Assembly (NCBI GenBank): GCA_022825235.1
Contig: JAJDYI010000017.1
Coordinates: forward strand, 124,001-188,000
Reading direction: 5' to 3'
Length of the DNA: 64,000 nucleotides
Source of the DNA: Alphaproteobacteria bacterium
Lineage (GTDB): Bacteria > Pseudomonadota > Alphaproteobacteria > TMED109
The notes under the pieces: generated by a model
Seen by the model: the letters and a program-made list of their open reading frames with translations, nothing else
What the model was told of the DNA's origin: nothing
The model's database searches: none
Shown here: piece by piece, positions 1 through 64,000 of the stretch
Numbering within the stretch: the first letter of the stretch is position 1
Layout of the letters: each line of letters starts with the position of its first letter
Position numbers and translations under genes: made by a program

Positions 1-639
1 ATAGTTGGCGTCCTTGTGCCGCCGGCGTTCGATGGCAAGGGCAGGTGCCCACACCATGGCGGCCTTGGTCTCGCGGTTGCGCAGGCCGTCCAGGACCCGT
101 CGGTTGCCGAGATAGAGCTCGCGCTCGATGCCGTTGTCAATCAGGTAGCCGTCCATGGCAGTCGACATGGCCACGCCGATGTCGGTGTGCTGGGCGATCT
201 CCTCGAGTGTGGCAACGTTCGCGAGTTCGGGGTCGACCACGGGGATGTAGGCGAGACCGAGGTACGGTGCAGAGAAGACCAGGCCCTTTTCGCCGATCTC
301 GTCGACATTGTCCGGATGCACCGCAATGCCCGCGAAGATCTGGCAGCGCCCCTTGGCGATCGAATTGCGCAACGCCCTCCCCAGGCCGCCCCTGGTACCG
401 GTGTTGGACCAGTAAAGTTCCGTCTGCCAGCCGTTGTTGGCAGCGATCTGCGAGAAAATCTCGACATCGAAGCCGCGTGGATAGTCGGTCGACGAACTGT
501 GCGGCCAGTTGTAGGGGTCGGCGCAGATGGTGAGGACGCCACGCGCCTGAATCTTGTCGAGTGCGTCTTCGGCCTGGGCGTTCAGACTCATGGTTAACGC
601 CAGCACGCACACGGCGGCGCAGGTGGAAATCAGTTTCAC
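1..639 (-). CDS. Quinoprotein-dehydrogenase-associated periplasmic binding protein (MxaJ/XoxJ type), partial
   Basis: The gene runs off the left edge, so only about 213 N-terminal residues are visible. I start it at a GTG (639) preceded by GGAG nine bases upstream. This start gives a signal peptide ending near LNAQA; the later ATG at 591 would remove it. The mature protein opens with KIQARGVLTICADPYNWP, the solute-binding (SBP_bac_3) N-terminus typical of MxaJ/XoxJ proteins. These accompany methanol/ethanol quinoproteins and are thought to help mature the enzyme rather than import a solute. It follows the PQQ dehydrogenase on the same strand, which supports the XoxJ reading. The specific family call is inference from motif and context. 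Confidence 0.8.
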   Translation of the reverse strand, partial: MKLISTCAAVCVLALTMSLNAQAEDALDKIQARGVLTICADPYNWPHSSSTDYPRGFDVEIFSQIAANNGWQTELYWSNTGTRGGLGRALRNSIAKGRCQIFAGIAVHPDNVDEIGEKGLVFSAPYLGLAYIPVVDPELANVATLEEIAQHTDIGVAMSTAMDGYLIDNGIERELYLGNRRVLDGLRNRETKAAMVWAPALAIERRRHKDANY

Positions 640-690
640 GGGGTCGACTCCGGATTAAGGGGGGATCAGTCCGGTGCAGATATATAGGTA

Positions 691-726
691 GAAGAAAAGG
701 GGGAAGGCAGCGGGCTGCCCTCCCCC
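691..726 (-). terminator. Rho-independent terminator or attenuator between the PQQ dehydrogenase and the XoxJ-like gene
   Basis: On the minus strand a 13-bp GC-rich stem (one G-T pair, 2-nt loop; arms 714-726 and 699-711) is followed by TTTTCTTC. It lies just after the dehydrogenase stop and before the XoxJ-like start. It probably reduces readthrough, so dehydrogenase transcript would exceed that of the downstream gene. Confidence 0.75.
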
Positions 727-750
727 GGAAGATTCGCGGATGCGAACTTC

Positions 751-2466
751 TTAGTCGATGCCAAAGGCGAACAGGCCGCCGCCCTTGGTGTGGTTCTGGA
801 GCCACTCGCCGAAGGTGAGCGGCCAGATGCCGCCACCACCCGCGCCGACGACGATCGTGATGTACTGCTTGCCGCCAGCGGTGAAGGAGGTCGGGTTGCC
901 GTGCACGCCGGTGCCGACGTTGAAGGACCAGAGTTCTTCGCCGGTGTCGTCGCGGACTGCGTGGAAGAAGCCTTCCGCGTCGCCGTAGAAGACGAGGCCG
1001 CCGGCCGTCGCCATCATGCCGCCTGTCGCGGGCGTGCTGTGCGGACGGATCCAGGTCAGCTCACCGGTCGAGGCGTCGTACGCCTTCACCGCGCCGTTAC
1101 CCTTGTTGAAGGTCAGGACCTTCGCGCCCAGGTACCACTCGCCACGACGCCATTCCATCTTCTTCGCCTGGAGGTCCATCGAGAAGTTGTAGGTCGGGAC
1201 GTAGACCATGTTCACGCGCGGGGAGTAGGCCATCGGGTGCCACTCTTTTCCGCCGTCAAGCGAGGGGGCAATGTCGTTGGTGCGACGGTCGTAGACCACG
1301 TCCATCGCCGGGTCGCCACCCTCTTCCCAGGCCATGATCGGACGGCAGTTGTCCTTGAAGCCAGGGGTCCAGTTGATCCGGCCAAGCGGCACCACCCAGT
1401 TGCACTTCCCGTTGGTACGGTCGATGGAGTAGAGGTGGCCGTTCCGGTCGCCGTGCAGCCAGACTTTCTTGCCGTCGATGTCGGCCAGGATCACCTCGTT
1501 CACGCCGTCGTAGTCATACGGGTCGTTCGGGGTGTACTGGAACCAGAACTTGAGCTCGCCCGTGTCAGGGTCAAGCACGATGGTGGAGTTTGAGTACAGG
1601 TTGTCGCCAAGACGGACGTGACGGTCGAAGTCCGGGCCCGGGTTGCCGACCGGCACGTAGAGCAGGTGCAGGTCCTGGTCGTACGAAGCGGTGATCCACG
1701 TCGAACCGCCGCCGTACTTCCAGGATTCGCCGGCCCACGTGTCGTTGTTGGGCTCGCCTTCAGCCGGAATGGTGTAGGTGTTCCAGATCGTGTCGCCGTT
1801 CTCGTGGTCGAGGGCGCGGACCCAGCCGCGGACGCCGTACTCGGCACCGGCGGTGCCGATGATGATCTTGCCGTCAAGCGCCAGCGGCATGACGGTAAAG
1901 GTCTCGGCGTAGGTGTAGTCACCGACGGTCTTGTCGAAGACGACTTCACCGGTCGCGTTGTCGAGAGCGACCAAGTGTGCGTCGAGCGTTGCGAGGTAGA
2001 CGTTGTCCTTGTACGGGGCGACACCACGGTTCACGACGTCACAGCACAGCTGCGGGTACACGTCGGCCGGCAGCTCGCGTTCGTACTTCCACTTGATCAG
2101 ACCAGTCTGACCATCGGCCGCGATCACGCGGTTGAACGACGTCGTCACGTAGAGGGTGCCACCGACGGCAACGGCCTGGCTGTCCTGCCCTTCGAGGGTT
2201 CCGAACGACAGGTACCACTCAGCCTCGAGGTCCGCAGCGTTGTCCTGGTTGATCGCCGTCTGTAGGGCGTACCGGGTGCTCTCGTAGTCGCGGCCGTAAT
2301 GGAGCCAGTTCATTGGGTCCTTGTCGGCGTTCAGAAGCATGTCGTCCGACACGTAGTTCGGCTGCTGCTTCGGTGCCGCAAGGATGTCAATACCCTGAGC
2401 GAACGCGGACGTCGCGAACCCAAGGCTCACGAGCACGCCGATCGTCAGTTTGGTTAGGAGATGCAT
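751..2466 (-). CDS. PQQ-dependent alcohol dehydrogenase, lanthanide-type (XoxF/ExaF-like)
   Basis: Periplasmic quinoprotein of 571 residues that oxidises a primary alcohol and passes electrons to a c-type cytochrome. An upstream in-frame ATG exists at 2574. ATG 2466 is preferred because GGGAGG sits eight bases upstream and a clean signal peptide (MHLLTKL...TSAFA) follows. Seen: the adjacent-cysteine pair in CCDVVNRG (about residues 141-142), repeated W-motif beta-propeller segments, and the active-site stretch PYDYDGVNE. In that stretch the catalytic Asp (about 318) is followed two residues later by a second Asp (about 320). In this family the second Asp marks lanthanide rather than calcium enzymes. 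No separate cytochrome cL (XoxG) gene lies next to it. Substrate is unknown. Confidence 0.9.
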   Translation of the reverse strand: MHLLTKLTIGVLVSLGFATSAFAQGIDILAAPKQQPNYVSDDMLLNADKDPMNWLHYGRDYESTRYALQTAINQDNAADLEAEWYLSFGTLEGQDSQAVAVGGTLYVTTSFNRVIAADGQTGLIKWKYERELPADVYPQLCCDVVNRGVAPYKDNVYLATLDAHLVALDNATGEVVFDKTVGDYTYAETFTVMPLALDGKIIIGTAGAEYGVRGWVRALDHENGDTIWNTYTIPAEGEPNNDTWAGESWKYGGGSTWITASYDQDLHLLYVPVGNPGPDFDRHVRLGDNLYSNSTIVLDPDTGELKFWFQYTPNDPYDYDGVNEVILADIDGKKVWLHGDRNGHLYSIDRTNGKCNWVVPLGRINWTPGFKDNCRPIMAWEEGGDPAMDVVYDRRTNDIAPSLDGGKEWHPMAYSPRVNMVYVPTYNFSMDLQAKKMEWRRGEWYLGAKVLTFNKGNGAVKAYDASTGELTWIRPHSTPATGGMMATAGGLVFYGDAEGFFHAVRDDTGEELWSFNVGTGVHGNPTSFTAGGKQYITIVVGAGGGGIWPLTFGEWLQNHTKGGGLFAFGID

Positions 2467-2664
2467 TAGGTAATTCCTCCCGTTCAGCATCTTTTCTCTA
2501 GGCAGGGGCCGCGCTCCGATAGCCCGGTCGCGCCTGCGCGCCACCGGTTCCGGTAGTTCGTGCCACGCCGCCATGGCGGCGGAGCCTGAAAGGCCCTTCC
2601 TTTAGTGCGGCGGACTATAGGCGTTTACGGAACAGTGTGCCACCGCCCGGCGCCAAACGGGCCT

Positions 2665-5600
2665 TCAGCCGCTTGGCACACTGCCGGGAGTGAGCGATCG
2701 CCGCAGCCGAACCAGCGGCGGGCACCGCCGGTGGTCGTGGTACTCGACCTGGCAGTCGAGGCACTGGAAGCACTCGTTCATGTTGATGGTGCCGCTCGCG
2801 TGGATGGCCTGGACCGGGCACGCCCGTTCGCACAGCCGGCAGGGGTTTCCGCATTCGGAGCGGCGGGCCAGGTTGCCGAAGATCCGGACCTTGCCGAGGA
2901 CGGCGACCGCCGCCCCGAGGGGGCACAGGAAGCGACAGTAGAAGCGCTCGACAAAGAGACCCAGCGCCAGCAGCACCCCGGCGTACAGAACGTACGGAAG
3001 GCTGCGGTCGAACCGGAGCGTGATGGCCGTCTTGAAGGGCTCCACTTCGGCGAGGGCCTGGGTGGTGCCCATCCCCTGGGTCAGGGTGCTGCCGACCAGG
3101 ACGGCAAGCACCACGTACTTGAGGGCCCACAGCCGCTCGTTTGCCGTTTCGGCGATTGGGAGGGTGGGCAGCCGTACGGCGCGCGCCAACCGCGCCAGCA
3201 GCTCCTGCAGGGCGCCGAACGGGCACAGCCATCCGCAGAAGACGCCGCGCCCGAGCAGCACCAGCGACACCAGTGTGTAGCCGGCGATGATGACGATCAG
3301 CGGCTCGTAGAGAAAACTGGTCCAGCCGCCGGTGACGACGGCCTGGGCATAGGTCAGCACGTTCACGATTGTGAGCTGGGCGTTGGCGACCCAGCCGAGC
3401 CAGCCGATCACGACCGCGAGAAAGACGAAGCGGGCCCACTGGTGGACCCGGCGATTTCGCGAGATTGCGTCGGGCCAGGCCAGGAGCACCGAGAGCACGG
3501 CGAGTAGCATCACCAACCCCATGATCGCTTGGTCGTGCTCGGCCCAGACCCGCTGCCAGCCATCGAGGGCACTGGTCCTGACGAACCCGAGGTAGGCGGT
3601 CTGGACTGGTCGGAGACCGGCGTCCTCCAGGGCGATGGGATCGCCGCCGATGAGATCCTGCGGCAACGTGTACGCCAGGTCGACGCCGCCGCCGCCCGCC
3701 TCCGGCGGGACGCGCAATTCGACGGTCCAGGGTTCGAGCGGGTCGAATTTCCAGTCGCGCGGGATTCGGAACAGGCCGGTCTCGGCGAAGAGGGGTCGTC
3801 CCTCCGCGCGGACGGCGGTGGCGGTCAGCGATTCCGATTTCGTGAAGTCGAAGGATCGCTCGCCTTGGATCAGGCGGATCCGGTCATACTGCCCGGTTCT
3901 CCGGAAGGCATTCCCCCGCCAGGAGATGCGGCCGCTCCCGAGCACGGCGAGGAGCTGATCGCCGTACCCGATCTGCGAAATGTGGTGGTTGAACCACTGG
4001 CCGCCGAACAGGTTGCGGCCGACTTCGGCGGGTGTCGCGAGCGCGGCATAGAACGACAACACGGACTCGTCGGGGCGGTCGGCGTCGTCCGTGATGCCCA
4101 GGTCCCCGGCCGTGAACTCTCCGCCCACGACTCCACCCCAATCCAGCAAGTCCTGCCAGCTTCTCGGCTCATACCGGTCCACGTCGAGCTGGAACGGGCC
4201 GGTGTCCTCTTCCTCGCCCAGCAGGCCTTGGATGCGGGCCATCTTGCGCGCCGACAAGACGATGGCGTTGTAAGTCAGGGTGGCGCTGATCGTGGCGCCC
4301 CGGACCCCGTCCACGCCGCGCCCGGTGAACCGGACGGGGCGGCGGACATCGAGGTTCCTGAGCCCTTCGAACAGGTCCTCGAGCTTGGTCTGCGGAATCA
4401 GGCTCGGCCCCACCATCGGCTCGTGCAACTCGAGGACCGCCGAACCGGTGATGCGGCCGGCGTGATCGAGGCCCACGATGATGTCGAACGGTTCGCCCGA
4501 GTAGCCGCGGGGGTTGACCGTCTCGAAGGTCGAGAACAGCCACCCTTGCACCGAGTCGCCGTCCCGCACGGTCGCCACCGGCGGTGATCCCGCAGGCGAC
4601 TGCACGTCGCCCGCTCCGGGGAACGTCTTTGCCACCACGCCGGGCGTGAGGCGGGTCGAGAGCGGGTCGTACATGTCGGCGTGGGCGCGGTCCGCTGTCG
4701 CCAGCCACCCGGCCAGAACGGCCGCGGCAGCCCCGCCGGCCCGGGCGGCCGCGCGCCCGGGCCGGCGCGCCGGTTTCACCTCCGGGCAGAAGGCGGGGTC
4801 GAAGTACGCTTCTTGGCAGCGCAGGCACTGAATGCACTCCGAGTGATCGATCGTGCCGTCGGCCCGGATAGCGCGCGTCGGGCAAACCGGCTCGCACTTC
4901 GAGCAGCTGGTGCCGCAGGCCCGCCGTCGGCGTAGCCAGTCGAGCATCCGCAGCCGCCCGCCGAGTCCCAGCGCGGCGCCGAAGGGGCAGAGGTACCGGC
5001 AGAACGCCCGTTCGGTAAAGACCGCGATGCCGAGGCAGGCCAGGGCCCAGACTACGTAGGGCCACGGCCGCAGGAACGCATCGCCGATCGCGGTCCCGAA
5101 CGGTTCGGCGGCCAGCGCGGTGTCCAGCATGGCCGGGACGAAGACGGCCACCGCCACGATGCCGGCTAGCACCACGTACTTGAGATACCGAAGGCCGCCG
5201 TGCAGACGCGCTGACGGTTCGTACCGCGGTACCCCGAGCAGGCGCGCCGCCCGATGAATGAAGTCCTGCAGGGCGCCGAACGGGCACAGCCATCCGCAAA
5301 AGGCACCGCGTCCCCAGAGGAGCAGTGCCACCAGGGTGAAAACGGCCACCAGTACCAGCGCCGGGATGCCGAGCAGCGGGCGCCAGTCGCCGGCGGCGGT
5401 CGCGCTCCGGGCGGCGTCAGCGATCTCCTGCAGGCCAGGTTGGACGCCGAACCAGCCGCCCAGCCCGATCAGCGTGGCGGCGAGCAGCCCGCCACGCACC
5501 ACCCGGTACAGGCGCGGGCGCCGGGTCAGCGGGTCCGCCAGGACAATCGTCGCGGTCACGGCCCCGATCAGCAGGATCACTGCGAGGACGCTGAGGCCGG

Positions 5601-6159
5601 ACGTGTGCCAGACGCGTTTCCAGGGTGGCCCCCAAGCGTCGACGAAGCCCTGGCGGTTCGGCATTTGCACGGCGGGCAGCGTGGCCGCATCGAGGACCAG
5701 GTCGCGGTCGATGATCCGGTTGGTCCAGAGCAAGTAGGCGGTCACCGCATAGGTTTCATCGTCGGTCAGCGTGAGCGGCGCGTTGTGCGGCATCGCGCGG
5801 CGGATGTAGTCGAAGAGGGTGGTGGCGTAGGGCCAGTACGAGCCCACCGTCTTCACGGGCTGGGCCGTCCCGAGCGTGCCGACGCCCCCGGTCAGCATGT
5901 CGGCGTCCGCCCCGTCTCCCTGCGCACCATGGCAAACCAGGCACTGCGCCTGGTAGACCGTCTCCCCGGCCTCGACGGTGCCGGAACCGGCCGGCAGGGT
6001 GGCGCCGTCGGGACCGACGGAGATGTCCATCTGCCGAACGATTTCGTCCGGGGCCTCCCGTCCGAGATCGGGCGATGCGGGCGCTTCGGCGGCCCGCCCC
6101 GGCGAGGCGCACGCCAGGACCAGCAGCAGGAGCCGGAAGAACGCGACGGGTCGGATCAC
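2665..6159 (-). CDS. Fusion protein: SoxD-like cytochrome c + NapH-like polyferredoxin + NosR-like FMN/4Fe-4S membrane protein
   Basis: A single 1164-residue frame starts at GTG 6159. Domains in order: signal peptide (1-23); class I cytochrome c with CLVCH at 73-77 and the SoxD-type stretch PVKTVGSYWPYATTLFDY, with M123 as likely axial ligand; membrane segments with CGWLCPFGAL (288-297) and CRYLCPFG (387-394), as in NapH/CcoG proteins; two 4Fe-4S clusters (C415-C426 and C442-C458); a second signal-like hydrophobic stretch (about 467-495); an FMN-binding domain with GVRGATIS (about 618-625); then a second membrane module and a second pair of ferredoxin clusters, as in NosR. It begins 21 bp after the soxC-like gene. 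The overall reaction is unknown; a role in moving electrons between periplasmic enzymes and the quinone pool is inference. Confidence 0.85.
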   Translation of the reverse strand: MIRPVAFFRLLLLVLACASPGRAAEAPASPDLGREAPDEIVRQMDISVGPDGATLPAGSGTVEAGETVYQAQCLVCHGAQGDGADADMLTGGVGTLGTAQPVKTVGSYWPYATTLFDYIRRAMPHNAPLTLTDDETYAVTAYLLWTNRIIDRDLVLDAATLPAVQMPNRQGFVDAWGPPWKRVWHTSGLSVLAVILLIGAVTATIVLADPLTRRPRLYRVVRGGLLAATLIGLGGWFGVQPGLQEIADAARSATAAGDWRPLLGIPALVLVAVFTLVALLLWGRGAFCGWLCPFGALQDFIHRAARLLGVPRYEPSARLHGGLRYLKYVVLAGIVAVAVFVPAMLDTALAAEPFGTAIGDAFLRPWPYVVWALACLGIAVFTERAFCRYLCPFGAALGLGGRLRMLDWLRRRRACGTSCSKCEPVCPTRAIRADGTIDHSECIQCLRCQEAYFDPAFCPEVKPARRPGRAAARAGGAAAAVLAGWLATADRAHADMYDPLSTRLTPGVVAKTFPGAGDVQSPAGSPPVATVRDGDSVQGWLFSTFETVNPRGYSGEPFDIIVGLDHAGRITGSAVLELHEPMVGPSLIPQTKLEDLFEGLRNLDVRRPVRFTGRGVDGVRGATISATLTYNAIVLSARKMARIQGLLGEEEDTGPFQLDVDRYEPRSWQDLLDWGGVVGGEFTAGDLGITDDADRPDESVLSFYAALATPAEVGRNLFGGQWFNHHISQIGYGDQLLAVLGSGRISWRGNAFRRTGQYDRIRLIQGERSFDFTKSESLTATAVRAEGRPLFAETGLFRIPRDWKFDPLEPWTVELRVPPEAGGGGVDLAYTLPQDLIGGDPIALEDAGLRPVQTAYLGFVRTSALDGWQRVWAEHDQAIMGLVMLLAVLSVLLAWPDAISRNRRVHQWARFVFLAVVIGWLGWVANAQLTIVNVLTYAQAVVTGGWTSFLYEPLIVIIAGYTLVSLVLLGRGVFCGWLCPFGALQELLARLARAVRLPTLPIAETANERLWALKYVVLAVLVGSTLTQGMGTTQALAEVEPFKTAITLRFDRSLPYVLYAGVLLALGLFVERFYCRFLCPLGAAVAVLGKVRIFGNLARRSECGNPCRLCERACPVQAIHASGTINMNECFQCLDCQVEYHDHRRCPPLVRLRRSLTPGSVPSG

Positions 6160-6180
6160 GGGTAGCGGGAGTTGCGGGGA

Positions 6181-7428
6181 CTAGAGGTAGACGTTGGTGA
6201 CGCTGCCATCGGCTTCGATCCGCCAGCTCTGGATGGCGTTGCAGTGGTACAGGTGGCCGTGCGCATAGCGGGCGGACCATTCGGCCCGGCTCTCCTGGCG
6301 ATGCCCGGCCTGGTCGGTCGCGCGGGACAGTAGGGTTGCAGGCGCGCCGTCCCAGGTCCAGTTCATCCGGAACCGGACGGGCGCAAACAAGGGGGGCCGG
6401 CCATCGAGTGCGGCCGTCTGCCAGGAGTTTCCCCCGTCGGTCGAGACTTCGACCCGGCGCACGGCTCCGTGCCCTGACCATGCGAGCCCGGAGACGTGCA
6501 GGAAGCCCGGGGCGATCTTCTGCCCGCCGCTCGGCCGGGTGATCACCGATTTCACGTCCATGGGGAAGGTGAACTGGAGCGCCTTGCCGTCCGGGCGCAG
6601 ATCGCTGTACTTGGAGGTCTCATCGCGGGCGTAGACCGGCTCCTCGACGACTTTGAGGCGGCGCAGCCACTTGACGTTGAGGTTGCCCTCCCAGCCGGGG
6701 ACCACCAGCCGCATCGGATAGCCCTGTTCGGGCCGAATCCGCTCGCCATTCTGGTACAGCGCGACCAGGACGTCATCCAATGCCTTCTCCAGCGGGAGGC
6801 TGCGGCTCATCGCGTTGGCGTCCGCGCCCTCCGCGATCAGCCAGCGGGCGCCCCGGCGGGGGCGCGCGTCGCCGAGCAGCAGCGACAGCGGAACCCCGGT
6901 CCACTCGGCCGTGGACACCAGCCCATGGATCATGCCGCACGCTTCGTCGACGGCCAGCGGAAACGCGTTGGAATTGAAGAAGCTGTTGCCGGCGCACTCG
7001 ATGAACAGGATCCGCGTGACCATCGGGTAACGCAGCAGGTCGCCCGGCGTGAACAGGAGTTTCCGTTCGACTTCGCCGTGAATCAGCAGTTCGTGACGCA
7101 GCGGGTCGATGGCGGGTACGCCGTTGTGGCTGCGCTCGAAATGCAGGCCGTTCGGCGTGACGGTGCCCTCGAGGTCCTCGAGCGGCGTCATGGCCACGCC
7201 AGCCCCGGGCGAGACGTCCTCGTACGGCTGCAGGATCTCCCGTCCGACATCCGCTTCCTGGGGGGCCGGCGCCCCGTACTCCCGGAACGGGCGCCCCGGA
7301 ACCTGCATCCAGTCGGGCGCGGCATCGCCCGCCCGCGCGGCCAGCGCCGCGCCGGGCGCCAGGCTGCCGGCGGCCGCACCGCCCAGCAGAACGCGCCGGC
7401 TCAATCGCGGGCTGCGCGGACGGCGCAT
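6181..7428 (-). CDS. soxC: SoxC-like sulfite-oxidase-fold molybdoenzyme (sulfane dehydrogenase subunit)
   Basis: Molybdopterin protein of 415 residues. The chosen ATG at 7428 overlaps the stop of the preceding SDR (TGATG) and gives a twin-arginine leader (SRRVLLGG followed by a hydrophobic stretch), indicating folded export to the periplasm. The cofactor-binding Cys is C145 in FIECAGNSFF. The C-terminal half has the dimerisation domain of the sulfite-oxidase family, with a VSTDGG stretch. Known SoxC pairs with cytochrome SoxD to oxidise sulfane sulfur in the Sox pathway. Here the next gene carries a SoxD-like cytochrome domain, so the pairing is kept but in fused form. No soxAX, soxYZ or soxB lies in the window. 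Confidence 0.85.
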   Translation of the reverse strand: MRRPRSPRLSRRVLLGGAAAGSLAPGAALAARAGDAAPDWMQVPGRPFREYGAPAPQEADVGREILQPYEDVSPGAGVAMTPLEDLEGTVTPNGLHFERSHNGVPAIDPLRHELLIHGEVERKLLFTPGDLLRYPMVTRILFIECAGNSFFNSNAFPLAVDEACGMIHGLVSTAEWTGVPLSLLLGDARPRRGARWLIAEGADANAMSRSLPLEKALDDVLVALYQNGERIRPEQGYPMRLVVPGWEGNLNVKWLRRLKVVEEPVYARDETSKYSDLRPDGKALQFTFPMDVKSVITRPSGGQKIAPGFLHVSGLAWSGHGAVRRVEVSTDGGNSWQTAALDGRPPLFAPVRFRMNWTWDGAPATLLSRATDQAGHRQESRAEWSARYAHGHLYHCNAIQSWRIEADGSVTNVYL

Positions 7429-8207
7429 CACCCGACCCCTTCTCCAAAGCGCTCCTGCAGGCGCCGCATGCCGCGGATCCACCGATCGTGGTCAACGGCC
7501 TTGCGGCGGACGTACTCCGCGACATTGGGGTGCGGCAGGATGAGAAACGTGCCGGCCTCGATGCCGTCGAACGCCGTCCGCGCGACGTCTTCGGGCTCGA
7601 GGACGCCATCGAGGCCGGCCACGCCACCGTCCTCGAGGTTGGCGATCATGTCGGTGCGGACCGCTTGCGGACACAGGGCCGACACACCGAGGCCGCGATC
7701 CCCCCAGGTGATGGACAGCCACTCGGCGTAGGCGAGCGCGGCGTGCTTGGTCACGGCGTACGTCGCCGAGCCGATCTGCGACAGCAGGCCGGCCGCGGAT
7801 ACGGTGATCAGGAAGTACCCGCCCCGTTCTGCCATTGGGGCGGCCAGGCGACGCGTGGCGTAGGCGTGACTCATGACGTTGACGTCCCAGCAGGCCTGCC
7901 AGTCAGCCGCACTCGTGTTAATGCCGCCCGCGCGGTGAATCCCGGCGTTGGAGCAAAAAAGGTCAATGGGTCCGGCGAATGCCTGGGCATTCTCGATGAA
8001 TCTGCCGACCGCCTGATCGTCGCCCACGTCGATCGCCCAGGCACGTCCTCCGCATGCATCCGCGCAAGCTTCAGCGGCAGCGCCATCGAGATCTGCCACC
8101 GCGACGGCCCGCGCGCCTCGGCGGTGCGCTTCCATCGCCAGTGCGCGCCCGATCCCGTTGCCCCCGCCGGTGACGGCGACCACCTTGTCCTTGACGTCCA
8201 TGCTCAT
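7428..8207 (-). CDS. Short-chain dehydrogenase/reductase
   Basis: Classical SDR of 259 residues. The Rossmann nucleotide-binding motif TGGGNGIG is at 13-20 and the catalytic set is S137, Y150 and K154 (YAVTK). ATG 8207 overlaps the stop of the upstream methyltransferase (ATGA), and its own stop overlaps the soxC start, so it is translationally coupled inside the cluster. An Asp at the end of the second strand (VAVADLDG) suggests NAD preference. The substrate cannot be told. The company of an alcohol dehydrogenase allows oxidation of an alcohol or carbonyl intermediate, but that is a guess. Confidence 0.85.
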   Translation of the reverse strand: MSMDVKDKVVAVTGGGNGIGRALAMEAHRRGARAVAVADLDGAAAEACADACGGRAWAIDVGDDQAVGRFIENAQAFAGPIDLFCSNAGIHRAGGINTSAADWQACWDVNVMSHAYATRRLAAPMAERGGYFLITVSAAGLLSQIGSATYAVTKHAALAYAEWLSITWGDRGLGVSALCPQAVRTDMIANLEDGGVAGLDGVLEPEDVARTAFDGIEAGTFLILPHPNVAEYVRRKAVDHDRWIRGMRRLQERFGEGVG

Positions 8208-9247
8208 TTTCCCCGGGGAGCCGCAATCAACTGGGTGAAGATCCCGCCGATGGTACTGCGATCGATAATCTCTAGACCGGCATGCGCGAGAAGGGCCTCC
8301 TGTTGCCTGGCGGTCGGTACCACGTTGCCCCAGGTCATTTCGTTGAACTGGGTCTGGACGGCGAGCGCGGCATCGGGATTCCGGAGATCAGCATCCTCGG
8401 GATAGGTTTCGTCCAGGATCACGAGTCGGCCGCTGTCGCGCAGCAGGCGTCGGCAGTGGTCGAGGACATGGGCCCTGGCGTCCACGGGAATCTCGTGCAG
8501 CACTTCGACCATCGTGATGACGTCGACGCTCGCGGGTTCCCCTTGCCACGCGTTCCCGTCGTGAATCGCGACCCGCTCGTTGAGACCGCTGGCCGCCACT
8601 GCCCTGCGAGCCTGCTCGAGGCCGTCCTGATGGATGTCCGTACCGGCGCACCGCGACTCCGGAAAGGCTTTGGCCACCTGGATGACGAAGCCCGCAACGC
8701 CGCAGCCGTAATCCAGGAACGTGCCGCCGCCCTCGAGGGCGACACGGACCTCGTCGATTCCCGGGAGGAGGCGGTGGGCCATCAGCGCGTGGAGCCCGGC
8801 AGTGGTATCGCCGATGGCCGCGGCGAAGGCGTGACCATGCTCCTGGAAGGTACGGATGGCACCGTCGGCCATGGCTTCCGTGTGAGTCGCCAAATCCGGC
8901 TGAAAGTGGTCGAGCGTGGCGACGACGTAGGGGAGGAGGAAACGCGGATCGCCTGGCTTCGCCAGGATGGCGTCAAAGTGCGGTGCGAGGCGTGCCCGGC
9001 CGTCGTCTACCGGATCCAGGATTTCCCAGGCGATGGCGGTTTTCCACCAGATCCGGACGAAGGGCAGGTGGAGGCCCTGCGGAGCAGCGAGGTCTTCCGG
9101 CGCCAAGCCGCGTTCGCCGGCCTCCGCAAGGACACGGAACCAGCCGAGGTCTGCGCCCGTGCGGATGAGATGGAGGACATGGAGGCCGCGGATGTGTCCC
9201 CAGAGCTTGTTGATCTGGGCTTCGAACGGGACATCAGGTGCTGGCAT
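8204..9247 (-). CDS. Class I SAM-dependent methyltransferase
   Basis: Protein of 347 residues with a helical N-terminal region and a Rossmann methyltransferase domain. Motif I is FLDYGCGVAGF at about 177-187. An acidic ribose-binding loop (GTDIHQDGLE) follows, then a post-motif region with MVEVLHEIP. The layout resembles small-molecule O- or C-methyltransferases with an N-terminal dimerisation domain. It is the first gene of the minus-strand cluster and overlaps the next gene by four bases. The substrate is not recognisable. Confidence 0.8.
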   Translation of the reverse strand: MPAPDVPFEAQINKLWGHIRGLHVLHLIRTGADLGWFRVLAEAGERGLAPEDLAAPQGLHLPFVRIWWKTAIAWEILDPVDDGRARLAPHFDAILAKPGDPRFLLPYVVATLDHFQPDLATHTEAMADGAIRTFQEHGHAFAAAIGDTTAGLHALMAHRLLPGIDEVRVALEGGGTFLDYGCGVAGFVIQVAKAFPESRCAGTDIHQDGLEQARRAVAASGLNERVAIHDGNAWQGEPASVDVITMVEVLHEIPVDARAHVLDHCRRLLRDSGRLVILDETYPEDADLRNPDAALAVQTQFNEMTWGNVVPTARQQEALLAHAGLEIIDRSTIGGIFTQLIAAPRGK

Positions 9248-9915
9248 GCCGCATGCTCCCTGAGACGGAACACCACCGGGTGGCGGTCACCGGCACGCAC
9301 CCTAAGGCCGTCGATACCAGGGCGCACCGAACCATGTGAACGGCCCTTATAGCACCAAAATTTGTCATGATTTGGGCTAGAGGAGGGAGGGTTCGTCGCT
9401 CCCGTGTCGCTTGGATTTGCGATTGGGCGTTCGCCGACAAGGCGTTCGATGACAGGTCTCCCTGCCCCCGGTCGCCAGCTTTCGCGTAAGGTCGCGGCCC
9501 CGCGGCACGGAGAGGCCGCGAACCGGTCTGCCATCGATTTGCCTGTTGATAATTTGCCGCCAATCTGGTGGCTGGCAGCGGTGAAGCAGAGCGTTCACGT
9601 CGTTGGAGGAAGCTCGGCCAGCTGGTCTGGCCGGGTCGCCGACAACTTCGCTGATGGAACCAGGAAGTTTGGACCCGGCGGTTGCGCAGGATGCGCTTGC
9701 CGGGTGCACGGCGCTGGCGCGTTCTCGGGCCCCCTTCTCGTGACGAGGGGTTGCCGTCACCGGGGGGCGGTGCTGGCCGTGCGCCGATTGGCGGTCGGAA
9801 CGCTCCAGCTAGTTGCCATAACGATTCGGAAATGTGGCGGAGCGAGCACTGCGGGAGCGGCCATGCACGAACTACCGTTACGTCAGCCGGTTCGAGGGTC
9901 TGTTACCGCCGCGAA
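9248..9915. other. Intergenic region, no supported gene
   Basis: About 670 bases separate the methyltransferase start from the next SDR stop. Open frames on both strands here have no recognisable motif or plausible ribosome-binding site. The stretch near 9340-9370 is AT-richer (TATAAG on the minus strand at about 9347-9352) and could hold the cluster promoter, but no convincing -35 box is visible. Confidence 0.5.
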
Positions 9916-10704
9916 CTACAGACTCATGCCGCCATCGAGAAAGAGGGTCTGCCCCGTCATGTAATCCGACGCGGCGGAGGCCAGATAGAGCGCGAGATAA
10001 CCCACTTCGCACAACTCGCCGTGGCGCAGCAAGGGAACGCTGCGGGCGGCCATGTCCCTGGTCCGCTGCATCCCGTCGTCGCCGACCGTTACCGGGTCCG
10101 GAAAAATGCCCGGCGCGATGCTGTTCACGTGCACCCCGTACGGCGCCCATTCAAGCGCCTGCGCCCGGGTGAAGCCGGCCAGGCCGGTCTTGGCAATCGA
10201 GTAGACGACCATGTCGCCGCCGCCTTGCCGGGCGGTCCAGGACGAAATGTTGATCACCTTGCCGGAACGCCGCTCCAGCATGTGCGGCCCGACGGCTCGG
10301 GTGCACAGTATTGCCTCGGTCAGATTGACGTCGATGACCAGGCTGAGTTCCTCGTCGGTCAGAGCTGGGGTTGCCTCCCCGGGCAAGGCCACCAGCGGTT
10401 TCCGAATGGCGTCTCCCAGATTGTTGACCAGGACGTCAATCCGGCCAAAGGTCTCCATGACCGTATCGATTGCCAGTTGCACTCCGGCGTTCCCGGTGAC
10501 ATCCGCGACCACCGGGACCACCTGACGACCACTGGTCTCAGCGATCTCGGCCGCGACGCCTTCGACGTAACGCGGAGTCAGGGAATTGATTGCCACATCG
10601 GCGCCGGCTTCGGCCAGCACCTGGGCAATGCCCTTGCCGATGCCGCGTCCGGCACCGGTGATCAACACCACTTTGTCTGTCACATCAAAGGCGTCTGGCA
10701 GCAT
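9916..10704 (-). CDS. Short-chain dehydrogenase/reductase (FabG-like)
   Basis: SDR of 262 residues with TGAGRGIG at 16-23, an NNLG structural motif near 94-97 (NNAG in most relatives), and catalytic S155, Y168 and K172. The C-terminus keeps the tetramer-interface pattern DYMTGQTLFLDGG. It is not clearly in the same transcript as the methyltransferase cluster, 670 bases away. It may share a transcript with the quinone oxidoreductase 96 bases upstream. Substrate unknown. Confidence 0.85.
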   Translation of the reverse strand: MLPDAFDVTDKVVLITGAGRGIGKGIAQVLAEAGADVAINSLTPRYVEGVAAEIAETSGRQVVPVVADVTGNAGVQLAIDTVMETFGRIDVLVNNLGDAIRKPLVALPGEATPALTDEELSLVIDVNLTEAILCTRAVGPHMLERRSGKVINISSWTARQGGGDMVVYSIAKTGLAGFTRAQALEWAPYGVHVNSIAPGIFPDPVTVGDDGMQRTRDMAARSVPLLRHGELCEVGYLALYLASAASDYMTGQTLFLDGGMSL

Positions 10705-10800
10705 GTCTGGTCTCGTTATGGAAGGGTGTCGCCGCCCCGCGGCATGGCACTGATGAACGTCGCGGCAGGGGCGCCGGGACCGGGCCGCGCAACCGCTAGG

Positions 10801-11784
10801 CTAGGGCATCAGGACGGTTGAACCGGTCGTCTTGCGAGCCTCGAGGTCGGTGTGGGCCTGAGCCGCATCACTCAGTCGGTAACGCTGGTTGATTTCAACT
10901 TTCAGGATGCCGTCGGCGATCAGGCCGAACAGTTCCGCAGCATTGCGTGCGCGCGCCTCTGGGTCCTTGACGAAATAGTACAGGCCGCCGCGGGTGACAT
11001 TTTGCGCCTTCATCGCCAGGCGGGCGGTATTCAGGGCCGGGGCCGGGCCAGACGACTGGCCAAACGACACCATCCAGCCGCGATCGGCCAGGGCGTCGAT
11101 GCCCTTGTCAAAGGTGTCCTTGCCGACGGAGTCGTAGACGACGTTCACGCCTTTTCCGTCGGTGAGGTCGCGCACCGCTTTACCGAAATCGACCTCGCGA
11201 TAAAGGATCGGGTGGTCACATCCGTGAGCTTGGGCGAGGGCTGCTTTTTCTCCGGTGCCGACCGTGCCAATCACGGTGGCGCCGAGGTGCTTCGCCCATT
11301 GGCAGACCAGCAGCCCGACGCCGCCGGCAGCGGCGTGCACCAGCGCCGTGTCGCCGGGCTTCACCTTGTACAGATCGCGCACCAGGTAGTGCGCGGTCAG
11401 TCCCTGAAGCGTGGAGGCCGCCGCGGTCTCGTCAGTCGTCCTGTCATCCAGCTTGATCAGGTGACTGGCATTGATCAGCCGCTGCTCGGCGTAGCTGCCG
11501 CGGTGCATGCAATAGGACACGCGGTCGCCGACGGCGAGATCGATCACGTCGGGCCCGACCTCCTCGATGACGCCGGCGCCTTCCATGCCCAGAACGACCG
11601 GGAAATCCTTCATGGGATAGCCGCCGGACCGCTGTTGAACGTCGATATAGTTCAGCCCGACCGCGGTATGCCGAAGACGCACTTCACCCGTGCCCGGGTC
11701 GCCGACGGACACGTCTTCCCAGCGCATTACGTTGGGCCCGCCGGTCTGGTGAATTCGGATTGCTTTGACGGTGGTTTCGCTCAA
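10801..11784 (-). CDS. Quinone oxidoreductase-like (zeta-crystallin type) MDR enzyme
   Basis: Medium-chain reductase of 327 residues. It has a GroES-like N-terminal domain without zinc-ligand cysteines, the conserved substrate-pocket segment GLNYIDVQQRSGGYP, and a nucleotide-binding motif AAAGGVGLLVCQWAK. This matches NADPH:quinone reductases (QorA type), which reduce quinones or enones. It starts at ATG 11784, divergent from the exported hydratase at 11873. Assignment to the family is secure; the physiological substrate is not. Confidence 0.88.
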   Translation of the reverse strand: MSETTVKAIRIHQTGGPNVMRWEDVSVGDPGTGEVRLRHTAVGLNYIDVQQRSGGYPMKDFPVVLGMEGAGVIEEVGPDVIDLAVGDRVSYCMHRGSYAEQRLINASHLIKLDDRTTDETAAASTLQGLTAHYLVRDLYKVKPGDTALVHAAAGGVGLLVCQWAKHLGATVIGTVGTGEKAALAQAHGCDHPILYREVDFGKAVRDLTDGKGVNVVYDSVGKDTFDKGIDALADRGWMVSFGQSSGPAPALNTARLAMKAQNVTRGGLYYFVKDPEARARNAAELFGLIADGILKVEINQRYRLSDAAQAHTDLEARKTTGSTVLMP

Positions 11785-11872
11785 GGTTCTCGCCTTCCGA
11801 CAGCACCAGATTACTGGCCGAGCGGCCCTAATCTAGCGCTCCTGATCTCCAGCCAAAGTAGGGATTGTCATC

Positions 11873-12742
11873 ATGGCCAATCGGATCACCTTTATCCCGC
11901 TTCTGGTGGCCGCGGTAGTGCTGCTCCCTACTCTTGACGCGACGGCCTGTCCCGACGACCAAATCGTCGCTGCGACCGCCGAGGCCTTCCGTACGAAGAC
12001 TCCTGGACCGGGGTTCCCCGACGGCACATCTCTGGAGGACGGCTACTGCGCTCAAGACAAGTACCTGGCATCGCTTGCGGAGGAACTGGGTGAACGAACG
12101 GGGTACAAGGCCGGGCTGACCAATCAGGCACTGCAAGAGCGATTCGGCGCTATCGAACCGGTCGGCGGCGTGCTGTTCAAGTCGATGTTGCTGCCATCGG
12201 GATCCGAGATCGAGGCGGACTTTGGCGTCCGGTCGGTTTACGAGGCCGACCTCATCCTCACGGCCGCCGACGAACGGATCAACGAGGCGCGTACTTTGGA
12301 GGAAGCCGTCCGTTATCTGGGAGAAGTCACCCCATTCGTGGAGCTGCTTGACCTGGTCATCGCCGAAGGCGAGCCGCAGAACCTGGCGACGATCGTCGGC
12401 TACAACGTGGTGTCGCGTTACGGCGTAGTGGGCGAGGGCGTTCCCGTTGAGCCGACGCCGGCGTTCATCGAGGCGCTCAGGAAAATGGAGTCCGTCACAC
12501 TCGATGACACGGGCAGGGAAATCCAGCGCGCCAAGGGCGCCGCGATTATGGGACACCCCTTGAACGTTTTATTGTGGCTCGTCGAGCACGTCGGCGCCCA
12601 GGGGCAGCGGTTGCAGGCCGGCGATGTCCTCAGCCTGGGTGCCATGGGAACCTTCCACCTGACGGAAGCGGGGCGCACCATCACCGTGCGTTATACGGGG
12701 CTCCCGGGCGGTGACTCCGGGGCTGTCGTCACGTTTCGCTGA
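11873..12742 (+). CDS. Exported 2-keto-4-pentenoate hydratase/fumarylacetoacetase-fold protein
   Basis: Protein of 289 residues. A signal peptide (MANRITFIPLLVAAVVLLPTL, cleavage near DATA) precedes a domain resembling MhpD-type hydratases. Supporting stretches are RTGYKAGLTNQAL, a central FVELLDLV and a C-terminal strand pattern LQAGDVLSLGAMG. Cytoplasmic MhpD enzymes hydrate 2-hydroxypentadienoate in aromatic meta-cleavage pathways and need a divalent metal. Export is unusual, so this may be a periplasmic binding or lyase derivative. It is a single gene divergent from the quinone oxidoreductase and convergent with tRNA-Thr. Confidence 0.75.
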   Translation: MANRITFIPLLVAAVVLLPTLDATACPDDQIVAATAEAFRTKTPGPGFPDGTSLEDGYCAQDKYLASLAEELGERTGYKAGLTNQALQERFGAIEPVGGVLFKSMLLPSGSEIEADFGVRSVYEADLILTAADERINEARTLEEAVRYLGEVTPFVELLDLVIAEGEPQNLATIVGYNVVSRYGVVGEGVPVEPTPAFIEALRKMESVTLDDTGREIQRAKGAAIMGHPLNVLLWLVEHVGAQGQRLQAGDVLSLGAMGTFHLTEAGRTITVRYTGLPGGDSGAVVTFR

Positions 12743-12869
12743 GCCAAAGCGGGGATCTCGGTCGGTTCTCCTGAGCAAGCGAAAGCGACGATGTGGCCTT
12801 GATTGCGACCGAAGCCAAACGCTCTGCCGGTTCGATTTCGGATGACTTGATCCCGGTGCAACCGAGTGG

Positions 12870-13172
12870 TGGTGCCGCCGGAGTGAATTGAACACTCGAC
12901 CCCACCCTTCGCACCACTGCCGCTTTCGCGACCGCCGTCTGCACCCGTTGCGGCGCATCCGGCGTTTGGTGGTCCGGACCATCCCTTGACCCGCGAGGGG
13001 CCCCGCCCGTCTGGCCTCTACACCTTCTCGCGCTAGCGCGAGCTTGGCTCGGGATTGGCATGGGCCTCTTGGCCCGCAGCGTTCCCCGAATTTGAGCGGT
13101 TCAGCCCCGGCAATTACTCGCCGGGCAGGCAATTCCTACCAAGGGTGTGCTCTACCACTGAGCTACGGCGGC
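12870..13172 (-). tRNA. tRNA-Thr(GGU) interrupted by a group I intron
   Basis: The 5' exon is 13172-13138: acceptor GCCGCCG, D-arm GCTC/GAGC, anticodon stem CACCC, then TT and anticodon GGT. The 3' exon is 12909-12873, with encoded CCA at 12872-12870: AA, stem GGGTG, variable loop GGGTC, T-arm GAGTG-TTCAATT-CACTC, acceptor CGGCGGC, discriminator A. Removing 13137-12910 gives a complete cloverleaf with all stems paired and loop TTGGTAA. The interruption falls directly after the third anticodon base, a known insertion point for bacterial tRNA group I introns. Confidence 0.93.
12910..13137 (-). ncRNA. Group I intron (subgroup IC3-like), 228 nt, in the anticodon loop of tRNA-Thr
   Basis: Group I core elements are readable on the minus strand. 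P1 can form between exon TTGGT and GCTGA (13105-13101), with a U-G pair at the splice site. P2 is the hairpin at 13106-13125. The P3/P4 strand CTCAAATTCGGGGAAC (13096-13081) closely matches the Azoarcus tRNA-Ile intron. The P7 segment GGTGTAGAGGCCAGACGGG (13024-13006) and its partner region with GATGGTCC (12983-12976) follow. A GAAA-capped hairpin lies near 12922-12929. The last intron base is G, as required for the omega-G. There is no room for a homing endonuclease. It is probably self-splicing. Confidence 0.92.
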
Positions 13173-13546
13173 AATGACGGCGGGCACCATGACCCGCAGC
13201 CATATCGAAGCCTAACATGGCAAGGGCACCGGCGTCATGCGGTCGTGATCAAGCGCACCTGCAAGATCTGTGACCCCCTTATTGTCTCGTGCAGGTTGAA
13301 TTGCCACGCGGAGACGAGTGGCAGATGCGGAAAAGCCAAGCGCCCGTGACAACGTTCCCTCGGACAGACGCAGCAGCGAGAACACGTGGTTGCCTGACCT
13401 CATAGCCCGAGAGGATCCCGTTCGCTTTCGTTGGAGGTGAAGGGCCAACCCGAGCTTGGGGTCTGATTCTCTGTTGTGCTTGGTGGTGGCGATGGGGCGG
13501 TCACCCGAATGCGGCCCCAACGTGATCAAAAAGCAAGTAGCAATAA
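13173..13546. other. Intergenic region upstream of tRNA-Thr and the porin operon
   Basis: Holds the unmarked promoter of the minus-strand tRNA-Thr and the leader of the plus-strand porin operon. No coding frame here is supported. The paired inverted repeats near the porin start are listed separately. Confidence 0.5.
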
Positions 13547-13623
13547 TGCGAATAAGAATGCGTTGCATTCGCACTTCGACTAAGTTATTAATTTTGCGAA
13601 TGCGAGTCATTCCTACTCGCATT
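13547..13623 (+). promoter_or_regulatory. Two Fur-like inverted repeats upstream of the porin
   Basis: GAATGC-GTT-GCATTC at 13556-13570 is nested inside TGCGAAT...ATTCGCA at 13547-13573. A second perfect repeat, AATGCGAGT-N7-ACTCGCATT, lies at 13599-13623 and ends 13 bases before the porin ATG. The AATGCGAnTCATTC pattern resembles GC-rich versions of Fur boxes. The position fits repression by metal-loaded Fur. No binding data are available. Confidence 0.55.
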
Positions 13624-13636
13624 TCTGGAGTCCACC

Positions 13637-14887
13637 ATGAATACGAATCGGATCTTGTCCGCGATGCGCCACGGTGCTGCGGTCTGCGCGGCCTGTGCCG
13701 TAATCATGGCGCTCAGGTCGGGCGGTGCCATTGCTCAGGAGATGCCGTCGCCAGAGGAAATGTGGCGGATCATCCAGCAGCAACAGCAGGAGATCGAGGC
13801 ATTGAAGGAGCGGATCGGTGCTGGCGAGGCGCAGGTGGAGGAGACGACGCAGGCGATCGAAGCAGTGGTCGAATCCATGGATGCGGGAACAGCGGGCGCC
13901 GGTTGGTGGGACCGTACCCAGATCGGTGGCTACGGTGAACTGCACTACAACATCAAAGAGGACTCATTGGACAGGGTCGATTTTCACCGCTACGTCCTGT
14001 TCTTCGGCCACAACTTCAATGCTACGACGCGGATGTTTTCCGAGTTCGAGCTTGAGCACTCGCTGGCCGGCGAGGGCAAGCCGGGCGAGGTCGAGCTCGA
14101 GCAGGCGTACATCGAGCGCAACTTCAGCGACTCCGTTACCGGCCGGGCCGGGATCATGCTGATGCCCGTGGGTCTTCTCAACGAGGTCCACGAGCCGCCG
14201 ACCTTCTACGGCGTTGAGCGCAACAAGATCGAGAACGTCATCGTCCCGACCACCTGGTGGGAAGCCGGCGTCTCCGGCACGATGACGACAGAGGCCGGCG
14301 TCCAGGTCGATGTGATGCTCCACAGCGGCCTCAAGGTGCCGACGGACAGCTTCAAGATCCGGAGTGGTCGTGGCAAGGTCGCGAACCACGACTTCGAAGA
14401 GGGGGCTCTGACCGGGCGGATCCGCTACACGGGAATGCCCGGGGTCGAGCTGGCCGCCGCCGTTCAGCATCAGGCGGACCTCACGCAAGGCAGCGACGCG
14501 AGTGGCACCCTGATCGTGGGCAACGCGGACGTGACCCGGCCGATCTCCGATTCGATGTCGTTGGGGCTGCGGGCGCTCTACGCGGGATGGGAGATCGACG
14601 GCGATGAGGCGGCAGCGCTCGGCGCCGACTCCCAGAACGGGTGGTACCTCGAGCCGTCGGTCCGGATGGCCCTGGGCGGCGATGAATCGGTGGGCGTCTT
14701 TGCCCGCTACGAGACGTGGGACACCAGGGCCGGCAACAGCGCCGACACCGAGGAGAACCAGTGGGTCGTGGGAATCAATTACTGGCTGCACCCCAACGCC
14801 GTGCTGAAGGCCGACTACGCGACGCTCGAGAAACCCGGCTCGGAGGACGCACGCATGCTGAGCCTGGGCGTCGGTTACCAGTTCTAG
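13637..14887 (+). CDS. Outer-membrane porin (phosphate-selective OprO/OprP-like) with N-terminal coiled coil
   Basis: Protein of 416 residues starting at ATG 13637, 11 bases after GGAG. A signal peptide (cleavage near GGAIAQ) is followed by a polar heptad region, about residues 40-80, rich in Q and E (IIQQQQQEIEALKERI) as in trimeric porins. The rest is a beta-rich barrel with alternating polar and hydrophobic strands and a C-terminal aromatic (GVGYQF). A stretch GGYGELHYN opens the barrel. It heads an operon with an FMN-binding and a PepSY protein. Behind Fur-like repeats this suggests iron-compound uptake rather than phosphate; that is inference. Confidence 0.8.
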   Translation: MNTNRILSAMRHGAAVCAACAVIMALRSGGAIAQEMPSPEEMWRIIQQQQQEIEALKERIGAGEAQVEETTQAIEAVVESMDAGTAGAGWWDRTQIGGYGELHYNIKEDSLDRVDFHRYVLFFGHNFNATTRMFSEFELEHSLAGEGKPGEVELEQAYIERNFSDSVTGRAGIMLMPVGLLNEVHEPPTFYGVERNKIENVIVPTTWWEAGVSGTMTTEAGVQVDVMLHSGLKVPTDSFKIRSGRGKVANHDFEEGALTGRIRYTGMPGVELAAAVQHQADLTQGSDASGTLIVGNADVTRPISDSMSLGLRALYAGWEIDGDEAAALGADSQNGWYLEPSVRMALGGDESVGVFARYETWDTRAGNSADTEENQWVVGINYWLHPNAVLKADYATLEKPGSEDARMLSLGVGYQF

Positions 14888-14891
14888 TCAA

Positions 14892-15464
14892 ATGGGTACC
14901 ACGGCTCGCAGCATGGCCTGCGGGCCGTCGTCCCGGTTCCGGATCGCCTTTTCGCTTGCCGCCGGACTCCTGTCGGTTGTCCCTGAACGCGCCCTGGCCG
15001 ATGACATTTATCTCCCGCCGGCCGACTTCGTGGCACTGGCGTTCGGCGGCAAGCCGCCCTCAAGCAAGAATCTCTGGCTGAGGGGCGGCATTCAGGACGA
15101 CATCACGACCATCCTTGGCCATCGGTATGGCGGGTTGCGCATCAAGTACTGGCGGCACGGAAGCCGCACCGCCTGGATCCTGGAGGAGATCGGGAAGTAC
15201 GAGCCGATCACCGCGGGGTTCATCGTGGACCAGGGCAGGCTCGCCGAAATCCGAATCCTCATCTATCGTGAATCCCATGGCTGGGAAGTTCGGTATCCGT
15301 TCTTTACCGATCAGTTTCGCGGCCTTGAGCTGAAAGAGAACCGGCGCTTGACCGGACCGATCGACGGGATTTCCGGCGCCACGCTGTCGGTTTCGTCGAT
15401 CACCCGGCTGGCCGCTCTCGCCCTGTTTCTCGACGCGCGAGTTGCCGCCGATGCCGGAGGCTGA
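14892..15464 (+). CDS. Exported FMN-binding domain protein
   Basis: Protein of 190 residues with a signal peptide (cleavage near ERALA) and a C-terminal FMN-binding domain whose signature GISGATLS is at about 160-167. In NqrC/RnfG/NosR the Thr of this motif carries covalent FMN. It lies four bases after the porin stop and overlaps the PepSY gene. Exported FMN-binding proteins paired with PepSY membrane proteins are often linked to extracytoplasmic reduction of ferric compounds. Here the porin and the Fur-like sites point the same way. Confidence 0.78.
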   Translation: MGTTARSMACGPSSRFRIAFSLAAGLLSVVPERALADDIYLPPADFVALAFGGKPPSSKNLWLRGGIQDDITTILGHRYGGLRIKYWRHGSRTAWILEEIGKYEPITAGFIVDQGRLAEIRILIYRESHGWEVRYPFFTDQFRGLELKENRRLTGPIDGISGATLSVSSITRLAALALFLDARVAADAGG

Positions 15465-16230
15465 CGGAGCCAGGGCAAAATCGAGGAAGCGCTGGCGCCG
15501 GTGGGCGGCGACGGCACGAAGCTGGCATCGCCGAATTGGACTGGTGATCGCGGCACTCGTGGCGGTGTTGGCGATCACCGGGCTGCTGCTGAACCACGGT
15601 GACCGTCTGGGCCTGGACCGGATCAGGGTCGTGACGGGCTGGGTGGTCGACTGGTACGGACTGACACCGGTCGACGACCCCGTCCACTTCCGTGCGGGCG
15701 AACATTGGGTGAGCTGGATCGACGGGGCGGTTTACGCGAACGGGAGGAGGGTTGGCGATGCCAGAGGAACGGCCCGGGGCGCCGTCGCGCTCGACTCGCT
15801 GGTCGCAATGGCGACATCGGAGGCCCTCGTGATCTTCACCGGTGACGGGGAGCTGGTCGAACGCCTGGGTACGTCCTTTCTGCCTGGCGCCATCGCGCGC
15901 GTCGGGACGGCGGGATCCCAGGACCGGATCGTCATTCGCACACAGGAAGGCCAGTTCGCCAGCGATTCGGACCTGTTGACGTGGAGCCCGTTCGAGGACG
16001 AAGTTATCTGGTCCCAGACCGGCACTCCGACCGAAGCGGTGCTGAACGTGCAGCTGGCGGCCTACCGGGGACAGGGATTGCCGCTCAGCCGTGTGCTGCT
16101 TGACCTGCATTCGGGTCGGTTGTTCGGATCCGCTGGGGCAGCCGTGATGGATGCGGCGGCGATCTTCCTGCTCGTGCTGGTCGCGACCGGAATCGTGAAC
16201 TGGGCAGGCTTCCGGAGGCCCCGCCGGTAG
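15451..16230 (+). CDS. PepSY-associated membrane protein (putative ferric-reductase component)
   Basis: Protein of 259 residues. I start at ATG 15451; an in-frame TTG at 15442 is less likely. A basic N-terminus leads to WHRRIGLVIAALVAVLAITGLLL, a first membrane helix typical of PepSY-associated proteins with its conserved WH. A periplasmic region of about 170 residues follows, then LDLHSGRLFG and a last helix (AAIFLLVLVATGIVNW). It overlaps the FMN-binding gene by 14 bases, so the two are translationally coupled and probably form one membrane reductase. Electron source and substrate are not shown by the sequence. Confidence 0.72.
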   Translation: MPEADGARAKSRKRWRRWAATARSWHRRIGLVIAALVAVLAITGLLLNHGDRLGLDRIRVVTGWVVDWYGLTPVDDPVHFRAGEHWVSWIDGAVYANGRRVGDARGTARGAVALDSLVAMATSEALVIFTGDGELVERLGTSFLPGAIARVGTAGSQDRIVIRTQEGQFASDSDLLTWSPFEDEVIWSQTGTPTEAVLNVQLAAYRGQGLPLSRVLLDLHSGRLFGSAGAAVMDAAAIFLLVLVATGIVNWAGFRRPRR

Positions 16231-16321
16231 GTGCCTGTTTCGGTACCCCGCTGCCTGTCAGCCGATGCGCCGCTTGCTGTCGACGTTCGGGGTGTTGTCG
16301 GCAGGACGCGGCAGCCGAGTT

Positions 16322-16747
16322 TCAGCCACCGAGGATCGCAAACCCTTCGCGGGAGGCGGCCTCGTTCAGCCGCGTGTCAAAGCTGATGAAGCCGATGCTC
16401 GCTGGATCGTCGTCAGCTGCTGCCAGCGCGGCGGCCAGCTGCAGGGTGTCTGCGGCATGACGCGTGTGCACTCGAAGCAGTCGAGTGGCGACGCCTTTGA
16501 TCCGCTGGTCAGGCTGGACTTCGTACCAGGTTTGCGGCAGTGCCCGGAGACGCTCGAGGATGCTTGAGACTTCGGTCAGCGTGAGGCTTCCCTCACGTTC
16601 CCGCCGGGCAAGTGCCTCGGCATATTCGACCGTGGCGCCCCACCAGACCGCCATTCGGTCATCCCGCTCCGATCTTGGGGCGGCAAGTTCTCGGTGAAGT
16701 TCGTCGATCTTGAGAGCGATGGGCGCCGACGTGTCCCAGAAATTCAC
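16322..16747 (-). CDS. PIN-domain toxin (VapC-like)
   Basis: Protein of 141 residues with a PIN fold. The acidic residues expected for metal-dependent RNase activity are present: D5 (NFWDTSA), an E in VEYAEAL, D in HAADTLQLAAAL and D in ISFDTRLN. It starts with GTG overlapping the antitoxin stop by four bases. VapC toxins cleave tRNA or rRNA; the target here is unknown. Confidence 0.85.
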   Translation of the reverse strand: MNFWDTSAPIALKIDELHRELAAPRSERDDRMAVWWGATVEYAEALARREREGSLTLTEVSSILERLRALPQTWYEVQPDQRIKGVATRLLRVHTRHAADTLQLAAALAAADDDPASIGFISFDTRLNEAASREGFAILGG

Positions 16748-17079
16748 CGGCGACCGTCTTGTCGTTCTTCAGAACGTTCTTCGAGCAGGGCGTCCAGGAT
16801 TCGAGCGCCCGTGGCGAACGGCTCACCCAGTGCATTCAAAGGGCTCCCGGGACGGCGCCGCGACAGGGTTCCGGCGCGCTCCAACCGAGCGATCCTCGCG
16901 CTTTCGTCGGTATCGTCGGTTTCGGGCGTGTTTTCCGGGCCCCGTACGACCGGGACAATGCGCGCGACCGGGATTCCGCGGTCGAGAACCAGCACCGATT
17001 CCCCCGACCGGACCCACCGGAGATAAGCGCTGAGCCCATTCTTCACTTGGGAGATGGTGGCCCGGATCAAATCAGCCAT
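16744..17079 (-). CDS. Antitoxin of the Phd/YefM or VapB type
   Basis: About 111 residues from ATG 17079 (an ATG 15 bases upstream is possible). The N-terminus (MADLIRATISQVKNGLSAYL) has the strand-helix-helix pattern of Phd-type antitoxins, which bind their own promoter. GESVLVLDRGIPVARIVPV follows as the second conserved block. The C-terminal acidic, proline-containing tail would wrap the PIN toxin encoded immediately downstream. The pair is probably autoregulated. Confidence 0.82.
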   Translation of the reverse strand: MADLIRATISQVKNGLSAYLRWVRSGESVLVLDRGIPVARIVPVVRGPENTPETDDTDESARIARLERAGTLSRRRPGSPLNALGEPFATGARILDALLEERSEERQDGRR

Positions 17080-17187
17080 CCTCCATGTATGCATAAGGCT
17101 AAGTTTGTTACAGCGTTCAGATCAAGCGAGCCTGGTCAACGCGCAAGTGGCGGCGGGCTCCTTGCAGTCGGTCCGTCGGGCCTCGGT

Positions 17188-17910
17188 TCAGCGCCCGACT
17201 ACATTGCCGATGCCTCCCGCCGGCTGTCCACGAAGGTGGGCAGAAAGGCGGCGTTCCAGACGACGTGACACCAGAACGAACGTGTAGGTGATCACGAGGT
17301 AAATCAGGCCTGCCGTGACGTAGAGCTTGTAGGGCTCGAAGCTCTGGGCCACGATGATCCTAGCCACGCCGGTGAGGTCGAGAAGGGTGATGATCGAGAC
17401 GAGGGATGTTGCCTGCAGCAGGAACACAGCCTCATTGGTATAGGCGGGCAGCGACAGGCGGAAGGCTTTCGGCAGGATGATCCGGCGGTAGAGCAGCAGG
17501 CCGGACATGCCGAGGGAACGCGCCGCCTCCACTTCGCCGCGCGGCACCGCGAGCATGGCACCACGCAGGATTTCGGCCGTGTACGCCGCAGTGTTCAGCG
17601 TGAGCGTCAAGACCGCGCAGAAATAGGCTTCCCGGAACAGGAACCAGACACCCACCTGGTCGAGAAACGGCTGGAACTGGCCCGAGCCGTAGTAGACGAG
17701 AAACAGCTGAACCAGGAGCGGTGTGCCGCGGAAGTACAGCATGTAGCCGTAGGCGGGCACCCGGAGCATTCGTCGGGGCGAAAGGCGAGCCATCGCCACG
17801 GGGACGGCAAGGCAGAAGCCGGCCAGGAGGCTCAGGCCCGTGATTTCGAGCGTGAGGACCGTGCCCTCGAGGAGGCGGGGGAGGCTTTCCCAGACGATCG
17901 CGAGGTCCAT
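17188..17910 (-). CDS. Polar amino-acid ABC transporter permease (HisM/GlnP-like)
   Basis: Inner-membrane permease of 240 residues. ATG 17910 is one base after the stop of the sister permease; the open frame extends further upstream but inside that gene. It has five or so hydrophobic segments and the EAA loop that contacts the ATPase (EVEAARSLGMSGLLLYRRIILP). The periplasmic motif YFRGTPLLVQLFLVYYG is diagnostic of the His/Glu/Gln family. It is the last gene of the ATPase, binding protein, permease, permease operon. Confidence 0.93.
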   Translation of the reverse strand: MDLAIVWESLPRLLEGTVLTLEITGLSLLAGFCLAVPVAMARLSPRRMLRVPAYGYMLYFRGTPLLVQLFLVYYGSGQFQPFLDQVGVWFLFREAYFCAVLTLTLNTAAYTAEILRGAMLAVPRGEVEAARSLGMSGLLLYRRIILPKAFRLSLPAYTNEAVFLLQATSLVSIITLLDLTGVARIIVAQSFEPYKLYVTAGLIYLVITYTFVLVSRRLERRLSAHLRGQPAGGIGNVVGR

Positions 17911-17911
17911 C

Positions 17912-18607
17912 TCAGCCCCGCCGGGAGCCGCGGTCGGCCCACGCTTCGATTTGCCCCTGGACCAGCATGGAGACGACCGAGATGCCGAGGTACAGCAGCG
18001 AGGCTGCGAAGAAGAAGGTGAACGGCAGCCGCGTGGCCCGGGCGGCGATGTCGGCACTGCGCATCAGCTCGTCGAGCTGAATCAGCGAGATCAGGGCGGT
18101 TGCCTTGATCAGGACCATCCAGACGTTGCCGAGGCCGGGCAGCGCGAAGCGCCACATCTGTGGCAGGACGACGCGGCGCACCACGAGCACGTGCCCCATT
18201 CCGAACGCCCGGGCGGCTTCGATCTGGCCGCGCGGGATGGCGAGAAAGGCACCCCGGAAGACCTCGGTGGCGAACGCGCCGTAAATCAGGCCGATCGTGA
18301 TCACGCCGGCCATGAACGGATTGAGGTCGATGCGCAGATCGTGGCCGGTGCCGGCGGCAAGGTCTTGGAGGAGGGTGGGCACGCCGTAGTAGACGAGCAG
18401 GATCAGGATTAGTTCCGGCACGCCACGGACGACGGTCGTGTACAGGCCTGCGAACCAGCGTGCCGCCCGGTAGGGCGAGAACTTGCCCCACGCCCCCAGC
18501 AGGCCGAAGGCCACCGCGAGGCCCATGGCCGCGAGCCCAACCATGATCGTGCGTTCCAGACCTTGCCAGAGCATCCAGCCGTAGCCCTGCAGGTCGAGGC
18601 TCATCAT
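17912..18607 (-). CDS. Polar amino-acid ABC transporter permease (HisQ-like)
   Basis: Permease of 231 residues with the family motif TTVVRGVPELILILLVYYG and an EAA loop (QIEAARAFGMGHVLVVRRVVLP). It begins with two consecutive ATG codons (18607 and 18604). It would form the heterodimeric channel with the neighbouring permease. Confidence 0.93.
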   Translation of the reverse strand: MMSLDLQGYGWMLWQGLERTIMVGLAAMGLAVAFGLLGAWGKFSPYRAARWFAGLYTTVVRGVPELILILLVYYGVPTLLQDLAAGTGHDLRIDLNPFMAGVITIGLIYGAFATEVFRGAFLAIPRGQIEAARAFGMGHVLVVRRVVLPQMWRFALPGLGNVWMVLIKATALISLIQLDELMRSADIAARATRLPFTFFFAASLLYLGISVVSMLVQGQIEAWADRGSRRG

Positions 18608-18673
18608 CTTCTGCCCGGAACGGCAACCCGAGCCACGGCGATCGGCCTGTGCCAGCTGAGGCGACGCGGCTGA

Positions 18674-19450
18674 TCAGTCGCCGTACACGTCGAAGGAGAA
18701 ATAGGCGGCGTTGATGCGCTGGTAGGTGCCGTCCGCCCGGATGTCTGCGATCGCCTGGTTCAGCGCGGCCAGGAGGTCTGCGTCGCCCTTGCGCACGGCA
18801 ATGCCGACACCGTCCCCGAACCACCGGGGATCCGTGAAATCGGGACCGACGAATTCCGCACTTTCGCCCTCCGGGGTGCCCAGGAAGCCGTCCAGGAGGA
18901 CCAGCGAGTCGGCCAGCAGCAGGTCCACCCGTCCCGCCATGAAATCAAGATTGGCGTCGGGCTGGGTTGGGTAGGTCTTGATCGAGACGATGTCTCCGTA
19001 GTTGTCACGCAGGAATCTGTCGTGGACGGTCGCCCTCTGCACTCCGACCGTCTTGCCGGCCAGCCCGGCCTCCGAGATTTCGATGCCGGAGCCCTTCTTG
19101 CGGACGAACTTGGCCGGCGTGTTGTAGTACTTGGCCGTGAAGTCCACTTTTTGCCGGCGTTCCTCGGTGATCGACATCGAGGCGACGATGGCGTCGTACT
19201 TCTTGGCCAGCAGGCCCGGGATGATGCCGTCCCAATCCTGAACCACCCATGAGCAGTCGAGGCGGGCCGTTGCGCAGAGGGCGTTGCCGATCTCGATGTC
19301 AAATCCCTGCAGGTCCCCGTTCTCGTCGATCCAGTTGAACGGCGGATAGGCGCCCTCCGTGCCCAGCCTGACGGTCGGGTGCTCGTCTGCGGCTGCCTCG
19401 AAGGCCATGGTTGCGATCGCACAGACGGCGGCGGTTACGAGCTTCTTCAT
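18674..19450 (-). CDS. Periplasmic polar amino-acid binding protein (HisJ/ArgT-like)
   Basis: Protein of 258 residues with a signal peptide cleaved after about residue 21 (AFEAAA). The mature sequence has GTEGAYPPFNWIDENGDLQGFDIEI, split over the usual ligand loop, and the downstream SMSITEERRQKVDFT block. These match lysine/arginine/ornithine or histidine binding proteins. Its ATG overlaps the ATPase stop by four bases. Ligand specificity is not deducible beyond a polar amino acid or opine. Confidence 0.92.
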   Translation of the reverse strand: MKKLVTAAVCAIATMAFEAAADEHPTVRLGTEGAYPPFNWIDENGDLQGFDIEIGNALCATARLDCSWVVQDWDGIIPGLLAKKYDAIVASMSITEERRQKVDFTAKYYNTPAKFVRKKGSGIEISEAGLAGKTVGVQRATVHDRFLRDNYGDIVSIKTYPTQPDANLDFMAGRVDLLLADSLVLLDGFLGTPEGESAEFVGPDFTDPRWFGDGVGIAVRKGDADLLAALNQAIADIRADGTYQRINAAYFSFDVYGD

Positions 19451-20256
19451 CGTAGGTCGTCTCCTCCAAGCAGGTGGGATGTTGCCCGACCTCCGCCGGG
19501 ACTGTTGGACAGGAACCGCTTGAGCCGGTCGGAGCGGGGGTGATCAAGGACCTGCCGCGACGGCCCTTCCTCCACAATCGTACCTTCGTGCAGAAATACG
19601 GTGCGGGAGGATACGGCCCGTGCAAAGCCGATCTCGTGTGTCACGATCAACATCGTGCGCCCCTCCTCGGCGAGGGCATCGATGACCTTGAGGACTTCGC
19701 CGACCAGTTCGGGGTCGAGGGCGGAGGTCGGCTCGTCGAACAGCATGACCTCGGGTTCCATTGCCAGTGCCCGCGCGATGGCCGCCCGCTGCTCCTGGCC
19801 TCCGGAGAGATGGGCCGGGTAGGTGTCGCGCTTGTCGTCGAGACCGACCTTGTGCAGGAGATGCTCGGCGTGCGCGATCGCCTGACGGCGCGGGACGCCC
19901 AGGACGTGGATGGGCGCCTCGATGATGTTCTGCAGGACGGTCAGGTGGGACCAGAGGTTGAAACGCTGGAACACCATGCCGAGGCGGGTGCGGATGCGGT
20001 CGACCTGGCGCCGGTCGGCCGGCCCGCGTTGCCCGCGCCGGTCGAAGGTCATGTGGATCAGCTCTCCGGCCACCTGGACCTCGCCGGCATCGGGGATGTC
20101 AAGGAGGTTGATGCACCGGAGCAGGGTGCTCTTGCCGGAACCGCTGGCCCCCATGATCGCAATCACGTCGCGTTCTTGCGCCGAAAGCGATATTCCCCTC
20201 AGGACGTCAAGCGCCCCGAACCGCTTGTAGAGATCCGACACGCGGAGTGCCGCCAC
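19447..20256 (-). CDS. Polar amino-acid ABC transporter ATPase (HisP/GlnQ-like)
   Basis: ATPase of 269 residues from GTG 20256, which has GAGGA seven bases upstream. Another GTG at 20280 lacks such a site, and the long open frame beyond it is not protein-like. Walker A GASGSGKST is at about 36-44 and Walker B is [12 protein letters not shown]. The signature is LSGGQEQR, with E where most relatives have Q. The insert after RCINLLD, binding phosphate of small polar substrates, matches HisP. First gene of its operon. Confidence 0.92.
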   Translation of the reverse strand: MAALRVSDLYKRFGALDVLRGISLSAQERDVIAIMGASGSGKSTLLRCINLLDIPDAGEVQVAGELIHMTFDRRGQRGPADRRQVDRIRTRLGMVFQRFNLWSHLTVLQNIIEAPIHVLGVPRRQAIAHAEHLLHKVGLDDKRDTYPAHLSGGQEQRAAIARALAMEPEVMLFDEPTSALDPELVGEVLKVIDALAEEGRTMLIVTHEIGFARAVSSRTVFLHEGTIVEEGPSRQVLDHPRSDRLKRFLSNSPGGGRATSHLLGGDDLR

Positions 20257-20589
20257 GCACTGGTCCTCGTCACCGGTCACGGTTGTCGGGAGCACCTCGC
20301 GCCAAGGTCGGGACAGGGCCGGCGGGTGGGGTGGACGCGCCCCACTCGGCGCAATGGATTGTAGCCGCTGCCATCGATGTCGGAGGGATGGCGGAGACTT
20401 GAGCGCGCGCGGCGGCGCGGATCGGCGGGGAAGGCCCGGCAACCGCCCGCCGTCACACCGGGGGCTTCCTGATCGCCCGCATCCCGCCCGTGTGCCGGGC
20501 CCAACCCGGTAGTGGCTGTATCCTTTTGCGAGACTTGGCGCGTTCATTCCCTGGACTGCGACGGCGGTGACCGTGGAGGCACGATTCAC
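20257..20589. other. Divergent promoter region between the amino-acid importer and the ABC exporter
   Basis: About 330 bases between two divergently transcribed genes. GC-rich with no recognisable operator. The exporter's probable Shine-Dalgarno GGAGG is at 20575-20579. Confidence 0.5.
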
Positions 20590-22374
20590 GTGGTGACCAG
20601 CCCGCCCACCGGGCCGATGCCCGCACGGCATCCGATCCGCCGCCTGATCCGACGCTGGGGCCCGCCGCACGCTCGCATCTTCGTCGTCGCCAACCTGCTG
20701 GTCATCGTGATCGCCGGCGCCACCGCCGGGTACCCGCTGCTGATCGATTACCTGGTGGATGCGCTGCAGGCCCGCGACCGCCTTGTGCTGGTCACGGTGC
20801 CGATCGCGGTACTGCTGCTGACCTTCGCGAAGGGCGCGGCGCTTTACGTCCAGACCGTACTGGTCAGCCGCATCTCGCAGAGGATGATCGCGGACATCCG
20901 GACCGATCTCTACCTGGCGATTCTGCGGTTCGACCTGGGCGTGCTGGCCGACGACCGCGCCGTGAGCCTCCAGGCCCGGGTTCTCCACGACACGAATCTC
21001 CTGAATGTCGCCCTCACCCAGATGGCCGGCCGGGTCATTCGGGACGCCGTGACCTGCGCGGCCCTGCTGGGGTCGGTCGTGTACCTGGATTGGGTGCTGT
21101 CATTGATCGTCATCGCTGTCTACAGCATCAACGTGCGCCCAGTCCTGTCGATTGGCCGCCGCACCCGCAGTACCACCACCGACGTGCAGGCCCACTACGG
21201 CGCGCTGTCGTCGTTTCTTGCCGAGACCTTCCAGGGCATGCGCATGGTGCGGGCCTTCAATCTCGCTGCCGCGCGGAGCGAACAGGGGAAGTCCCTGATC
21301 GAGCGGCTGTACGCGCTGCAGTACGCGATCGAGCGGCGACGGGCGCAGCTGTCACCGGTCCTCGAGATCGGCGGCGGGGTGGTGGTGGCCATCATCATCG
21401 TCGTCGCGGGCTGGCGCATTTTGGAGGGCGCGAGCACGATTGGAGCATTCTCCGGGTTCGTGAGCGCGGTGCTGCTGGCGCTGCGCCCGGCGCGGGCGCT
21501 GGCGAACTTCAGCGTGACGTTTCAGCAGGCCGCTTCTGCCGCCGAGCGCGTGTTTGAGAAGCTGGAACAGCCGCCCGGTCTCGTGGACCGTCCGGAGGCC
21601 CGACCGTGTCCCCGGCCCGAAGGAGAGATCCGCTTCGAGCAGGTGGGCTTTCGCTACGCGGAGGGCGGGCCCGTCCTGCATGACGTCGATCTCGCGATCC
21701 GGCCCGGCGAGCGGGTCGCGCTGGTGGGCCCGAGCGGGGCCGGCAAGACCACGCTGATCAACCTTGCGCTGCGCATGTTCGACCCCAGCGAGGGGCGCAT
21801 CCTGCTCGACGGAACCGACATCCGGGAGTTCACCCTCGAATCGCTGCGGAGCCATTTCGGACTCGTGGCTCAGGAAGCCACGTTGTTTCACGGCACGCTC
21901 CGCGACAACGTGGCGATGGGCCGGCCGGGGGGGGCGGACGATGCAGCCATTCGGGAGGCCCTGGTGGCGGCCGCGGCCGATTTTGTGGATGCCCTACCCG
22001 ACGGTCTCGACACCGTGGTGGGCGATGGGGGGGATCGGCTGTCGGGGGGCGAGCGGCAGCGGGTGGCGCTCGCCCGGGCGATCCTGCGCGATCCCGCCGT
22101 CCTGGTCCTGGACGAGCCCACCAGCGCTCTCGACGCCGAATCCGAGCATCGCATTCAGGCGGCGCTCGGCCGCCTGACGGCTGGACGAACAACGATTACC
22201 ATCGCCCACCGGCTCTCGACGGTGGTGCGTGCTGACCGGATCCTGTTGATGGAGGCAGGCACGATCGTGGAACAGGGCACCCACGCGGCGCTGATGGCGC
22301 ATTCGGCACCGTACCGACGGCTTGTCGAGCTCCAGGAGGTAGGGTCGGGGGAGCCCTCTCTTGGCGCGGCGTGA
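20590..22374 (+). CDS. ABC exporter, fused membrane and ATPase domains (MsbA/MdlB-like)
   Basis: Half-transporter of 594 residues from GTG 20590 (SD GGAGG; ATG 20617 is the alternative). Six membrane segments occupy roughly residues 30-320. The ATPase has Walker [10 protein letters not shown] near 379-387, signature LSGGERQR near 483-490 and Walker [13 protein letters not shown]. It should act as a homodimer pumping a lipid or hydrophobic compound. Position just before dcd/murA might hint at an envelope role, but the substrate is not shown. Confidence 0.88.
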
Positions 22375-22537
22375 ATCCCGAGGTCCCCGGGACGATAAGC
22401 GGAGCGAACGCTTCGAGCGCGAGGCCCGCGCGCTCCGCGCGAACCTGCGACGGCGCAAGGAGCAGGCGCGTCGCCAGGCATCCACGACCGTTGGCGAACG
22501 ATCGGCAAGGAACACGGAACAGAAGTCCGATGGCTGA
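22361..22537 (+). CDS. Small highly charged protein, conserved-looking, function unknown
   Basis: A 58-residue frame starting at TTG 22361, seven bases after GGGGGAG, inside the exporter's 3' end. It is strongly basic and helical (RSERFEREARALRANLRRRKEQ). Alphaproteobacteria often encode short proteins with an LR.NL.RRK.QAR core near such loci, from memory and unchecked. It overlaps the exporter by 14 bases and precedes dcd. No function can be assigned. Confidence 0.6.
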   Translation: MARRESRGPRDDKRSERFEREARALRANLRRRKEQARRQASTTVGERSARNTEQKSDG

Positions 22538-22588
22538 GAAGACGCCGGGAAGGCTGTCGCGTCAGCCGTCAGGCGGGGAGCGGTCGCG

Positions 22589-23143
22589 ATGACGGTGATG
22601 CCGGACACCTGGATCCGCACGATGGCCCAGGAAGAGGGAATGATCGACCCGTTCGTGGAGGCACAACGGGCCGACGGCGTGATTTCGTACGGCCTTAGTT
22701 CCTACGGTTACGACGCTCGCGTGGCGGACGAGTTCCGGGTGTTCACGAACGTGGACAACGCGCTGATCGACCCGAAGGACTTTTCCGAACAGAGCTTCGT
22801 CGCCCGGTCGGCTGACACCTGCATCGTACCGCCCAACAGCTTTGCGTTGGCACGAACGGTCGAGTACTTCCGGATTCCCCGCGACGTGCTGGTCATCTGC
22901 CTGGGCAAGTCCACCTACGCACGCTGCGGGATCATCGTCAACGTGACGCCGCTCGAACCGGAGTGGGAGGGGCACGTGACCCTCGAGTTCTCGAACACGA
23001 CGCCGCTGCCGGCCCGCATCTACGCGAACGAGGGTGCTTGCCAGTTCGTCTTCTTCAAGGGGGCCATGCCTCCGAAGGTCAGTTACGCCGACCGCAAGGG
23101 GAAGTACATGGGCCAGCGGCAGGTCACACTCCCGAGGATCTGA
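22589..23143 (+). CDS. dcd: dCTP deaminase
   Basis: Enzyme of 184 residues, the usual length, converting dCTP to dUTP for thymidylate supply. Conserved blocks are SSYGYDARV, the nucleotide-binding [23 protein letters not shown] (split across the trimer interface) and the C-terminal [12 protein letters not shown]. The active-site Glu lies in PLEPEWEG. It starts at ATG 22589 (ATG 22598 possible) and sits directly upstream of murA. Confidence 0.95.
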
Positions 23144-23147
23144 GCCC

Positions 23148-24428
23148 ATGGATTGCATCCGCATCCGGGGTGGCCAGCCGCTCCGGGGCAGGGTCGAGAT
23201 CGACGGGGCCAAGAACGCTGCTTTGCCATTGATGGCGGCTTCCCTCCTGACCGATCAGCCGGTCACGCTCGCGCGCTATCCCGAGCTCGGGGACACGCGC
23301 TCGATGTTGGCCCTGCTGCGGCGCCTCGGCGTCGAAGTGACGCCCGCTGGGCCCTGCTCCCGCTCGCTGGCCCTGGTCACCAGGAGGGTTGCCTCGACCA
23401 CGGCCGACTACGACCTCGTCCGTCGCATGCGCGCGTCCGTACTCGTGCTGGGGCCGCTCCTCGTCCGGTCGGGTCAAGCCGAGATCTCGTTGCCCGGTGG
23501 CTGCGCCATCGGCACCCGCCCGATCGACCTGCATCTCCGGGCCCTCGCCGACCTCGGAGCCGTCATTGACCTGGAAGGCGGCTATGTACGCGCGCGGGCG
23601 CCCCGCCAGGGTCTGCGCGGCGCCCGCATCCGCTTCGCACAGGTGTCGGTGGGCGCCACTGAAAATGCGCTGATGGCGGCAGTGCTGGCGCGGGGCGAGA
23701 CCCGTATCGAGAACGCGGCCAGGGAGCCCGAGGTCGCCGATCTGGCGCAGTGTCTGACGGCGATGGGGGCCGGCATCGAGGGGATCGGCACCAGCACCCT
23801 CCAGGTCCAGGGCGACACGGCGTTCCGGCCTGCGTCGCACCGGATACTCGGAGACCGGATCGAGGCCGGCAGCTACGCCGCCGGGGCCCTGATCACCGGT
23901 GGACGGATCGAGCTCGCCGGCGCTCCCGCCGACGCGATGACCGCAACGCTCGACGTCCTCCGGTCGGTGGGAGCCCGGATCGAGCTCTCGCCCGATGCCG
24001 TGGTCGTCGGCAGGTCGGGCGCGCTGACGGCAACGGAGGTTGAGACGGGGGTCTATCCCGCGTTCCCGACCGACATGCAGGCCCAGTTGATGGCGGTTCT
24101 GTGCCTGGCGGGAGGGCGTTCGCGGATCGTCGAGAACATCTTCGAGAATCGCTTCATGCACGTCTCCGAACTGGTCCGCATGGGCGCCCGCATCAGGGTG
24201 AGGGGCAGAGCTGCCGAGATCGACGGCGTCCGGAAGTTGTTGGCGGCGCCGGTGATGGCGACGGACCTTCGCGCGTCCCTGTCGCTGGTGCTGGCAGCGC
24301 TCGCCGCAGAGGGCGAATCCGTGATCCGGCGGGTCTATCATCTGGATCGCGGTTACAGCCGGCTGGAAGCCAAGTTGCAGGCGGTGGGGGCCACCATCAG
24401 GCGCGCGGCCGAGGACGGGGAGACGTGA
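23148..24428 (+). CDS. murA: UDP-N-acetylglucosamine 1-carboxyvinyltransferase
   Basis: First committed enzyme of peptidoglycan synthesis, 426 residues, transferring enolpyruvate from PEP to UDP-GlcNAc. ATG 23148 is four bases after the dcd stop; the open frame upstream is inside dcd. Seen: the opening GRVEIDGAKNAALP with the catalytic Lys, and LPGGCAIGTRPIDLH with the PEP-binding Cys at residue 119, so fosfomycin sensitivity is expected at this residue. The C-terminal YHLDRGYSRLEAKL matches. Its stop overlaps the next start (GTGA). Confidence 0.96.
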   Translation: MDCIRIRGGQPLRGRVEIDGAKNAALPLMAASLLTDQPVTLARYPELGDTRSMLALLRRLGVEVTPAGPCSRSLALVTRRVASTTADYDLVRRMRASVLVLGPLLVRSGQAEISLPGGCAIGTRPIDLHLRALADLGAVIDLEGGYVRARAPRQGLRGARIRFAQVSVGATENALMAAVLARGETRIENAAREPEVADLAQCLTAMGAGIEGIGTSTLQVQGDTAFRPASHRILGDRIEAGSYAAGALITGGRIELAGAPADAMTATLDVLRSVGARIELSPDAVVVGRSGALTATEVETGVYPAFPTDMQAQLMAVLCLAGGRSRIVENIFENRFMHVSELVRMGARIRVRGRAAEIDGVRKLLAAPVMATDLRASLSLVLAALAAEGESVIRRVYHLDRGYSRLEAKLQAVGATIRRAAEDGET

Positions 24429-24874
24429 CGGCGCATCCGATCGAACCGGTGGACCCGCTGCGTCTGCGCGCCGCTGACGAGCAGTCGGTCGAGGTCCTGT
24501 CCGAGTGCCTGTTCGAAGCGGTCGTGATGGCGGCGGGCATGCGCTTCGACAAGGAAGCCGGTCGGTTCGTCATGGCCTTGGAGCGTTTCACTTGGGAGGC
24601 CGCGGCCGGGGACGATGCGCGTTTGCAGCAGGTGCCCTGCGTGCTGACCGTCGAGCACGTCGTGCGGGTGGCGCAAACCGGGCTGGGGCCGCGCGCGCGG
24701 GGCAGGATCCTGAGCCTGTCGTCGTTCACGTTCGAAGCGGGCACCTTGCTGGTTGTGTTCGACGAGGGCGCCGCGGTCCGGATCGACGTTGAGGGAGTCG
24801 AATGCCGACTGGAAGATACCCGCCCGGGACGGCTGCCGCCCGTGGTGCCGGGGCACCGGCGGGGGCTCGCGTGA
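24425..24874 (+). CDS. DUF2948 family protein
   Basis: Protein of 149 residues from GTG 24425, overlapping murA by four bases. It matches the alphaproteobacterial DUF2948 pattern: PLRLRAADEQSVEVLSECLFEA near the N-terminus and a central VPCVLTVEHVVRV. The usual location is between murA and hisG, as here. No biochemical role is known to me. Confidence 0.85.
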   Translation: MTAHPIEPVDPLRLRAADEQSVEVLSECLFEAVVMAAGMRFDKEAGRFVMALERFTWEAAAGDDARLQQVPCVLTVEHVVRVAQTGLGPRARGRILSLSSFTFEAGTLLVVFDEGAAVRIDVEGVECRLEDTRPGRLPPVVPGHRRGLA

Positions 24875-25545
24875 ATCGCGACCGCACCGACGATGTCGTG
24901 CTGGCGGTGCCGCGCGGCCGCATCGCACGCGAGGTCGTTCCACTCCTTTCGGACGTCGGCATCGAACCCGAACCTGCGTTCAGGGACCCCGATTCGAGGC
25001 GGCTGTCGTTCCGGACCAGTGTGGACGGCCTCTCGTTGATCCGCGTGCGGAGTTTCGACGCGGCGACCTTTGTGGCGTTCGGCGGTGCTGACCTTGGCGT
25101 GGTTGGGTACGACGTTCTCCTCGAGTTCGACTACGACGATCTGTACCTGCCCCTCGACCTCGGCATCGGCCGCTGCCGGCTGGCGGTGGCCGAGCCCGCG
25201 GCCGTCGCATCAAGCGACGATCCGCGGCGCTGGAGCCACGTCCGGATCGCGACCAAGTACCCGGCGACGACCCGGCGGCACTTTGCGGCGCGAGGCGTGC
25301 AGGCCGAGTGCGTGAAGCTGAACGGGTCGCTCGAGCTCGCGCCGCAGCTTGGTCTCTGCCGGCGGATCGTCGATCTGGTCGATACTGGTTCGACCCTGCG
25401 GGCGAACGGTCTGGTCGAGGTGGAGAAGATCGCGGACATTTCCTCGCGGCTGGTCGTCAACCGCACGGCGATGAAGCTTCGCCCGCGCCTTCTCAACGCA
25501 CTGGTGGACCGCTTCCGGGAGGCGATCGATGGCGCTTCGGATTGA
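24871..25545 (+). CDS. hisG: ATP phosphoribosyltransferase, short form
   Basis: First enzyme of histidine synthesis, 224 residues from GTG 24871, overlapping the DUF2948 stop. The PRPP-binding loop is LVDTGSTLRANGL. Other family blocks are AVPRGRIAREVVPLL and RIATKYP. The length is that of HisG_S, which lacks the regulatory C-terminal domain and normally needs the partner HisZ. No hisZ is in this window, so it must be elsewhere. Confidence 0.94.
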   Translation: MNRDRTDDVVLAVPRGRIAREVVPLLSDVGIEPEPAFRDPDSRRLSFRTSVDGLSLIRVRSFDAATFVAFGGADLGVVGYDVLLEFDYDDLYLPLDLGIGRCRLAVAEPAAVASSDDPRRWSHVRIATKYPATTRRHFAARGVQAECVKLNGSLELAPQLGLCRRIVDLVDTGSTLRANGLVEVEKIADISSRLVVNRTAMKLRPRLLNALVDRFREAIDGASD

Positions 25546-26821
25546 GGCCGGGCGCGCGGACCTCGAGATTGCCCTGGCGCCGCTGTTGGCCGCCCGCGTG
25601 GCCGTGGAGCAGTCGGTCGGGGAGACCGTCCGCGACATACTCGCTTCCGTGCGCGAGCATGGGGACGAGGCCCTGATCGAGTTGACCCGGAAGTTCGACC
25701 GGTGCCCGATCGACCAGACGTCGATTCGCGTGGGCGCCGCGGCGTTGGCCGAGGCCCGCGCCGCATGCGGCGACGAAGCGCTGGATGCACTGGCGCACGC
25801 GGCGGAACGGATTCGGTCGTATCACGCCCGGCACGTGCCGGCGGACACGTCGTACCAGGACGAGCAGGGTGTGACGCTCGGCGAGTACTGGACGCCGGTT
25901 GACGCCGTGGGACTCTATGTCCCGGGCGGAACCGCAAGCTATCCGAGCTCGGTCCTGATGAATGCCATTCCGGCCAAGGTGGCGGGCGTGCCGCGGCTGG
26001 TGGCCGCGGTGCCGCATCCCGACGGCGAGGTTCTGCCGCTGGTGCTGGCTGCCGCCGAGTTGGCGGGCATCGAGGAGATCTACCGCGTGGGCGGCGCCCA
26101 GGCGGTCGCAGCCCTCAGCTACGGCACGGACACGATTGCCCCGGTCGACAAGGTGGTGGGACCGGGCAACGCCTACGTGGCGGAGGCCAAGCGCCAGGTT
26201 TTCGGTACCGTCGGCATCGACCTCATCGCCGGCCCCAGCGAGATCCTCGTGGTATCCGATGCGGCCAGCGATCCCGAGTGGATCGCCCTCGATCTCCTGT
26301 CGCAGGCGGAACACGATCCCGCGGCGCAGGCGGTCCTGGTGACCGACGCCGCCGCGTTCGCGGATGCCGTCGAGAATGCGGTGGAGCGCTGCCTCGCGAC
26401 GCTGCCCCGGCAGGAGATTGCCGGGGCGAGCTGGCGGGATTTCGGGGCCGTGATCGTGGTCGCGGATCTGGCGGACGCACCCGCGGTCGTCAACCGGCTG
26501 GCGCCCGAACACGTCGAGCTCGCCGTTGCCGATCCGGCGGCCATGATGCGCGAGATCCGCACGGCGGGCGCCGTGTTCCTGGGGCGGCACACGCCGGAAG
26601 CAATCGGCGACTACGTGGCCGGACCCAGCCATGTGCTGCCGACCTCCCGGAGCGCGCGGTTCTCGTCGGGCCTCTCCGTGCGGGATTTTCTCCGGCGCAC
26701 GTCCGTGGTCGGATGCAGCGAGGACGGCCTGGCGGCGATCGGGCCGACGGCGTCCGTCCTGGCAGACGCCGAAGGGCTGGATGCCCACCGGCTTTCCGTT
26801 GATGTCCGCCTCGGGCGTTGA
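25529..26821 (+). CDS. hisD: Histidinol dehydrogenase
   Basis: Zinc enzyme of 430 residues oxidising L-histidinol to histidine with two NAD. ATG 25529 lies 17 bases inside hisG. Diagnostic blocks: PGNAYVAEAKRQVFG, IDLIAGPSEILVVSD, the zinc-ligand QAEHDP, NRLAPEHVEL with the catalytic Glu-His, and YVAGPSHVLPTS. Together with the overlapping hisG it forms the histidine part of this mixed operon. Confidence 0.96.
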   Translation: MALRIEAGRADLEIALAPLLAARVAVEQSVGETVRDILASVREHGDEALIELTRKFDRCPIDQTSIRVGAAALAEARAACGDEALDALAHAAERIRSYHARHVPADTSYQDEQGVTLGEYWTPVDAVGLYVPGGTASYPSSVLMNAIPAKVAGVPRLVAAVPHPDGEVLPLVLAAAELAGIEEIYRVGGAQAVAALSYGTDTIAPVDKVVGPGNAYVAEAKRQVFGTVGIDLIAGPSEILVVSDAASDPEWIALDLLSQAEHDPAAQAVLVTDAAAFADAVENAVERCLATLPRQEIAGASWRDFGAVIVVADLADAPAVVNRLAPEHVELAVADPAAMMREIRTAGAVFLGRHTPEAIGDYVAGPSHVLPTSRSARFSSGLSVRDFLRRTSVVGCSEDGLAAIGPTASVLADAEGLDAHRLSVDVRLGR

Positions 26822-27347
26822 ACGGCCGCGCGCCGATCAACTGGTGCGGGTGGTCCTCGGGAACGCGGGTTCCGCACACGGAGCGACCGAGCTCGCCCGC
26901 GAACGGCAGCTGGCGGTGCAGGATCTCGTGGAGTGCAACCGGTTCGTACCCGAGAACGGCCCGCCGGGACCGTATGCGGCGGAAATCTCGCTGCAGGGCG
27001 AACGGATGCTGTTCCTGATCACACCGGTCGACAGCGATTCTGAACCCACCCGCGTGGCGGTGCCGGTCGCCGACCTGACCGGGCTGGTCCGCGACTACCA
27101 CGCGATTTGCCAGAGCTACTACGACGCGCTGCAGCGGGCGTCGGTGGGCAAGATCGAGGCCATCGACATGGGACGCAGGGCGCTGCACGACGAAGGCGCG
27201 GGACTGCTTGCGGAATGTCTGAAGGGCAGAATCGCGACGGACTTCGACACCGCGCGCCGCCTGTTTACGCTGCTGTCGGTCCTGTACCTGACGGCGGACA
27301 TGCGGTTCGTGCCGATCCGGCTGGCCCCGAGGCCGGGCGCGCGCTAG
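26802..27347 (+). CDS. UPF0262 family protein
   Basis: Protein of 181 residues, ATG 26802, overlapping hisD by 20 bases. Family features: RQLAVQDLVECNRFVP near the N-terminus and the helical stretch YHAICQSYYDALQRAS. The block IEAIDMGRRALHDEGA and the ending TLLSVLYLTADMRF also match. It usually follows hisD in alphaproteobacteria, as here. Function unknown. Confidence 0.88.
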   Translation: MSASGVERPRADQLVRVVLGNAGSAHGATELARERQLAVQDLVECNRFVPENGPPGPYAAEISLQGERMLFLITPVDSDSEPTRVAVPVADLTGLVRDYHAICQSYYDALQRASVGKIEAIDMGRRALHDEGAGLLAECLKGRIATDFDTARRLFTLLSVLYLTADMRFVPIRLAPRPGAR

Positions 27348-27349
27348 AA

Positions 27350-27391
27350 GCCGACGGCGCACCCGGCCAGTTCCGAGGCGGCGCCGTCGGC
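27350..27391. terminator. Inverted repeat after the UPF0262 gene, possible terminator
   Basis: GCCGACGGCGC (27350-27360) and GCGCCGTCGGC (27381-27391) are perfect 11-bp inverted arms around a 20-base loop, starting just after the stop. There is no T-run, so it would be an imperfect or Rho-assisted terminator separating the his block from infA. Confidence 0.45.
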
Positions 27392-27479
27392 CGGTAGATC
27401 CCGCGGGTAGGCGCGATTTTCCTTGACCGCCATGCCTGCTATTCGCATGGTACGGGTCCCTGCCACCCGAGGAGGCACA

Positions 27480-27698
27480 ATGGAAAAGGAAGAATTCATG
27501 GAGTTTTTCGGTACGGTTACCGAAATTCTCCCCAATGCGATGTTCCGCGTCACCCTCGACAATGAACACAAGGTGCTGGCTCACACGTCCGGGCGAATGC
27601 GGAAGAACCGGATCCGCGTGCTGGCCGGTGACAAGGTGACTGTGGAAATGACTCCCTACGACCTCACCAAGGGCAGGATCACGTACCGCCACAAGTAG
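27480..27698 (+). CDS. infA: Translation initiation factor IF-1
   Basis: S1-fold protein of 72 residues that binds the ribosomal A site during initiation. The start ATG 27480 is preceded by GAGGAGG at the ideal distance. The length and the blocks [36 protein letters not shown] and [13 protein letters not shown] are those of IF-1. Confidence 0.97.
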
Positions 27699-27724
27699 GC
27701 CTGCACGGTGCGCCGGTCGGCGCC

Positions 27725-28327
27725 ATGCCCAGCCAGCGGCCGCCACAGCTGATCCTTGCCTCCCGCTCGCCGGCGCGGGCGGCCCTGCTTGAGCAGATCG
27801 GCCGGAGCCCGGACGTCATTGCGCCACAGGACATCGACGAGACGGTTCGGCCGGGTGAGTTGCCGCGCCAATACGCCGAACGCGTGGCACGAGAGAAGAT
27901 GTGCGCGGCGGGGCAGCGTCATCCTGACACCTGGATCGTCGTGGCCGACACGGTGGTCGCGTGCGGGCGCCGGATCCTGGCGGCGACGGAGCAGGTTGAG
28001 ACCGCGCGGCGGCACCTCCAGATGCTCTCGGGTCGGGCCCATCGGGTCTGGAGCGCAGTCTGTGTTAGGGGACCGGAGGAAAACGAGGCCGGCCGCCTGG
28101 TTTGCACCCGGGTACGGTTCCGCGCACTGAGTGCGGTGGAGATCGAGGACTATCTCATGACCGGGGAATGGCGGAACCGGGCCGGGAGCTATGCCATCCA
28201 GGGCCGAGGCGCCACCTTTGTCCGTGGCATCAACGGTTCGTTCGAGAACGTCGTCGGACTGCCGCTTGCCGAAACCGAACTGCTGCTCCGTGGGCTTGGA
28301 ATGCCGCGGGCACCGGTCGGTCCGTGA
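27725..28327 (+). CDS. maf: Maf-family nucleoside triphosphate pyrophosphatase
   Basis: Protein of 200 residues. The opening [18 protein letters not shown] is the Maf signature, with SPAR in place of the usual [16 protein letters not shown] carries the catalytic Asp. [26 protein letters not shown] is read in pieces as the conserved C-terminal half. Family members hydrolyse dTTP/UTP or modified nucleotides. Its stop overlaps yacG. Confidence 0.9.
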
Positions 28328-28545
28328 CCAATCGGGAAGAGCGCGATGGCCGGCCTGGAGATGGCAGCGGACAAGCGGCACGCCCCCCGGCCCAACGGCT
28401 CCTTGCGTGCCCGGTCTGCGGACGCCCGGCCGTTTCGGGACCAGCCCCGTTTTGTAGTCGCCGTTGCCGCGATGTCGACCTGCACCGGTGGCTGAGCGGC
28501 AGCTACGCGATCCCTGGTGCGGAGGACCCGGGCGACGAAGAGTGA
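28324..28545 (+). CDS. yacG: Zinc-ribbon protein YacG (DNA gyrase inhibitor family)
   Basis: Protein of 73 residues from GTG 28324, four-base overlap with maf. A four-Cys zinc site is formed by CPVCG and CSRRC, followed by the family hallmark [17 protein letters not shown]. coli YacG binds GyrB and inhibits gyrase. The N-terminal 25 residues are a variable extension. Confidence 0.93.
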
Positions 28546-28597
28546 CGAGAACGTTGGCCTAGACAGGACCCGTCCCGATCCCGTATACGGGGGCGGC

Positions 28598-28673
28598 GCC
28601 CAGGTAGCTCAGTTGGTAGAGCACGCGACTGAAAATCGCGGTGTCGGTGGTTCAATTCCTCCCCTGGGCACCA
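28598..28673 (+). tRNA. tRNA-Phe(GAA), likely integration site of the mobile element
   Basis: Acceptor GCCCAGG/CCTGGGC, anticodon stem CGCGA/TCGCG with loop CTGAAAA (anticodon GAA) and T-arm GGTGG-TTCAATT-CCTCC. The discriminator is A at 28670 and CCA is encoded. The phage-type integrase lies 140 bases downstream on the same strand, the classic attL arrangement with recombination in the tRNA 3' end. Confidence 0.97.
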
Positions 28674-28695
28674 CCGCCTGTTCCAGAACATTCTC

Positions 28696-28724
28696 TTGAG
28701 GACCCATAACCACCTTGTTTATAT
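28696..28724 (+). promoter_or_regulatory. Candidate integrase promoter
   Basis: TTGAGG (28696-28701), 17 bases, then TTATAT (28719-28724), about 90 bases before the integrase start. Sigma-70-like match by eye only. Confidence 0.45.
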
Positions 28725-28774
28725 AGGAATATGCTCTCATAAGCGGCTTGCACATTCCCTCACATTCTTGTATC

Positions 28775-28807
28775 TTCCCACTCAGAGTGTGGGAATATTT
28801 GTGGGAA
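28775..28807. repeat. Triple GTGGGAA repeat next to the integrase start
   Basis: TTCCCAC (28775-28781) and GTGGGAA (28789-28795) form an inverted repeat around seven bases. A third GTGGGAA lies at 28801-28807, seven bases before the integrase GTG. Such short repeats beside attL are typical of integrase arm sites or excisionase/repressor operators. Confidence 0.5.
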
Positions 28808-28813
28808 TAATTC

Positions 28814-29995
28814 GTGTCGAAGCTTACCGTTGCACGAATCAATGCCTTGACTGCTCCCGGCAGGCATGGTGACGGGGCGACCCTTTACCTGTTTATCACC
28901 CCGGGTGGCACCAAAAGTTGGGTGCAAAGGGTCATGATCGCGGGTCGTCGATGTGACATCGGACTGGGTGCGTACCCAACGATCAGCCTTGCCAAGGCGA
29001 GACGATTGGCGGCAGCCAACCGCACGTTGATCGCCGAAGGGGGTGACCCGCTAGCGGATAAGCGGAAGGCGGCGACCCCGACATTTCGGGAGGCTGCTGA
29101 ACGTACGTTCGAGGCGAACAAGACCCGATGGCGCAATGCCAAGGCGACCGCGAACTGGATGCAGTCGTTGGAGCGTTATGCCTTTCAGTCAGTCGGAAGC
29201 ATTCGCGTCGACCAAATCAACCGTGAACACCTTCTGCGGATTCTGACGCCGATTTGGACCAACAAGCCGGAAACAGGCCGGAAGGTTCGACAGCGGATCC
29301 GGGCGGTCCTGTCATGGGCACAGGCCCATGGCTATGTCGAGCATAATCTGGCAGGGGATGCCATTAGCGGGGCATTGCCAACACAAAAGTCGGTCCAGGC
29401 TCATTTTCGAGCGTTGCCGTACCAGGAAGTTGGTATGGCGCTGGAAACCGTCGAAAGTTCGGGGGCGGGCCTGTCGGCCAAGCTGTGTCTTCGATGGGTG
29501 GTTCTCACTGCGACGCGGAGTGGCGAAGCTCGAGGTGCTAGGTGGGCCGAAATCGATCATGAGGCGTGTGAATGGCGCATCCCGGCCGAACGCATGAAAT
29601 CGGCCGTAGATCACGTTGTCCCGTTGTCGAATGCAGCGATGTCTGTTTTGAGAGAAGCCGAGAATCTGCGTGAAACCAGTTCAGACTTGGTGTTTCCGTC
29701 TCCTTCCAAACCGGGCCGGGCCCTTAGCGACGCCACCCTGACCAAGGTTCTCAGGACGGTAGGTTTGGCTGACCGAGCAACCGTGCACGGGTTCCGGGCC
29801 ACGTTCAGGACGTGGGCAAGCGAGCGCACGTCAACTCCGCACGCAATCATGGAGGCTGCGCTCGCTCATCGAGTCCCCGATTCCACTGAACGAGCTTATT
29901 CGCGGAGTGACTATCGGAACCGACGGCGGATCCTGATGCAGCGATGGGGAGATTACGTGACCGGCAGTCCTGCAAAGGTGTTGGCGTTCCGGTGA
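28814..29995 (+). CDS. int: Tyrosine recombinase, P4-type integrase
   Basis: Integrase of 393 residues. The N-terminus (MSKLTVARINALTAPGRHGDG) is the DUF4102 arm-binding domain of P4/prophage integrases. A core-binding domain follows at about 90-200. The catalytic residues are R in TATRSGEARGARW, HGFR in the second box, H in LAHRVPD and Tyr in ERAYSRSDY. Start GTG 28814 leaves the protein starting MSKLT. Position beside tRNA-Phe indicates it integrated the adjoining island. Confidence 0.92.
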   Translation: MSKLTVARINALTAPGRHGDGATLYLFITPGGTKSWVQRVMIAGRRCDIGLGAYPTISLAKARRLAAANRTLIAEGGDPLADKRKAATPTFREAAERTFEANKTRWRNAKATANWMQSLERYAFQSVGSIRVDQINREHLLRILTPIWTNKPETGRKVRQRIRAVLSWAQAHGYVEHNLAGDAISGALPTQKSVQAHFRALPYQEVGMALETVESSGAGLSAKLCLRWVVLTATRSGEARGARWAEIDHEACEWRIPAERMKSAVDHVVPLSNAAMSVLREAENLRETSSDLVFPSPSKPGRALSDATLTKVLRTVGLADRATVHGFRATFRTWASERTSTPHAIMEAALAHRVPDSTERAYSRSDYRNRRRILMQRWGDYVTGSPAKVLAFR

Positions 29996-30453
29996 ACTGC
30001 AAGAAAAGCCCCCCGGGCATTGTGGCAAGCGATGCAGTCCAGCGCGCCCGGCAGATACTGAACTACGTTTCAAAGATGCTGACGTCACTAACGCCGTTGC
30101 TCCGTTCTCACACTCGTCCCTCGTTTTCTCCCACATCCCAGCCTTGCCGGGCCGGGCCAGGGCTGCCCTCCTCTCCCGCTCTGGCCGAATCCGATGCCCA
30201 CGAGGGCCCTTTATCGGACTTGGTCTTCCCGAGCACACTTCGACATTGTCATGGAATTGCTGCCGGAACGGCTCGATGCGCGGACCGTGGTACGGGCCTC
30301 CGCGCACTGACGCGGCACTGACTGGACAGAATCAAATTCTCTCGGTCCGGTCCGGCGTTGTGGAACAGCACGGCTAGCGCGCGCTGAGTGGTACGATTGT
30401 CTGCTACCTAATGCGCTCAACACTGGAAGCGTGGAAATCACCTAACATGTTGT
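29996..30453. other. Intergenic region, no supported gene
   Basis: Mixed-composition sequence after the integrase. Open frames on both strands lack motifs and ribosome-binding sites. Confidence 0.5.
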
Positions 30454-30483
30454 TTGACATATGGTAAACACACACAGTATTGT
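30454..30483 (+). promoter_or_regulatory. Promoter of the AlpA-like regulator
   Basis: TTGACA (30454-30459), 18 bases, TATTGT (30478-30483). Transcription would start near 30490, downstream of the ATG at 30461. This supports the GTG at 30518 as the real start of the next gene. Confidence 0.65.
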
Positions 30484-30517
30484 CCTTGCGCCAGATGAAA
30501 TCGTGAGGAGTTGTCCC

Positions 30518-30724
30518 GTGCAGACAGTCGACCGGATGCTGCGCCGAGAAGAAGTCGAACAGCGAACCGGCATGAGTCGTTCCACAATTTATCGATTGAT
30601 GCGCGAAGGCGACTTTCCGTTGCCGCAGCGAGTTGGACAGCGCGCCGTTCGCTGGCGCGAGAGCGAGTTGGAGGCCTGGCTTGCGGCGCGCCCGCTTGCT
30701 ACTGGTCTGAAGGCAGCTGCTTAA
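30518..30724 (+). CDS. AlpA-family regulator/excisionase
   Basis: A 68-residue DNA-binding protein from GTG 30518, with GAGGAG seven bases upstream and a promoter just before. The sequence MLRREEVEQRTGMSRSTIYRLM is the winged-helix entry of AlpA/MerR-like excisionases. FPLPQRVGQRAVRWRESELEAW completes the family pattern. In P4-type islands AlpA activates or assists excision by the neighbouring integrase. That is the likely role here. Confidence 0.88.
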   Translation: MQTVDRMLRREEVEQRTGMSRSTIYRLMREGDFPLPQRVGQRAVRWRESELEAWLAARPLATGLKAAA

Positions 30725-31245
30725 CTGACGCAGGCCCACAACTATGGACTTGTCCGGCGGTGTAGCCGAGCTGAGGGCTTCGTTGTGGGCCAGTCGAAGC
30801 CGCGCTATTCATGCATGATGAGTTGCTAGACCTCATAGCCGATCGCCACGGATCGGCATCTGGTTTCGGTCATCGTCTCTGGTCACCAGCAGTGGACCGA
30901 GAGGTTTGCGGTAGGGGTTTCCATCAACCGCCGCAAGGCGTCTCCTATCCCGCTGCGGGGGCGACATAAGTCTTTGCACTTCGGAAGACACCGGATAATT
31001 CCGGACGAAACCGTTGAAATAGGCTGCTTTGCGGCGTGATGGCCGCCCGCAGCGTGGATCAAAAAAGCGGCAATCGCACGTTTTCGACGAAAACGGCCTG
31101 TCAACATCATTTTCTCGGTGTTGCAACGAGCATGAATGCCGGGACATTTGTCGGCAATTCGGCCCCCTGAATCGCCGAAGAGACGAATGGCTGCTGCAGT
31201 CACCGCGCCGCCGCTGGATGGAGCGCCTCGAACAGGAAACTCGGC
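30725..31245. other. Intergenic region, no supported gene
   Basis: About 520 bases with several open frames in both directions, none with a recognisable motif. Probably decayed island sequence. Confidence 0.45.
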
Positions 31246-31380
31246 GTGGCCGATTTGCGCAGACGCAAGGCCTCAAAATGGCTGGCAAACGGAATTGTTC
31301 CGGTCTGCCTGGCCGTTCTGGCTGTTCTGATCGTGCTCGTCGTAGCAGCCCTGTGGCGGGCGTTGCAGCTGGTGTCCTAG
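31246..31380 (+). CDS. Possible small single-helix membrane protein
   Basis: A 44-residue frame from GTG 31246, with AGGA eight bases upstream. A basic start (VADLRRRKASKWLA) leads to a long hydrophobic helix (VPVCLAVLAVLIVLVVAALW). The topology would place the N-terminus inside. No family is recognised. It overlaps the convergent gene's stop, so it may be a chance frame. Confidence 0.35.
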   Translation: MADLRRRKASKWLANGIVPVCLAVLAVLIVLVVAALWRALQLVS

Positions 31381-31730
31381 ACTAGGATCGAGCCGTCCGC
31401 GTTGTAGAGGATCTCGCCTGGGTCGGCCTCAAGGGGCTTTAGGCCGTCGAACACCGCGGGCAGCGTCGAGCGCAACGGCTCCCGCAAGGCCGGCCAGTAG
31501 AAGTCACCCAGCATCGTCAGGAACTCCCGCGCGTCGTGCGCCGGATCGAGAAGATCCCACGTGCCGCCGGGGTCACCGATCGTGACCGGCTTCGGCGCGT
31601 CGAAAACGCGCTGGATATCCGCCACCTCGCTGTGCGTGCCCGCGACCGTCCCGGCCTTGTCGTCCCAGACAATCGAGCGAATCTCGCCGCCCCTGAGCCA
31701 GTCGGGAATCATGATGGTGTGCACGGCCAT
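31377..31730 (-). CDS. Hypothetical acidic protein
   Basis: A 117-residue protein starting MAVHTIMIPDWLRGGEIRSIVW. It is acidic, with regular amphipathic pattern and normal composition, so it reads like a real soluble protein. It begins two bases after the stop of a truncated frame (31733-31955), suggesting a former two-gene unit. Family not recognised. Confidence 0.55.
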   Translation of the reverse strand: MAVHTIMIPDWLRGGEIRSIVWDDKAGTVAGTHSEVADIQRVFDAPKPVTIGDPGGTWDLLDPAHDAREFLTMLGDFYWPALREPLRSTLPAVFDGLKPLEADPGEILYNADGSILV

Positions 31731-31732
31731 TC

Positions 31733-31955
31733 AGGAATCGTAGTGGAACATCGTGCCCAGCGCCAAATCCGGCATCTGGGGATCCTTGCGCACCAGGGCG
31801 CGCAAATGCGCAGTCCGCCAGACTGGGTGGAACGTCATCTGCATGGCCATCGTGAGCACCTCGAGTGGCGCCTCAACGATGCGGTATTCGCGCCCGGTGT
31901 AGAGGCGGACGTAGCCGCCTTCCCGCCCATTGCCGCCACGGATGGCGACGCGCTT
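31733..31955 (-). pseudogene. Remnant of a gene lacking its 5' part
   Basis: After a TAG at 31958-31956 the frame gives about 73 protein-like residues (GGYVRLYTGREYRIVEAP, then TFHPVWRTAHLRALVRKDP) up to TGA 31735-31733. There is no credible start before an internal ATG that would leave only 38 residues. Probably the tail of a disrupted gene; family unknown. Confidence 0.4.
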
Positions 31956-32189
31956 CTAGCCCTTGGTCCGAAGCCGGTGCAGATTCGCAAAGTGGACGTC
32001 ACCCGCTTCCGACCTTCTCAAGCGTCCGGGCCATGCAAACCGTTATCTGGCTGGTGGTTCGCCTGAGCGGCGCCTGACCGGCTGCGCCCGCCGCGCGGCT
32101 TCCCAGCGGCACTATAGATCCTACGAGGCCCGGGCAGGGGTTGGGCGTTACGGTCCTGCGCCTGCTAATCCGCATCAGGGGACCTTCAG

Positions 32190-32996
32190 ATGTCTGCCCA
32201 CCATGACGTGGTTACGCCGATCGTTCCCGAGCCCCGCACCCTTTATGCAAACATCAAGACCGTCGAGAGGAACTGGGACTTGACAACGGAGTCGCTGACG
32301 ACAGCAGTTCGGCTAATCTCGTCGTTCGGCTTCTCGGGCATGAGCTTCGGCAAACCGAACGCGGTGATGATCATCGCCTACTATCTCAGCAGCCGCCCCG
32401 ACCGCAATCGATTCCTCGAAGCGCCGGACAGCTGCGAAGACCGTGGGGCCGTCCGCAGATGGCTGATGACAGTGCAGGTCAAGCGCGGCCTCTGGGGGGA
32501 GCACCAACGCTTTGCTGGGCCGTGCCCGCACCACCAGAAGCACGTCCTTCACTGAAGACGGGGTAGAGGATCTCACCGGCACGTCCTATGGCGACCGGTC
32601 GGCATATTCGCTGTTGTCGCTACTGTTTCATGTTGATACCACGAACCATGTTTTTCACAGCGACCATGTCTTCCCGCGCGCGCAGGTGACGGCGGCGAAG
32701 ATGGTCCGGGCCTGTTTGGGCGACCCCGACCGCAAGTACATCTCAGATGGCATAAACTGGCTGTCCAATCTGCAGCTGCTCCCCGGCCGGGAAAACGAGA
32801 AAAATCGACGATGTCTCTGCGTCAATGGATGGAGGTGGACGCCTCCACGGATGATCGCCACCGAGACGGCTACGCGCGAGAGCAGGAGCTGGGAGATTGG
32901 CTCGCCCTGCCGGAAGACCTCCGTGGTTTTCGCGATTTCTGTGATGCGTGCCGGAGGCCAATCGTGCAGCGACTCAAAGGGCTATTGCGCAGATAG
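32190..32996 (+). pseudogene. GmrSD/DUF262-DUF1524-like HNH protein fragment with two frameshifts
   Basis: The first segment (32190 to about 32500) is readable from ATG after AGGGGA. A one-base insertion in a run of six G near 32496 moves the frame. The second segment holds the HNH-type motif HSDHVFPRA and an NWLSNLQLLPGRENE stretch. A one-base deletion near the A-run at about 32800 restores the original frame for the last 60 residues, which end in VQRLKGLLRR. The layout matches the C-terminal DUF1524 nuclease half of type IV (GmrSD-like) restriction proteins. The N-terminal DUF262 half is absent. Confidence 0.6.
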
Positions 32997-33396
32997 ACAC
33001 TCCAAGAACTCCGGCTCCCTGCAGAAGGGGAGGGGACGACTAGCTCAAGCCGCGCTGAAGTCTTTCCTTTTGAGCTTCGGACGACTTTGGTCAACCAGTG
33101 CCGGCAGTGACACCCGAAGGGCTTCCACGGCCCCACTACCAACCCCAAACGATTATTGCCTAACGCAGAAGCACATCCACGCCGATGGCATCCGGCACCG
33201 AACGGGAACCGAAAATATGGGGCTGATTGGACAATAGTTGCACCTCAGTAAGTGAGTAACGGAAAGCAGGATGCAGTTGAGCTTAGAGATCGACAGGATG
33301 CCACTTTCGGCCGAGGCATCCACTTCATCCGTGGTGTGCCGCTTCTGAAGCCCCGGCGATTTTCTTCTGTTGTGCTGCACCATCAAGGGTGAGCAG
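32997..33396. other. Intergenic region, no supported gene
   Basis: AT-richer than its surroundings and without a convincing coding frame. It lies between two decayed genes. Confidence 0.45.
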
Positions 33397-33595
33397 TTAG
33401 AAGCGTTTGATTGTGGCGAGAAGGTCGGCGGCAGACTTGATCCATTGGAAGGGTTGTCGTAGCAGCGGATGGTTTGTTCAAGTTCCTGAGTCGAATGATG
33501 AACTCCACGCCCGAGTTCTATCTCGGTCGAGAGTGCGCAGCAGCGGCTGTTCTGGTTCAGCCAAGGGGTCCCGGTCGGCATGAAGTGAACGGATG
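33397..33595 (-). pseudogene. IS630-family transposase, C-terminal remnant
   Basis: The minus strand reads VHFMPTGTPWLNQ followed by GRGVHHSTQELEQTIRCYDN. One base out of frame comes QPFQWIKSAADLLATIKRF and a stop (33399-33397). This order is the conserved end of IS630/Tc1-like DDE transposases, with the catalytic Glu region already eroded. No upstream part of the gene and no terminal repeats are recognisable. Confidence 0.65.
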
Positions 33596-33774
33596 CAAGC
33601 GCGGATAGGCAACCCGCCAAAGCCGGACGGCTAGGAAGGCCCGCAGGATCTGTCCGGGGATGGCGTCGCGATGCCGGTGCGACGCACGCAGGAACTCCAC
33701 CCGCTACGTCGGGCGAAAACACCCTCCTTCGCGCAGAAGGCGGTCCGTGCAGGAAATCACCTAACTAAAGCCTG

Positions 33775-33804
33775 TTGTAGACGATATTTGTTCTATTTAT
33801 GTTC
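33775..33804 (+). promoter_or_regulatory. Promoter with LexA-type site GTTC-N7-GTTC
   Basis: TTGTAG (33775-33780), 17 bases, TATGTT (33798-33803). GTTC-TATTTAT-GTTC at 33790-33804 overlaps the -10 box. GTTC-N7-GTTC is the known alphaproteobacterial LexA box. The next ATG (33812) would be at or within a few bases of the transcript start. Confidence 0.6.
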
Positions 33805-33811
33805 TCAAGCT

Positions 33812-34516
33812 ATGAGACGCCTGGAAGATCAGTTCCGTACCGCACTACGCGCATACCTGACTCAGCGTGGGATCAGCGGGCGACACTTTGGACGGAAAGT
33901 CCTTGGCGACCCCGGCTTTGTCGCGTCGCTTGATCGAGGCCGGCGGATCGGCCTGCGGACCGCCGATCGAGTGCTTGCCTTCATGGGTGAGCCAACCATT
34001 GGTCCTGCCTTCCGGCGCGAGGTCGAGGCCTTCCTTTGTCACCGTGGTGCGAAGGCGTACGTGCTCGGCCAAGAGACGACGGGGGACTTCTCCTTCGTCA
34101 AGCGGCTGCGCAAGGGCGAATCCTTCCGGCTCGAGACCGTGGACCGGGTGCGGGCCTGGATGTGCGCACGGGCCGACGAGTCATGCCTCAGGGCGATGCA
34201 CGAGGCTGTGGCGGGGAACCCGCTGCTCGCGCCGCACGCCGATACCGATGCTCCGGCCGGACCCGCATTCACACAACCAGGAGAGACCAGCATGATGAAC
34301 CAAGAGGGAACTTATCTCAGCACGCGCCGGGCGGCAGCCTACCTGGGGCTGTCGCCTCGCACGCTGGATCGCTACCGGGTGAGTGGCGGCGGACCCGACT
34401 TTCACCGCTTTGGCGGCCGGGTCCTGTACCGCAAGACCGATCTTGAGCGCTGGGCCACTGAGCGCAGGGTGAGGTCGACGCCCGAGGGGGACATTGAGCC
34501 CCGGAGGGTGGCTTGA
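33812..34516 (+). CDS. DNA-binding regulator with duplicated domain and C-terminal excisionase-like HTH
   Basis: A 234-residue frame from ATG 33812. Two related halves can be read: VLGDPGFVASLDRGRR...TADRVLAFM (about 29-58) and VLGQETTGDFSFVKRLRKG...VDRVRAWM (about 86-120), both shaped like small phage-type HTH units. From about residue 166 comes LSTRRAAAYLGLSPRTLDRYRV, a MerR/HTH_17 domain. ATG 34292, preceded by AGGAGA, could be an internal start making the last domain alone. It overlaps the pilin gene (TGATG), so it is translationally joined to the transfer operon and is its likely regulator. Confidence 0.65.
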   Translation: MRRLEDQFRTALRAYLTQRGISGRHFGRKVLGDPGFVASLDRGRRIGLRTADRVLAFMGEPTIGPAFRREVEAFLCHRGAKAYVLGQETTGDFSFVKRLRKGESFRLETVDRVRAWMCARADESCLRAMHEAVAGNPLLAPHADTDAPAGPAFTQPGETSMMNQEGTYLSTRRAAAYLGLSPRTLDRYRVSGGGPDFHRFGGRVLYRKTDLERWATERRVRSTPEGDIEPRRVA

Positions 34517-34851
34517 TGGGTCTCCGCGTCCCGTCGGCGCCGGGGAGCCGCCGGGATCGCCTGGTCAGGATGGCAACGCTCGCGATCGTGTCGCTCTTCC
34601 TCGTGTTCCTCGGGATCGACCTGGCGTTCGCCACCACCGACACGACATTCGACGCCCCGCTCGACACCGTGACCGACATGGTCTCGGGCACCGGCGGGCA
34701 GCTCGCGGCGGCGCTCGCAGTGGGCGCGGCGCTGGTGGGTTCGGTACTCCGTTTCAACGCCATGCAGCTGATGGGCGCGGTCGGCGTGGGGGTCGCGGCG
34801 GGCGCCGGCACGGGCATCGTGACCGGCCTCGTCGGCACGGCGATCGTCTGA
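34516..34851 (+). CDS. traA: F-type conjugative pilin (TraA-like)
   Basis: Protein of 111 residues. A basic leader and hydrophobic stretch end at GIDLAFA, a likely leader-peptidase site. The mature part of about 70 residues has two hydrophobic helices (GGQLAAALAVGAALVGSVL and GVGVAAGAGTGIVTGLVG). Size, two-helix layout and place before traL match F-type pilin. The sequence itself is poorly conserved in this family, so position carries much of the call. Confidence 0.75.
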   Translation: MGLRVPSAPGSRRDRLVRMATLAIVSLFLVFLGIDLAFATTDTTFDAPLDTVTDMVSGTGGQLAAALAVGAALVGSVLRFNAMQLMGAVGVGVAAGAGTGIVTGLVGTAIV

Positions 34852-34858
34852 GGCGATC

Positions 34859-35152
34859 GTGAGCGATACCCAGCGTCACGTCATCCCGCGCCGGCTCGAC
34901 GACCCCGAGCGCTGGTTGTTCTGGACGGTGGACGAGGCCGCGGTGCTGATGGGCCCGGCGCTCCTCGGCCTCGCCGCCAACCAGTTCGTGCCGGGCCTGG
35001 TCGCGGGCGTCGGCGGCTGGCTGCTGCTCCGCCGCGTCAAGCGCGGCGGCGGCGCCAACATCGCGCGCTACGCCCTCTACTGGTTCCTGCCGGACTTCGT
35101 GCTGCGCCTGAAGGCGACGCCGCCGAGTCACCTCCGGCGGTTCGTCGGGTAG
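34859..35152 (+). CDS. traL: Type-F conjugation protein TraL
   Basis: Small inner-membrane protein of 97 residues, GTG 34859. The pattern IPRRLDDPERWLFWTVDEA followed by a hydrophobic hairpin is characteristic of TraL, an early pilus assembly protein. It lies between traA and traE as in F. Confidence 0.88.
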   Translation: MSDTQRHVIPRRLDDPERWLFWTVDEAAVLMGPALLGLAANQFVPGLVAGVGGWLLLRRVKRGGGANIARYALYWFLPDFVLRLKATPPSHLRRFVG

Positions 35153-35159
35153 GGCGGGC

Positions 35160-35711
35160 ATGCAGCGCGAAATCATGGAGACCGGGCTTCGCCGCGCCCG
35201 CGACGCCCGCGTGGCGCTGGCAGGCCTCCTGGTGCTCTCGATGACCGCCAACCTCGTCCTCGCCGTCGGCCTCGCCGGGCGCGAGGCGGTCACCGTGCTC
35301 GTGCCCGCGGTGACCGGGCCGGCCTGGGAGGTCGGCGGAGGGCGCGCCGGCCAACGCTACCTCGAGGACATGGCGCGGACCGTGGCGGTGACGCTGCTCT
35401 CGCTCACGCCGGAGAACGCCGGGCACGTGCGCGAGGCGGCGGCCCGCCTGAGCCACCCCTCGGCGCGGGGCGCGATCAGTGCCTGGGTGGCGTCGGAGGC
35501 CCGGCGCATGGCCGGTCGCGACCTGGCCTCGGCGTTCTACCCCAAACGCATCAAGGCGAATCCGGGGACGCTTGCCGTCAACGTCGAGGGCGAGCTCGCC
35601 ACTTGGATCGGGCGGGAGGAAGCCGCCCGCGAGGACAGGCGCTACCGCCTCTCGTTCCGGCTCGACGCCGGACGGCTGGGCCTGGTGCGCTTCGAGGAGA
35701 TGGAGGAATGA
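35160..35711 (+). CDS. traE: Type-F conjugation protein TraE (VirB5/VirB8-position pilus assembly)
   Basis: Protein of 183 residues with one N-terminal membrane helix (VALAGLLVLSMTANLVLAVGL) and a periplasmic domain containing YLEDMARTVAVTLLSLTPEN and YPKRIKANPGTLAVNVEGEL. These match TraE, the VirB8-like scaffold of the F-type system. Its stop overlaps traK. Confidence 0.9.
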   Translation: MQREIMETGLRRARDARVALAGLLVLSMTANLVLAVGLAGREAVTVLVPAVTGPAWEVGGGRAGQRYLEDMARTVAVTLLSLTPENAGHVREAAARLSHPSARGAISAWVASEARRMAGRDLASAFYPKRIKANPGTLAVNVEGELATWIGREEAAREDRRYRLSFRLDAGRLGLVRFEEMEE

Positions 35712-36496
35712 ACATGTACCGGAACCCGACATGCAGACAGCCTGCCACTGGTAGCCGCGCCGGCCATCGCGTATCCGTGCTGCTGGTGGCGTGCGTCGCG
35801 TTTGGTGCCCTGCCCGGACCGGCCGCGGCGATCCAGACGCTGGAGGCGACGGACCATGCCGAGCTGGAGGCGGCAGTCTCCGCCACGGGCGTGAGTCGCG
35901 TGGCCCTGGCCGACGACCGGATCCGGCGGGTCATCCGGAGCCCGGGCGGGTTCGATGTCGAGCACGATGCCATCTCGGGTGATCTGTATCTCCGTCCCGT
36001 GGAAGCATTGGATCCGGCGTCGGACGGGATGGTTGGCGCCCCGTTGCCGATCACACTGTTCCTCGGCACCGAGCGGGGATTCACTTACCGCCTCTCGCTG
36101 ATTCCGGACGTCCGGCCCTCGGCCCAGGTGCTGATCCGCAATGCCGCCGCCGCTCCTGAATCAAATCTGCAGGCGTCGCCCACCGCGATGCGCGACACCA
36201 GGGTTGCGGAGTTGGCCCGGCTGGTGCAGGCCGCCGCGCGCCGCGAGGGCCTGCATGGCTACGCCGTCGAGGCGGGCCGGGCGGGGCCGGGCCACCGGGC
36301 TATCGAGACCTGGCGCGGGGCGCAGTTCACTGCGCATGTCATGGCAGTCGATTCCGCCGCTGACACAGGTGTGCTGGCCGAACGCTTCGGGACCGGGGTC
36401 GCCGCGGTCTGGATCGCCGCCCCGCAGCCCGGCGTGACCCGGGAACGGATAGCGGTCGTTGTGACGGAACCGGGCCGGGTGGGGGCCCGGCGATGA
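35708..36496 (+). CDS. traK: Type-F conjugation protein TraK (secretin-like, VirB9-like)
   Basis: Protein of 262 residues with a signal peptide (cleavage near GPAAA). It has a central block VALADDRIRRVIRSPGGFDVEHDAISGDLYL (given in parts) and PITLFLGTERGFTYRLSLIP, both typical of TraK, the outer-membrane core partner of TraB and TraV. Overlaps traE and traB by four bases each. Confidence 0.9.
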   Translation: MNMYRNPTCRQPATGSRAGHRVSVLLVACVAFGALPGPAAAIQTLEATDHAELEAAVSATGVSRVALADDRIRRVIRSPGGFDVEHDAISGDLYLRPVEALDPASDGMVGAPLPITLFLGTERGFTYRLSLIPDVRPSAQVLIRNAAAAPESNLQASPTAMRDTRVAELARLVQAAARREGLHGYAVEAGRAGPGHRAIETWRGAQFTAHVMAVDSAADTGVLAERFGTGVAAVWIAAPQPGVTRERIAVVVTEPGRVGARR

Positions 36497-37752
36497 GTGC
36501 GGCTGCAACCGGGGCCCGCGCGCAGGCGGTCGATGCCGATGCCGGTGGTGTACGCCGTCGCCAGCTGCTGGTCTTCTCAGGCCTGGCCGCCGTGCTGCTG
36601 GTGGCGCTCGCCCTGTGGCTTGGGATGGGCAGCGGCGGCGCGCCGCCTGCTGCAACCGGTATCGATGCCGAGCTGGCGGGACCGGATACTGCGGAGGAGG
36701 CGTGGACGCGGCGATCGGAGGCGCGGATCGGGACGATCGAGGCTCGCCTCCGCGAGATGCAGACAGACGCCCGGCGCCTCGGCGCGGAGAACGAGCGGCT
36801 GAGGGAGCGGCTCGCTGCGGACGCGGCGGATGCACGTGCGGTGATCGACCGACAGGCCGCGATGATCGACGACCTGGAGCGGCGCGTGACGGAGCGACTG
36901 CCCGCGGTCGTGGATCCCGGGCAGGCGTCGGTGTTTCCGGGTGCGCCCGTCGGGCCGGGGCACGATGTCGACGATGGACTCCCGATCCCTGAGGCCCCGC
37001 CGCCGCTGATCGAGACCTTCGAATTGGACGGCTCGTCCTCCGGTGCCGCTGTAATCGAAGTTTGGAAGCCGCTCTCCACGTGGCTCCCCGCGGGGAGCCA
37101 CGCCGAGGCGGTCGTGCTCGCCGGCGTCGACGCTTCGGCCGGCATCTCCTCCCAGGGCGACCCGCGGCCGGTCCTTCTGCGGCTCACTGGCCCCGCCTGG
37201 ACCGCCGCCACGGACGGCATTGCCCAACGCGTGGACATCGCGGGTTGCACCGTGACCGGCGCTGCGCACGGCGATCTCTCGTCGGAGAAGGTCTACGCGC
37301 GGCTCCGGACCCTGACCTGCGCAGGTCCCGAGCCCGGGAGCGTGATCGAGACGGAGGTCGCGGGGTTCATCGCGGGCTCCGGCAAGACCGGGGTGCGCGG
37401 TCCCGTCGTGAGCCGCGAGGGCGCACTCGTCCAGAAGGCGTTCCTCGCGGGGCTCGTCTCGGGCGCCGGACAGGGGGCTGCGCAGGCATTCCAACCGCAG
37501 GCCGTCGCCACCGGCGGCGGCACGGCAGCGGTCGCCAACACCGGTCTTGCGGACATCGGCCGGGCAGGGCTGGGCGCGGGCGCTGCGTCCGCCGGCGGCA
37601 AGGTCGCGGACTACCTGATCCGCCGTGCCGAGCAGTACCAGCCGGTCATCCAGTTGCGTTCGGGCACGCGTGTGAGCGTCGTGTTCCTGGAAGGCGCCCG
37701 CCTCGACGGCGGGCTGCTCGGCGACCACGGCAACAGGGGGGAAAGCCAATGA
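36493..37752 (+). CDS. traB: Type-F conjugation protein TraB (VirB10-like)
   Basis: Envelope-spanning protein of 419 residues. A membrane helix (LVFSGLAAVLLVALALWLGM) is at about 25-45 and a coiled coil at about 70-125. The VirB10-type beta domain follows, with TWLPAGSHAEAVVLAGVDA and the conserved end region GTRVSVVFLEGARL. It connects inner and outer membrane rings of the transfer apparatus. Confidence 0.92.
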   Translation: MSAAATGARAQAVDADAGGVRRRQLLVFSGLAAVLLVALALWLGMGSGGAPPAATGIDAELAGPDTAEEAWTRRSEARIGTIEARLREMQTDARRLGAENERLRERLAADAADARAVIDRQAAMIDDLERRVTERLPAVVDPGQASVFPGAPVGPGHDVDDGLPIPEAPPPLIETFELDGSSSGAAVIEVWKPLSTWLPAGSHAEAVVLAGVDASAGISSQGDPRPVLLRLTGPAWTAATDGIAQRVDIAGCTVTGAAHGDLSSEKVYARLRTLTCAGPEPGSVIETEVAGFIAGSGKTGVRGPVVSREGALVQKAFLAGLVSGAGQGAAQAFQPQAVATGGGTAAVANTGLADIGRAGLGAGAASAGGKVADYLIRRAEQYQPVIQLRSGTRVSVVFLEGARLDGGLLGDHGNRGESQ

Positions 37753-38288
37753 AGACGAACGTGATGCGGTCACTTGGAGCGGGCGGGATTGTCGCCGCGG
37801 GTGCGCTGCTGGCGGGGTGCTCCGCCACCCATGTCGGCGAATCCTGGCAGTGCCCATTGGCCCAGGGCACCTCGTGCACGACCATCGTCGAGGCTGATCC
37901 CGCCGTGCCTGCCCGTGTCGCCCAGCCGGCCGTCATGTTCGGGGAGCCGCTGCGGGAAGCTCGCCGCCCGCTGGACGGTAATGCTGCCTGCGATGACGGC
38001 TGCGAACCGTTCGGCTGGCTCAGGGGGTTGTTCGGGGTCGGTTCCGACATCGATTCGTCCCACCCGGCACAGAAAACGCCCGAAACGGCCTCAGTTACCC
38101 ATCATTCCATCGGGCAGGATGGCGCGGCACCGTCAGCCCCGCCCGCGTCCGCTACTGAAGCGTCCCTCCGCGTGCCGGAGGTGCTGGGCCGCATCTGGAT
38201 CGCGCCCTTCGTCGATGCGGACGGCATCTACCGCGAGGCCCACTGGGTGTGGGTGGTGCTGGAACCGGCCGGCTGGAAGCTCCCGTGA
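37749..38288 (+). CDS. traV: Type-F conjugation lipoprotein TraV
   Basis: Protein of 179 residues with a lipobox LLAGCSAT giving a lipidated Cys at about residue 24. Further cysteines (about 35, 43, 78, 82) resemble the Cys-rich start of TraV (VGESWQCPLAQGTSC). The C-terminus has IWIAPFVDADGIYREAHWVWVV. Outer-membrane part of the core complex with TraK and TraB. Confidence 0.87.
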   Translation: MKTNVMRSLGAGGIVAAGALLAGCSATHVGESWQCPLAQGTSCTTIVEADPAVPARVAQPAVMFGEPLREARRPLDGNAACDDGCEPFGWLRGLFGVGSDIDSSHPAQKTPETASVTHHSIGQDGAAPSAPPASATEASLRVPEVLGRIWIAPFVDADGIYREAHWVWVVLEPAGWKLP

Positions 38289-40852
38289 TCGGCCGCCTGC
38301 TGGAACTCTTCGAGGGGCCGGAGGCGCCGGCTCCCTGGGTCCCGCCTGCGTTGCCGGCGACACTCCACCAGATCCTCCCTTGGCGCGCCTGGGACGAGCG
38401 GAGCGAACTCTACGCCAATGCGTCGAGCACGGGGTTCGTTCTGGAGATCCCACCCTTCATCGGGATCGACGAGGAGGTGGCGGGCGCGCTTGCGGGAACC
38501 TTCGCCGACGCCGCGCCGGAGCACTGCACCCTCCAGGTGCTGCACTGGGCGAGCCCCCGCTTCGGGGCCGCCTACGACGACTGGGCAGCGCCCCGTGCGG
38601 GTGCGGGCGGGGTCCAGGCGCGGATCGGTGAGCGCCGCGGCGCGCTGCTGCGCCCGGCCGGCTGGCGGAGGCTTCATGTCGGCGGCCCGCCAAACACGCT
38701 CTCCGACTACCGGGTCTTCGTCACCGCCTGCCTTGCGGGGCCGCCGGGACCGGCCGCGGAGACCGGGCTCGGCGCCTTCCGCCGCGCGCTTGAAGGCACG
38801 CTCGCGTCGGCGGGTGCGTGGGCGCGGCGGCTTGAGCCCGACGCGCTGCTTGCCCTCGCCGCCGAGCTCGTGGCGCCCGACGTCCGGGGCACGGACGACG
38901 GCGGCATTCGCCCGCCGCCCCGGCGCTGGTCGCCGCGCGATCCGCTGCACGAGCAGTGCATCGCGCCGGGGCGGGCGCTCACCGTCGCTCCCACGGGGCT
39001 CACCTTCCACCACCCTGACGGCGAGGATGTGGCCGTCAGGGTGCTTTCCGCGATCACCTATCCCGAGGTCTGGCCGGGGTGGCGGGGTAATGCGCTGATC
39101 GGCGACTTTCACCGCGACTTCCTGCAGCCTGGTTGCCCCGTGCTGACGGCGCTCGTCCTCACCACCGGCGACGAGGCAGCGGGCGAGAAGGCGTTCCTCA
39201 AGTCGGCCCGCGCCACCCAGCAGGCCGGGACCGGACTCGCACGGTATCTCCCGGGCCTCCCCGAGAAGGCGCGCGACTGGCAGGCGGTTACGGAGCGCGT
39301 CAAGGACGGCGAGAAGCTGGTGCGAGCCGCGTACATGGTGGCGGTGTACGCGCCGCTCGACGTGCTCGACGAGGCCGAGCAGGCGGTCCGTGCGATCTAC
39401 CACGGGCAGGGCTGGCGGGTCGCGGCCGAGCGCTACGTGCAGCTCCCCTCGTGGCTCGCGTGCCTGCCGATGGCGGCCGCGGGCGGGCTCGACGCCGACT
39501 TCGAGCGGCTGGGGCGCATGAAGACGCTCCTCACCTCGTCGGCGGTCAACCTCGCCCCCGTGCACGGCGAGTGGCGAGGCCAGCCGGCCAGTCCGGACAA
39601 CCCGCCGGCACTCTTCCTGATCGGCCGGCACGGCCAGCCCGCGTGCTGGTCGCCGTTCGCGAACGACGCCGGGAACTACAACGTCGCGGTCACGGGGAAG
39701 TCGGGCTCCGGCAAATCGGTCCTCATGCAGGAGCTGGTGACGGGCATCGTGGGTGCTGGCGGCGAGGCCGTGGTGATCGACGACGGCCGCTCGTTCCAGC
39801 ACACGGCGGAGGCGCTCGGCGGTGCCTTCATCGCGTTCGGCAAGGACGCCGCGACACTCAACCCCTTCGCCATGATCGACGCCGGGACGGCGAACCACGA
39901 CGGCGACTACCGCGAGGAGTGCTTCGCGATGCTGGCCGGCGTCATCGGCCGCATGGCGCGGCGTCGGGGCTCGATCGACGACATCGAGGCGGCGCTGATT
40001 GCCGAGGCCATCGCGGCAGCCTGGGACGAATTGGGCAACGAGGCCGATCTCGGCACGGTCTGCAGGAACCTCGAGGGCCGGAACGACCGCCGCGCCAGGG
40101 ACATGGCGACGGCGCTCGGCCCCTAGTGTCCGGGCGGGGCCATGGGGCGGCTGTTCGCGGGGTTGAACGTGCCGGATCTGGAGAACGCCATGACAGTGTT
40201 CGAGCTGGCCGAACTCAAGGGCCGGGGCGACATCCAGGGCGTCGTCCTCATGCTCGTCGTCTTCCTCGCCACGCAGCGCATGTACCACGGGCCCCGCACG
40301 CGCGCCAAGGCCATCGTGATCGACGAGGCGTGGGACCTGCTCTCGGGCGAGGACAGCAAGGCGTTCCTCGAAGGGGCGGCAAGACGGGCACGGAAGTACC
40401 GGGGCGCACTCGTCACCGGCACGCAGTCGGTCAATGACTACTACGCCAACCCGGCGGCAAGGGCCGCGTGGGAGAACTCGGACTGGGTGATCTTCCTCGC
40501 CCAGAAGGACGAATCGGTCGAGCTCCTGAAGCAGGAGAAGCGCATCCACTGCGATCCCGGCATGGAGCGCGCGCTCAAGAGCCTGGCCACCGCCGACGGC
40601 CGCTACGCCGAGCTGGTGCTGCACGGCCCCGACGGCTGGCGGGTGGCGCGCCTCGTGCTCGATCCGTGGTCGGTCGCGCTGTTCTCGTCGCGCGGCCCCG
40701 CCTTCGCGGCGGTCGAGAACCTGAAGGCGGAAGGGCTCACGACGACCGAGGCCATCGACCGCATCGCCGGTGGCGGAACCGCGACCGGCCCGGCCACCCG
40801 GGGGGATCAGCAGCAACAACCGGAACCGCAGGAACAGGGAGACCTTCCATGA
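38285..40852 (+). pseudogene. traC: Type-F conjugation ATPase TraC (VirB4-like) interrupted by an in-frame TAG
   Basis: Read through, the gene gives 855 residues, close to F TraC. It starts at GTG 38285, overlapping traV. Walker A VTGKSGSGKS is near 468-477. Codon 614 is TAG (40124-40126) in the sequence ATALGP-stop-CPGGAMGRLF. The same frame then continues with an intact second half including Walker B AIVIDEAWDLL (about 676-686) and GTQSVNDYY. A terminated product would lack Walker B. TAG is an ordinary stop in neighbouring genes (the soxC-like gene, the porin), so recoding is unlikely. Restart at ATG 40142 could make only the C-terminal fragment. Confidence 0.85.
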
Positions 40853-41475
40853 CATCGAAACCATTGCCCGGGGCGGGGGAAGACCGGCCGCTCGCCTGGC
40901 CGGGCGATCCCGACGCGGTCAGCGCCGCCGACATCGACTTTGAGGCGGTGGCGCACGTGCTCGCCAACACGTGCCGTCGCGGCGGGCGGATGCGCCACTA
41001 CCACTCGCTCGCCGCCCATGCGGTCGTCGTGAGCGAGGAGATCGAGGCCCTCCAGGGACTGCCGGTTGCGGACCGGCGCACCCTGTCGCTGCACGCACTG
41101 ATCGCAGGCGCGGCCTCGGCCTGGCTCCGGGACCTGCCGGCCGGCGCCGCACGGGGCGCCGACCGCACTGGGAAGCTCGCCGCCACCGTCGAGCGCGCGC
41201 TCCGCGAGGCGGCGGGCCTCGACCCGGTGCTCGGCGAGGAACATGCGGAGCTGCTCAGGTTCGTCGACCGGATGGCAGCCTCGGCGGAAAGCCGCGATCT
41301 GCTCGACGGCACCGAGGCATCCGACGGCGCGCTGGCGTTTCCGCCATGCCGGCGCCGCGTCCGCCCCCTGGCGCCGGAGCGGGCGGCACGGGCGTGGCTT
41401 GGCCGGTTGCAGGAGCTTCGCACGACGGACGGCACCGCGGGTGCCGTCACCGGTACCAATGCCACGCCGGCCTGA
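40849..41475 (+). CDS. Degenerate HD-domain protein within the transfer operon
   Basis: Protein of 208 residues. The arrangement MRHYHSLAAHAVVVSEEI then LHALIAGAASAWLRDLP matches bacterial HD phosphohydrolases (pattern H.L..HS ... LLHDA.EA.LGDLP). The His-Asp pair and the following Glu are replaced by Ala-Gly and Ser, so metal binding and hydrolysis are unlikely. It overlaps traC and trbI. A structural or regulatory role in transfer is possible. The family call rests on pattern reading. Confidence 0.6.
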   Translation: MTSKPLPGAGEDRPLAWPGDPDAVSAADIDFEAVAHVLANTCRRGGRMRHYHSLAAHAVVVSEEIEALQGLPVADRRTLSLHALIAGAASAWLRDLPAGAARGADRTGKLAATVERALREAAGLDPVLGEEHAELLRFVDRMAASAESRDLLDGTEASDGALAFPPCRRRVRPLAPERAARAWLGRLQELRTTDGTAGAVTGTNATPA

Positions 41476-41893
41476 TCGCGCACGGCTGCCGGCGGACCCG
41501 CCGGCCATCGATCTGCCGGCGCTCCTCGCCACGCTGCTGCTCGCGGCCGCCGTTGCGGCGGCGGTCGCGGTGGCCATGGTCCGCCTGACGCAGCCGGACC
41601 CGCCCCGGATCGCGAGCGTGCGGCTCGGCGAGCTGACCGCCCGGTTCGCGCTCGACGTGGCCGGCCATGACGGCTCCGAAGAAGCGGCGGCGAGCGAGGC
41701 CCGGCGCTGGGCGTCGGCGTTGCAGGATGCACTTCGCAACGTTGCGGAGCGTCACCGCGTGGTGCTGCTGCCAGCCCGGGCCATCGCGGCAGGCGCGGTG
41801 GACCTGACGCCCGAGGTCGAGGCGGCGCTCGCCCGGACGCTGGAGGCGCCCGCGGCGGGGGACGCGATGGCACCGGCAGGGGCGCGGCCGTGA
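41459..41893 (+). CDS. trbI: Type-F conjugation protein TrbI-like
   Basis: Protein of 144 residues from ATG 41459, overlapping the previous gene by 17 bases. It has one N-terminal membrane helix (LLATLLLAAAVAAAVAVAMV), then a periplasmic helical region with RRWASALQDALRNVAERHRVVLLPARAI. This matches F TrbI, which influences pilus retraction. Position before the peptidase and traW is as in related systems. Confidence 0.8.
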   Translation: MPRRPDRARLPADPPAIDLPALLATLLLAAAVAAAVAVAMVRLTQPDPPRIASVRLGELTARFALDVAGHDGSEEAAASEARRWASALQDALRNVAERHRVVLLPARAIAAGAVDLTPEVEAALARTLEAPAAGDAMAPAGARP

Positions 41894-42414
41894 CGGCGCG
41901 CGCCCGTAACCGGGTTCTCGTCGGGATGGCGTTGTTCGCCGGGTTGTGGCTGCTCGCCGCCTCGCGCGTGCATGTCAACGCGAGCTGGTCGGACGGGGCC
42001 TGGGGATATCTCGCGCTGCCGCTCTTCGGCGATCTCGGCCCGGGTGACGTGGTGCTGTTCGACCCGCCGGAGGGTATCGGCGCGGAGGTGCCGTATCTCA
42101 AGACAGTGCGCGGTGTGCCGGGCGCGCGTGTCAACGTGGGCCCGGCACGGACCATCGTGGTCGACGGCCGGGTGCTCGGAACCGCGAAGGCCCGCGCCCG
42201 TGACGACCGGCCGCTCGAAGCAATCGCCGCCGGCACGGTGCCCGGGGGCCACTATTTCCTCCACGGGCCGCACCGGGACAGTCACGACAGCCGCTACGCC
42301 GAGATCGGATTCGTTTCCCGCGATCGCATCCGGGCGCGGGCCGTGCCCCTGCCGGACATACCCTGGCTCGGGCTGGAGGGGCCGTTGGTGGGGCCGGAGG
42401 GGGTTCACCCGTGA
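41890..42414 (+). CDS. Conjugative transfer signal peptidase (TraF/S26 type)
   Basis: Membrane peptidase of 174 residues with one N-terminal helix (VGMALFAGLWLLAASRV). It has the S26 layout: candidate nucleophile Ser in NASWSDGAWG, general-base Lys in YLKTVRGVPG, and the SHDSRYAEIGFV box. It should remove the pilin leader. Overlaps trbI and traW. Confidence 0.87.
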   Translation: MTARARNRVLVGMALFAGLWLLAASRVHVNASWSDGAWGYLALPLFGDLGPGDVVLFDPPEGIGAEVPYLKTVRGVPGARVNVGPARTIVVDGRVLGTAKARARDDRPLEAIAAGTVPGGHYFLHGPHRDSHDSRYAEIGFVSRDRIRARAVPLPDIPWLGLEGPLVGPEGVHP

Positions 42415-43061
42415 ACCCCGGGACGACGCGCGTCGCCGTGGCGGTACTCGCCATCGGCCTGTCCGTCTTTCTGCAGGTGCCTGCGACCGCGAAGGATCTG
42501 GGCGTGCGCGGTGAGACCTGGACGATCGCCGAGCCCGACCTGCTGGACGTGATCGAGGCCCGACTGCTGGAACTGGAGCAATCGGGCAGCCTGGCGAAAC
42601 TTGAGAACGGGGCCCGCGTTCGGGCTCGCTCCCGGATCGAGATGCCTGAACCGGTGGCGGGGATCGCGCCGGCCACCGAGTACCACACGCGCGTGTTCGA
42701 CCCTTCCATCGAGATCGACCGCGATATCCGGCTCACGGACGGAACATTGCTGGCTGCCGGCGGCACGCGTCTCAATCCGCTGGCGCACGCACCGCTCAGC
42801 CGCGATCTGCTGTTCATCGACGGCCGGCGGGACGTGGAGGTTGGCTGGGCCTTGGCCCACGCCGTACCGTCGAAGATCGTCCTGCTCGCTGGCCGTCCGC
42901 TCGACCTCACGCGCCGCCACGGCCGTCCGTTCTTCTTCGACCAAGGCGGTCGTCTCTCCGCCCGCTTCGGCCTCGCCGCGACGCCGGTCCTTATCGAGCA
43001 GGACGGGCAACAGTTGCGAATTACCGAGGTCCCGGTGCGGGATCGGGGGAGCCGGCCATGA
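42411..43061 (+). CDS. traW: Type-F conjugation protein TraW
   Basis: Periplasmic protein of 216 residues with a signal peptide (cleavage near VPATA). The mature start KDLGVRGETWTIAEPDLL is the TraW signature. RDLLFIDGRRDVEV and the C-terminal RFGLAATPVLIEQDG also match. Needed for pilus assembly with TraU and TrbC. Confidence 0.92.
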   Translation: MNPGTTRVAVAVLAIGLSVFLQVPATAKDLGVRGETWTIAEPDLLDVIEARLLELEQSGSLAKLENGARVRARSRIEMPEPVAGIAPATEYHTRVFDPSIEIDRDIRLTDGTLLAAGGTRLNPLAHAPLSRDLLFIDGRRDVEVGWALAHAVPSKIVLLAGRPLDLTRRHGRPFFFDQGGRLSARFGLAATPVLIEQDGQQLRITEVPVRDRGSRP

Positions 43062-44059
43062 GGCGTTGCGCGGTCGGCCTCGCGGGCCTGGTTCTGGCAC
43101 TTGCCGTTTCGGTTGGCGACGTCACCGCCCAGACCTGCACCGGCCGCTTCGTGAACCCGATCGCGGACGTCTGCTGGGAGTGCCTGTTTCCGATCTCGAT
43201 CGGCCCGATCAGCATGGGGAATGCCTCCGGCGCCCCCGACACGTCCAATCCCTCGTCCCCGATCTGCCTCTGTGGCTCGCCGATCCCGCGCATCGGGCTC
43301 TCCGTCGGCGTCTGGGAGCCCGCCCGGCTCGTCGACGTGACACGCACCCCCTGGTGCTTCCCGAACCTGGGCGGCCTCTCGATAAATCCCGGCTTCCACG
43401 CCGCGCGCGGACGCACCGGCTCCTCGGGCGGCGACGGCGCGGCGGGCTCCGTCTGGCACGCGCACCTCTACATGTACCCGCTCCTCTCGTGGATCGGGGC
43501 GCTCCTCGACCTCGGATGTCTCGAGGCCGGCGGGATCGACATCGCGTGGACGTCGGAACTCGACCCCGCTTGGCTCGACGACGAACTCTCGTTCCTGCTG
43601 AACCCCGAGGCGGCGCTCTTCGCCAACCTTCCCGCGCAGGCCGCCTGCGCGGCCGACTGCACGGCCGCCTCGGCCGGGCTGCCGCTCGACCCGCTCTTCT
43701 GGTGCGCGGGGTGCCAAGGCGGGATGTACCCGCTGACCGGGAACGTCGCGGCGCATGTCGGCGGGGTGCAGGCGTCGCTGCTCGCCGGCCAGCGCCTCCT
43801 CTACCGGCTGCACCGCGCCGGTCTCGCCTGGGGGACTGTCGGCTCGGGCGCGCTCTGCGGCCGGTACCCGATGCCGGTGATGCGGAAGTCGCAGTACCGC
43901 TGGCAGATGACCCAGCCGGTGCCGGCCACGTCCCCGCTCACGGCGTGCAACCCGACCGGCAGGTCCTCGGTGCTCTGGGAGACGCTTCGGGAGCTTCCCG
44001 TGGCCGGCGAGAACTTCGGCTATCTGCTTTGGCGGAAGCGCAACTGCTGCCTCCTGTGA
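43058..44059 (+). CDS. traU: Type-F conjugation protein TraU
   Basis: Exported protein of 333 residues, rich in Cys. Characteristic stretches: CTGRFVNPIADVCWECLFPI, CLCGSPIPRIGLSVGVWEP, WHAHLYMYPL, CAADCTAA, LDPLFWCAGCQGGMYPLTG and a Cys pair near the end. The many disulfides explain the Dsb-like traF product encoded downstream. Confidence 0.95.
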   Translation: MRRCAVGLAGLVLALAVSVGDVTAQTCTGRFVNPIADVCWECLFPISIGPISMGNASGAPDTSNPSSPICLCGSPIPRIGLSVGVWEPARLVDVTRTPWCFPNLGGLSINPGFHAARGRTGSSGGDGAAGSVWHAHLYMYPLLSWIGALLDLGCLEAGGIDIAWTSELDPAWLDDELSFLLNPEAALFANLPAQAACAADCTAASAGLPLDPLFWCAGCQGGMYPLTGNVAAHVGGVQASLLAGQRLLYRLHRAGLAWGTVGSGALCGRYPMPVMRKSQYRWQMTQPVPATSPLTACNPTGRSSVLWETLRELPVAGENFGYLLWRKRNCCLL

Positions 44060-44793
44060 TCTCCGCGCTCCGCATGCCCGCCATGAACGCCTCGCTCCGC
44101 GTCGGGATGGCGCTCCTCGCCGGCGCCCTGGCATCCCCTGCCCCGGCCGTTGCGGAGGAAGCGCAATCCGGCCACGCGGACCTGGCGCGACAGCTCGCCG
44201 AGGAACTCTCCGCCAGCGCTGAGGCCGGACCTCTTGATGCTTGGTCGCGTGCGGTAATCGAACGGGCGCTGGAGCGCGCGGCCAGGGAAGCCGGGCCCGC
44301 ATCAGACGACGCCGTCACGCCCGCGCCGGTGTTCCGAGGCCAGTTAGGAACGGACGTAGCGAACCATGCGCCAACCGCCGAGGTGCTCCTCTTCACGAGC
44401 CTCGCCGTGCCGGCTGCGAGCTGGCGCGCGGCGGCGCGGGCTGCGGCCCGGATCGGGGCGCCGCTGGTGCTCGGCGGCGTGGCCGCGGGGAGCCTCCCGG
44501 CGACGGCGCGGCGGATCAGGATCCGCCTCGGGGACGCGAAGGTTGGCGTCGCGATTGATCCCAGATTGTTCCGCCTGTTCGGGATCGCGCGGGTGCCCGC
44601 CGTCGTCGTCGTGCCGGGCGGCGTGCCGCCCTGCCGGAGCCGCGGCTGCGCGGACGACGCGCCGCCCCCCTTTGATGTCGTCGCCGGAAACCTCTCGCTG
44701 GCCGCGGCGCTCGAGGCCGTCGCAGCGGAAGGCAGCGAGGGACGCGCGGTCGCGCGACGGCACCTGGCAACACTCAGGGGGAGTGGACGATGA
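44056..44793 (+). CDS. trbC: Type-F conjugation protein TrbC
   Basis: Exported protein of about 245 residues. The start is GTG 44056 overlapping traU, or ATG 44074; both give a signal peptide ending at PAVAEE. The C-terminal half has a thioredoxin-like fold typical of TrbC (EVLLFTSLAVPAASWRAAAR, FGIARVPAVVVVP). In F the corresponding gene acts with TraW. Overlaps traN by four bases. Confidence 0.88.
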   Translation: MISALRMPAMNASLRVGMALLAGALASPAPAVAEEAQSGHADLARQLAEELSASAEAGPLDAWSRAVIERALERAAREAGPASDDAVTPAPVFRGQLGTDVANHAPTAEVLLFTSLAVPAASWRAAARAAARIGAPLVLGGVAAGSLPATARRIRIRLGDAKVGVAIDPRLFRLFGIARVPAVVVVPGGVPPCRSRGCADDAPPPFDVVAGNLSLAAALEAVAAEGSEGRAVARRHLATLRGSGR

Positions 44794-45860
44794 CGAAACG
44801 GTGGATCGGCGCGGGCGTGGCCGTGCTGGCAATGGCAGCGGGCACGACAGGGACGGCGCTGGCCCAGGACCCGAAGGCGGCGGCCCGCGCCATCGGGCAG
44901 GCGGGGCTGCAGGCCGCGGGCGAGGTGGCGCGCAACGCCGCGAGCGCCGACGAGGTGCCGGGCTACGCGGGAACAGACCTCCCCGAACGCCGGCTCACGG
45001 CGGACGGCATGCCGTCCGCAGCCAATGCTCGGCTCGCCGATCCGGCCGATCCCGGCGGCGAGGCCGGGCGCGCGGTGATCGAGGGCGCGACCCGGCGCCC
45101 GGCTGCCGAGGTGCCGGCCTCCGATCCCGCCGTCGTCCGCGCCGAGGGGGTCGCGGTCACGCCGCAGGCCGCGGCGCACGGCGCCGGCGGGCTGGCATCG
45201 GGCAGTGTTCAGGATTGCGGCGCCGGCCTGCAGGACGCGCAATCGGGCGGCGCCTGCGGGTCCGTCCGGTACTGCGTCGGCGCGGACTGCGAGAGCGTGC
45301 GCCCGCAGGCGAACGACGGCTTCGTCGACGCCGCGGCGAAGCTCAACATGGTGATGGAGCTCGGCGGCGACGAGTTCGACCGGAGCGACCTCCGGTTCTT
45401 CAAGGGCCAGCGCAAGGCGTGCAAGATCAGGCTTGCCGGCCTCGCCAACTGCTGCACGAACTCCGGGTTGCTGGTGGGACTGGGCAACTGCAGCACCGCG
45501 GAGCGCGAGCTCGCGCAGGAGCGCCACGACGGCAACACCCGCTACCTCGGCGAGTTCTGCGCGCGGCGCATCCTCGGGATTTGCGTCACGCGCGAGCGGC
45601 GCTGGTGCGTGTTCGGCTCGAAGCTCGGGCGCATCCTGCAGGACCAGGGGCGGGCCCAGCTCGGCATCGGCTGGGGGAGCTGCCGCGGCCTCACCGTCGC
45701 CGAAATCGAGGGCATCGACTTCGACGCGCTGGACCTCGGCGAGTTCACCGCCGACCTGCTCGACGGCGGCAAGGAGCCGTCCGTCTCGCTCTCGGACGCG
45801 GGCGGCACACAGACCCTCATGCGGGACCGCGTCCGCGCGTTCTACGGCCGGGGTGACTGA
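44790..45860 (+). CDS. traN: Mating-pair stabilisation protein TraN (short form)
   Basis: Outer-membrane protein of 356 residues with a signal peptide (cleavage near GTALA). F TraN is about 600 residues, so the variable recipient-contacting region is much reduced. The Cys-rich C-terminal half is kept: KACKIRLAGLANCCTNSG, EFCARRILGICVTRERRWCVFGSKLGRI (in parts) and the QLGIGWGSCRGLTVAEI block. Confidence 0.9.
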   Translation: MTKRWIGAGVAVLAMAAGTTGTALAQDPKAAARAIGQAGLQAAGEVARNAASADEVPGYAGTDLPERRLTADGMPSAANARLADPADPGGEAGRAVIEGATRRPAAEVPASDPAVVRAEGVAVTPQAAAHGAGGLASGSVQDCGAGLQDAQSGGACGSVRYCVGADCESVRPQANDGFVDAAAKLNMVMELGGDEFDRSDLRFFKGQRKACKIRLAGLANCCTNSGLLVGLGNCSTAERELAQERHDGNTRYLGEFCARRILGICVTRERRWCVFGSKLGRILQDQGRAQLGIGWGSCRGLTVAEIEGIDFDALDLGEFTADLLDGGKEPSVSLSDAGGTQTLMRDRVRAFYGRGD

Positions 45861-45861
45861 G

Positions 45862-46677
45862 ATGCCGGCGGGCGCGCGACGGGCCGGCATGGCGCCGGGC
45901 GTACCGGTGATCCTGGTGCTGGCCTTCGCGTCGTCGGCCGGAGCGGGGGAGTGGCGGCCCTGGTGCGGCGACGCTGCCACGGGCCCGTCGCTCGGCTGGC
46001 ACTTCTACTGCGACCGGGACGACGCCCCGGACGAGCCTCCTTCCCAAGTCCCGCCGGAGGTGACGCCGCCGTCCGCGCACGCACGCATCCTGGAGATGCG
46101 CCGCGAGCTCGAGGAGGCGCGCGCCACGGCGATCCTCGAGCCGTCGCCGGCGCACGTTAGCGCGTATCTCCGCCTCCAGCAGGAAGCGCTGCAGAGGTCG
46201 GCGGCCTTCTCGGACAGCTTCCGCCGCACGGTCTGGGCGACGCCAGCCCTCGACTACACGCTGCGGCGCCCGGTCGGGGCGCTCGCCAAGCAGCTCTGGT
46301 CTGACGAACGCCGTGCCGCCCGGGACGCGGCGCTTGCCGCGTTGGGCGAGCACTACGGGCTCATCTACCTGGGCGATCCCGCCTGCGCCGGCTGCCGGGT
46401 GTTCGGCCCGCTGCTCCGCGCGTTTGCACTCCGCCACGGCCTCGACGTACTCGCGGTTTCGATGACCGGCGAAGCGCTCGAAGGCTGGCCGGAGGCAGTG
46501 CCAGATGATGGCCGGGCCGCGAGCCTCGGCCTCGCAGGCTCGCCCCTGCCGGCGATCGTGCTGTTCGACGCGGCCACGCAGCAGGTATTGCCCGTGGGGT
46601 TCGGCGTCCTCGCCGAGGACCAGCTCGCCGAGCGGATCTTCGCACTGACCGCACTGGAGGTCGGTCGTGACTACTGA
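45862..46677 (+). CDS. traF: Type-F conjugation protein TraF (thioredoxin-like)
   Basis: Periplasmic protein of 271 residues. ATG 45862 is one base after the traN stop; GTG 45853 is possible. After a signal peptide come HFYCDRDD and a helical region with PSPAHVSAYLRLQQEAL. The thioredoxin domain has an active-site-like CAGC (DPACAGCRVFGPLL). The Cys pair is intact here, while many TraF proteins have lost it. Likely helps fold TraU, TraN and TraH. Confidence 0.92.
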   Translation: MPAGARRAGMAPGVPVILVLAFASSAGAGEWRPWCGDAATGPSLGWHFYCDRDDAPDEPPSQVPPEVTPPSAHARILEMRRELEEARATAILEPSPAHVSAYLRLQQEALQRSAAFSDSFRRTVWATPALDYTLRRPVGALAKQLWSDERRAARDAALAALGEHYGLIYLGDPACAGCRVFGPLLRAFALRHGLDVLAVSMTGEALEGWPEAVPDDGRAASLGLAGSPLPAIVLFDAATQQVLPVGFGVLAEDQLAERIFALTALEVGRDY

Positions 46678-48100
46678 TTCGGCCCGGCGAAGGACGCGCC
46701 GGTTGCCGGCGCTGGCGGCCGCCGGGTTGCTGTTGGCCGCGCCCGCGCATGCCGACGTGCTCTCGGAGATGAACCGCTTCTGGCAGGGGGCCGCGGTCAA
46801 CACCACGGGCCCGACGGCCTTCGAAGGGCAGGCGTCGGGCCACTGGACGCTCGGCAACCTCTACCTCCGCTCGCCGGTGCGCTCGGAGCAGATCGCGACG
46901 GTCAACCTGCCGTCCTTCCGGGCGGGGTGCGGCGGCATCGACGCGTTCGCGGGCGCGTTCTCCTTCATCGATTCGGACCAGCTGGTCGCCTTCGCGCGCG
47001 CCATTGCCCAGAACGCTGCGGGGTTCGCCTTCGAGCTGGCGCTCGAGACCATCTCGCCCGTCATCGCCGAGACGATGTCGAAGCTTCGCGCCCTTGCCCA
47101 GTGGGCGAACAACCGGAACGTCAATTCCTGCGAGACTGCGCAGGCGCTCGTGGGCGCCGTCTGGTCGAGGAACGACCGGGCGTCGGCCGCGATCTGCGCC
47201 GCCATCGGCACGTCGCAGGGGATCTTCACCGACTATGCCGCCGCGCGGCACGGGTGCGGCGCCGACGGCCAGCGTCACTCCACCCTGGCCGCCGCCTCGG
47301 GCGAGATGGCCGAACAGGTCCCCGTCAACGTCAACTACGCGTGGAAGGCGGTGCTGGCGTCGTCGTTCCTGTCGGCCGACACGCGGCTCGCCGAGTTCGC
47401 CATGTCGGTCTCGGGCACGGTGATCGTGACGGCGCCCACGGCGGATGCCGACACGTCGGGCCCGCGCGTCCGGGTCCTGGAGCCGCTCGCGCTCGACCGC
47501 CGGGTGACGGAGGTTCTGATGGAGGGCGGCGGCGCGCTCCCGGTGTACACGTGCGACACGACGGCCCGCTGCCTCAACCCGACGCTGGGGAGCGTCACGG
47601 TGCCGGCCGACCAGGGGTTCCGCGCGCGCGTGGCGGCGCTGCTCCGCGAGCTGGTCGCGGCCGTGCGCAACGACACCGCGCCGCCCGCTGCCGCGCTGGG
47701 CCTGGTCAACTTGACGACGCTTCCCGTCTACCGGGTCGCCAACACGGCGGCGGCCTACCGCGGCGCCGTCGTCGATCAGGAGATCGACGCGCTCGCCGAG
47801 GCGGTCGCCCTCGACCTCCTCCAGGTCTGGATCGCCGACCTCCACCGCACGGTCGAGGAGAGGGCCGGCACGCTCGACATTGCCGACGGCGAGCAGCTCG
47901 CGCGTTGGCGCGAGGGGCTCCGCGCCAACCGCACCGCACTTGCCCGCCACCGCCACGAGGGCCTCGAGCGCTTCAACACGGCGCTCGCCGTCGTGGAGAA
48001 GCTCAGGCTCATCGAGACCGAGCTTGCGGGCGCGCTCTCGGCCGACCTCCGCGCGGCGCTGGCGTTCGCCCGCGGCGGCGCCGGGGCCGGGTCGCGCTGA
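46667..48100 (+). CDS. traH: Type-F conjugation protein TraH
   Basis: Periplasmic protein of 477 residues, GTG 46667, signal peptide ending APAHA. Diagnostic: FWQGAAVNTTGPTAFEGQA, YLRSPVRSEQIATVNLPSFRAGCGGIDAF (in parts) and SCETAQALVG. The long C-terminal helical region is present. Involved in pilus assembly with TraF and TraW. Confidence 0.95.
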   Translation: MTTDSARRRTRRLPALAAAGLLLAAPAHADVLSEMNRFWQGAAVNTTGPTAFEGQASGHWTLGNLYLRSPVRSEQIATVNLPSFRAGCGGIDAFAGAFSFIDSDQLVAFARAIAQNAAGFAFELALETISPVIAETMSKLRALAQWANNRNVNSCETAQALVGAVWSRNDRASAAICAAIGTSQGIFTDYAAARHGCGADGQRHSTLAAASGEMAEQVPVNVNYAWKAVLASSFLSADTRLAEFAMSVSGTVIVTAPTADADTSGPRVRVLEPLALDRRVTEVLMEGGGALPVYTCDTTARCLNPTLGSVTVPADQGFRARVAALLRELVAAVRNDTAPPAAALGLVNLTTLPVYRVANTAAAYRGAVVDQEIDALAEAVALDLLQVWIADLHRTVEERAGTLDIADGEQLARWREGLRANRTALARHRHEGLERFNTALAVVEKLRLIETELAGALSADLRAALAFARGGAGAGSR

Positions 48101-48114
48101 GCCAGCACCCATAG

Positions 48115-50982
48115 ATGTACGAGCTCTTCACCCTCGGCGGCGGCCCGTACCTGGTCGACCTCCTGAACGCGGTCGCCGCGATCACGTCGGGGGGCGCGTA
48201 CGTGACGCTGGCCCAGCTCGCGGGCGCGGGCGGCGTCGCGTGGATCGTGTTCCGCACGGCTTTCGGCGGGAGCTGGCGCGACAACGGGAAGTGGATCCTC
48301 CTCTTCGTCACGGTCTGGGGCGTGATGATCGTGCCGAAGGCAACGGTCAGGGTAGTCGACCGGCTGGACCCGGCACTCGCCTCCGCCGTGGTCGCCAATG
48401 TCCCCGTGGGCTTGGCGCTCTTCGCCTCGATCACCTCGCAGGTCGGGGACGGCCTCACACGCCTCACCGAGCAGGCGTTCACCCTCCCGAACAACCTCCA
48501 GTACCGCCGGCACGGGTTGATCTTCGGGGCGAGGCTCGCCGCCACGGCGACCCGGCTCGAGGTGACGGACGCGGTCTTCGCCCGGAACCTTCGGAACTTC
48601 ACCCGCCAGTGCGTCTTCCACGCGCTGCTCTTGGGCCACATCTCGGCCGACGACCTCCGCGAGAGCACCGACGTCTGGGGCCTGGTCACGGCCGGGGGCA
48701 CGCCGTCGGCGGGGGCCTCGCCCGCGCGCATGTTCGAGTTCGCGACGCGCCAGCCCGCGGGCGCCACCGGTGCGACGCCCGTCGATAGGGAGATCGTTAC
48801 CTGCCGCGACGGTGCCGCCCGGCTGAACACCGCATGGGCCGCCGAGATCGCGCGCGCCGGCACGCTGTTCGGGCGGCGCATCTTCCCGGACGCGAGGACC
48901 GAGGCGCTGGCGCGCGCCGAGCTGCTGGCGGCGCTCCCCGCCGCCCACGACTTCCTGATCGGCGCTTCGCGCTCGGCCGCCGAGATCCTCCGTCAGCAGA
49001 TGGTGCTGAATGCCGTGCACGACGCCGGCGAGCAGTGGGCGGCCGAAGCCGGCAACGCCGCCGCCCTCCAGACCTACACCGAGGCCCGCGCCGAGGCCCA
49101 GACCGCCGCGGCGTACCGGGCGATCGGGCGGCAGGCGGAGACCTGGGTGCCGCTTTTGCGCATCGTCTTCGAGTGTCTCTACGTCGGCGCCTTCCCGCTG
49201 GCGGTACTCCTGATGCTGACGCCCGCCGGGTTGCCGATCTTCAAGTCGTACGTGACGGGGCTGATCTGGCTGCAGTCGTGGGGGCCGCTCTACGCCGTGC
49301 TCCACCGCATCTCGATGGGGGAGGCAGCGGAGCGGATGCAGGCGGCCGCCGTCATGCCGAACGGCGACGTCGGCATCTCGCTGGTGGCCCAGGCCGGCAT
49401 CCGCGCCGTCGCGGCCGACGTCGCGGTGATGTCGGGGTACCTCTCGATGTCGATCCCGTTCCTGGCGGCGGCTCTGGCCTACGGGCTCTCGAAGGCGACG
49501 GTGCTCGCAACCTCCGTGCTCGCCGTCGGGCAAGACGCCGCGACCTCGGCGGCGCACGAGGGCACGACCGGGAACCTGGCGCTCGCCAACACGCAGTGGG
49601 ACACGCACCGGTTCGCGAGCCAGGAGGGCCGCCAGCTCCGCACCTCGATGCACGTCGACACGGACAGGTACACGGGCTACGCGCCGGCGGGCGCCGGCTT
49701 CACGGTGACGCCGGACGGCACGGCGGTTGCGGACATGGGGAGTGCGACCAGCCGGGTGCCGGCGGCGGGGGTGCGCCTGTCGGAATCGCTCGCGGTCTCG
49801 CACGAGGAGCGCGCCGCCGAGGCGCACTCGCTGGGGCGCAACTGGGACGTGCAGGCGGCGACGGCGCGGACGGCCGCGGCCACGGATGCCACGCAGATGG
49901 TGGAGCGGTACTCGCACGACGTGAGCGTCGGCACGGCGCACGCGCGGGGCGTGACAGAGAGCGAGAGTGCGCAGGCCCAGGAACTCGCGAGCCATATCGA
50001 GAAGCTGGCGGACGCCGGCGGGATCACTAGGGAGCAGGCGGCAAGCCTGACCGGCGAGGCCAAGCTCGGCGGGGGGTTCAACATGATCGCGCGGTTCGGT
50101 GCCGACGGCTCCGCGATGTGGCGCGGCCAGACCTTCGAGCGCGAAACCTGGGAGCGCATGCGCGACTATGCCGAGAGTCAACAGGTCACGGACCTCTGGT
50201 CCCGTGTCGCCGAGGCGTCGCGGCGCTACTCGACCTCGACGGGCGACAGTGAGCTTGCGAGCCTGGAGGAGAGCTTCGGCGCCAACCTCACCCGGATGCA
50301 GCGCTTCGAGGATCGGGCCGCGCTGAGCTACGGCGAATCGGAGCAGTGGTCGGAGCAGGCTGCCCAGGTGCGCGCCGACGCGCAGGCGATCGAGCGCGAC
50401 CTCGGGCAGCCCTTCTTCGCCTGGCTCGCGGAGCGCGAGGGCACGGCCGGGAGGCCCATCGGCGTCGCCGGGGCCATGCGCCTCGCCTCCCCGCAGACCC
50501 CGGAGGACGCCGAGGCGCTCCGCGAGCACGCGGCGGCATTCATCGGCGAGCGGTTCCCGGCGCCGGCCGGGCCCGACCCGGCGTCCGTCGCCGGACGGGC
50601 GGAGTACGAAGTCGAACGTGCAGGGTTCGGTGAAGCCCGCGGGCCGGCGCCCGCGGCGGCGCACGCTGGCTGGACTGCGGACATCCATGACCGGGCCGCG
50701 GCGGCGGGTGCGCCCGAAGCGGGCGAGGTCGGGGCGAAGGCCGGGACTCACCGGGCCGCCGCGGAAGGCGACCTCGCGCAGCGCGGGAAGGTCCGCGCCA
50801 CGCGGACGGAACTGGCGGAGGACATGGTCCGCGACGGCCGACATGCGACCGCGGGTGAAGTCGAGCGACCGTTCGCGGAGCATGCCACGGCGGGCGTGCC
50901 GTTCGGCGGCGAGTGGCTGGCCGGGAAGCTCTACGGCACGGCCAGGAACGCTGCGCCCGACCGGGGGGAGTCGGCCCGGTGA
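48115..50982 (+). CDS. traG: Conjugal transfer protein TraG (mating-pair stabilisation)
   Basis: Membrane protein of 955 residues. Start is ATG 48115, 15 bases after traH. The N-terminal membrane region opens MYELFTLGGGPYLVDLLNAVA. Further helices lie at about 350-390 and 430-465. A long soluble periplasmic C-terminal part rich in Ala, Glu and Gln follows. In F it stabilises mating pairs and contributes to entry exclusion. Last gene of the main transfer operon. Confidence 0.93.
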   Translation: MYELFTLGGGPYLVDLLNAVAAITSGGAYVTLAQLAGAGGVAWIVFRTAFGGSWRDNGKWILLFVTVWGVMIVPKATVRVVDRLDPALASAVVANVPVGLALFASITSQVGDGLTRLTEQAFTLPNNLQYRRHGLIFGARLAATATRLEVTDAVFARNLRNFTRQCVFHALLLGHISADDLRESTDVWGLVTAGGTPSAGASPARMFEFATRQPAGATGATPVDREIVTCRDGAARLNTAWAAEIARAGTLFGRRIFPDARTEALARAELLAALPAAHDFLIGASRSAAEILRQQMVLNAVHDAGEQWAAEAGNAAALQTYTEARAEAQTAAAYRAIGRQAETWVPLLRIVFECLYVGAFPLAVLLMLTPAGLPIFKSYVTGLIWLQSWGPLYAVLHRISMGEAAERMQAAAVMPNGDVGISLVAQAGIRAVAADVAVMSGYLSMSIPFLAAALAYGLSKATVLATSVLAVGQDAATSAAHEGTTGNLALANTQWDTHRFASQEGRQLRTSMHVDTDRYTGYAPAGAGFTVTPDGTAVADMGSATSRVPAAGVRLSESLAVSHEERAAEAHSLGRNWDVQAATARTAAATDATQMVERYSHDVSVGTAHARGVTESESAQAQELASHIEKLADAGGITREQAASLTGEAKLGGGFNMIARFGADGSAMWRGQTFERETWERMRDYAESQQVTDLWSRVAEASRRYSTSTGDSELASLEESFGANLTRMQRFEDRAALSYGESEQWSEQAAQVRADAQAIERDLGQPFFAWLAEREGTAGRPIGVAGAMRLASPQTPEDAEALREHAAAFIGERFPAPAGPDPASVAGRAEYEVERAGFGEARGPAPAAAHAGWTADIHDRAAAAGAPEAGEVGAKAGTHRAAAEGDLAQRGKVRATRTELAEDMVRDGRHATAGEVERPFAEHATAGVPFGGEWLAGKLYGTARNAAPDRGESAR

Positions 50983-50987
50983 GCGGA

Positions 50988-51344
50988 CTAGCGGAGGTGG
51001 TCGTCGTCGAACCGGCGCCGGTCTTCCCACTCGCGGAGCCAGGCGTAGCGTCCGGTGCGGGAGGACCAGTCGACCAGGTCGGCGTTGTCGGGGAACTCGT
51101 AGCCGCGGAAGGCGGACCAGTCGCGGTGCCGCAGGCCGCGCCGGAGAGCCAACGCGAAGCTGGCCAGGACGGCCCAGCCGGCCGCAAGCCACCAGACCGC
51201 GCCTGCCGCATCAATGCCGCTTCCGGTCGCCACCGATACGGCCGTTGCCGCCGCCGCGACCCCGAAGCCGCCGAGCACGAGCAGGCGTTCACGCCAGGTG
51301 ACAGGATTGCCGGAAGAATCCCTCTCTGTCGGTACTGTGTGCAT
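50988..51344 (-). CDS. Hypothetical membrane protein, convergent with traG
   Basis: Protein of 118 residues with two hydrophobic helices (LLVLGGFGVAAAATAVSVATG and VWWLAAGWAVLASFALAL) and a charged, aromatic tail ending RRFDDDHLR. It is transcribed opposite to the tra genes and ends five bases after traG. Family not recognised. Surface exclusion or immunity to self-transfer would be one possible role for such an insert, unproven. Confidence 0.7.
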   Translation of the reverse strand: MHTVPTERDSSGNPVTWRERLLVLGGFGVAAAATAVSVATGSGIDAAGAVWWLAAGWAVLASFALALRRGLRHRDWSAFRGYEFPDNADLVDWSSRTGRYAWLREWEDRRRFDDDHLR

Positions 51345-51454
51345 GACGTCGCACTATACGCATGCAGTATGAAAAGGGAACACTTCGCGACTCCAGACAC
51401 CCTGCCGCCGCCCGCCCCGGACGTTCCAACCCCGCACCTCGAAGGAGGCCTCCC

Positions 51455-51874
51455 ATGCTGAACGTCAACCGCGTGACCCTGCTCGGCCATGTCGGGCGCG
51501 ATCCCGAATTCCACAGCCATGCGAACGGCGACCGCGCCGCCCGGTTCAGCCTGGCGACCACGGAGCGCTGGAAGAGCCGGAACGGGGAGGCCCAGGAGCG
51601 GACCGAGTGGCACCGCGTCATCGTGTTCGGCGGCGCGGTCGGGGTGGTGGAGCGGCTGGTCCGCAAGGGGACGGCGGTCCTCGTCGTGGGCCGCCTGACG
51701 GTCCGCGAGTACACCGACCGGGAGGACCAGCCCAGGCGGGCGACCGAGATCATCGTCGCAGGCCCGCAGGGCATGGTGAACGTGCTGGCGCCGGGAGCCG
51801 CGCGCACGCCGGAAGAGTCAGCGGCGGGGACAGCGGCCGCGCGCCCGGGCGCCGCCGGCGGCGACTGGGCCTGA
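51455..51874 (+). CDS. ssb: Single-stranded DNA-binding protein
   Basis: OB-fold protein of 139 residues. ATG 51455 has GAAGGAGG upstream. The stretch MLNVNRVTLLGHVGRDPE and the WHRVIVFG block are those of bacterial SSB. The C-terminus ends GGDWA instead of the usual acidic DDDIPF tip, so interaction with host SSB-binding enzymes may be altered. Encoded by the element just before traD, it would protect transferred single strands. Confidence 0.93.
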   Translation: MLNVNRVTLLGHVGRDPEFHSHANGDRAARFSLATTERWKSRNGEAQERTEWHRVIVFGGAVGVVERLVRKGTAVLVVGRLTVREYTDREDQPRRATEIIVAGPQGMVNVLAPGAARTPEESAAGTAAARPGAAGGDWA

Positions 51875-51918
51875 CCGCGCCGCCGGGCATGCCCCCGCCA
51901 CGGTTCTGAGCACGCACG

Positions 51919-53967
51919 ATGCGCGGCATCGGTGGGAGCACCTTGCGTGGTGGCCAGACGGTCTTCCACGGCATCCGCATGTGGGGGCAGTTGCTGCAGG
52001 CCGGGATGATGCTGGGCGCCCTCGTGGTCGTGGCCGTGCCGGCTTGGAACCTCTGGCACACGACCACGGGCGCCGACTGGTACGCGACCGGCCTGCTGAC
52101 GCTGGCCGAAGCCAAGCTCGCGATCGGCTACCAGCCGGATTCGGGTCAGGTCGTCCGCGACGCGGGCGGCACCCGGCGGGTGCTCACGATCCGCACCATC
52201 GCCTCCTCGGTGCCGGCCGAGCGCATCCGCGAGCGGATCCTCGACGAGATCATCCGGAGCGCGTGGCGCGGCGGCCAGGCGGGGGCCGGCGTGATCGCGC
52301 TCTTCCTCGCCTGGTTTTGGTACCGCGGCGTGCAGCTCGGGCGCAAGCACCGTGTCCGGGGCGCAGAACTCGTGACCGCGGCGCAACTCCGCCGCCGCAT
52401 CCGGCCGCTCCACCGGCGCGCTCTGGAGAGCCTGCCGGGCACGAAGCGGGACCGCGCCTACCGGCTGGCCAGCATCCCGTTTCCGACGCGAAGCGAGACT
52501 CAGCACACGATCGTCTCCGGCACCACGGGCTCCGGCAAGACGGTGCTGATCTCCGATCTCGTCTCGCAGATCCGGGCGAAGGGCGAGCGCTGCGTCATCT
52601 ACGACAAGATGGGCTCCTACACCCGGTCCTTCTTCGATCCTGCGCGGGACGTGCTCCTCAACCCGCTGGACGCCCGGGCGCCGCGCTGGTCGCCGTTCCT
52701 CGAGGCCCGGAACGCCCGCGACTTCGACATGATGGCGGCGGCGCTGATCCCGCAGCAGCGCGACAGCGCCGATCCCTTCTGGGTGACGGCCGCCCGCCAG
52801 CTGTTCGCCAACGGCGCCGCGGTTCTCGCGCAGAAGGGCGTCACCGCGAACAAGGTCCTCGTCGACCATCTCCTGAAGGCGGACCTCACGGCGCTCGCGC
52901 AGGCGATGGAGGGCACGGTCGCGCAGTCGATCGTCGACCCCGACAACCCGCGGACGGCGCTCAGTGTGCGCGCCATGCTGACCGCGAACGTGAGTGCGCT
53001 CGAGTTCCTGCCCGACGCCGGCACGCCCTTCTCGATCCGGGAGTGGGTATCCGGTGAGGACCGGGACGGGTTCCTGTTCCTGACCTCGCGCGGCGACCAG
53101 CATGCGAGCCTGCGCGGTCTCATCTCGACCTGGCTCGAGATCGCGGTCAACGCGATGCTCTCGCTCGATCAGGTCGAAGACCGGCGCATCTGGGTGATCC
53201 TCGACGAGTTGCCGACGCTGCACCAGGTGCCGTCGCTCCAGCCGGGCCTCGCCGAGAGCCGGCAGTTCGGCGGCTGCTTCGTGCTCGGCGTGCAGGTCGC
53301 GTCCGCGCTTCGCGACCTCTATGGCAGGAACGGTGCCGAGACCATCTCGGGGCTCTGCGGCACGCGCGTCGTGCTCGCCGCGCCCGACCGCGACACCGCG
53401 CAGTGGTCGGCCGACAGCCTGGGCCGGAGCGAGGTCGAGGAGGTCGCCGAGAACGTCAGCTACGGCGCCAACACGATCCGCGACGGGGTGTCGCTGACGC
53501 CCAGGCGCGAGCTCCGCGCGCTGGCGCTCCCCTCCGACATCATGCGGCTCCCCAACCTCCACGGCTTCCTCAAGTTCCCGGGGCCGTACCCGGTGGCGTC
53601 GATCAAGCTCAGGCCCGTCGACCGGCCGGTCGTGGCGCCCCGGTTCGTGCCGCGTGAGGACCCGGAGCCCGCGCCGGAAGCGGACACTGCCCCCGCCCCG
53701 GCGCCGTCGGCGGACGCCGAGGCGCCCTGGAAGGGTGATCCGGATCCGGGTTGGTGCGAACGCAGCCCTGCGGAGCCCGTGGTCAAGGCGCACCCCGCGC
53801 CCGCGTCCGTGGCCGAGGATAGCGGCTCGGCGCGAGCGCCCGTAGTGCCGGCGGCGGAGGGGTGGCCGGAGGAGACCGCGCCGCCCGTGGCCCCGGCGAC
53901 GTCCGGTGAGGTCGACTCCAGGCCCGCCGATCCTGCGTCGTCGCCCGACGGGAGCAACTGGGCCTGA
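51919..53967 (+). CDS. traD: Type IV coupling protein TraD
   Basis: ATPase of 682 residues linking the relaxosome to the secretion channel. Two N-terminal membrane helices (about 25-45 and 115-135) are followed by Walker A SGTTGSGKT near residue 200 and Walker B IWVILDELPTLHQVP. A Pro/Ala/Glu-rich disordered tail covers the last 120 residues and ends DGSNWA, resembling the ssb tail (GGDWA). Confidence 0.94.
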   Translation: MRGIGGSTLRGGQTVFHGIRMWGQLLQAGMMLGALVVVAVPAWNLWHTTTGADWYATGLLTLAEAKLAIGYQPDSGQVVRDAGGTRRVLTIRTIASSVPAERIRERILDEIIRSAWRGGQAGAGVIALFLAWFWYRGVQLGRKHRVRGAELVTAAQLRRRIRPLHRRALESLPGTKRDRAYRLASIPFPTRSETQHTIVSGTTGSGKTVLISDLVSQIRAKGERCVIYDKMGSYTRSFFDPARDVLLNPLDARAPRWSPFLEARNARDFDMMAAALIPQQRDSADPFWVTAARQLFANGAAVLAQKGVTANKVLVDHLLKADLTALAQAMEGTVAQSIVDPDNPRTALSVRAMLTANVSALEFLPDAGTPFSIREWVSGEDRDGFLFLTSRGDQHASLRGLISTWLEIAVNAMLSLDQVEDRRIWVILDELPTLHQVPSLQPGLAESRQFGGCFVLGVQVASALRDLYGRNGAETISGLCGTRVVLAAPDRDTAQWSADSLGRSEVEEVAENVSYGANTIRDGVSLTPRRELRALALPSDIMRLPNLHGFLKFPGPYPVASIKLRPVDRPVVAPRFVPREDPEPAPEADTAPAPAPSADAEAPWKGDPDPGWCERSPAEPVVKAHPAPASVAEDSGSARAPVVPAAEGWPEETAPPVAPATSGEVDSRPADPASSPDGSNWA

Positions 53968-53968
53968 C

Positions 53969-56900
53969 GTGCTGTCGATCGGCGCCATTGCCTCGGCCGC
54001 CCAGGGTGCGAGCTACTACGAGAAGGACGGGTACTACGCGAAGGACGATGCGGAGCACAGGGAGGCGAGCGCCTGGTTCGGGAAGGGCGCCGCGGCGCTG
54101 GGGCTGAAGGGTTCCGTCGACGCGGACACCTTCCGGGCGGTCCTCGAGGGCAAGGTGCCCGACGGGTCCGGGACCGAGCTCGGCAAACGTGGCAGGGACG
54201 GCGAGATCACGCACCGGCCGGGCCGCGACCTCACGTTCTCGGCGCCGAAGTCCGTCTCGATCGCCGCCCTCGTGGGCGGCGACGGGCGCATCGTCGGGGC
54301 GCACGACCGGGCGGTGCAGGCAACGCTCGCCTGGGTCGAGAAGAACGCGGTCCAGACCCGGATGCAGGACCCCGGGATCGGCCGCATGGTTCGCTCCGGC
54401 GACCAGAAGTGCGTGGTCGCGACCTTTCGCCATGACACGTCGCGGAACCTCGACCCGCAACTCCACACGCACGCGGTGCTCGCCAACATGGCCCAGGGCG
54501 AGGACGGCAAGTGGCGCTCGATGGCCAACGAGGCGCTCTACGAGCGTCAGAAGCTGATCGGCGCGATCTACCGGAACGAGCTTGCGGCCGGGCTCACGAG
54601 GCTCGGGTACGCGATCGAGAAGACCCATGCGGACGGTCGTTTCGAGATCGCCGGGGTGTCCCGCGAGGCAACCCGGGCGTTCTCGACCCGCCGTGCGGAG
54701 ATCGAGGCGGCCATGGCGGCGGGCGGGCCCGGCACATCGGCGGACAACCCCCGGCACGCTCAACGCGCGGCATTGATGACGCGCGCGACCAAGCGGGAGA
54801 TCGACCGCGACGAGCTACGCCATGTGTGGCAGCGGCAGGCGGCCGACCTGGGACTCGACGTTGGCGGGTTCGTCGCCGGTGCGCTTGCCCGCCGCATCGT
54901 GCAGGAGAGGGGATCGGGGAGCCGCGTGCAGGAAGCGGCGCCGGCGGTGAACTCCGTCGTCAGCCTGACGACGGCGGCGGAAATAGACAGGCGGTATGAG
55001 GGGCGGGAGGCGGCGGTCGCGAGCGATGGGCGGGACGCGCGCCCGCCGCCCGGTCTGCCGAACGCAGTCGGACGACCGGGGCGCGTACCGGCCGGGGCAG
55101 CCGCACCGGCGGGGCCGGGCGAGTCCCTGCATGATCGTGGCACGGCGAACCGGGCGGTGGCGTGGGCCATGGCGCACCTGTCGGAGCGCGAGGCCGTGTT
55201 TGCCCGTGCCGATCTGCTGGCCGCGGCCCTCAGTTACGCGCCGGGCGCGTTCAGCGTCGGGGCCGTCGAGCGCGAGGTGGCGGGGCTCCAGAAGGCGGGC
55301 GCACTCCACGCCGTGAGCCTGCCGGGGTCCCGGGATTCGCTCGCGACCGACCGCACCGTCGGGGAGGAGCGCGAGACCATCGCCCTGATGCGCGCGGGCC
55401 AGGCCCGCGGGCAGGCGCCGATGCGCCGCCGAGCCGTCCGGCAACACCTCCACAAGGGGCCGCTCACGGCCGGCCAGAAGGACGCGGTGGCGCTGATCCT
55501 CGCGGCGAAGGACCGGGTGGTGGGGGTCCAGGGCTATGCCGGGACCGGGAAGACGACCATGCTCGACCGCGCGCGCACGCTGGCGGAGAGGAAGGGCTGG
55601 CGGATGCTCGGGCTCGCGCCCTCGGCGTCGGCGGTGAAGACGCTCGCCGCGGAGGCCAACATCGAGTCGCAGACCCTGCAGGGGTTCCTCGCCCGGAACG
55701 CCGGCGTCGCCGCGGGGCGCCTCACGAAGCGCGGCGCGCGCGAGATGCGCGCGGCGTTCGCGAAGACCGTCCTGGTGGTCGACGAGGGTTCGCTGGCCTC
55801 GACCGTGCAGGCGCGCGACCTCTTGAGGATCGCGAACGAACTCCGGATCCCCCGGGTCGCGCTGGTCGGCGACGCGAAGCAGCTGGACGCGGTGGACGCC
55901 GGCAAGCCGTTCGCGCAACTCCAGGCCGCCGGGATGCCGACCGCGCCGATGGACGAGATCCTGCGCCAGCGGGACCCGGCGCTGAAGGAGGCGGTCGAGG
56001 CGAGCCTCAAGGGCGAGATCCACCGTGCCTTCGAGAAGCTCGGGAGCAACGTCACCGAGGCTGCGGCGCGCGACCTCGCGGACACCGTTGCCGGCCGCTG
56101 GCTCGCACTCCCGCCCGATGCCCGGGAGAAGACCGGGGTCATGGCGCCGAGTCACGCGCTCCGCCTCCGCATCAACGGGCACATCCGCGAAGAACTCGCG
56201 CGCGAAGGCCGCCTGCAGGGGCCGGCCGCGGAGGTCGAGCGGCTGGTCTCCAGGGGGTACACGCGGGCGGAGAGGGCCCTCGCCGGCAACTACGCGAAGG
56301 GCGACGTGGTCGCCTTCCAGCGCGCCTACCGGCGGATCGGCGTCGCCAAGGGGGAGGAGCGCCGCGTCGTCGGCGTCGACGGCAGGCGCGGTGCCGTGCT
56401 GCTCGACGACGGCAAGGGCGGTTCCGTCGCTTGGAAACCCGCCCGGATCGGTGGCCTGAAGGGCGGCACCGAGGTCTACCGGCCGGAAGGGATCGAGCTC
56501 CGCGCCGGTGACCGCATCCGCTGGACACGCAACGACGCCGGGCTCGGCCTGGTCAACAGCCGCACCGCCGAGGTGCTGGGCGTCGCCAACGGGCGCGTGG
56601 CGTTCCGCCTGGAGGACGGCCGGCGGCTGGACCTGCGCCCCGGCGACCCGCAGCTCCGCCATCTCGACCACGCCTGGGCGTCCACCGTGCACGCGTTCCA
56701 GGGGCGGACCGTGGACAACGTGATCGCCGCGATGGAGGCCAGGCACCCGCATCTCACCACGCAGAAGAGCTTCTACGTCGAGATCAGCCGCGCCCGCGAC
56801 CGGGCCGAGCTGGTCACCGACGATGCTTCCGACCTCCGCGCGCAGCTCCAGGCGGTCACCGGCGAGCACATCGCCGCCCTCGAGGGCATCGAGGAAATGC

Positions 56901-57070
56901 CCCGGGAGTCGTCCGGCCGCGCGGCCGAAGCCGGCCGCTCACGCGGGCAACCGTCGGCACATGGCGCCGGCAGGGATGCCGCCGGGGACCGGGCAGGCCC
57001 GGCACCGGGAGCTCCGGAACGCGCATCGGGCCGTCCGGAGCGCAGCCGGGACGCCGGGCTGGACCTGTAG
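53969..57070 (+). CDS. traI: MobF-family relaxase-helicase TraI/TrwC
   Basis: Protein of 1033 residues from GTG 53969, one base after traD. The N-terminal relaxase opens VLSIGAIASAAQGASYYEKDGYY with the tyrosine cluster used for nicking. It has the three-His metal site in LDPQLHTHAVLAN (about 160-172). The helicase half has Walker A QGYAGTGKTTML near 520, VLVVDEGSLAS and the final STVHAFQGRTVDNVIA. It cuts oriT and unwinds the strand for transfer. The C-terminal about 60 residues are low complexity. Confidence 0.95.
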   Translation: MLSIGAIASAAQGASYYEKDGYYAKDDAEHREASAWFGKGAAALGLKGSVDADTFRAVLEGKVPDGSGTELGKRGRDGEITHRPGRDLTFSAPKSVSIAALVGGDGRIVGAHDRAVQATLAWVEKNAVQTRMQDPGIGRMVRSGDQKCVVATFRHDTSRNLDPQLHTHAVLANMAQGEDGKWRSMANEALYERQKLIGAIYRNELAAGLTRLGYAIEKTHADGRFEIAGVSREATRAFSTRRAEIEAAMAAGGPGTSADNPRHAQRAALMTRATKREIDRDELRHVWQRQAADLGLDVGGFVAGALARRIVQERGSGSRVQEAAPAVNSVVSLTTAAEIDRRYEGREAAVASDGRDARPPPGLPNAVGRPGRVPAGAAAPAGPGESLHDRGTANRAVAWAMAHLSEREAVFARADLLAAALSYAPGAFSVGAVEREVAGLQKAGALHAVSLPGSRDSLATDRTVGEERETIALMRAGQARGQAPMRRRAVRQHLHKGPLTAGQKDAVALILAAKDRVVGVQGYAGTGKTTMLDRARTLAERKGWRMLGLAPSASAVKTLAAEANIESQTLQGFLARNAGVAAGRLTKRGAREMRAAFAKTVLVVDEGSLASTVQARDLLRIANELRIPRVALVGDAKQLDAVDAGKPFAQLQAAGMPTAPMDEILRQRDPALKEAVEASLKGEIHRAFEKLGSNVTEAAARDLADTVAGRWLALPPDAREKTGVMAPSHALRLRINGHIREELAREGRLQGPAAEVERLVSRGYTRAERALAGNYAKGDVVAFQRAYRRIGVAKGEERRVVGVDGRRGAVLLDDGKGGSVAWKPARIGGLKGGTEVYRPEGIELRAGDRIRWTRNDAGLGLVNSRTAEVLGVANGRVAFRLEDGRRLDLRPGDPQLRHLDHAWASTVHAFQGRTVDNVIAAMEARHPHLTTQKSFYVEISRARDRAELVTDDASDLRAQLQAVTGEHIAALEGIEEMPRESSGRAAEAGRSRGQPSAHGAGRDAAGDRAGPAPGAPERASGRPERSRDAGLDL

Positions 57071-57157
57071 CGGCCAGGAACCGGAGCCCGGAATGTCTGA
57101 AGACGCGCGGCAGCGAAGCGGCCGCACACGTGCAGCAGCAAGCCTGGGAGGCGCACC

Positions 57158-57541
57158 ATGAACCCGGCACCACGACCGAACCCGGCACCAACAGCAGCCG
57201 ATGGCGACCAGACGCCGGAGAAACAGACGCCGCGCACGATCCGGTTCCATGACCGGGACTGGGACCTGATCGAGACCTTCGCGGTCATGCGGGGCATCAC
57301 CACGTCGGAACTGATCCGCGCCACGGTGCTGACCGCGATCGGCGCGGAAACCCCGCCGCCCAATACCCGCAGCCGGCTGGTCCCGCAGATCGAGCTGATC
57401 TTCCGCTACACGCACATCCTCGCGACGGCGTTGCGGGACGAGATGCGCGAAAACGGGCGCGGCGAGCAGTTGGAGGCGCTGGTCCGCTCGGCCCGCGAGC
57501 TGCAAGGCGAGCTCAACAAGGGGTCGGGAACCGGGCGGTAG
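57158..57541 (+). CDS. Ribbon-helix-helix-like accessory protein
   Basis: Protein of 127 residues, ATG 57158 with GGGAGG upstream. PRTIRFHDRDWDLIETFAVMRGITTSELIR fits a ribbon-helix-helix DNA-binding domain (about 25-60). A helical C-terminal part follows. Location after the relaxase suggests a relaxosome or partition accessory protein, but the family is not recognised. Confidence 0.6.
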   Translation: MNPAPRPNPAPTAADGDQTPEKQTPRTIRFHDRDWDLIETFAVMRGITTSELIRATVLTAIGAETPPPNTRSRLVPQIELIFRYTHILATALRDEMRENGRGEQLEALVRSARELQGELNKGSGTGR

Positions 57542-57620
57542 GCGCCGGTCCGGACCGACGCAGGCGCCGCCCGCCGCGGTTGCCGGCCAACGAAATCGAG
57601 AGTGTCCCGGGGTGAACGCC

Positions 57621-58391
57621 ATGCCGACCAAGCCGCCACCGCTGATCCTGACGCCGCCCCCGGCCTCGTCCACAGCCCCGTCCGCGCGCAGTGCCCCGGT
57701 CTTTTCCGGGTCCCATAAGCTCGAGGCCCGGCCATTCGAGCTCCCGACCGCCCTGGTTCCGAACACCCGGCTGCAAATGGACGGCGTCGCGTTTCTCTCG
57801 CTGCTCCCCGACGACGCCATCCTCGTGGCGTTTTTCGACCCCCAGTACCGGGGCGTCCTCGACAAACTCGGCTACGGCAACGAGGGAAAGACCCACGGCA
57901 GGCGCCGGTTCGCCCTCCGGCAGATGACCGACGGGGTCATCCGGACGTTCCTGGCGGGGCTGGACCGGGTCCTGATTCCGTCCGGCCACGTGTTCCTCTG
58001 GGTCGACAAGTTCCACCTGTGCCAGGGCGTCCGGGACTGGCTGGAGGGCACGAAGCTCGAAATCGTCGTCCTTGTCACGTGGGACAAGGGCATCTTCGGG
58101 ATGGGATACCGCACCCGGCGCCGCGCCGAATACTGCCTGGTGCTCCAGAAACGGCCGCGCCGGGCGAAGGGCGTGTGGAGGGCCCACACGCCCGCCGACG
58201 TCGTTCGGGAGCCGGCGGCGGGGAAACGCGGCCATCCCCACGCGAAACCCGTCGACCTCCAGGGCGAGCTCATGGCCGCCGTGAGCCACGAAGGCGACTA
58301 TGTCATCGACCCGGCGGCCGGCTCGTTCTCCGTTCTGGACGCGGCAATCAGTCGCGCGCGGACCTTCCTGGGCTGCGATCCGGAGGGTTAG
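57621..58391 (+). CDS. DNA adenine/cytosine-N4 methyltransferase
   Basis: Protein of 256 residues from ATG 57621 (GTG 57612 possible). Catalytic motif IV is DPQYRG, with Q where DPPY is usual. Motif I lies near the C-terminus (VIDPAAGSFSVLDAA), so the order is beta-class. GHVFLWVDKFHL lies between. No restriction gene is adjacent, so it is an orphan methylase that may protect the element after transfer. Confidence 0.85.
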   Translation: MPTKPPPLILTPPPASSTAPSARSAPVFSGSHKLEARPFELPTALVPNTRLQMDGVAFLSLLPDDAILVAFFDPQYRGVLDKLGYGNEGKTHGRRRFALRQMTDGVIRTFLAGLDRVLIPSGHVFLWVDKFHLCQGVRDWLEGTKLEIVVLVTWDKGIFGMGYRTRRRAEYCLVLQKRPRRAKGVWRAHTPADVVREPAAGKRGHPHAKPVDLQGELMAAVSHEGDYVIDPAAGSFSVLDAAISRARTFLGCDPEG

Positions 58392-58528
58392 GACGGTGGT
58401 CCGCGCGAGGGCGGCGCGCCGGAGAACCTCGCGGCCGGCAGCAAACCGGGGGGCGGCGCAGGCCGGATGGACGGCGAAATCGACGGGAATCGTTCCGGTC
58501 GTGCCCGCATACCGCACGCGCCGGGGGC

Positions 58529-58644
58529 GTATGCTCGAGCATACAAGCACGTATGCTCGCGTATGCTCTCAGGAAGACGCGACGAAAAGAACTGGTGAAA
58601 CAGTGACTTGCAGTGCGCGCGCCCGTGTATGCGCGAGCATACAC
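58529..58644. repeat. GTATGC palindromes and direct repeats
   Basis: Four copies of one core: a perfect 16-bp palindrome GTATGCTCGAGCATAC at 58529-58544, tandem GTATGCTCGC and GTATGCTCTC at 58551-58570, and the inverted repeat GTGTATGC-GCGA-GCATACAC at 58625-58644. Spacing and symmetry fit a dimeric DNA-binding protein's operators or relaxosome binding sites. Confidence 0.7.
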
Positions 58645-58771
58645 TCGTTCCAACACACGTTTGGCGGCGTATGGCGCCACAAGGACACGTCAGGGCACCC
58701 CATCGCACGCATGCGCGCGCCTGCAGTTCGCTGCGTGTGGTGTGGCCAAAATCAACTCCGCAAGGAGTCAG

Positions 58772-58912
58772 ATGGACAAGTGTGCACCACACACCGTTGT
58801 CGGCCGAAACCGCCGCTGCTGCAAGGGGTTGGAGCCCTCGCGGCGCCTGAGCGAGACGACCGGGCCGCGACACCTGAGCGCGTTCCGCATCGCCTTCCGG
58901 CGGCAGAGGTAA
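58772..58912 (+). CDS. Possible small basic Cys-containing protein
   Basis: A 46-residue frame (MDKCAPHTVVGRNRRCCKG...) with AAGGAG five bases before the ATG. It is basic with three cysteines. No family is recognised. The good ribosome-binding site is the only support. Confidence 0.35.
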   Translation: MDKCAPHTVVGRNRRCCKGLEPSRRLSETTGPRHLSAFRIAFRRQR

Positions 58913-59069
58913 CAAAACGGGGGGCGGCGCGCAAACCGGCGAGGTCGGATTTCACACACTGCGCGCCAGCAAACCCGACACGACCGGTACGGCGCCGGTG
59001 TTACCGCATCTCAGGGTGAGCCATCACACATGTTACCGCAGACCCATTCGGTACGGAGACAAGCGCCGC

Positions 59070-59474
59070 CGCGCACCACGACCTTCAAGACCTTCCCCTT
59101 CCCGGACGGGCTCTCGCCCGATATTCCTGCCGCCGACTATGCGGGCGCCCCGCGCGCCGCCGCCATCGCTCACGCCGCTCGGCGGCTGGTTGAGTTGCGC
59201 GACCGTTGGCTGAACCCGCCCGAGTGGTTGGAATGGGCGGACGAGGCGGTGCCGGGCTATCCGAAACGTCCAGTCGCTCGCCACGACGCGGCGGTGGAAG
59301 GACTCAATGGGCGAACGCTGACCAAGCTCTACAACGCCCGTCCGCGATGGCGCACGCTCAGTGCATGCGGAACTTGATGCCGCCGTGGCGAAGGCGTACG
59401 GGTGGAGTGCGGGGATATCCGAAGACGATGCGCTGGCATCTCTGCTGAGATCGAATTTGGCAGCAGGCACATGA
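59070..59474 (+). pseudogene. C-terminal remnant of a large DNA methyltransferase (MmeI/ISP-like)
   Basis: The stretch FKTFPFPDGLSPDIPAADY, then LVELRDRWLNPPEW and GYPKRPVARHDAA, is the well-conserved tail of large single-chain DNA methyltransferases. After LTKLYNARPRW the frame breaks. The other frame continues HAELDAAVAKAYGWSAGIS to the stop at 59472-59474. No catalytic domain is left upstream. Confidence 0.65.
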
Positions 59475-59556
59475 TGAACTTTGGATTCCTGTTGCTCGGA
59501 CTTTCCTTGGTGGCCTCCTTGCCCGTTGCGCCCCCGCATGCAACAATTAACCCGGT

Positions 59557-59584
59557 CCCGCCACACGGGGGCGGGAGGTTTTAA
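59557..59584 (+). terminator. Probable terminator
   Basis: CCCGCC (59557-59562) pairs with GGCGGG (59570-59575), followed by AGGTTTT. It lies between the methyltransferase remnant and the 29-residue frame. Confidence 0.5.
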
Positions 59585-59625
59585 GATCGTAGCGCACGCA
59601 AGAAATCCACAAACAGGAGCCAAAT

Positions 59626-59715
59626 ATGGCGGGACATTCCCCCCAAGTGATGGCGCTCCTTCGGGAAATCAAAAACCTGAAAGAAATCGTCCGCATTCTC
59701 ACGTCAAAAAAATGA
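59626..59715 (+). CDS. Tiny 29-residue protein candidate
   Basis: ATG 59626 has AGGAG seven bases upstream. The product MAGHSPQVMALLREIKNLKE... is an amphipathic helix ending in lysines. The frame is bracketed by two hairpins, one just before and one just after, so it would form its own short transcript. Function unknown; a small regulator or toxin-like peptide is conceivable. Confidence 0.45.
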   Translation: MAGHSPQVMALLREIKNLKEIVRILTSKK

Positions 59716-59721
59716 GAATGC

Positions 59722-59747
59722 CCGCCCGGTGTCGAATGGCACCGGGC
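59722..59747. terminator. Bidirectional hairpin terminator
   Basis: CGCCCGGTG and CACCGGGCG form a perfect 9-bp stem around an 8-base loop. On the minus strand it is followed within 10 bases by TTTTTTT, so it best terminates the YkvA gene. On the plus strand it follows the 29-residue frame. Confidence 0.65.
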
Positions 59748-59765
59748 GACTTATTGGTAGCGACG

Positions 59766-60113
59766 TTAAGCTAAATTGCGTTCCACCCAATCATGCGCCT
59801 TCTGTCTGTGCTCATCCTTGATATGTGTAGCCACCACGGCAACGGCAGCAACCATGACTGCCAGATCGTCTGAATAACCGACGACGGGGATAACGTCGGG
59901 AACTGCGTCGACCGGAGACACGAAATAGATCAACGCGCCGATGATAACTCCACGCGCCCAATCCGGGGTGTCATCATCGATCAATGCGTAGTAGAGCCTA
60001 AGCGCGGTTTCCAGTACCTCGCGTCCAGCTTGACCAATGGCATCTGCCATTTTTGCCCAGAAGGATTGTTCATCCAATTCTCCGCCTTTGTGGACAGTGT
60101 TGTTCTCACTCAT
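59766..60113 (-). CDS. YkvA/DUF1232 membrane protein
   Basis: Protein of 115 residues from ATG 60113, with AAGGA nine bases upstream. The DUF1232 core is read as ARGVIIGALIYFVSPVDAVP and DVIPVVGYSDDLAVM, a hydrophobic hairpin with conserved acidic residues. Function is unknown, though such proteins are common accessory genes. It ends just before a hairpin terminator. Confidence 0.85.
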   Translation of the reverse strand: MSENNTVHKGGELDEQSFWAKMADAIGQAGREVLETALRLYYALIDDDTPDWARGVIIGALIYFVSPVDAVPDVIPVVGYSDDLAVMVAAVAVVATHIKDEHRQKAHDWVERNLA

Positions 60114-60624
60114 GTACTGGATTCCTTTCGCCGGAAAGACTGCAGGCGCGGATGTGCCCAAAACCGCCTCCGGGCGCCAAGTCTTCCGTCACCTTACCGC
60201 CGACGCGGGGCTGGCGCACGCTCCCGTCGGGTTAGCTGCTGACATCCTTGAGCATCACTGGGCAGACGGGTGTAGTTGGCATTGCATCATTCGATCAAGC
60301 CGTGTGTATAGCTCCCGGGCAATGGGCCGGATAGAATCGCAATACGCGCACACAGGACTGTGCGCATTCCCAGGTTGCGGCGTGCACCCCGGGCATCGGC
60401 GGCGGGTTCGAGCAGGAACCGCCGCCGGCGCATACAAGCGATGGTGCCGTGTATTTTGCCTGCGCCGCCGTTCGGCGGAGTTTGGTTCCGGGAGGTTGCC
60501 GTGACTCGCGCTTCGGCGGCGTCTCGTCGGGGGCCCGTGGCCGCTTCTGGGCCAAAGGAGCGTACGTCGGACGCGCAGCTCACTCTGGCAACGGGATCAT
60601 GAGCGCATGGCCGGTGCCGTCCAG
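60114..60624. other. Intergenic region, no supported gene
   Basis: About 510 bases between YkvA and the second integrase. No tRNA, integrase-core repeat or credible frame was recognised. Confidence 0.45.
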
Positions 60625-61782
60625 TCATTCGTCTTGCCCGGCGCCGTCGGCGGTGCGGCCCGGTAGCCCATCGCGCAGCGCCGCATCGTCCAGGTGCGCA
60701 TAGATCGCGGTCGTGGTTCGCTTGCGGTGCCCAAGCAGCTTGCCCACGGCGGTCAGCCCGACCCCGTTCATGACGCCCTGCGAGGCATACGTATGGCGAG
60801 CATCGTGGAGGCGCACGCCGTGCAGCCCGGCCTCCTCCCGGACGCCGACCCAGAACGTGTAGCGGCGCGACGTGGTGAGGTCCTCGGGAAACACCCGCGC
60901 CGCGCCTTCCTCCCTGGGCAGCGCCGCGAGCACCGTGACGGCTTCCGGCCCGAGCCAGAGCGTGCGCGGGCCGGTCTTGGAGTCGCCGAGGCGCGCGCTT
61001 GCACCATCCTCCGACAGCTCCCCGATCTCCTTCCATCGCAGGTGGAGCACTTCGGACAGCCGGGCGCCGGTCAGCGTCAGCAGCCGGATCGCGGCGACCG
61101 GCCACGGGTGATCGGCCGCGTGCCGGTCGAGCACCGCGCCCAGCCGTCGCAGTTCGTCGCGGCCGAGGAAGCGCGCGACGGGCCTCCGCGGGTTCATGAC
61201 GATGTTGGCGCAGGCGTCGGGGACGTGCCCGCCAAGCTCCCCCCACTGGCGTGCGGTGGCGAGCATGGTGCGGAGGATCTCGAAGGCGCGGTTGGCGGCG
61301 CCGGGCCTGTCAGCGCTCGCGGCGTCGAACCACGCGGAGACCCGCGCATGGTTGATGGCGTCGAGGCGCAGGCGCCCGAACGCCGGCAGCAGCCGGTGGC
61401 GCAGGTAGATGTCGTAGGTCTCGAGCGAGGACGGTTTCCACCGGCTGCGGCGCCGCTCGCGGTAGGTGGCGGCGAAGTCGCGGAACAGCGGCGCCTTGAC
61501 CCTGCGATCCGGAACCACCTCGCCCGTCCAGACGCGGGCAAGCAGGGTGGCCGCCTCCTTCCGTGCATCCGCGAGACTCGTCTCCGGGAAGCGCCCGAGG
61601 GTGAGCTTCCGCATCCGGCCCTGCACGCGGGTCTGGACGATGAACGCGCGCACGCCCGAGGGATGCACCCTGACCCCGAAGTGGGCGAGCGCACCGTCCC
61701 AGAGCGTGTACTCGGCCGCCCCGGGCCGTGCGGCGGCGATGGCCTTCCGGGTGAGGGGCTTCTTCACGGGGCTACGCGCCAT
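60625..61782 (-). CDS. Tyrosine recombinase/integrase (second)
   Basis: Integrase of 385 residues with an N-terminal DUF4102-like domain (LTRKAIAAARPGAAEYTLWDG, GVRVHPSGVRAFIVQ). The catalytic set is R in TGARLSEVLHLRW, HDARHTYAS, H in LLGHRKRTTTAIYAHLDD and Tyr in the same box. It is clearly different from the integrase at 28814. It starts inside the end of a truncated integrase, suggesting insertion next to or over an older element. Confidence 0.92.
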   Translation of the reverse strand: MARSPVKKPLTRKAIAAARPGAAEYTLWDGALAHFGVRVHPSGVRAFIVQTRVQGRMRKLTLGRFPETSLADARKEAATLLARVWTGEVVPDRRVKAPLFRDFAATYRERRRSRWKPSSLETYDIYLRHRLLPAFGRLRLDAINHARVSAWFDAASADRPGAANRAFEILRTMLATARQWGELGGHVPDACANIVMNPRRPVARFLGRDELRRLGAVLDRHAADHPWPVAAIRLLTLTGARLSEVLHLRWKEIGELSEDGASARLGDSKTGPRTLWLGPEAVTVLAALPREEGAARVFPEDLTTSRRYTFWVGVREEAGLHGVRLHDARHTYASQGVMNGVGLTAVGKLLGHRKRTTTAIYAHLDDAALRDGLPGRTADGAGQDE

Positions 61783-61918
61783 GCCGCACCTCCCCCCGGT
61801 TCCGGCCGCCCGTCATGGCGTCGCCGACGATCCCGGAGATGCGCCCCGCCGCGTCGCGGACATGCTCGTCCGCGAGATGGGCGTAGCGCTCGGTCGTGTT
61901 GACCCGCCCATAACCCCC
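61772..61918 (-). pseudogene. Truncated tyrosine recombinase, C-terminal end
   Basis: The minus strand gives NTTERYAHLADEHVRDAAGRI and about 20 more residues to a stop at 61774-61772. The motif with its catalytic Tyr is the end of a XerC/phage-like integrase. Upstream sequence breaks off near 61918. It overlaps the intact integrase start by 11 bases. Confidence 0.7.
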
Positions 61919-61923
61919 ACAAG

Positions 61924-62325
61924 TTGAGCGAGACGGACACGGTTCACTACTGTTTTCATCCGCTCGCGGGACCGCGGGTACGGACGCTGGAAAGCCGCTC
62001 ACATCGCGGGGAGCCGATGGTGGTGGTCATCGATGCTGCTGGTTGGCGGTATCACCTGCCGTTGTGGATAACGTTGCCGGAAGCGGCGTGGTGGGAGGTG
62101 CGCGAACGCCCGAGGCTGTCGCTTCCGGCGTTGTCGGAGCATCTTGGGCGAGGCGTACCGTGTCCTGATGCTGGTCGAAATCCGGAAGGTCCAGGTCGCG
62201 GTCGGGGACGTAGCAGGGGCCGGACGGATGATGGACGAGGCGCGGGCCGGGACGATCGAGGACACGGACGATCGGGTCTTTGCGCTCGCCCATGTCGCCC
62301 GGAACCAGGGGGGTGTGGTCCATGA
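61924..62325 (+). CDS. DUF5372-like small protein, frame possibly shifted at its end
   Basis: From TTG 61924 the first about 75 residues read HYCFHPLAGPRVRTLESRSHRGEP and LPLWITLPEAAWWEVRERPRL, the pattern of short DUF5372 proteins often found near transposons. Beyond about 62150 the frame becomes Gly/Arg-rich and overlaps other frames, so the true end is uncertain. No function known. Confidence 0.4.
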   Translation: MSETDTVHYCFHPLAGPRVRTLESRSHRGEPMVVVIDAAGWRYHLPLWITLPEAAWWEVRERPRLSLPALSEHLGRGVPCPDAGRNPEGPGRGRGRSRGRTDDGRGAGRDDRGHGRSGLCARPCRPEPGGCGP

Positions 62326-62332
62326 AGGATGA
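62168..62332 (+). CDS. Small helical-repeat protein candidate
   Basis: A 54-residue frame (ATG 62168) with VQVAVGDVAGAGRMMDEA and IEDTDDRVFALAHVARNQ. It resembles one unit of helical repeats of the type GD..GA...M..A, repeated again in the gene at 63312. It overlaps the next gene by 11 bases, so coupling is possible. Low support. Confidence 0.35.
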   Translation: MLVEIRKVQVAVGDVAGAGRMMDEARAGTIEDTDDRVFALAHVARNQGGVVHEG

Positions 62333-63137
62333 GTGGCGCGGCCGCCCGGTATCGCGCCCGTTGCTGACCCTGGCGCTCTCCGCCTGCTGCGCGCTGGGCG
62401 CCGGCTGGCTCTGGAACCTGCCGGTCCCGGTTGTTGCGGCAGCGTCCGCGCCACCTGGGGTTCAGGCTTCCGCCGCCGGGGAAGCCGCGGTCTCGCGGGA
62501 TGCCGCCGTGCTCGCTAGGCGGATCCTCCAGCGGCAGGGCCGGGAACTGTTCGTGGACGAGCAACGTCTCGATCTGCTCGCACGCGAGATCGGGTCGGTC
62601 TTGGGGCTGGTCCGGACGCGCTACCCGGCGATGGCAGAGATCGCCGCGCGGCAACTGCCCGCAGTGTTGCGTCTCGAGATCGAAGGTGCGTTGCTCGACG
62701 ACATTGCCGGGCGCTGGGCCGGAGTGAGCGCCGGCGCCGTGCCCGCGACCGGGCATGCGGTATTCGAAGCGCTCAATTCCAGGCTGGGATTGCGGACTGT
62801 CGAGTTCTGGCCGGCCTCCGCCGCCGTCTACCTGCGTTTCCCGGACCAGGTGAACCCGCGCGCCGCCGTCGAGGCGTATGCGGCGATCGCCGGCGTTGCC
62901 GAGGCGCGGTTCGAACAGCGCCGCATCGACGGATCCGATATCGCCGTGCGCAGGGCCAACGGAACCTGGCATGTCGTCATGCGCAAGGCGTGGGGCGACT
63001 GTCCGTCCGGGTGCATCCACAAGGAAACGCATTTTTTCGCCGTCGGCAGCGGGCATGTCGAACGGATAGACGGGAAAATCGCAAGGGAGATGCCGGTGTT
63101 CTGGACGATCGAGGGGATCGCAAGGCTCGGATGGTGA
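62322..63137 (+). CDS. Hypothetical exported protein
   Basis: Protein of 271 residues from ATG 62322. A basic leader and hydrophobic helix (PLLTLALSACCALGAGWLW) act as signal or anchor. A helical region follows, then a mixed domain with EFWPASAAVYLRFPDQ and WGDCPSGCIHKETHFFAVG, whose two Cys could pair. Sequence quality and composition are those of a real protein; the family is not recognised. Confidence 0.6.
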   Translation: MKDEWRGRPVSRPLLTLALSACCALGAGWLWNLPVPVVAAASAPPGVQASAAGEAAVSRDAAVLARRILQRQGRELFVDEQRLDLLAREIGSVLGLVRTRYPAMAEIAARQLPAVLRLEIEGALLDDIAGRWAGVSAGAVPATGHAVFEALNSRLGLRTVEFWPASAAVYLRFPDQVNPRAAVEAYAAIAGVAEARFEQRRIDGSDIAVRRANGTWHVVMRKAWGDCPSGCIHKETHFFAVGSGHVERIDGKIAREMPVFWTIEGIARLGW

Positions 63138-63159
63138 CGGCCGGGTTCGGGCGGCCTCG

Positions 63160-63300
63160 CCGGATGCGCGGCCTGAGGCCGTTGCGCGCCGGGTCGAGCG
63201 GCACCTCGGCAGCAGCCCGAGGTGGTGGAGGTTGGAGGCCAGCACCGAGAGAGTCGCGACGCGGGCGAGGCCGTCCACGCCGCAGGCCGGCATCCGGGCG
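63160..63300 (-). pseudogene. Possible transposase C-terminal remnant
   Basis: The minus strand reads GLARVATLSVLASNLHHLGLL, which resembles the end of some IS-family transposases (GLARV...A.NLHRLG). It is too short and isolated to assign a family. Confidence 0.25.
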
Positions 63301-63311
63301 GGGAGACACAC

Positions 63312-63530
63312 GTGAGCGAGACGCACAAGACGGACCCGAGCCGCGGCGCGTTGCCCGGGGTTCCATCTGTGCCGGCCGCGCGGGCGACTCTGGCGCAAGC
63401 CGCACGGGCTGCGGACGCTATGGAAGATCCTTCCGGCCGGGTCGCCGTGCGCGCGGCGATCGCGGGATTGCACCACAGAGCCGGCGACGGGCCGGGAGCC
63501 GCGAGGATGATGGCGCTGGCGCTTGTATGA
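63312..63530 (+). CDS. Small helical-repeat protein candidate
   Basis: A 72-residue frame from GTG 63312. LAQAARAADAMEDPSGRVAVRAAIAG is followed by RAGDGPGAARMMALAL, the same GD..GA.RMM unit as at 62168. The two may be pieces of one repeat family around the exported protein. Function unknown. Confidence 0.4.
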   Translation: MSETHKTDPSRGALPGVPSVPAARATLAQAARAADAMEDPSGRVAVRAAIAGLHHRAGDGPGAARMMALALV

Positions 63531-63853
63531 GGGCCCCGTTGTCAAGCGGCAGCCGCGGTGCGATTTACAGCATCGTCAGGCCTCCTCCGGAGGATCGGTT
63601 CGGCGTCTGGTGTTGCCGGGTCGGAACGCGTTGGCACCGGTCGCGCCCTGGGGCGCGCACCCAACTTGTATCCGGGCGGTGGCGGCGGCATCGCCGGTCC
63701 GTCCCTCGATCCCGCTTGCTTGCGGGCGCCACGTTCCGGAGGCGGGACCCATCTGGAGAATCGGCGTCTTGCAGCCCAGCGCCAGCTCGGTCACACGCCA
63801 CCCGGCCCAGCGCCGGCCGCGTCCGGCCGGTCCGGGAACTCGGGGTCTCGGGC
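63531..63853. other. Intergenic region, no supported gene
   Basis: About 320 bases between the small repeat gene and the IS110 transposase end. No terminal-repeat pattern was recognised, as expected for IS110, which usually lacks inverted ends. Confidence 0.4.
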
Positions 63854-64000
63854 TCAGGCGACGCGTGCGCCGGTGGGCACGAGACCGGTGTCGGCATACC
63901 GCCACAGGGCGACCAGAAGCTTGCGGGCCAGCGCCACGATCATGACCCGTCGGATCCGGCCCCGGGCGCCAGCGGTACGGGCCTGGAACCATTGGCTCAG
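63854..64000 (-). CDS. IS110-family transposase, C-terminal end, partial
   Basis: The gene enters from the right edge; 48 residues are visible. LSQWFQARTAGARGRIRRVM followed by IVALARKLLVALWRYADTG and a short tail to TGA is the conserved end of IS110/IS1111 DEDD transposases. The catalytic domain lies outside the window. Confidence 0.85.
   Translation of the reverse strand: MSQWFQARTAGARGRIRRVMIVALARKLLVALWRYADTGLVPTGARVA

Follow-up and report, generated by a model that had tools for sequence, protein, structure and literature searches.

A SoxC-like gene followed by a SoxD–NosR fusion gene in Alphaproteobacteria: a candidate membrane-anchored SoxCD

SoxCD normally reduces soluble cytochrome c. 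The locus described here raises the question of where the electrons would go when SoxD is joined, in one reading frame, to a membrane flavin/iron-sulfur protein resembling the NosR of nitrous oxide respiration. It lies in a 64,000-nucleotide stretch (the window) of contig JAJDYI010000017.1 from an alphaproteobacterium, for which a preliminary description had proposed a membrane-wired version of SoxCD able to exchange electrons with quinol or cytoplasmic donors. Judged from sequence, such an exchange is plausible, and the reading that we favour, at about evenly balanced confidence, is that SoxC and the fusion form a membrane-anchored SoxCD that would oxidise sulfur and most likely pass the electrons into the quinone pool.

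Parts of the fusion gene and its neighbours

The gene order on the minus strand is methyltransferase, short-chain dehydrogenase, soxC, 3.5-kb fusion and PQQ dehydrogenase (Table 1). The fusion begins with GTG after soxC and runs through 1164 codons with zero internal stops. With SoxC over its family cut-off and the NosR match covering almost the whole model, the initial view of soxC followed by one frame that joins three parts holds.

Table 1. Features of the locus, in window coordinates unless a locus is named
Feature	Position	Strand	Evidence or remark
PQQ-dependent alcohol-type dehydrogenase, conserved downstream neighbour in family	751..2574	-	TIGR03075 550 bits, synteny
Fusion gene, SoxD + NosR-type half + NosR, 1164 aa	2665..6159	-	ORF list, profile and structure matches
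NosR-like flavoprotein, residues 495-1160	2680..4677	-	NF046105, AlphaFold2, Foldseek
Flavinylation motif D617-GVRGA-T623	4291..4311	-	Motif consensus from PMC12052999
Junction, signal-peptide-like segment, residues 465-494, ending AHA/D	4678..4767	-	Orthologue alignment
Second NosR-type membrane polyferredoxin half, residues 177-462	4774..5631	-	NosR model, motifs, hydropathy
SoxD-like monohaem cytochrome c domain, residues 30-173	5641..6072	-	2xts_B, PF13442, PF00034
SoxC-like molybdenum enzyme, 416 aa, twin-arginine signal MRRPRSPRLSRRVLLGG	6181..7431	-	TIGR04555, 2xts_A
Short-chain dehydrogenase, conserved upstream neighbour	7428..8207	-	Domain search, synteny
soxXYZA operon without soxB, own genome	L128:9317-11576		About 30 kb from fusion

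SoxC passed the NCBIfam profile TIGR04555 (510.4 bits, cut-off 420), matched 2xts_A with an E value of 1.2e-98 and, as the single match in a profile search of the genome, is its only SoxC. The listed start, GTG 7482, is probably too early; ATG 7431, which overlaps the upstream stop (ATGA) and agrees with the start in locus L122, is preferred. The alignment to 2xts_A shows VPGWEGN..VKW, the ECA Cys and the ER.H motif retained. The clade of window-type SoxCs has 11 members, and all of them depart from several residues that do not vary among 26 canonical-side SoxCs; one such position is the first His of FERHH, which is Ser throughout the clade.

The N-terminal cytochrome c of the fusion is indeed SoxD-like, residues 32-173 matching SoxD of the solved SoxCD (2xts_B, E 1.6e-34), and has one haem rather than two, with a single CxxCH (C73) in the form CLVCH at residues 73-77 (5929-5943). 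The middle part consists of predicted transmembrane helices, two CX3CP motifs and two [4Fe-4S] motif sets, without an FMN domain. It had been called NapH-like, an identity ruled out by its scores, 262 bits to positions 392-675 of the NosR model, the C-terminal half, vs 65 bits to the NapH model; it is instead a NosR-type half whose Cys motifs correspond to those of the NosR part downstream. The latter combines a predicted periplasmic FMN domain with transmembrane helices, two CX3CP motifs and two [4Fe-4S] motif sets, and NF046105 aligned its residues 507-1154 to positions 19-679 of the 680 in the model, a full-length domain match. The score of 801.6 bits is below the equivalog cut-off of 1000, which discriminates poorly, since all 71 class genomes with a match, denitrifier controls included, stay below it.

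In a full-length AlphaFold2 model, mean pLDDT was mostly about 90 over residues 500-1160, and the best Foldseek match of the modelled NosR part was the covalent-FMN protein RnfG (7zc6_G, probability 1.00). Residues 1-480 were modelled poorly because few aligned rows cover that stretch; a separate model of 1-480 improved the membrane part and left the haem loop weak. The motif DGVRGAT has Arg at position 4, where the flavinylation consensus D-x-x-[S/T]-G-A-[S/T] has Ser/Thr (PMC12052999), and one ApbE is encoded elsewhere in the genome. Read in this way, the fusion is a protein with two NosR-type membrane modules and a predicted FMN domain in one only.

With SoxCD, the sulfane dehydrogenase of Paracoccus pantotrophus (2XTS), the locus shares a SoxC over the family cut-off, the aligned SoxD domain and the order soxC then soxD. 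It differs in its one-haem SoxD fused to membrane redox modules, in a SoxC of a divergent clade and in a genome without SoxB. That SoxD is normally separate is borne out by the 30 soxC loci of the class survey in which it is its own next-door ORF.

The downstream PQQ dehydrogenase is followed by a separate cytochrome c gene. Its identity is 97-98% across most of the genus and 75-79% in sister genera, and it varies less than the fusion across the genus. It contains a D-Y-D-G motif, which we take to be typical of lanthanide-type enzymes.

Conservation of the frame and its junction

Some of the source genomes are draft metagenome-assembled genomes, and the fusion could in principle be an assembly or annotation error or a decaying gene. 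However, all 7 genomes of the window's genus carry the frame uninterrupted, at 88-100% identity; along its length synonymous changes mostly exceed non-synonymous ones, an indel at the junction is in frame and the Cys motifs are conserved. The intact frames and the in-frame indel rule out an assembly artefact, contradicting the frameshift or assembly join that had been named as a possible refutation, and we give error or decay almost no credence.

The junction between the half and NosR resembles a signal peptide. All seven genus orthologues read AxA/DMYDPL (the slash marks the boundary 494/495), with the endings AHA, AGA or ADA; the core diverges fast, and Ala at -3, Ala at -1 and Asp at +1 are kept in all of them. 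The segment aligns with the signal peptide of the separate sister-genus NosR, and the separate NosR N-terminus reads ...YA/DMNDPL or ...KA/DMNDPL in genomes G009, G017, G020 and G025. The junction could be a place where signal peptidase cuts or where the chain passes through the membrane. Based on the separate NosR of the sister genera and the signal-like AxA/D, the fusion product may be cut in two.

If so, signal peptidase would cut AHA/D to release SoxD-polyferredoxin and NosR as separate mature proteins, a proposal that we rate slightly below an even chance; the same rating goes to its corollary, that the fusion serves stoichiometry and coordinated export and not one wire. A precedent is the cytochrome b/c1 polyprotein of Bradyrhizobium (fbcH). 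The conserved AxA/D, the fast-diverging core and the alignment to a true NosR signal peptide speak for cleavage, and against it the segment could be the passage that takes the chain from the Fe-S domain in the cytoplasm to the FMN domain in the periplasm. The cleavage proposal concerns maturation and is compatible with our main electron-transfer model; since cleavage is compatible with any reading of electron transfer, our degrees of confidence do not sum to one. The chain of haem, Fe-S, FMN and Fe-S in one polypeptide, as first described, thus stands for the single open frame and is put in doubt for the mature protein by the signal-peptide-like junction. As for separate expression of NosR, named at the time as counter-evidence, NosR is part of the fused frame in the window's genus and has its own gene in the sister genera.

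SoxCD beside NosR in other lineages

Four sister-genus genomes carry, in order, dehydrogenase, SoxC, SoxD fused to the half, separate NosR and PQQ dehydrogenase. Two genomes of another family, G151 and G254, have NosR, NosR, SoxC and SoxD as four neighbouring genes, with the flavinylation motif lost from the second NosR. This non-flavinylated NosR matches the FMN-less half of the fusion, which suggests one flavinylated and one non-flavinylated module in each case. A single NosR, beside ApbE, accompanies SoxC and SoxD in G264, in the Beijerinckiaceae loci L005 and L006 and in the Rhizobiales locus L071. On the SoxC tree, the window's family and G151/G254 form one clade (support 100/99), and the label of NosR coupling requires at least four changes, so that coupling was gained or lost more than once. 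Coupling may be undercounted because scoring in the class survey was limited to two NosR candidates per genome, the best ones, and the highest-ranking SoxC loci covered about 1.5 kb on each side. Among the matches listed in a plasmid search were ordinary NosR genes. Locus L169 (5420-14168) holds a divergent SoxCD without NosR, between two large molybdopterin oxidoreductase-like proteins.

SoxCD plus NosR is a recurrent module, and the triple fusion is its lineage-specific extreme. Because separate, half-fused and fully fused states all occur among sister lineages, the evolutionary steps are testable. Gene content suggests that the half derived from a second NosR of the G151/G254 kind; phylogeny does not decide, as both this grouping (p 0.505) and a duplication of the lineage's own NosR (p 0.171) remain acceptable under the AU test. 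On the NosR tree the fused half sits on a long branch, and the fusion NosR is separated, with moderate support (80/90), from the denitrifier NosRs in the sample.

The same comparison bears on the PQQ dehydrogenase, which follows NosR directly throughout the family and which the NosR part might serve, SoxCD being a mere neighbour; NapH-like flavin modules do occur with the ethanol oxidase ExaA in 172 genomes (PMC8238504). Nevertheless, it is SoxD and not the PQQ enzyme that is fused to the module, G151, G264 and the Beijerinckiaceae loci have SoxCD-NosR with no PQQ enzyme next to it, and a separate cytochrome c gene lies beyond the PQQ gene; we consider such service improbable. A membrane-wired SoxCD remains the best reading, as NosR coupling recurs elsewhere in separate genes; the part of the original idea that tied it to a single protein does not extend to the sister genera, in which NosR is a separate gene.

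Genome setting and candidate direction of electron flow

Service to N2O reductase is ruled out for the NosR part: nosZ (PF18764) is absent from the 14 genomes with coupling and was found in 3 of 3 denitrifier controls, and its absence, first noted for the window, holds genome-wide. NosR of nitrous oxide respiration and the fused protein are alike in the FMN domain, the CX3CP motifs, the two [4Fe-4S] motif sets and near full-length correspondence. They are unlike in that the latter scores below the equivalog cut-off (802 vs 1000 bits), has no nosZ, has SoxCD as partner and bears an extra polyferredoxin half in front. NosR-like genes do not imply N2O reduction, as this genome has three of them and no nosZ; the two further ones lie at L087:8726-10978 and L088:9139-11559, one with the degenerate motif DAISRIT.

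Sox genes lie on the same contig. About 30 kb away are soxX, soxY, soxZ and soxA with a flavocytochrome-type gene pair; SoxX, SoxZ and SoxA are over their cut-offs, and for soxY the SoxY profile is the best match, at a score below its cut-off (95.8 vs 125). In five genus members, soxXYZA or soxZ shares a contig with the fusion at a distance of about 30-38 kb. Of 20 genomes, 18 have SoxZ, one without it being the coupled G264, and SoxB exceeded its cut-off in none of the 20 (one weak partial match, 55.6 bits). Where the swinging arm of SoxY normally reads GGCGG, it is GACS in the window's family and G151 and SGCI in G254. Around soxYZ of G151 and G254, the stretches examined contain neither soxX nor soxA. 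SoxYZ without SoxB is common to both main families, and in those members of the window's family that were examined it comes with SoxXA. SoxH is reported to make up for missing SoxB in Sulfurimonas CVO (PMC11237559); no HxHxDH (SoxH-type) protein turned up in the stretches of sequence examined here.

In the favoured model, SoxC would be exported via the Tat route and would oxidise the sulfur atom on the Cys arm of SoxYZ. Its electrons would enter the haem of the fused SoxD domain, by analogy with SoxCD, and move on to FMN, bound covalently in the periplasmic NosR domain, a hand-over that would be topologically simple because both domains are predicted to be periplasmic. They would then run through the two NosR-type membrane/Fe-S modules, acting as an asymmetric pair, and most likely reach the quinone pool rather than soluble cytochrome c; in the topology of NosR, the Fe-S clusters lead to the cytoplasmic face (PMC5928378). 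The model is supported by SoxD fused to a membrane module in the whole genus and by the SoxD-half beside NosR in four sister-genus genomes, by repeated NosR-SoxC-SoxD coupling (G151, G254, G264, L005/L006, L071), and by the lack of nosZ together with Sox genes on the contig, an only SoxC and the presence of ApbE. It is weakened by the missing SoxB, without which the canonical cycle needs some other hydrolase, SoxH for example, in order to close, by NosR in denitrification, which is thought to send electrons the opposite way, toward a periplasmic enzyme, by Arg in the flavinylation motif, and by G264, coupled and without SoxZ.

The direction could also be reversed, with quinol feeding the FMN of NosR, then the SoxD haem and SoxC, which would reduce sulfur or another oxidised compound. 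The models for this are NosR serving N2O reductase and MsrPQ, which uses a sulfite-oxidase-fold enzyme as reductase. MsrPQ is a periplasmic methionine sulfoxide reductase whose Mo enzyme is quinone-linked through a membrane redox protein. In this tie between a sulfite-oxidase-fold Mo enzyme and the quinone pool it resembles our pair, but MsrQ binds b-type haem and is no relative of NosR, a c-type cytochrome is missing from MsrPQ and the genome has its own MsrP elsewhere (L129:1516-2484, same contig, about 16 kb from the window start). Characterised NosR/NapH relatives supply periplasmic reductases (PMC8238504, PMC5928378), and the changed SoxC residues, among them the Ser in FERHH, and the absent SoxB are in keeping with reduction. 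SoxC nevertheless retains its ECA Cys, ER.H and VPGWEGN..VKW, SoxYZ (and SoxXA in the window's family) is kept as an oxidation system would need, and a c-type haem, such as the one retained here, is what SoxC normally reduces. We therefore judge reduction by quinol unlikely, ranking it below sulfur oxidation into quinone, the favoured reading, and above service to the PQQ enzyme.

More tentatively, the two families may share a SoxB-independent periplasmic sulfur pathway with a variant SoxYZ arm, a divergent SoxC and, in the window's family, SoxXA, coupled to quinone through a paired NosR module with one half flavinylated and its parts progressively fused in one lineage. If our main reading is true, sulfur oxidation could enter respiration at the quinone level, with more energy kept, or could be run in reverse. 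The locus would then point to a SoxB-less Sox variant common to two bacterial families and suggest a new way to connect extracytoplasmic sulfur chemistry with the respiratory chain.

It would also add a partner to the modular NapH/NosR-type electron carriers, whose NapH-like flavin modules work with reductases as well as oxidases (PMC8238504). The NapH-like flavinylated systems of Meheust et al. 2021 (PMC8238504) likewise combine a membrane Fe-S protein and extracytosolic FMN in modular association with oxidoreductases, ExaA-type ones included. As partners, the text of that paper gives an ethanol oxidase, a nitrite reductase, a dehalogenase and N2O reductase; it does not mention SoxC, sulfite or molybdopterin. 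Searches for papers pairing SoxC with NosR found no published description, and SoxCD is, as far as we found, a newly seen partner of such carriers.

Xanthine/aldehyde Mo-hydroxylase-like subunit genes lie beside variant soxYZ in G254 and G151 (L195:5516-8221, L196:9558-12248). The window's genome encodes three further SoxZ-domain proteins (L130, L131, L132); L131 and L132 are over the cut-off for the quinoprotein-associated SoxYZ-like carrier, and L130 also holds a PQQ dehydrogenase.

What the first reader, a model, noticed from the sequence alone, without database searches (positions are those of the whole stretch)
12870..13172. Group I intron inside tRNA-Thr(GGU)
Excising 13137-12910 from the minus strand leaves a perfect tRNA-Thr(GGU). 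The 228-nt insert has readable group I parts: a P1 with a U-G splice pair, P3/P4 CTCAAATTCGGGGAAC, P7 GTGTAGAGGCCAGACGGG and a terminal G. Known bacterial tRNA group I introns that I can recall sit in Leu(UAA), Arg(CCU), Ile(CAU) and fMet genes; I recall no Thr(GGU) host. If this is the only GGU isoacceptor, splicing is essential for growth.
Basis: partly seen in the sequence, partly recalled or inferred. Interest (0 to 1): 0.85.

Follow-up and report, generated by a model that had tools for sequence, protein, structure and literature searches.

The report
Self-splicing intron in threonine tRNA gene
A bacterium's only gene for the threonine tRNA that reads ACC/ACU codons is interrupted by a small ribozyme (a group I intron) that must cut itself out; the same undescribed arrangement occurs across many Alphaproteobacteria and is missed by default tRNA searches.

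Summary
On the minus strand, 13172-12870 is an intact tRNA-Thr(GGU) interrupted between positions 36 and 37 by a 228-nt insert (13137-12910). The insert is a complete small group I intron of the tRNA type (IC3-like): P1 to P9, the P3/P7 pseudoknot, GNRA loops L2 and L9, U·G at the 5' splice site, terminal G. A covariance model built without any Thr intron and without this genus hits it at 99.9 bits, E=1.9e-21. Rfam RF00028 alone gives 19.4 bits, below its cut-off.

The other six genomes of the genus carry the same intron, and no other GGU tRNA-Thr was found in any of them. A database scan found 46 further complete cases across Alphaproteobacteria, including named isolates. In 46 of 47 Thr introns the guide sequence is UUGCC, matching the GGU anticodon; it occurs in 0 of 78 introns from other tRNAs. 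A Thr(GGU) host was not found in the papers I could search, so this is a new, widespread host for a known intron kind. Splicing itself is inferred. Relatives also sit in Lys, Thr(CGU), Arg(UCU) and Leu(CAA) tRNAs.

The parts
13138..13172 (-). 5' exon of tRNA-Thr(GGU), ending with anticodon GGU (13140-13138)
   Evidence: ARAGORN with introns; spliced cloverleaf
12910..13137 (-). 228-nt group I intron (IC3-like), inserted between tRNA positions 36 and 37
12870..12909 (-). 3' exon of tRNA-Thr(GGU), including encoded CCA
13124..13140 (-). P1: anticodon GGU pairs with the guide GCC (13130-13128, conserved UUGCC) or, in this genus, with CCUGCC (13129-13124); U36-G wobble at the 5' splice site
   Evidence: conserved guide in 46/47 Thr introns
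13108..13123 (-). P2 hairpin with GNRA loop GUAA (GCGA or GAAA in sister species)
13094..13099 (-). P3 5' strand CCGCUC
   Evidence: pairs with 13008-13003 in all 16 introns; 4 of 6 pairs with changes on both sides
13003..13008 (-). P3 3' strand GGGCGG
13049..13089 (-). P4 (13089-13084 with 13054-13049), enclosing P5 and P5a
   Evidence: recovered in the unconstrained fold
13023..13047 (-). P6 and P6a hairpin
13012..13016 (-). P7 5' strand (guanosine-binding helix), pairs with 12981-12977
   Evidence: 100% paired in 16 introns, 2 pairs with changes on both sides
12977..12981 (-). P7 3' strand
12989..13001 (-). P8 hairpin (short in this genus)
12914..12972 (-). P9 domain (12972-12969 with 12917-12914) with GAAA hairpin L9 (12930-12921)
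12910..12910 (-). Terminal G (omega-G) before the 3' splice site
   Evidence: all 47 Thr introns end in G

Best explanation
[quoted passage not shown] In the precursor the guide GCC pairs with the anticodon GGU to form P1 with a U36-G wobble. A guanosine bound in P7 attacks after U36, the freed 5' exon attacks after the terminal G, and the exons join to give mature tRNA-Thr, with UU of the guide region pairing to A37-A38 (P10). Shown here: the exons, splice-site signals, core helices with covariation, anticodon-matched guides in relatives, and no other GGU gene found. Inferred: splicing chemistry, its in vivo efficiency, and that growth depends on it.
For: Exact tRNA after excision. Non-self covariance hit, 99.9 bits, E=1.9e-21. 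Core helices P3, P4, P5, P6, P7, P8 and P9 paired in 16/16 introns, with double changes in P3, P5, P6a, P7, P8, P9 and the L9 hairpin; P4 and P6 do not vary. Same insert in six sister genomes at 92-96% identity. 46 further complete Thr(GGU) cases, all at 36/37 and all ending in G. Guide UUGCC in 46/47 Thr introns and in 0/78 others, UGAG-type in 36/37 Leu(UAA) introns, UUGGG in 15/16 Arg(CCU) introns. No other GGU tRNA-Thr found in the genome or its sisters. [quoted passage not shown]
Against: No RNA data for this organism or any Thr case. RF00028 reaches only 19.4 bits against a cut-off of 50. The assembly is 96.3% complete, so a missed second GGU gene cannot be fully excluded, though seven genomes agree. 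P8 is shorter than in relatives.
Confidence: 0.95

Rival explanations
1. A degenerate group I intron that no longer splices, leaving a dead tRNA gene, with ACC/ACU read by another tRNA.
For: No RNA evidence; RF00028 scores below its cut-off; a degenerate intron copy does exist in one relative (L196, G036).
Against: tRNA exons intact and perfectly paired, core helices kept by compensatory change, all seven genomes of the genus keep it, and no other GGU gene was found.
Confidence: 0.03
2. The insert is removed by protein enzymes (endonuclease and ligase) as in archaea and eukaryotes, not by RNA catalysis.
For: It sits next to the anticodon, near the site of enzyme-spliced tRNA introns (PMC4033280).
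Against: Enzyme-spliced tRNA introns are relatively short, under 100 nt (PMC4033280); this insert has guide, P3-P8 core and terminal G.
Confidence: 0.01
3. [quoted passage not shown]
For: Both introns are in the same genome, about 77% identical over the P3-P6 stretch.
Against: On the tree the Thr introns cluster with Thr(GGU) introns of other alphaproteobacteria (9 changes of label against 38.2 in shuffles), while the genus's Leu introns group with other Leu introns. The alignment is short, so deep forks are weak.
Confidence: 0.05

Closest known systems
Alphaproteobacterial tRNA-Arg(CCU) group I introns (Agrobacterium; Bartonella BbgpI, PMC7717549)
   Same: Same core, size class, 36/37 insertion after the anticodon U, U-G wobble and terminal G, unannotated tRNA gene
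   Different: Host is Thr(GGU); guide is UUGCC in place of UUGGG; splicing not yet tested
Azoarcus pre-tRNA-Ile(CAU) IC3 ribozyme (crystal structures cited in PMC3984707)
   Same: Similar size, core order, short anticodon guide and GNRA loops in P2 and P9 (Azoarcus details from my own knowledge)
   Different: Different host tRNA; a betaproteobacterial intron; not compared by alignment here
Cyanobacterial, plastid and proteobacterial tRNA-Leu(UAA) introns
   Same: Same intron type; this genome has one in its own tRNA-Leu(UAA)
   Different: Inserted at 34/35, guide UGAG; mostly separate from Thr introns on the tree

Membership tests
Group I introns | Catalytic core P3, P4, P6, P7, P8 with P3/P7 pseudoknot | tested here: met
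   All pairs formed in 16/16 introns, with covariation in P3, P7 and P8; non-self model E=1.9e-21
Group I introns | P1 with U-G wobble at the 5' splice site and guide complementary to the 5' exon | tested here: met
   GGU with GCC; UUGCC in 46/47 Thr introns
Group I introns | Terminal G | tested here: met
   12910; all 47 Thr introns
Group I introns | Rfam RF00028 curated score cut-off (50 bits); a detection threshold, not a biological criterion | tested here: not met
   19.4 bits, E=0.0058 over the excised stretch. The model is weak on this branch: the genus's Leu intron gets 26.0 and an Arg(CCU) intron 44.8, while another Arg(CCU) intron passes with 62.2
Group I introns | Guanosine-dependent self-splicing | not testable with these tools
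   No RNA experiment possible; shown for the Bartonella relative (PMC7717549)
Subgroup IC3 of bacterial tRNA introns | Small intron in a tRNA anticodon loop with P5a hairpin, GNRA loops L2 and L9 and P9 domain | tested here: met
   Alignment with Leu, Arg and Lys tRNA introns. The subgroup name rests on resemblance to known members; no subgroup classifier was run
tRNA-Thr(GGU) genes | Cloverleaf with GGU anticodon after splicing | tested here: met

The most novel reading that the evidence does not exclude
In Proteobacteria, above all Alphaproteobacteria, one kind of small tRNA intron has settled in at least nine anticodon contexts (Leu UAA and CAA, Arg CCU and UCU, Lys UUU and CUU, Thr GGU and CGU, Ile CAU), each time with its short guide retuned to the anticodon. 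That would make the guide-anticodon match a natural record of retargeting between essential tRNAs.
Probability: 0.55. Interest if true: 0.6.

Novelty: new member of a known kind. Interest (0 to 1): 0.42.

Why it matters
It adds tRNA-Thr(GGU) to the known hosts of bacterial group I introns, as a recurrent host in cultured and uncultured Alphaproteobacteria. It also explains why a tRNA of this kind can appear to be missing from an annotation: a default tRNA search and the Rfam group I model both pass over it here. If the tRNA is the only GGU isoacceptor, as it seems, the cell depends on a ribozyme to read ACC codons, here on two ribozymes counting tRNA-Leu(UAA). The anticodon-matched guides make a simple test case for how such introns change hosts.

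Tried and rejected
Rfam: an E-value search of 3 kb around the gene found no group I or tRNA match, and RF00028 and RF00005 found nothing at this place in the whole genome; a search of the excised stretch alone and custom models were needed. A homing-endonuclease route was set aside: the intron is only 228 nt and the ORFs overlapping it run on through the exons and flanks. Trans-splicing in G002, suggested by two half hits, was rejected: the pieces lie at contig ends and overlap by 55 nt, which looks like an assembly break. The cyanobacterial Arg, Gly and Lys 'group I introns' of 22-49 nt in PMC5733544 are too short for a group I core and were not counted as prior cases. Promoter and terminator scan: nothing. 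Phage records: no match.

Full report
What is there. The minus strand from 13172 to 12870 reads as a tRNA-Thr gene with anticodon GGU and encoded CCA, interrupted directly after the anticodon (positions 36/37) by 228 nt (13137-12910). ARAGORN finds it only when introns are allowed; the default run does not, and a search of the whole genome with the Rfam tRNA model lists 43 places but not this one.

Is it a group I intron. The Rfam model RF00028 is a poor detector here: nothing in 3 kb at E<=1, and 19.4 bits (E=0.0058) when only the excised stretch is searched with permissive filters, against a curated cut-off of 50; the match nevertheless covers P3 to P7. I therefore aligned the insert with related inserts from other genomes and tested a named structure. 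Over 16 introns P3, P4, P5, P6, P7, P8, P9 and the L9 hairpin are paired in every sequence. 93.9% of pair cells are standard against 83.9% in column shuffles, and 29-47% when partners are slid; 23 pairs have changes on both sides against 12.0 in shuffles, none of 500 shuffles reaching it. The low cells are in P2 and P5a, where distant rows are not in register. As a non-circular test I built model R2 from 16 introns that include no Thr intron and nothing from this genus; it finds this place as its only hit in the window, 99.9 bits, E=1.9e-21, and two places in the whole genome. The unconstrained fold of the insert alone recovers P4, P5, P5a, P6a and the P9 hairpins.

Splice sites. The base before the insert is U36 and the last base of the insert is G. 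The guide is UUGCC at 13132-13128: GCC pairs with the anticodon GGU (U36-G wobble), and UU can pair with A37-A38 of the 3' exon (P10, inferred). In this genus a longer pairing, GGUAGG with CCUGCC, is also possible; only the first register is shared with other Thr introns. One sister species has one extra T at the splice site (L003/L097).

Own genome and genus. All six other genomes of the genus hold the same insert in the same gene at 92-96% identity; in G002 it is broken by contig ends that overlap by 55 nt. The 42 intact tRNAs of the window's genome include Thr(UGU) and Thr(CGU) but no GGU, and Leu(CAA), Leu(UAG), Leu(GAG), Leu(CAG) but no UAA. Leu(UAA) is supplied by a second group I intron gene, at G000:C9, inserted at 34/35. 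A search with an intron-free tRNA-Thr(GGU) found no uninterrupted copy in the seven genomes of the genus. The assembly is 96.3% complete, so absence is strong but not absolute. That the spliced tRNA is essential is an inference from decoding rules.

Elsewhere. A single pattern scan of the species genomes in genome contigs (84,980 by the tool's description), anchored on a Thr(GGU) 5' half and the P3-P4 motif, returned 68 stretches. Model R1 confirmed 47 of them: 46 with both exons plus one cut by a contig end. All 46, and the window, give a tRNA-Thr(GGU) spliced at 36/37, with introns of 193-294 nt. A few of the 46 are records of the genus itself. Carriers include Roseicella, Roseomonas acroporae, Siccirubricoccus, Paracraurococcus, Crenalkalicoccus, Acuticoccus (three species), Alkalilacustris, Pseudaestuariivita, SAR116 and many Hyphomicrobiales and Rhodospirillales MAGs. 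The count is a lower bound, since the pattern is exact. The guide is UUGCC in 46 of 47 Thr introns and in none of 78 introns from other tRNAs; Leu(UAA) introns have a UGAG-type guide in 36/37 and Arg(CCU) introns UUGGG in 15/16.

Survey of hosts. Model R1 finds such introns in 48 of 385 evenly drawn alphaproteobacterial genomes. R1 was built partly from this genus, which favours its own kin. Of 56 matches, 53 were classed by splicing: Leu(UAA) 19, Arg(CCU) 9, Thr(GGU) 5, Lys(UUU) 8 (two sites, one case with stem mismatches), Lys(CUU) 4, Leu(CAA) 4, Thr(CGU) 2, two not assigned; the other three are the genus's own Thr copies. The phylum draw added Arg(UCU) and Ile(CAU). Some assignments were settled by eye where the splice script gave two equal solutions (Arg(CCU), Lys(UUU), Leu(CAA)), and Leu(CAA) 34/35 and three Ile(CAU) cases are tentative. 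On a tree of 127 cores labels cluster by host: Thr(GGU) needs 9 changes against 38.2 in shuffles. The window's intron lies with Thr introns of other alphaproteobacteria and away from its own genome's Leu intron. With 147 columns many forks are unresolved, so one or several origins of the Thr class cannot be told.

How it works. The best-supported account is the ordinary two-step group I reaction in a pre-tRNA. [quoted passage not shown] For Thr(GGU) no step has been shown experimentally.

What is known. Papers held name Leu(UAA), fMet, Ile(CAU) and Arg(CCU) as bacterial hosts (PMC4033280, PMC8450103, PMC7717549). Searches for a bacterial Thr host returned nothing relevant, but many older and subscription papers are not held, so novelty is 'not found', not 'proved absent'. 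I file this as a new member of a known kind: same intron type, new and widespread host gene.

Noticed in passing
L240 (NC_004464.2, pCTX-M3, match at 61894-61992); L241; L242: 1261 enterobacterial plasmid records match the window's tRNA-intron stretch at 60-80% identity (about 75-80% in the best). In the three opened, the match lies in a complete, unannotated tRNA-Leu(UAA) with a group I intron of about 213 nt; in pCTX-M3 and pNCYU-29-69-1 it lies beside an AAA ATPase gene and an aac(3)-II aminoglycoside resistance gene. Its closest relatives among loci held are alphaproteobacterial (86% to L157), a hint to the source of that segment.
   Followed up: partly
L031 (G000:C9), 551-863: The same genome's only tRNA-Leu(UAA) also carries a group I intron (225 nt, site 34/35), so two tRNAs depend on ribozymes.
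   Followed up: yes
L190, L192 (Thr CGU); L168, L176, L179, L199 (Lys CUU); L170, L178, L182, L184, L185, L193, L194 (Lys UUU); L220, L238 (Arg UCU); L188, L191, L197, L198 (Leu CAA): Group I introns of the same type in further tRNA hosts that I do not know as described; sites 33/34 to 36/37.
   Followed up: partly
Genomes of L119 (G770) and L093 (G775): Beside the intron-bearing tRNA-Thr(GGU), partial hits suggest a second, intron-free copy split by an insert (about 1.5 kb in G775) with an 8-nt repeat of the target, as an insertion sequence would leave.
   Followed up: no
window 13541-13627: A long imperfect inverted repeat, lower in G+C than its surroundings, between the tRNA gene and the 416-aa ORF at 13637-14887; it draws chance microRNA-model matches on both strands.
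   Followed up: no

What the first reader, a model, noticed from the sequence alone, without database searches (positions are those of the whole stretch)
33775..34516. LexA-type site controlling the head of the conjugation operon
GTTC-TATTTAT-GTTC overlaps the -10 box of a promoter whose first gene, a putative regulator, overlaps the pilin gene by TGATG. Every gene on to traG then follows with overlaps or small gaps. If functional, DNA damage would directly induce transfer genes. A motif this short is expected once or twice by chance in a window this size; its position is what makes it notable.
Basis: partly seen in the sequence, partly recalled or inferred. Interest (0 to 1): 0.7.

Follow-up and report, generated by a model that had tools for sequence, protein, structure and literature searches.

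The report
LexA-type switch on conjugation operon
A DNA-damage control site, matching the one this bacterium uses for its own error-prone repair genes, sits on the start switch of a mobile element's DNA-transfer operon and is kept in related elements of two bacterial families, so DNA damage probably turns the transfer genes on.

Summary
GTTC-TATTTAT-GTTC is at 33790-33804, overlapping the -10 (TATGTT) of a TTGTAG-N17-TATGTT promoter 7 bp before the ATG (33812) of a regulator gene that overlaps the pilin gene by TGATG and heads an F-type tra operon. It is not chance. Only two GTTC-N7-GTTC sites in the 3.85 Mb genome have an all-A/T spacer: this one and the imuA-imuB-dnaE2 promoter, the classic LexA target. 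A related tra operon (head protein 74% identical) carries exactly the imuA 15-mer at the same place. Exact boxes at identical geometry precede five other distinct tra heads in two alphaproteobacterial families; half-sites are 100% conserved in five lineages while the rest of the promoter spacer is about 37% identical. New finding: many sister operons have a divergent HTH-S24 (CI/SetR-like) repressor at this promoter. The window lineage lacks it and keeps only the LexA-type box; others have both, or only the repressor. Best reading: host LexA directly represses an operon whose first gene carries an excisionase-like domain. LexA binding and induction are inferred, not shown. This copy's traC has a premature TAG. 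No published precedent was found in the papers searched. A new variant of SOS-controlled conjugative elements.

The parts
33775..33780 (+). -35 hexamer TTGTAG
   Evidence: Read from sequence; TTG and the 17-nt spacing to the -10 conserved in 11 homologous head promoters
33790..33804 (+). LexA-type box GTTC-TATTTAT-GTTC
   Evidence: identical in L062/L063, exact GTTC-N7-GTTC in L059, L056, L064, L082, L108 at -21/-22; 5 of 7 spacer bases match the host imuA box
33798..33803 (+). -10 hexamer TATGTT, overlapping the second half-site; 8 nt to the start codon (likely leaderless mRNA)
   Evidence: 7-9 nt -10 to ATG in all aligned heads
33812..34516 (+). Head gene, 234 aa: two helical HTH-like repeats plus C-terminal HTH_17 / excisionase-like domain; conserved first gene of this operon class
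   Evidence: HTH_17 E 3e-10; TIGR01764 excise below cut-off; AlphaFold pLDDT 79.7, C-terminal domain best PDB hit RdfS excisionase 8dgl; start supported by homologues
34516..34851 (+). Pilin (TraA/TrbC-like)
   Evidence: PF04956 E 8e-5 (below cut-off), NF041281 weak; 68-98% identical homologues in the same position
34859..35152 (+). traL
   Evidence: PF07178 E 4e-30
35160..35711 (+). traE
   Evidence: PF05309 E 5e-36
35708..36496 (+). traK
   Evidence: PF06586; start
36493..37752 (+). traB
   Evidence: PF03743; NF010289 TraB
37749..38288 (+). traV-like lipoprotein
   Evidence: PF09676 E 8e-4, just below cut-off; stop
38285..40852 (+). traC, interrupted by in-frame TAG at 40124-40126 where relatives have Trp
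   Evidence: PF11130
41890..44059 (+). S26 peptidase (TraF-type), traW, traU
44790..50982 (+). traN, traF, traH, traG
51919..57070 (+). traD coupling protein and MOB_F relaxase (TrwC/TraI)
28598..29995 (+). tRNA-Phe and adjacent tyrosine integrase, likely left end of the element
   Evidence: integrase 98% identical in L062

Best explanation
The box is a genuine operator of the host's LexA repressor. LexA bound over the -10 of the leaderless head promoter blocks RNA polymerase. On DNA damage RecA filaments trigger LexA self-cleavage and the promoter opens, giving one long transcript: first the regulator with its excisionase-like domain, then pilin and the F-type transfer genes to traG. Excision and transfer would so be placed in the host SOS regulon. 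In this element family the same promoter is controlled in some lineages by an element-encoded divergent HTH-S24 repressor, in some by both, and in the window's lineage, which has lost or never had that repressor, by the LexA-type box alone. Shown: the site, promoter geometry, operon, match to the host imuA box, conservation, and the repressor's presence or absence. Inferred: LexA binding, induction by damage, and the excisionase role.
For: imuA-imuB-dnaE2 in the same genome carries GTTCTTTATATGTTC (reverse complement) in its promoter, conserved 7/7 in the genus; literature gives GTTC-N7-GTTC as the alphaproteobacterial LexA motif and imuA as a persistent target (PMC3323433, PMC8565304), and Caulobacter SOS genes use GTTCttgttatGTTC (PMC12700426). 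L059's tra promoter holds the imuA 15-mer exactly at -21. Window and imuA sites are the only two all-A/T-spacer sites in 3.85 Mb, 0.044 expected. Same box and geometry in L056, L064, L082, L108, each upstream of head+tra genes. Half-sites 100% identical in five lineages against 37% for the rest of the spacer. Clade-level chance about 3e-6 to 3e-5 under a simple model. Another family's genomes also have N7 boxes with A/T spacers at imuA. Genome encodes a LexA with winged HTH and S24 domain. No homologue of the divergent repressor in the window.
Against: No expression or binding data. The second half-site overlaps the -10, so part of its conservation could be promoter constraint. lexA's own promoter in this genus has GAAC-N6-GAAC, not N7, and recA has no box, so the regulon is only partly anchored. 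Related tra operons L060, L061, L100 share the promoter but lack the box, and L065 is degenerate. Elements are related, so independence is limited to about three clades. traC is interrupted in this copy.
Confidence: 0.78

Rival explanations
1. The GTTC repeats are the operator of the element-encoded divergent HTH-S24 repressor (SetR/CI-like), not of LexA; the window copy keeps a relic of it.
For: Five or more sister operons have this repressor divergently transcribed about 90 bp (141 bp in L061) from the head gene, with a Peptidase_S24 domain, and four of these also carry an exact or near box (L056, L064, L065, L082; the divergent ORF is visible upstream of L108 too).
Against: Box and repressor dissociate: L060, L061 and L100 have repressor but no box; window, L062, L063 and L059 have a perfect box but no repressor homologue. 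The L059 box equals the host imuA box, a chromosomal LexA target.
Confidence: 0.1
2. Chance: the motif arises from an AT-rich -10 region in which TATGTTC happens to follow GTTC.
For: Bare motif occurs 5 times in the window against 1.7 expected; 138 times in the genome; half of it is -10 sequence.
Against: Conserved first half-site, which is outside both hexamers, in at least three clades while flanks diverge; all-A/T spacer shared only with imuA.
Confidence: 0.06
3. The site was a functional LexA operator in the element family, but this copy is a decaying remnant in which it no longer matters.
For: In-frame TAG in traC; no copy of the tRNA-Phe 3' end found as a right attachment site in the window.
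Against: Head, pilin, TraL, E, K, B, U, H and G frames are open and about 90-98% identical to the closest relatives; box and promoter intact; could be a MAG consensus error.
Confidence: 0.3

Closest known systems
SXT/R391 ICEs with SetR
   Same: F-type transfer genes in an integrated element; SOS linkage; sister elements here have a divergent HTH plus Peptidase_S24 repressor at the early promoter (PMC4542580)
   Different: In SXT, SetR controls setCD activators, not the tra operon promoter directly; in the window no SetR-like protein is present and the box is of host LexA type
Alphaproteobacterial LexA regulon (imuA-imuB-dnaE2, Caulobacter SOS genes)
   Same: GTTC-N7-GTTC with A/T-rich spacer in a promoter; identical 15-mer in a sister element
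   Different: Target is a conjugation operon of a mobile element rather than repair genes
Phage GIL01 using host LexA as its repressor (PMC4551915 abstract)
   Same: A mobile element placing its induction directly under host LexA
   Different: Phage of Bacillus, different LexA box, needs a phage co-factor gp7
RdfS of ICEMlSymR7A
   Same: C-terminal domain of the head protein is the closest solved fold (8dgl, about 41% identity over 56 columns); RdfS is needed for excision and transfer (PMC11963761)
   Different: Head protein has an extra N-terminal double repeat and is first gene of the tra operon; excision role untested

Membership tests
Alphaproteobacterial LexA box | GTTC-N7-GTTC direct repeat | tested here: met
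   Exact at 33790-33804
Alphaproteobacterial LexA box | Located in a promoter, able to occlude RNA polymerase | tested here: met
   Overlaps the conserved -10
Alphaproteobacterial LexA box | Resembles known LexA targets of the same genus | tested here: met
   imuA box conserved 7/7; identical 15-mer in L059 tra promoter
Alphaproteobacterial LexA box | Conserved in related elements | tested here: met
   Five other distinct heads in two families; absent in L060, L061, L100
Alphaproteobacterial LexA box | Bound by LexA and induced by DNA damage | not testable with these tools
   Needs gel shift and expression data
F-type (MPF_F, MOB_F) integrative conjugative element | traL/E/K/B/C/W/U/N/F/H/G, traD and TraI-type relaxase | tested here: met
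F-type (MPF_F, MOB_F) integrative conjugative element | Integrase and flanking attachment repeats | tested here: inconclusive
   Integrase beside tRNA-Phe; no repeat of the tRNA 3' end of 14 nt or more elsewhere in the window
SetR-controlled SOS-induced ICE | Element-encoded HTH plus S24 repressor | tested here: not met
   No homologue in the window; present in sister elements
RdfS-type recombination directionality factor | Winged HTH of excisionase type | tested here: met
   HTH_17 and Foldseek match to 8dgl
RdfS-type recombination directionality factor | Promotes excision by its integrase | not testable with these tools
   Needs excision assay

The most novel reading that the evidence does not exclude
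A family of alphaproteobacterial conjugative elements trades its own phage-type S24 repressor for the host's LexA: at one conserved leaderless promoter, some members use the encoded repressor, some both, and some LexA alone, so that a whole tra operon led by a gene with an excisionase-like domain becomes a direct member of the host SOS regulon.
Probability: 0.6. Interest if true: 0.68.

Novelty: new variant of a known kind. Interest (0 to 1): 0.58.

Why it matters
SOS-induced conjugation is known mainly through element-encoded repressors such as SetR. Direct host-LexA control of a whole transfer operon, with natural sister promoters that have only the S24 repressor, both, or only the LexA box, would give a ready-made comparative system to ask why mobile elements outsource their damage sensing to the host, and would mean that DNA damage spreads these elements directly.

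Tried and rejected
Searched plasmids for the head protein: only the C-terminal HTH_17 domain matched, in unrelated contexts such as MPF_T plasmids. Checked tra operons headed by HTH_17 alone (L099, L105, L081, L107) or with no recognised head (L078): no box. Non-tra paralogues of the head (the C80 family, L058) have no box. Looked for a box at recA: none; at lexA: N6 spacing only. Looked for an att repeat of the tRNA-Phe end: none in the window. Literature searches for LexA directly controlling a tra operon found none in the held library; in E. coli plasmid pTF2, weak predicted boxes at tra genes were judged unlikely to be functional (PMC12211044). Considered the longer ORF start at 33671: rejected, since homology begins at about 33809-33812.

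Full report
Observation. The motif GTTC-TATTTAT-GTTC lies at 33790-33804. It sits across a promoter TTGTAG-17 nt-TATGTT whose -10 overlaps the second half-site; eight bases later is the ATG (33812) of a 234-aa protein. Its stop overlaps the pilin start as TGATG, and traL, traE, traK, traB, traV, traC and on to traG follow with overlaps or very small gaps. The bare motif is not rare: 5 in the window against 1.69 expected in shuffles, 138 in the 3.85 Mb genome.

Why it is more than chance. Restricting the genome-wide pattern to sites whose last two spacer bases are A/T gives 15 sites, of which only two have a fully A/T spacer: the window site and a site on C3. The C3 site is the promoter of imuA-imuB-dnaE2, the cassette reported to be persistently under LexA wherever present (PMC3323433). 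At the window's G+C content 0.044 such sites are expected among 138. The imuA box GAACATATAAAGAAC is unchanged in all seven genomes of the genus. GTTC-N7-GTTC is the published alphaproteobacterial LexA motif (PMC3323433, PMC8565304, PMC12700426).

Related elements. The head protein followed by pilin-TraL-TraE-TraK-TraB-TraC is found in this genome and its genus mates (in L061 the contig ends within traL), and further tra heads were found in another family. Exact boxes occur at the same place (21-22 bp before the ATG, second half-site on the -10): window, L062, L063 (same sequence), L059 GTTCTTTATATGTTC, L056 GTTCTCAATATGTTC (second element in this genome), L064 GTTCTCCTTACGTTC, and in the other family L082 GTTCCACATACGTTC and L108 GTTCTTTCTACGTTC; L065 has one mismatch. 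L059's box is identical to the imuA box. In register, the eight half-site columns are 100% identical in five lineages, while the non-core spacer positions are 37% identical. Three of these half-site bases belong to the -10, so the independent signal is the first GTTC and the last C; counting five such bases and treating clades as units, chance is about 3e-6 to 3e-5 under a simple independence model.

A second finding. Several sister operons carry, divergently transcribed about 90 bp from the head gene (141 bp in L061), a protein with an N-terminal HTH and a Peptidase_S24 domain, the layout of phage CI or SXT SetR repressors. Box and repressor sort independently: L060, L061 and L100 have only the repressor; L056, L064 and L082 have both; the window lineage and L059 have only the box, and no homologue of the repressor is present in the window. 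This dissociation and the imuA identity argue that the box belongs to LexA rather than to the element's repressor. For L082 and L100 the fetched stretch ends before the S24 domain, so there only the HTH part is seen.

The first gene. AlphaFold gives two helical HTH-like repeats and a confident C-terminal winged HTH whose best solved match is the RdfS excisionase of ICEMlSymR7A, a protein needed for excision and transfer (PMC11963761). If the head protein is the element's excision factor, LexA release would couple excision with transfer-gene expression. This is inference.

Caveats. No binding or expression data exist. lexA itself carries GAAC-N6-GAAC, conserved 7/7, and recA has no box. traC in this copy has a TAG in place of a Trp codon, so transfer by this copy may be lost, although a consensus error in a draft genome is possible. 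Tra operons headed by HTH_17 alone have neither this promoter nor the box.

Verdict. It is a new variant of SOS-controlled conjugative elements; no direct precedent for LexA on a tra operon head was found in the library searched, which does not cover all literature.

Noticed in passing
window 40124-40126: In-frame TAG in traC where three relatives have Trp; transfer ATPase of this copy probably truncated, or a consensus error.
   Followed up: partly
L021 1501-1515 and L025 1501-1515 (G000 C20 and C40): Two paralogous small ORFs (MTEPQDHHTVAREDLLFT...) each with a GTTC-N7-GTTC box with an A/T-rich spacer just upstream of a likely -10; no Pfam match. Candidate new SOS genes.
   Followed up: partly
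L110-L116, just upstream of lexA: lexA promoter of the genus has GAAC-N6-GAAC, invariant in 7 genomes, instead of the N7 spacing.
   Followed up: partly
L118 (G000 C51) and L117, L119-L122: A second LexA-like protein, about 30% identical to LexA, found in six of the seven genus genomes. Target unknown.
   Followed up: no
G000 C12, C19 (two), C47: Four TraL copies at separate tra loci, suggesting four related conjugative elements in one genome, two with the LexA-type box and two headed by HTH_17 alone without it.
   Followed up: partly
L131-L134 (family of G304): Upstream of imuA-like genes, overlapping ATTC-N7-GTTC-N7-GTAC type repeats, a possible diverged LexA site.
   Followed up: no
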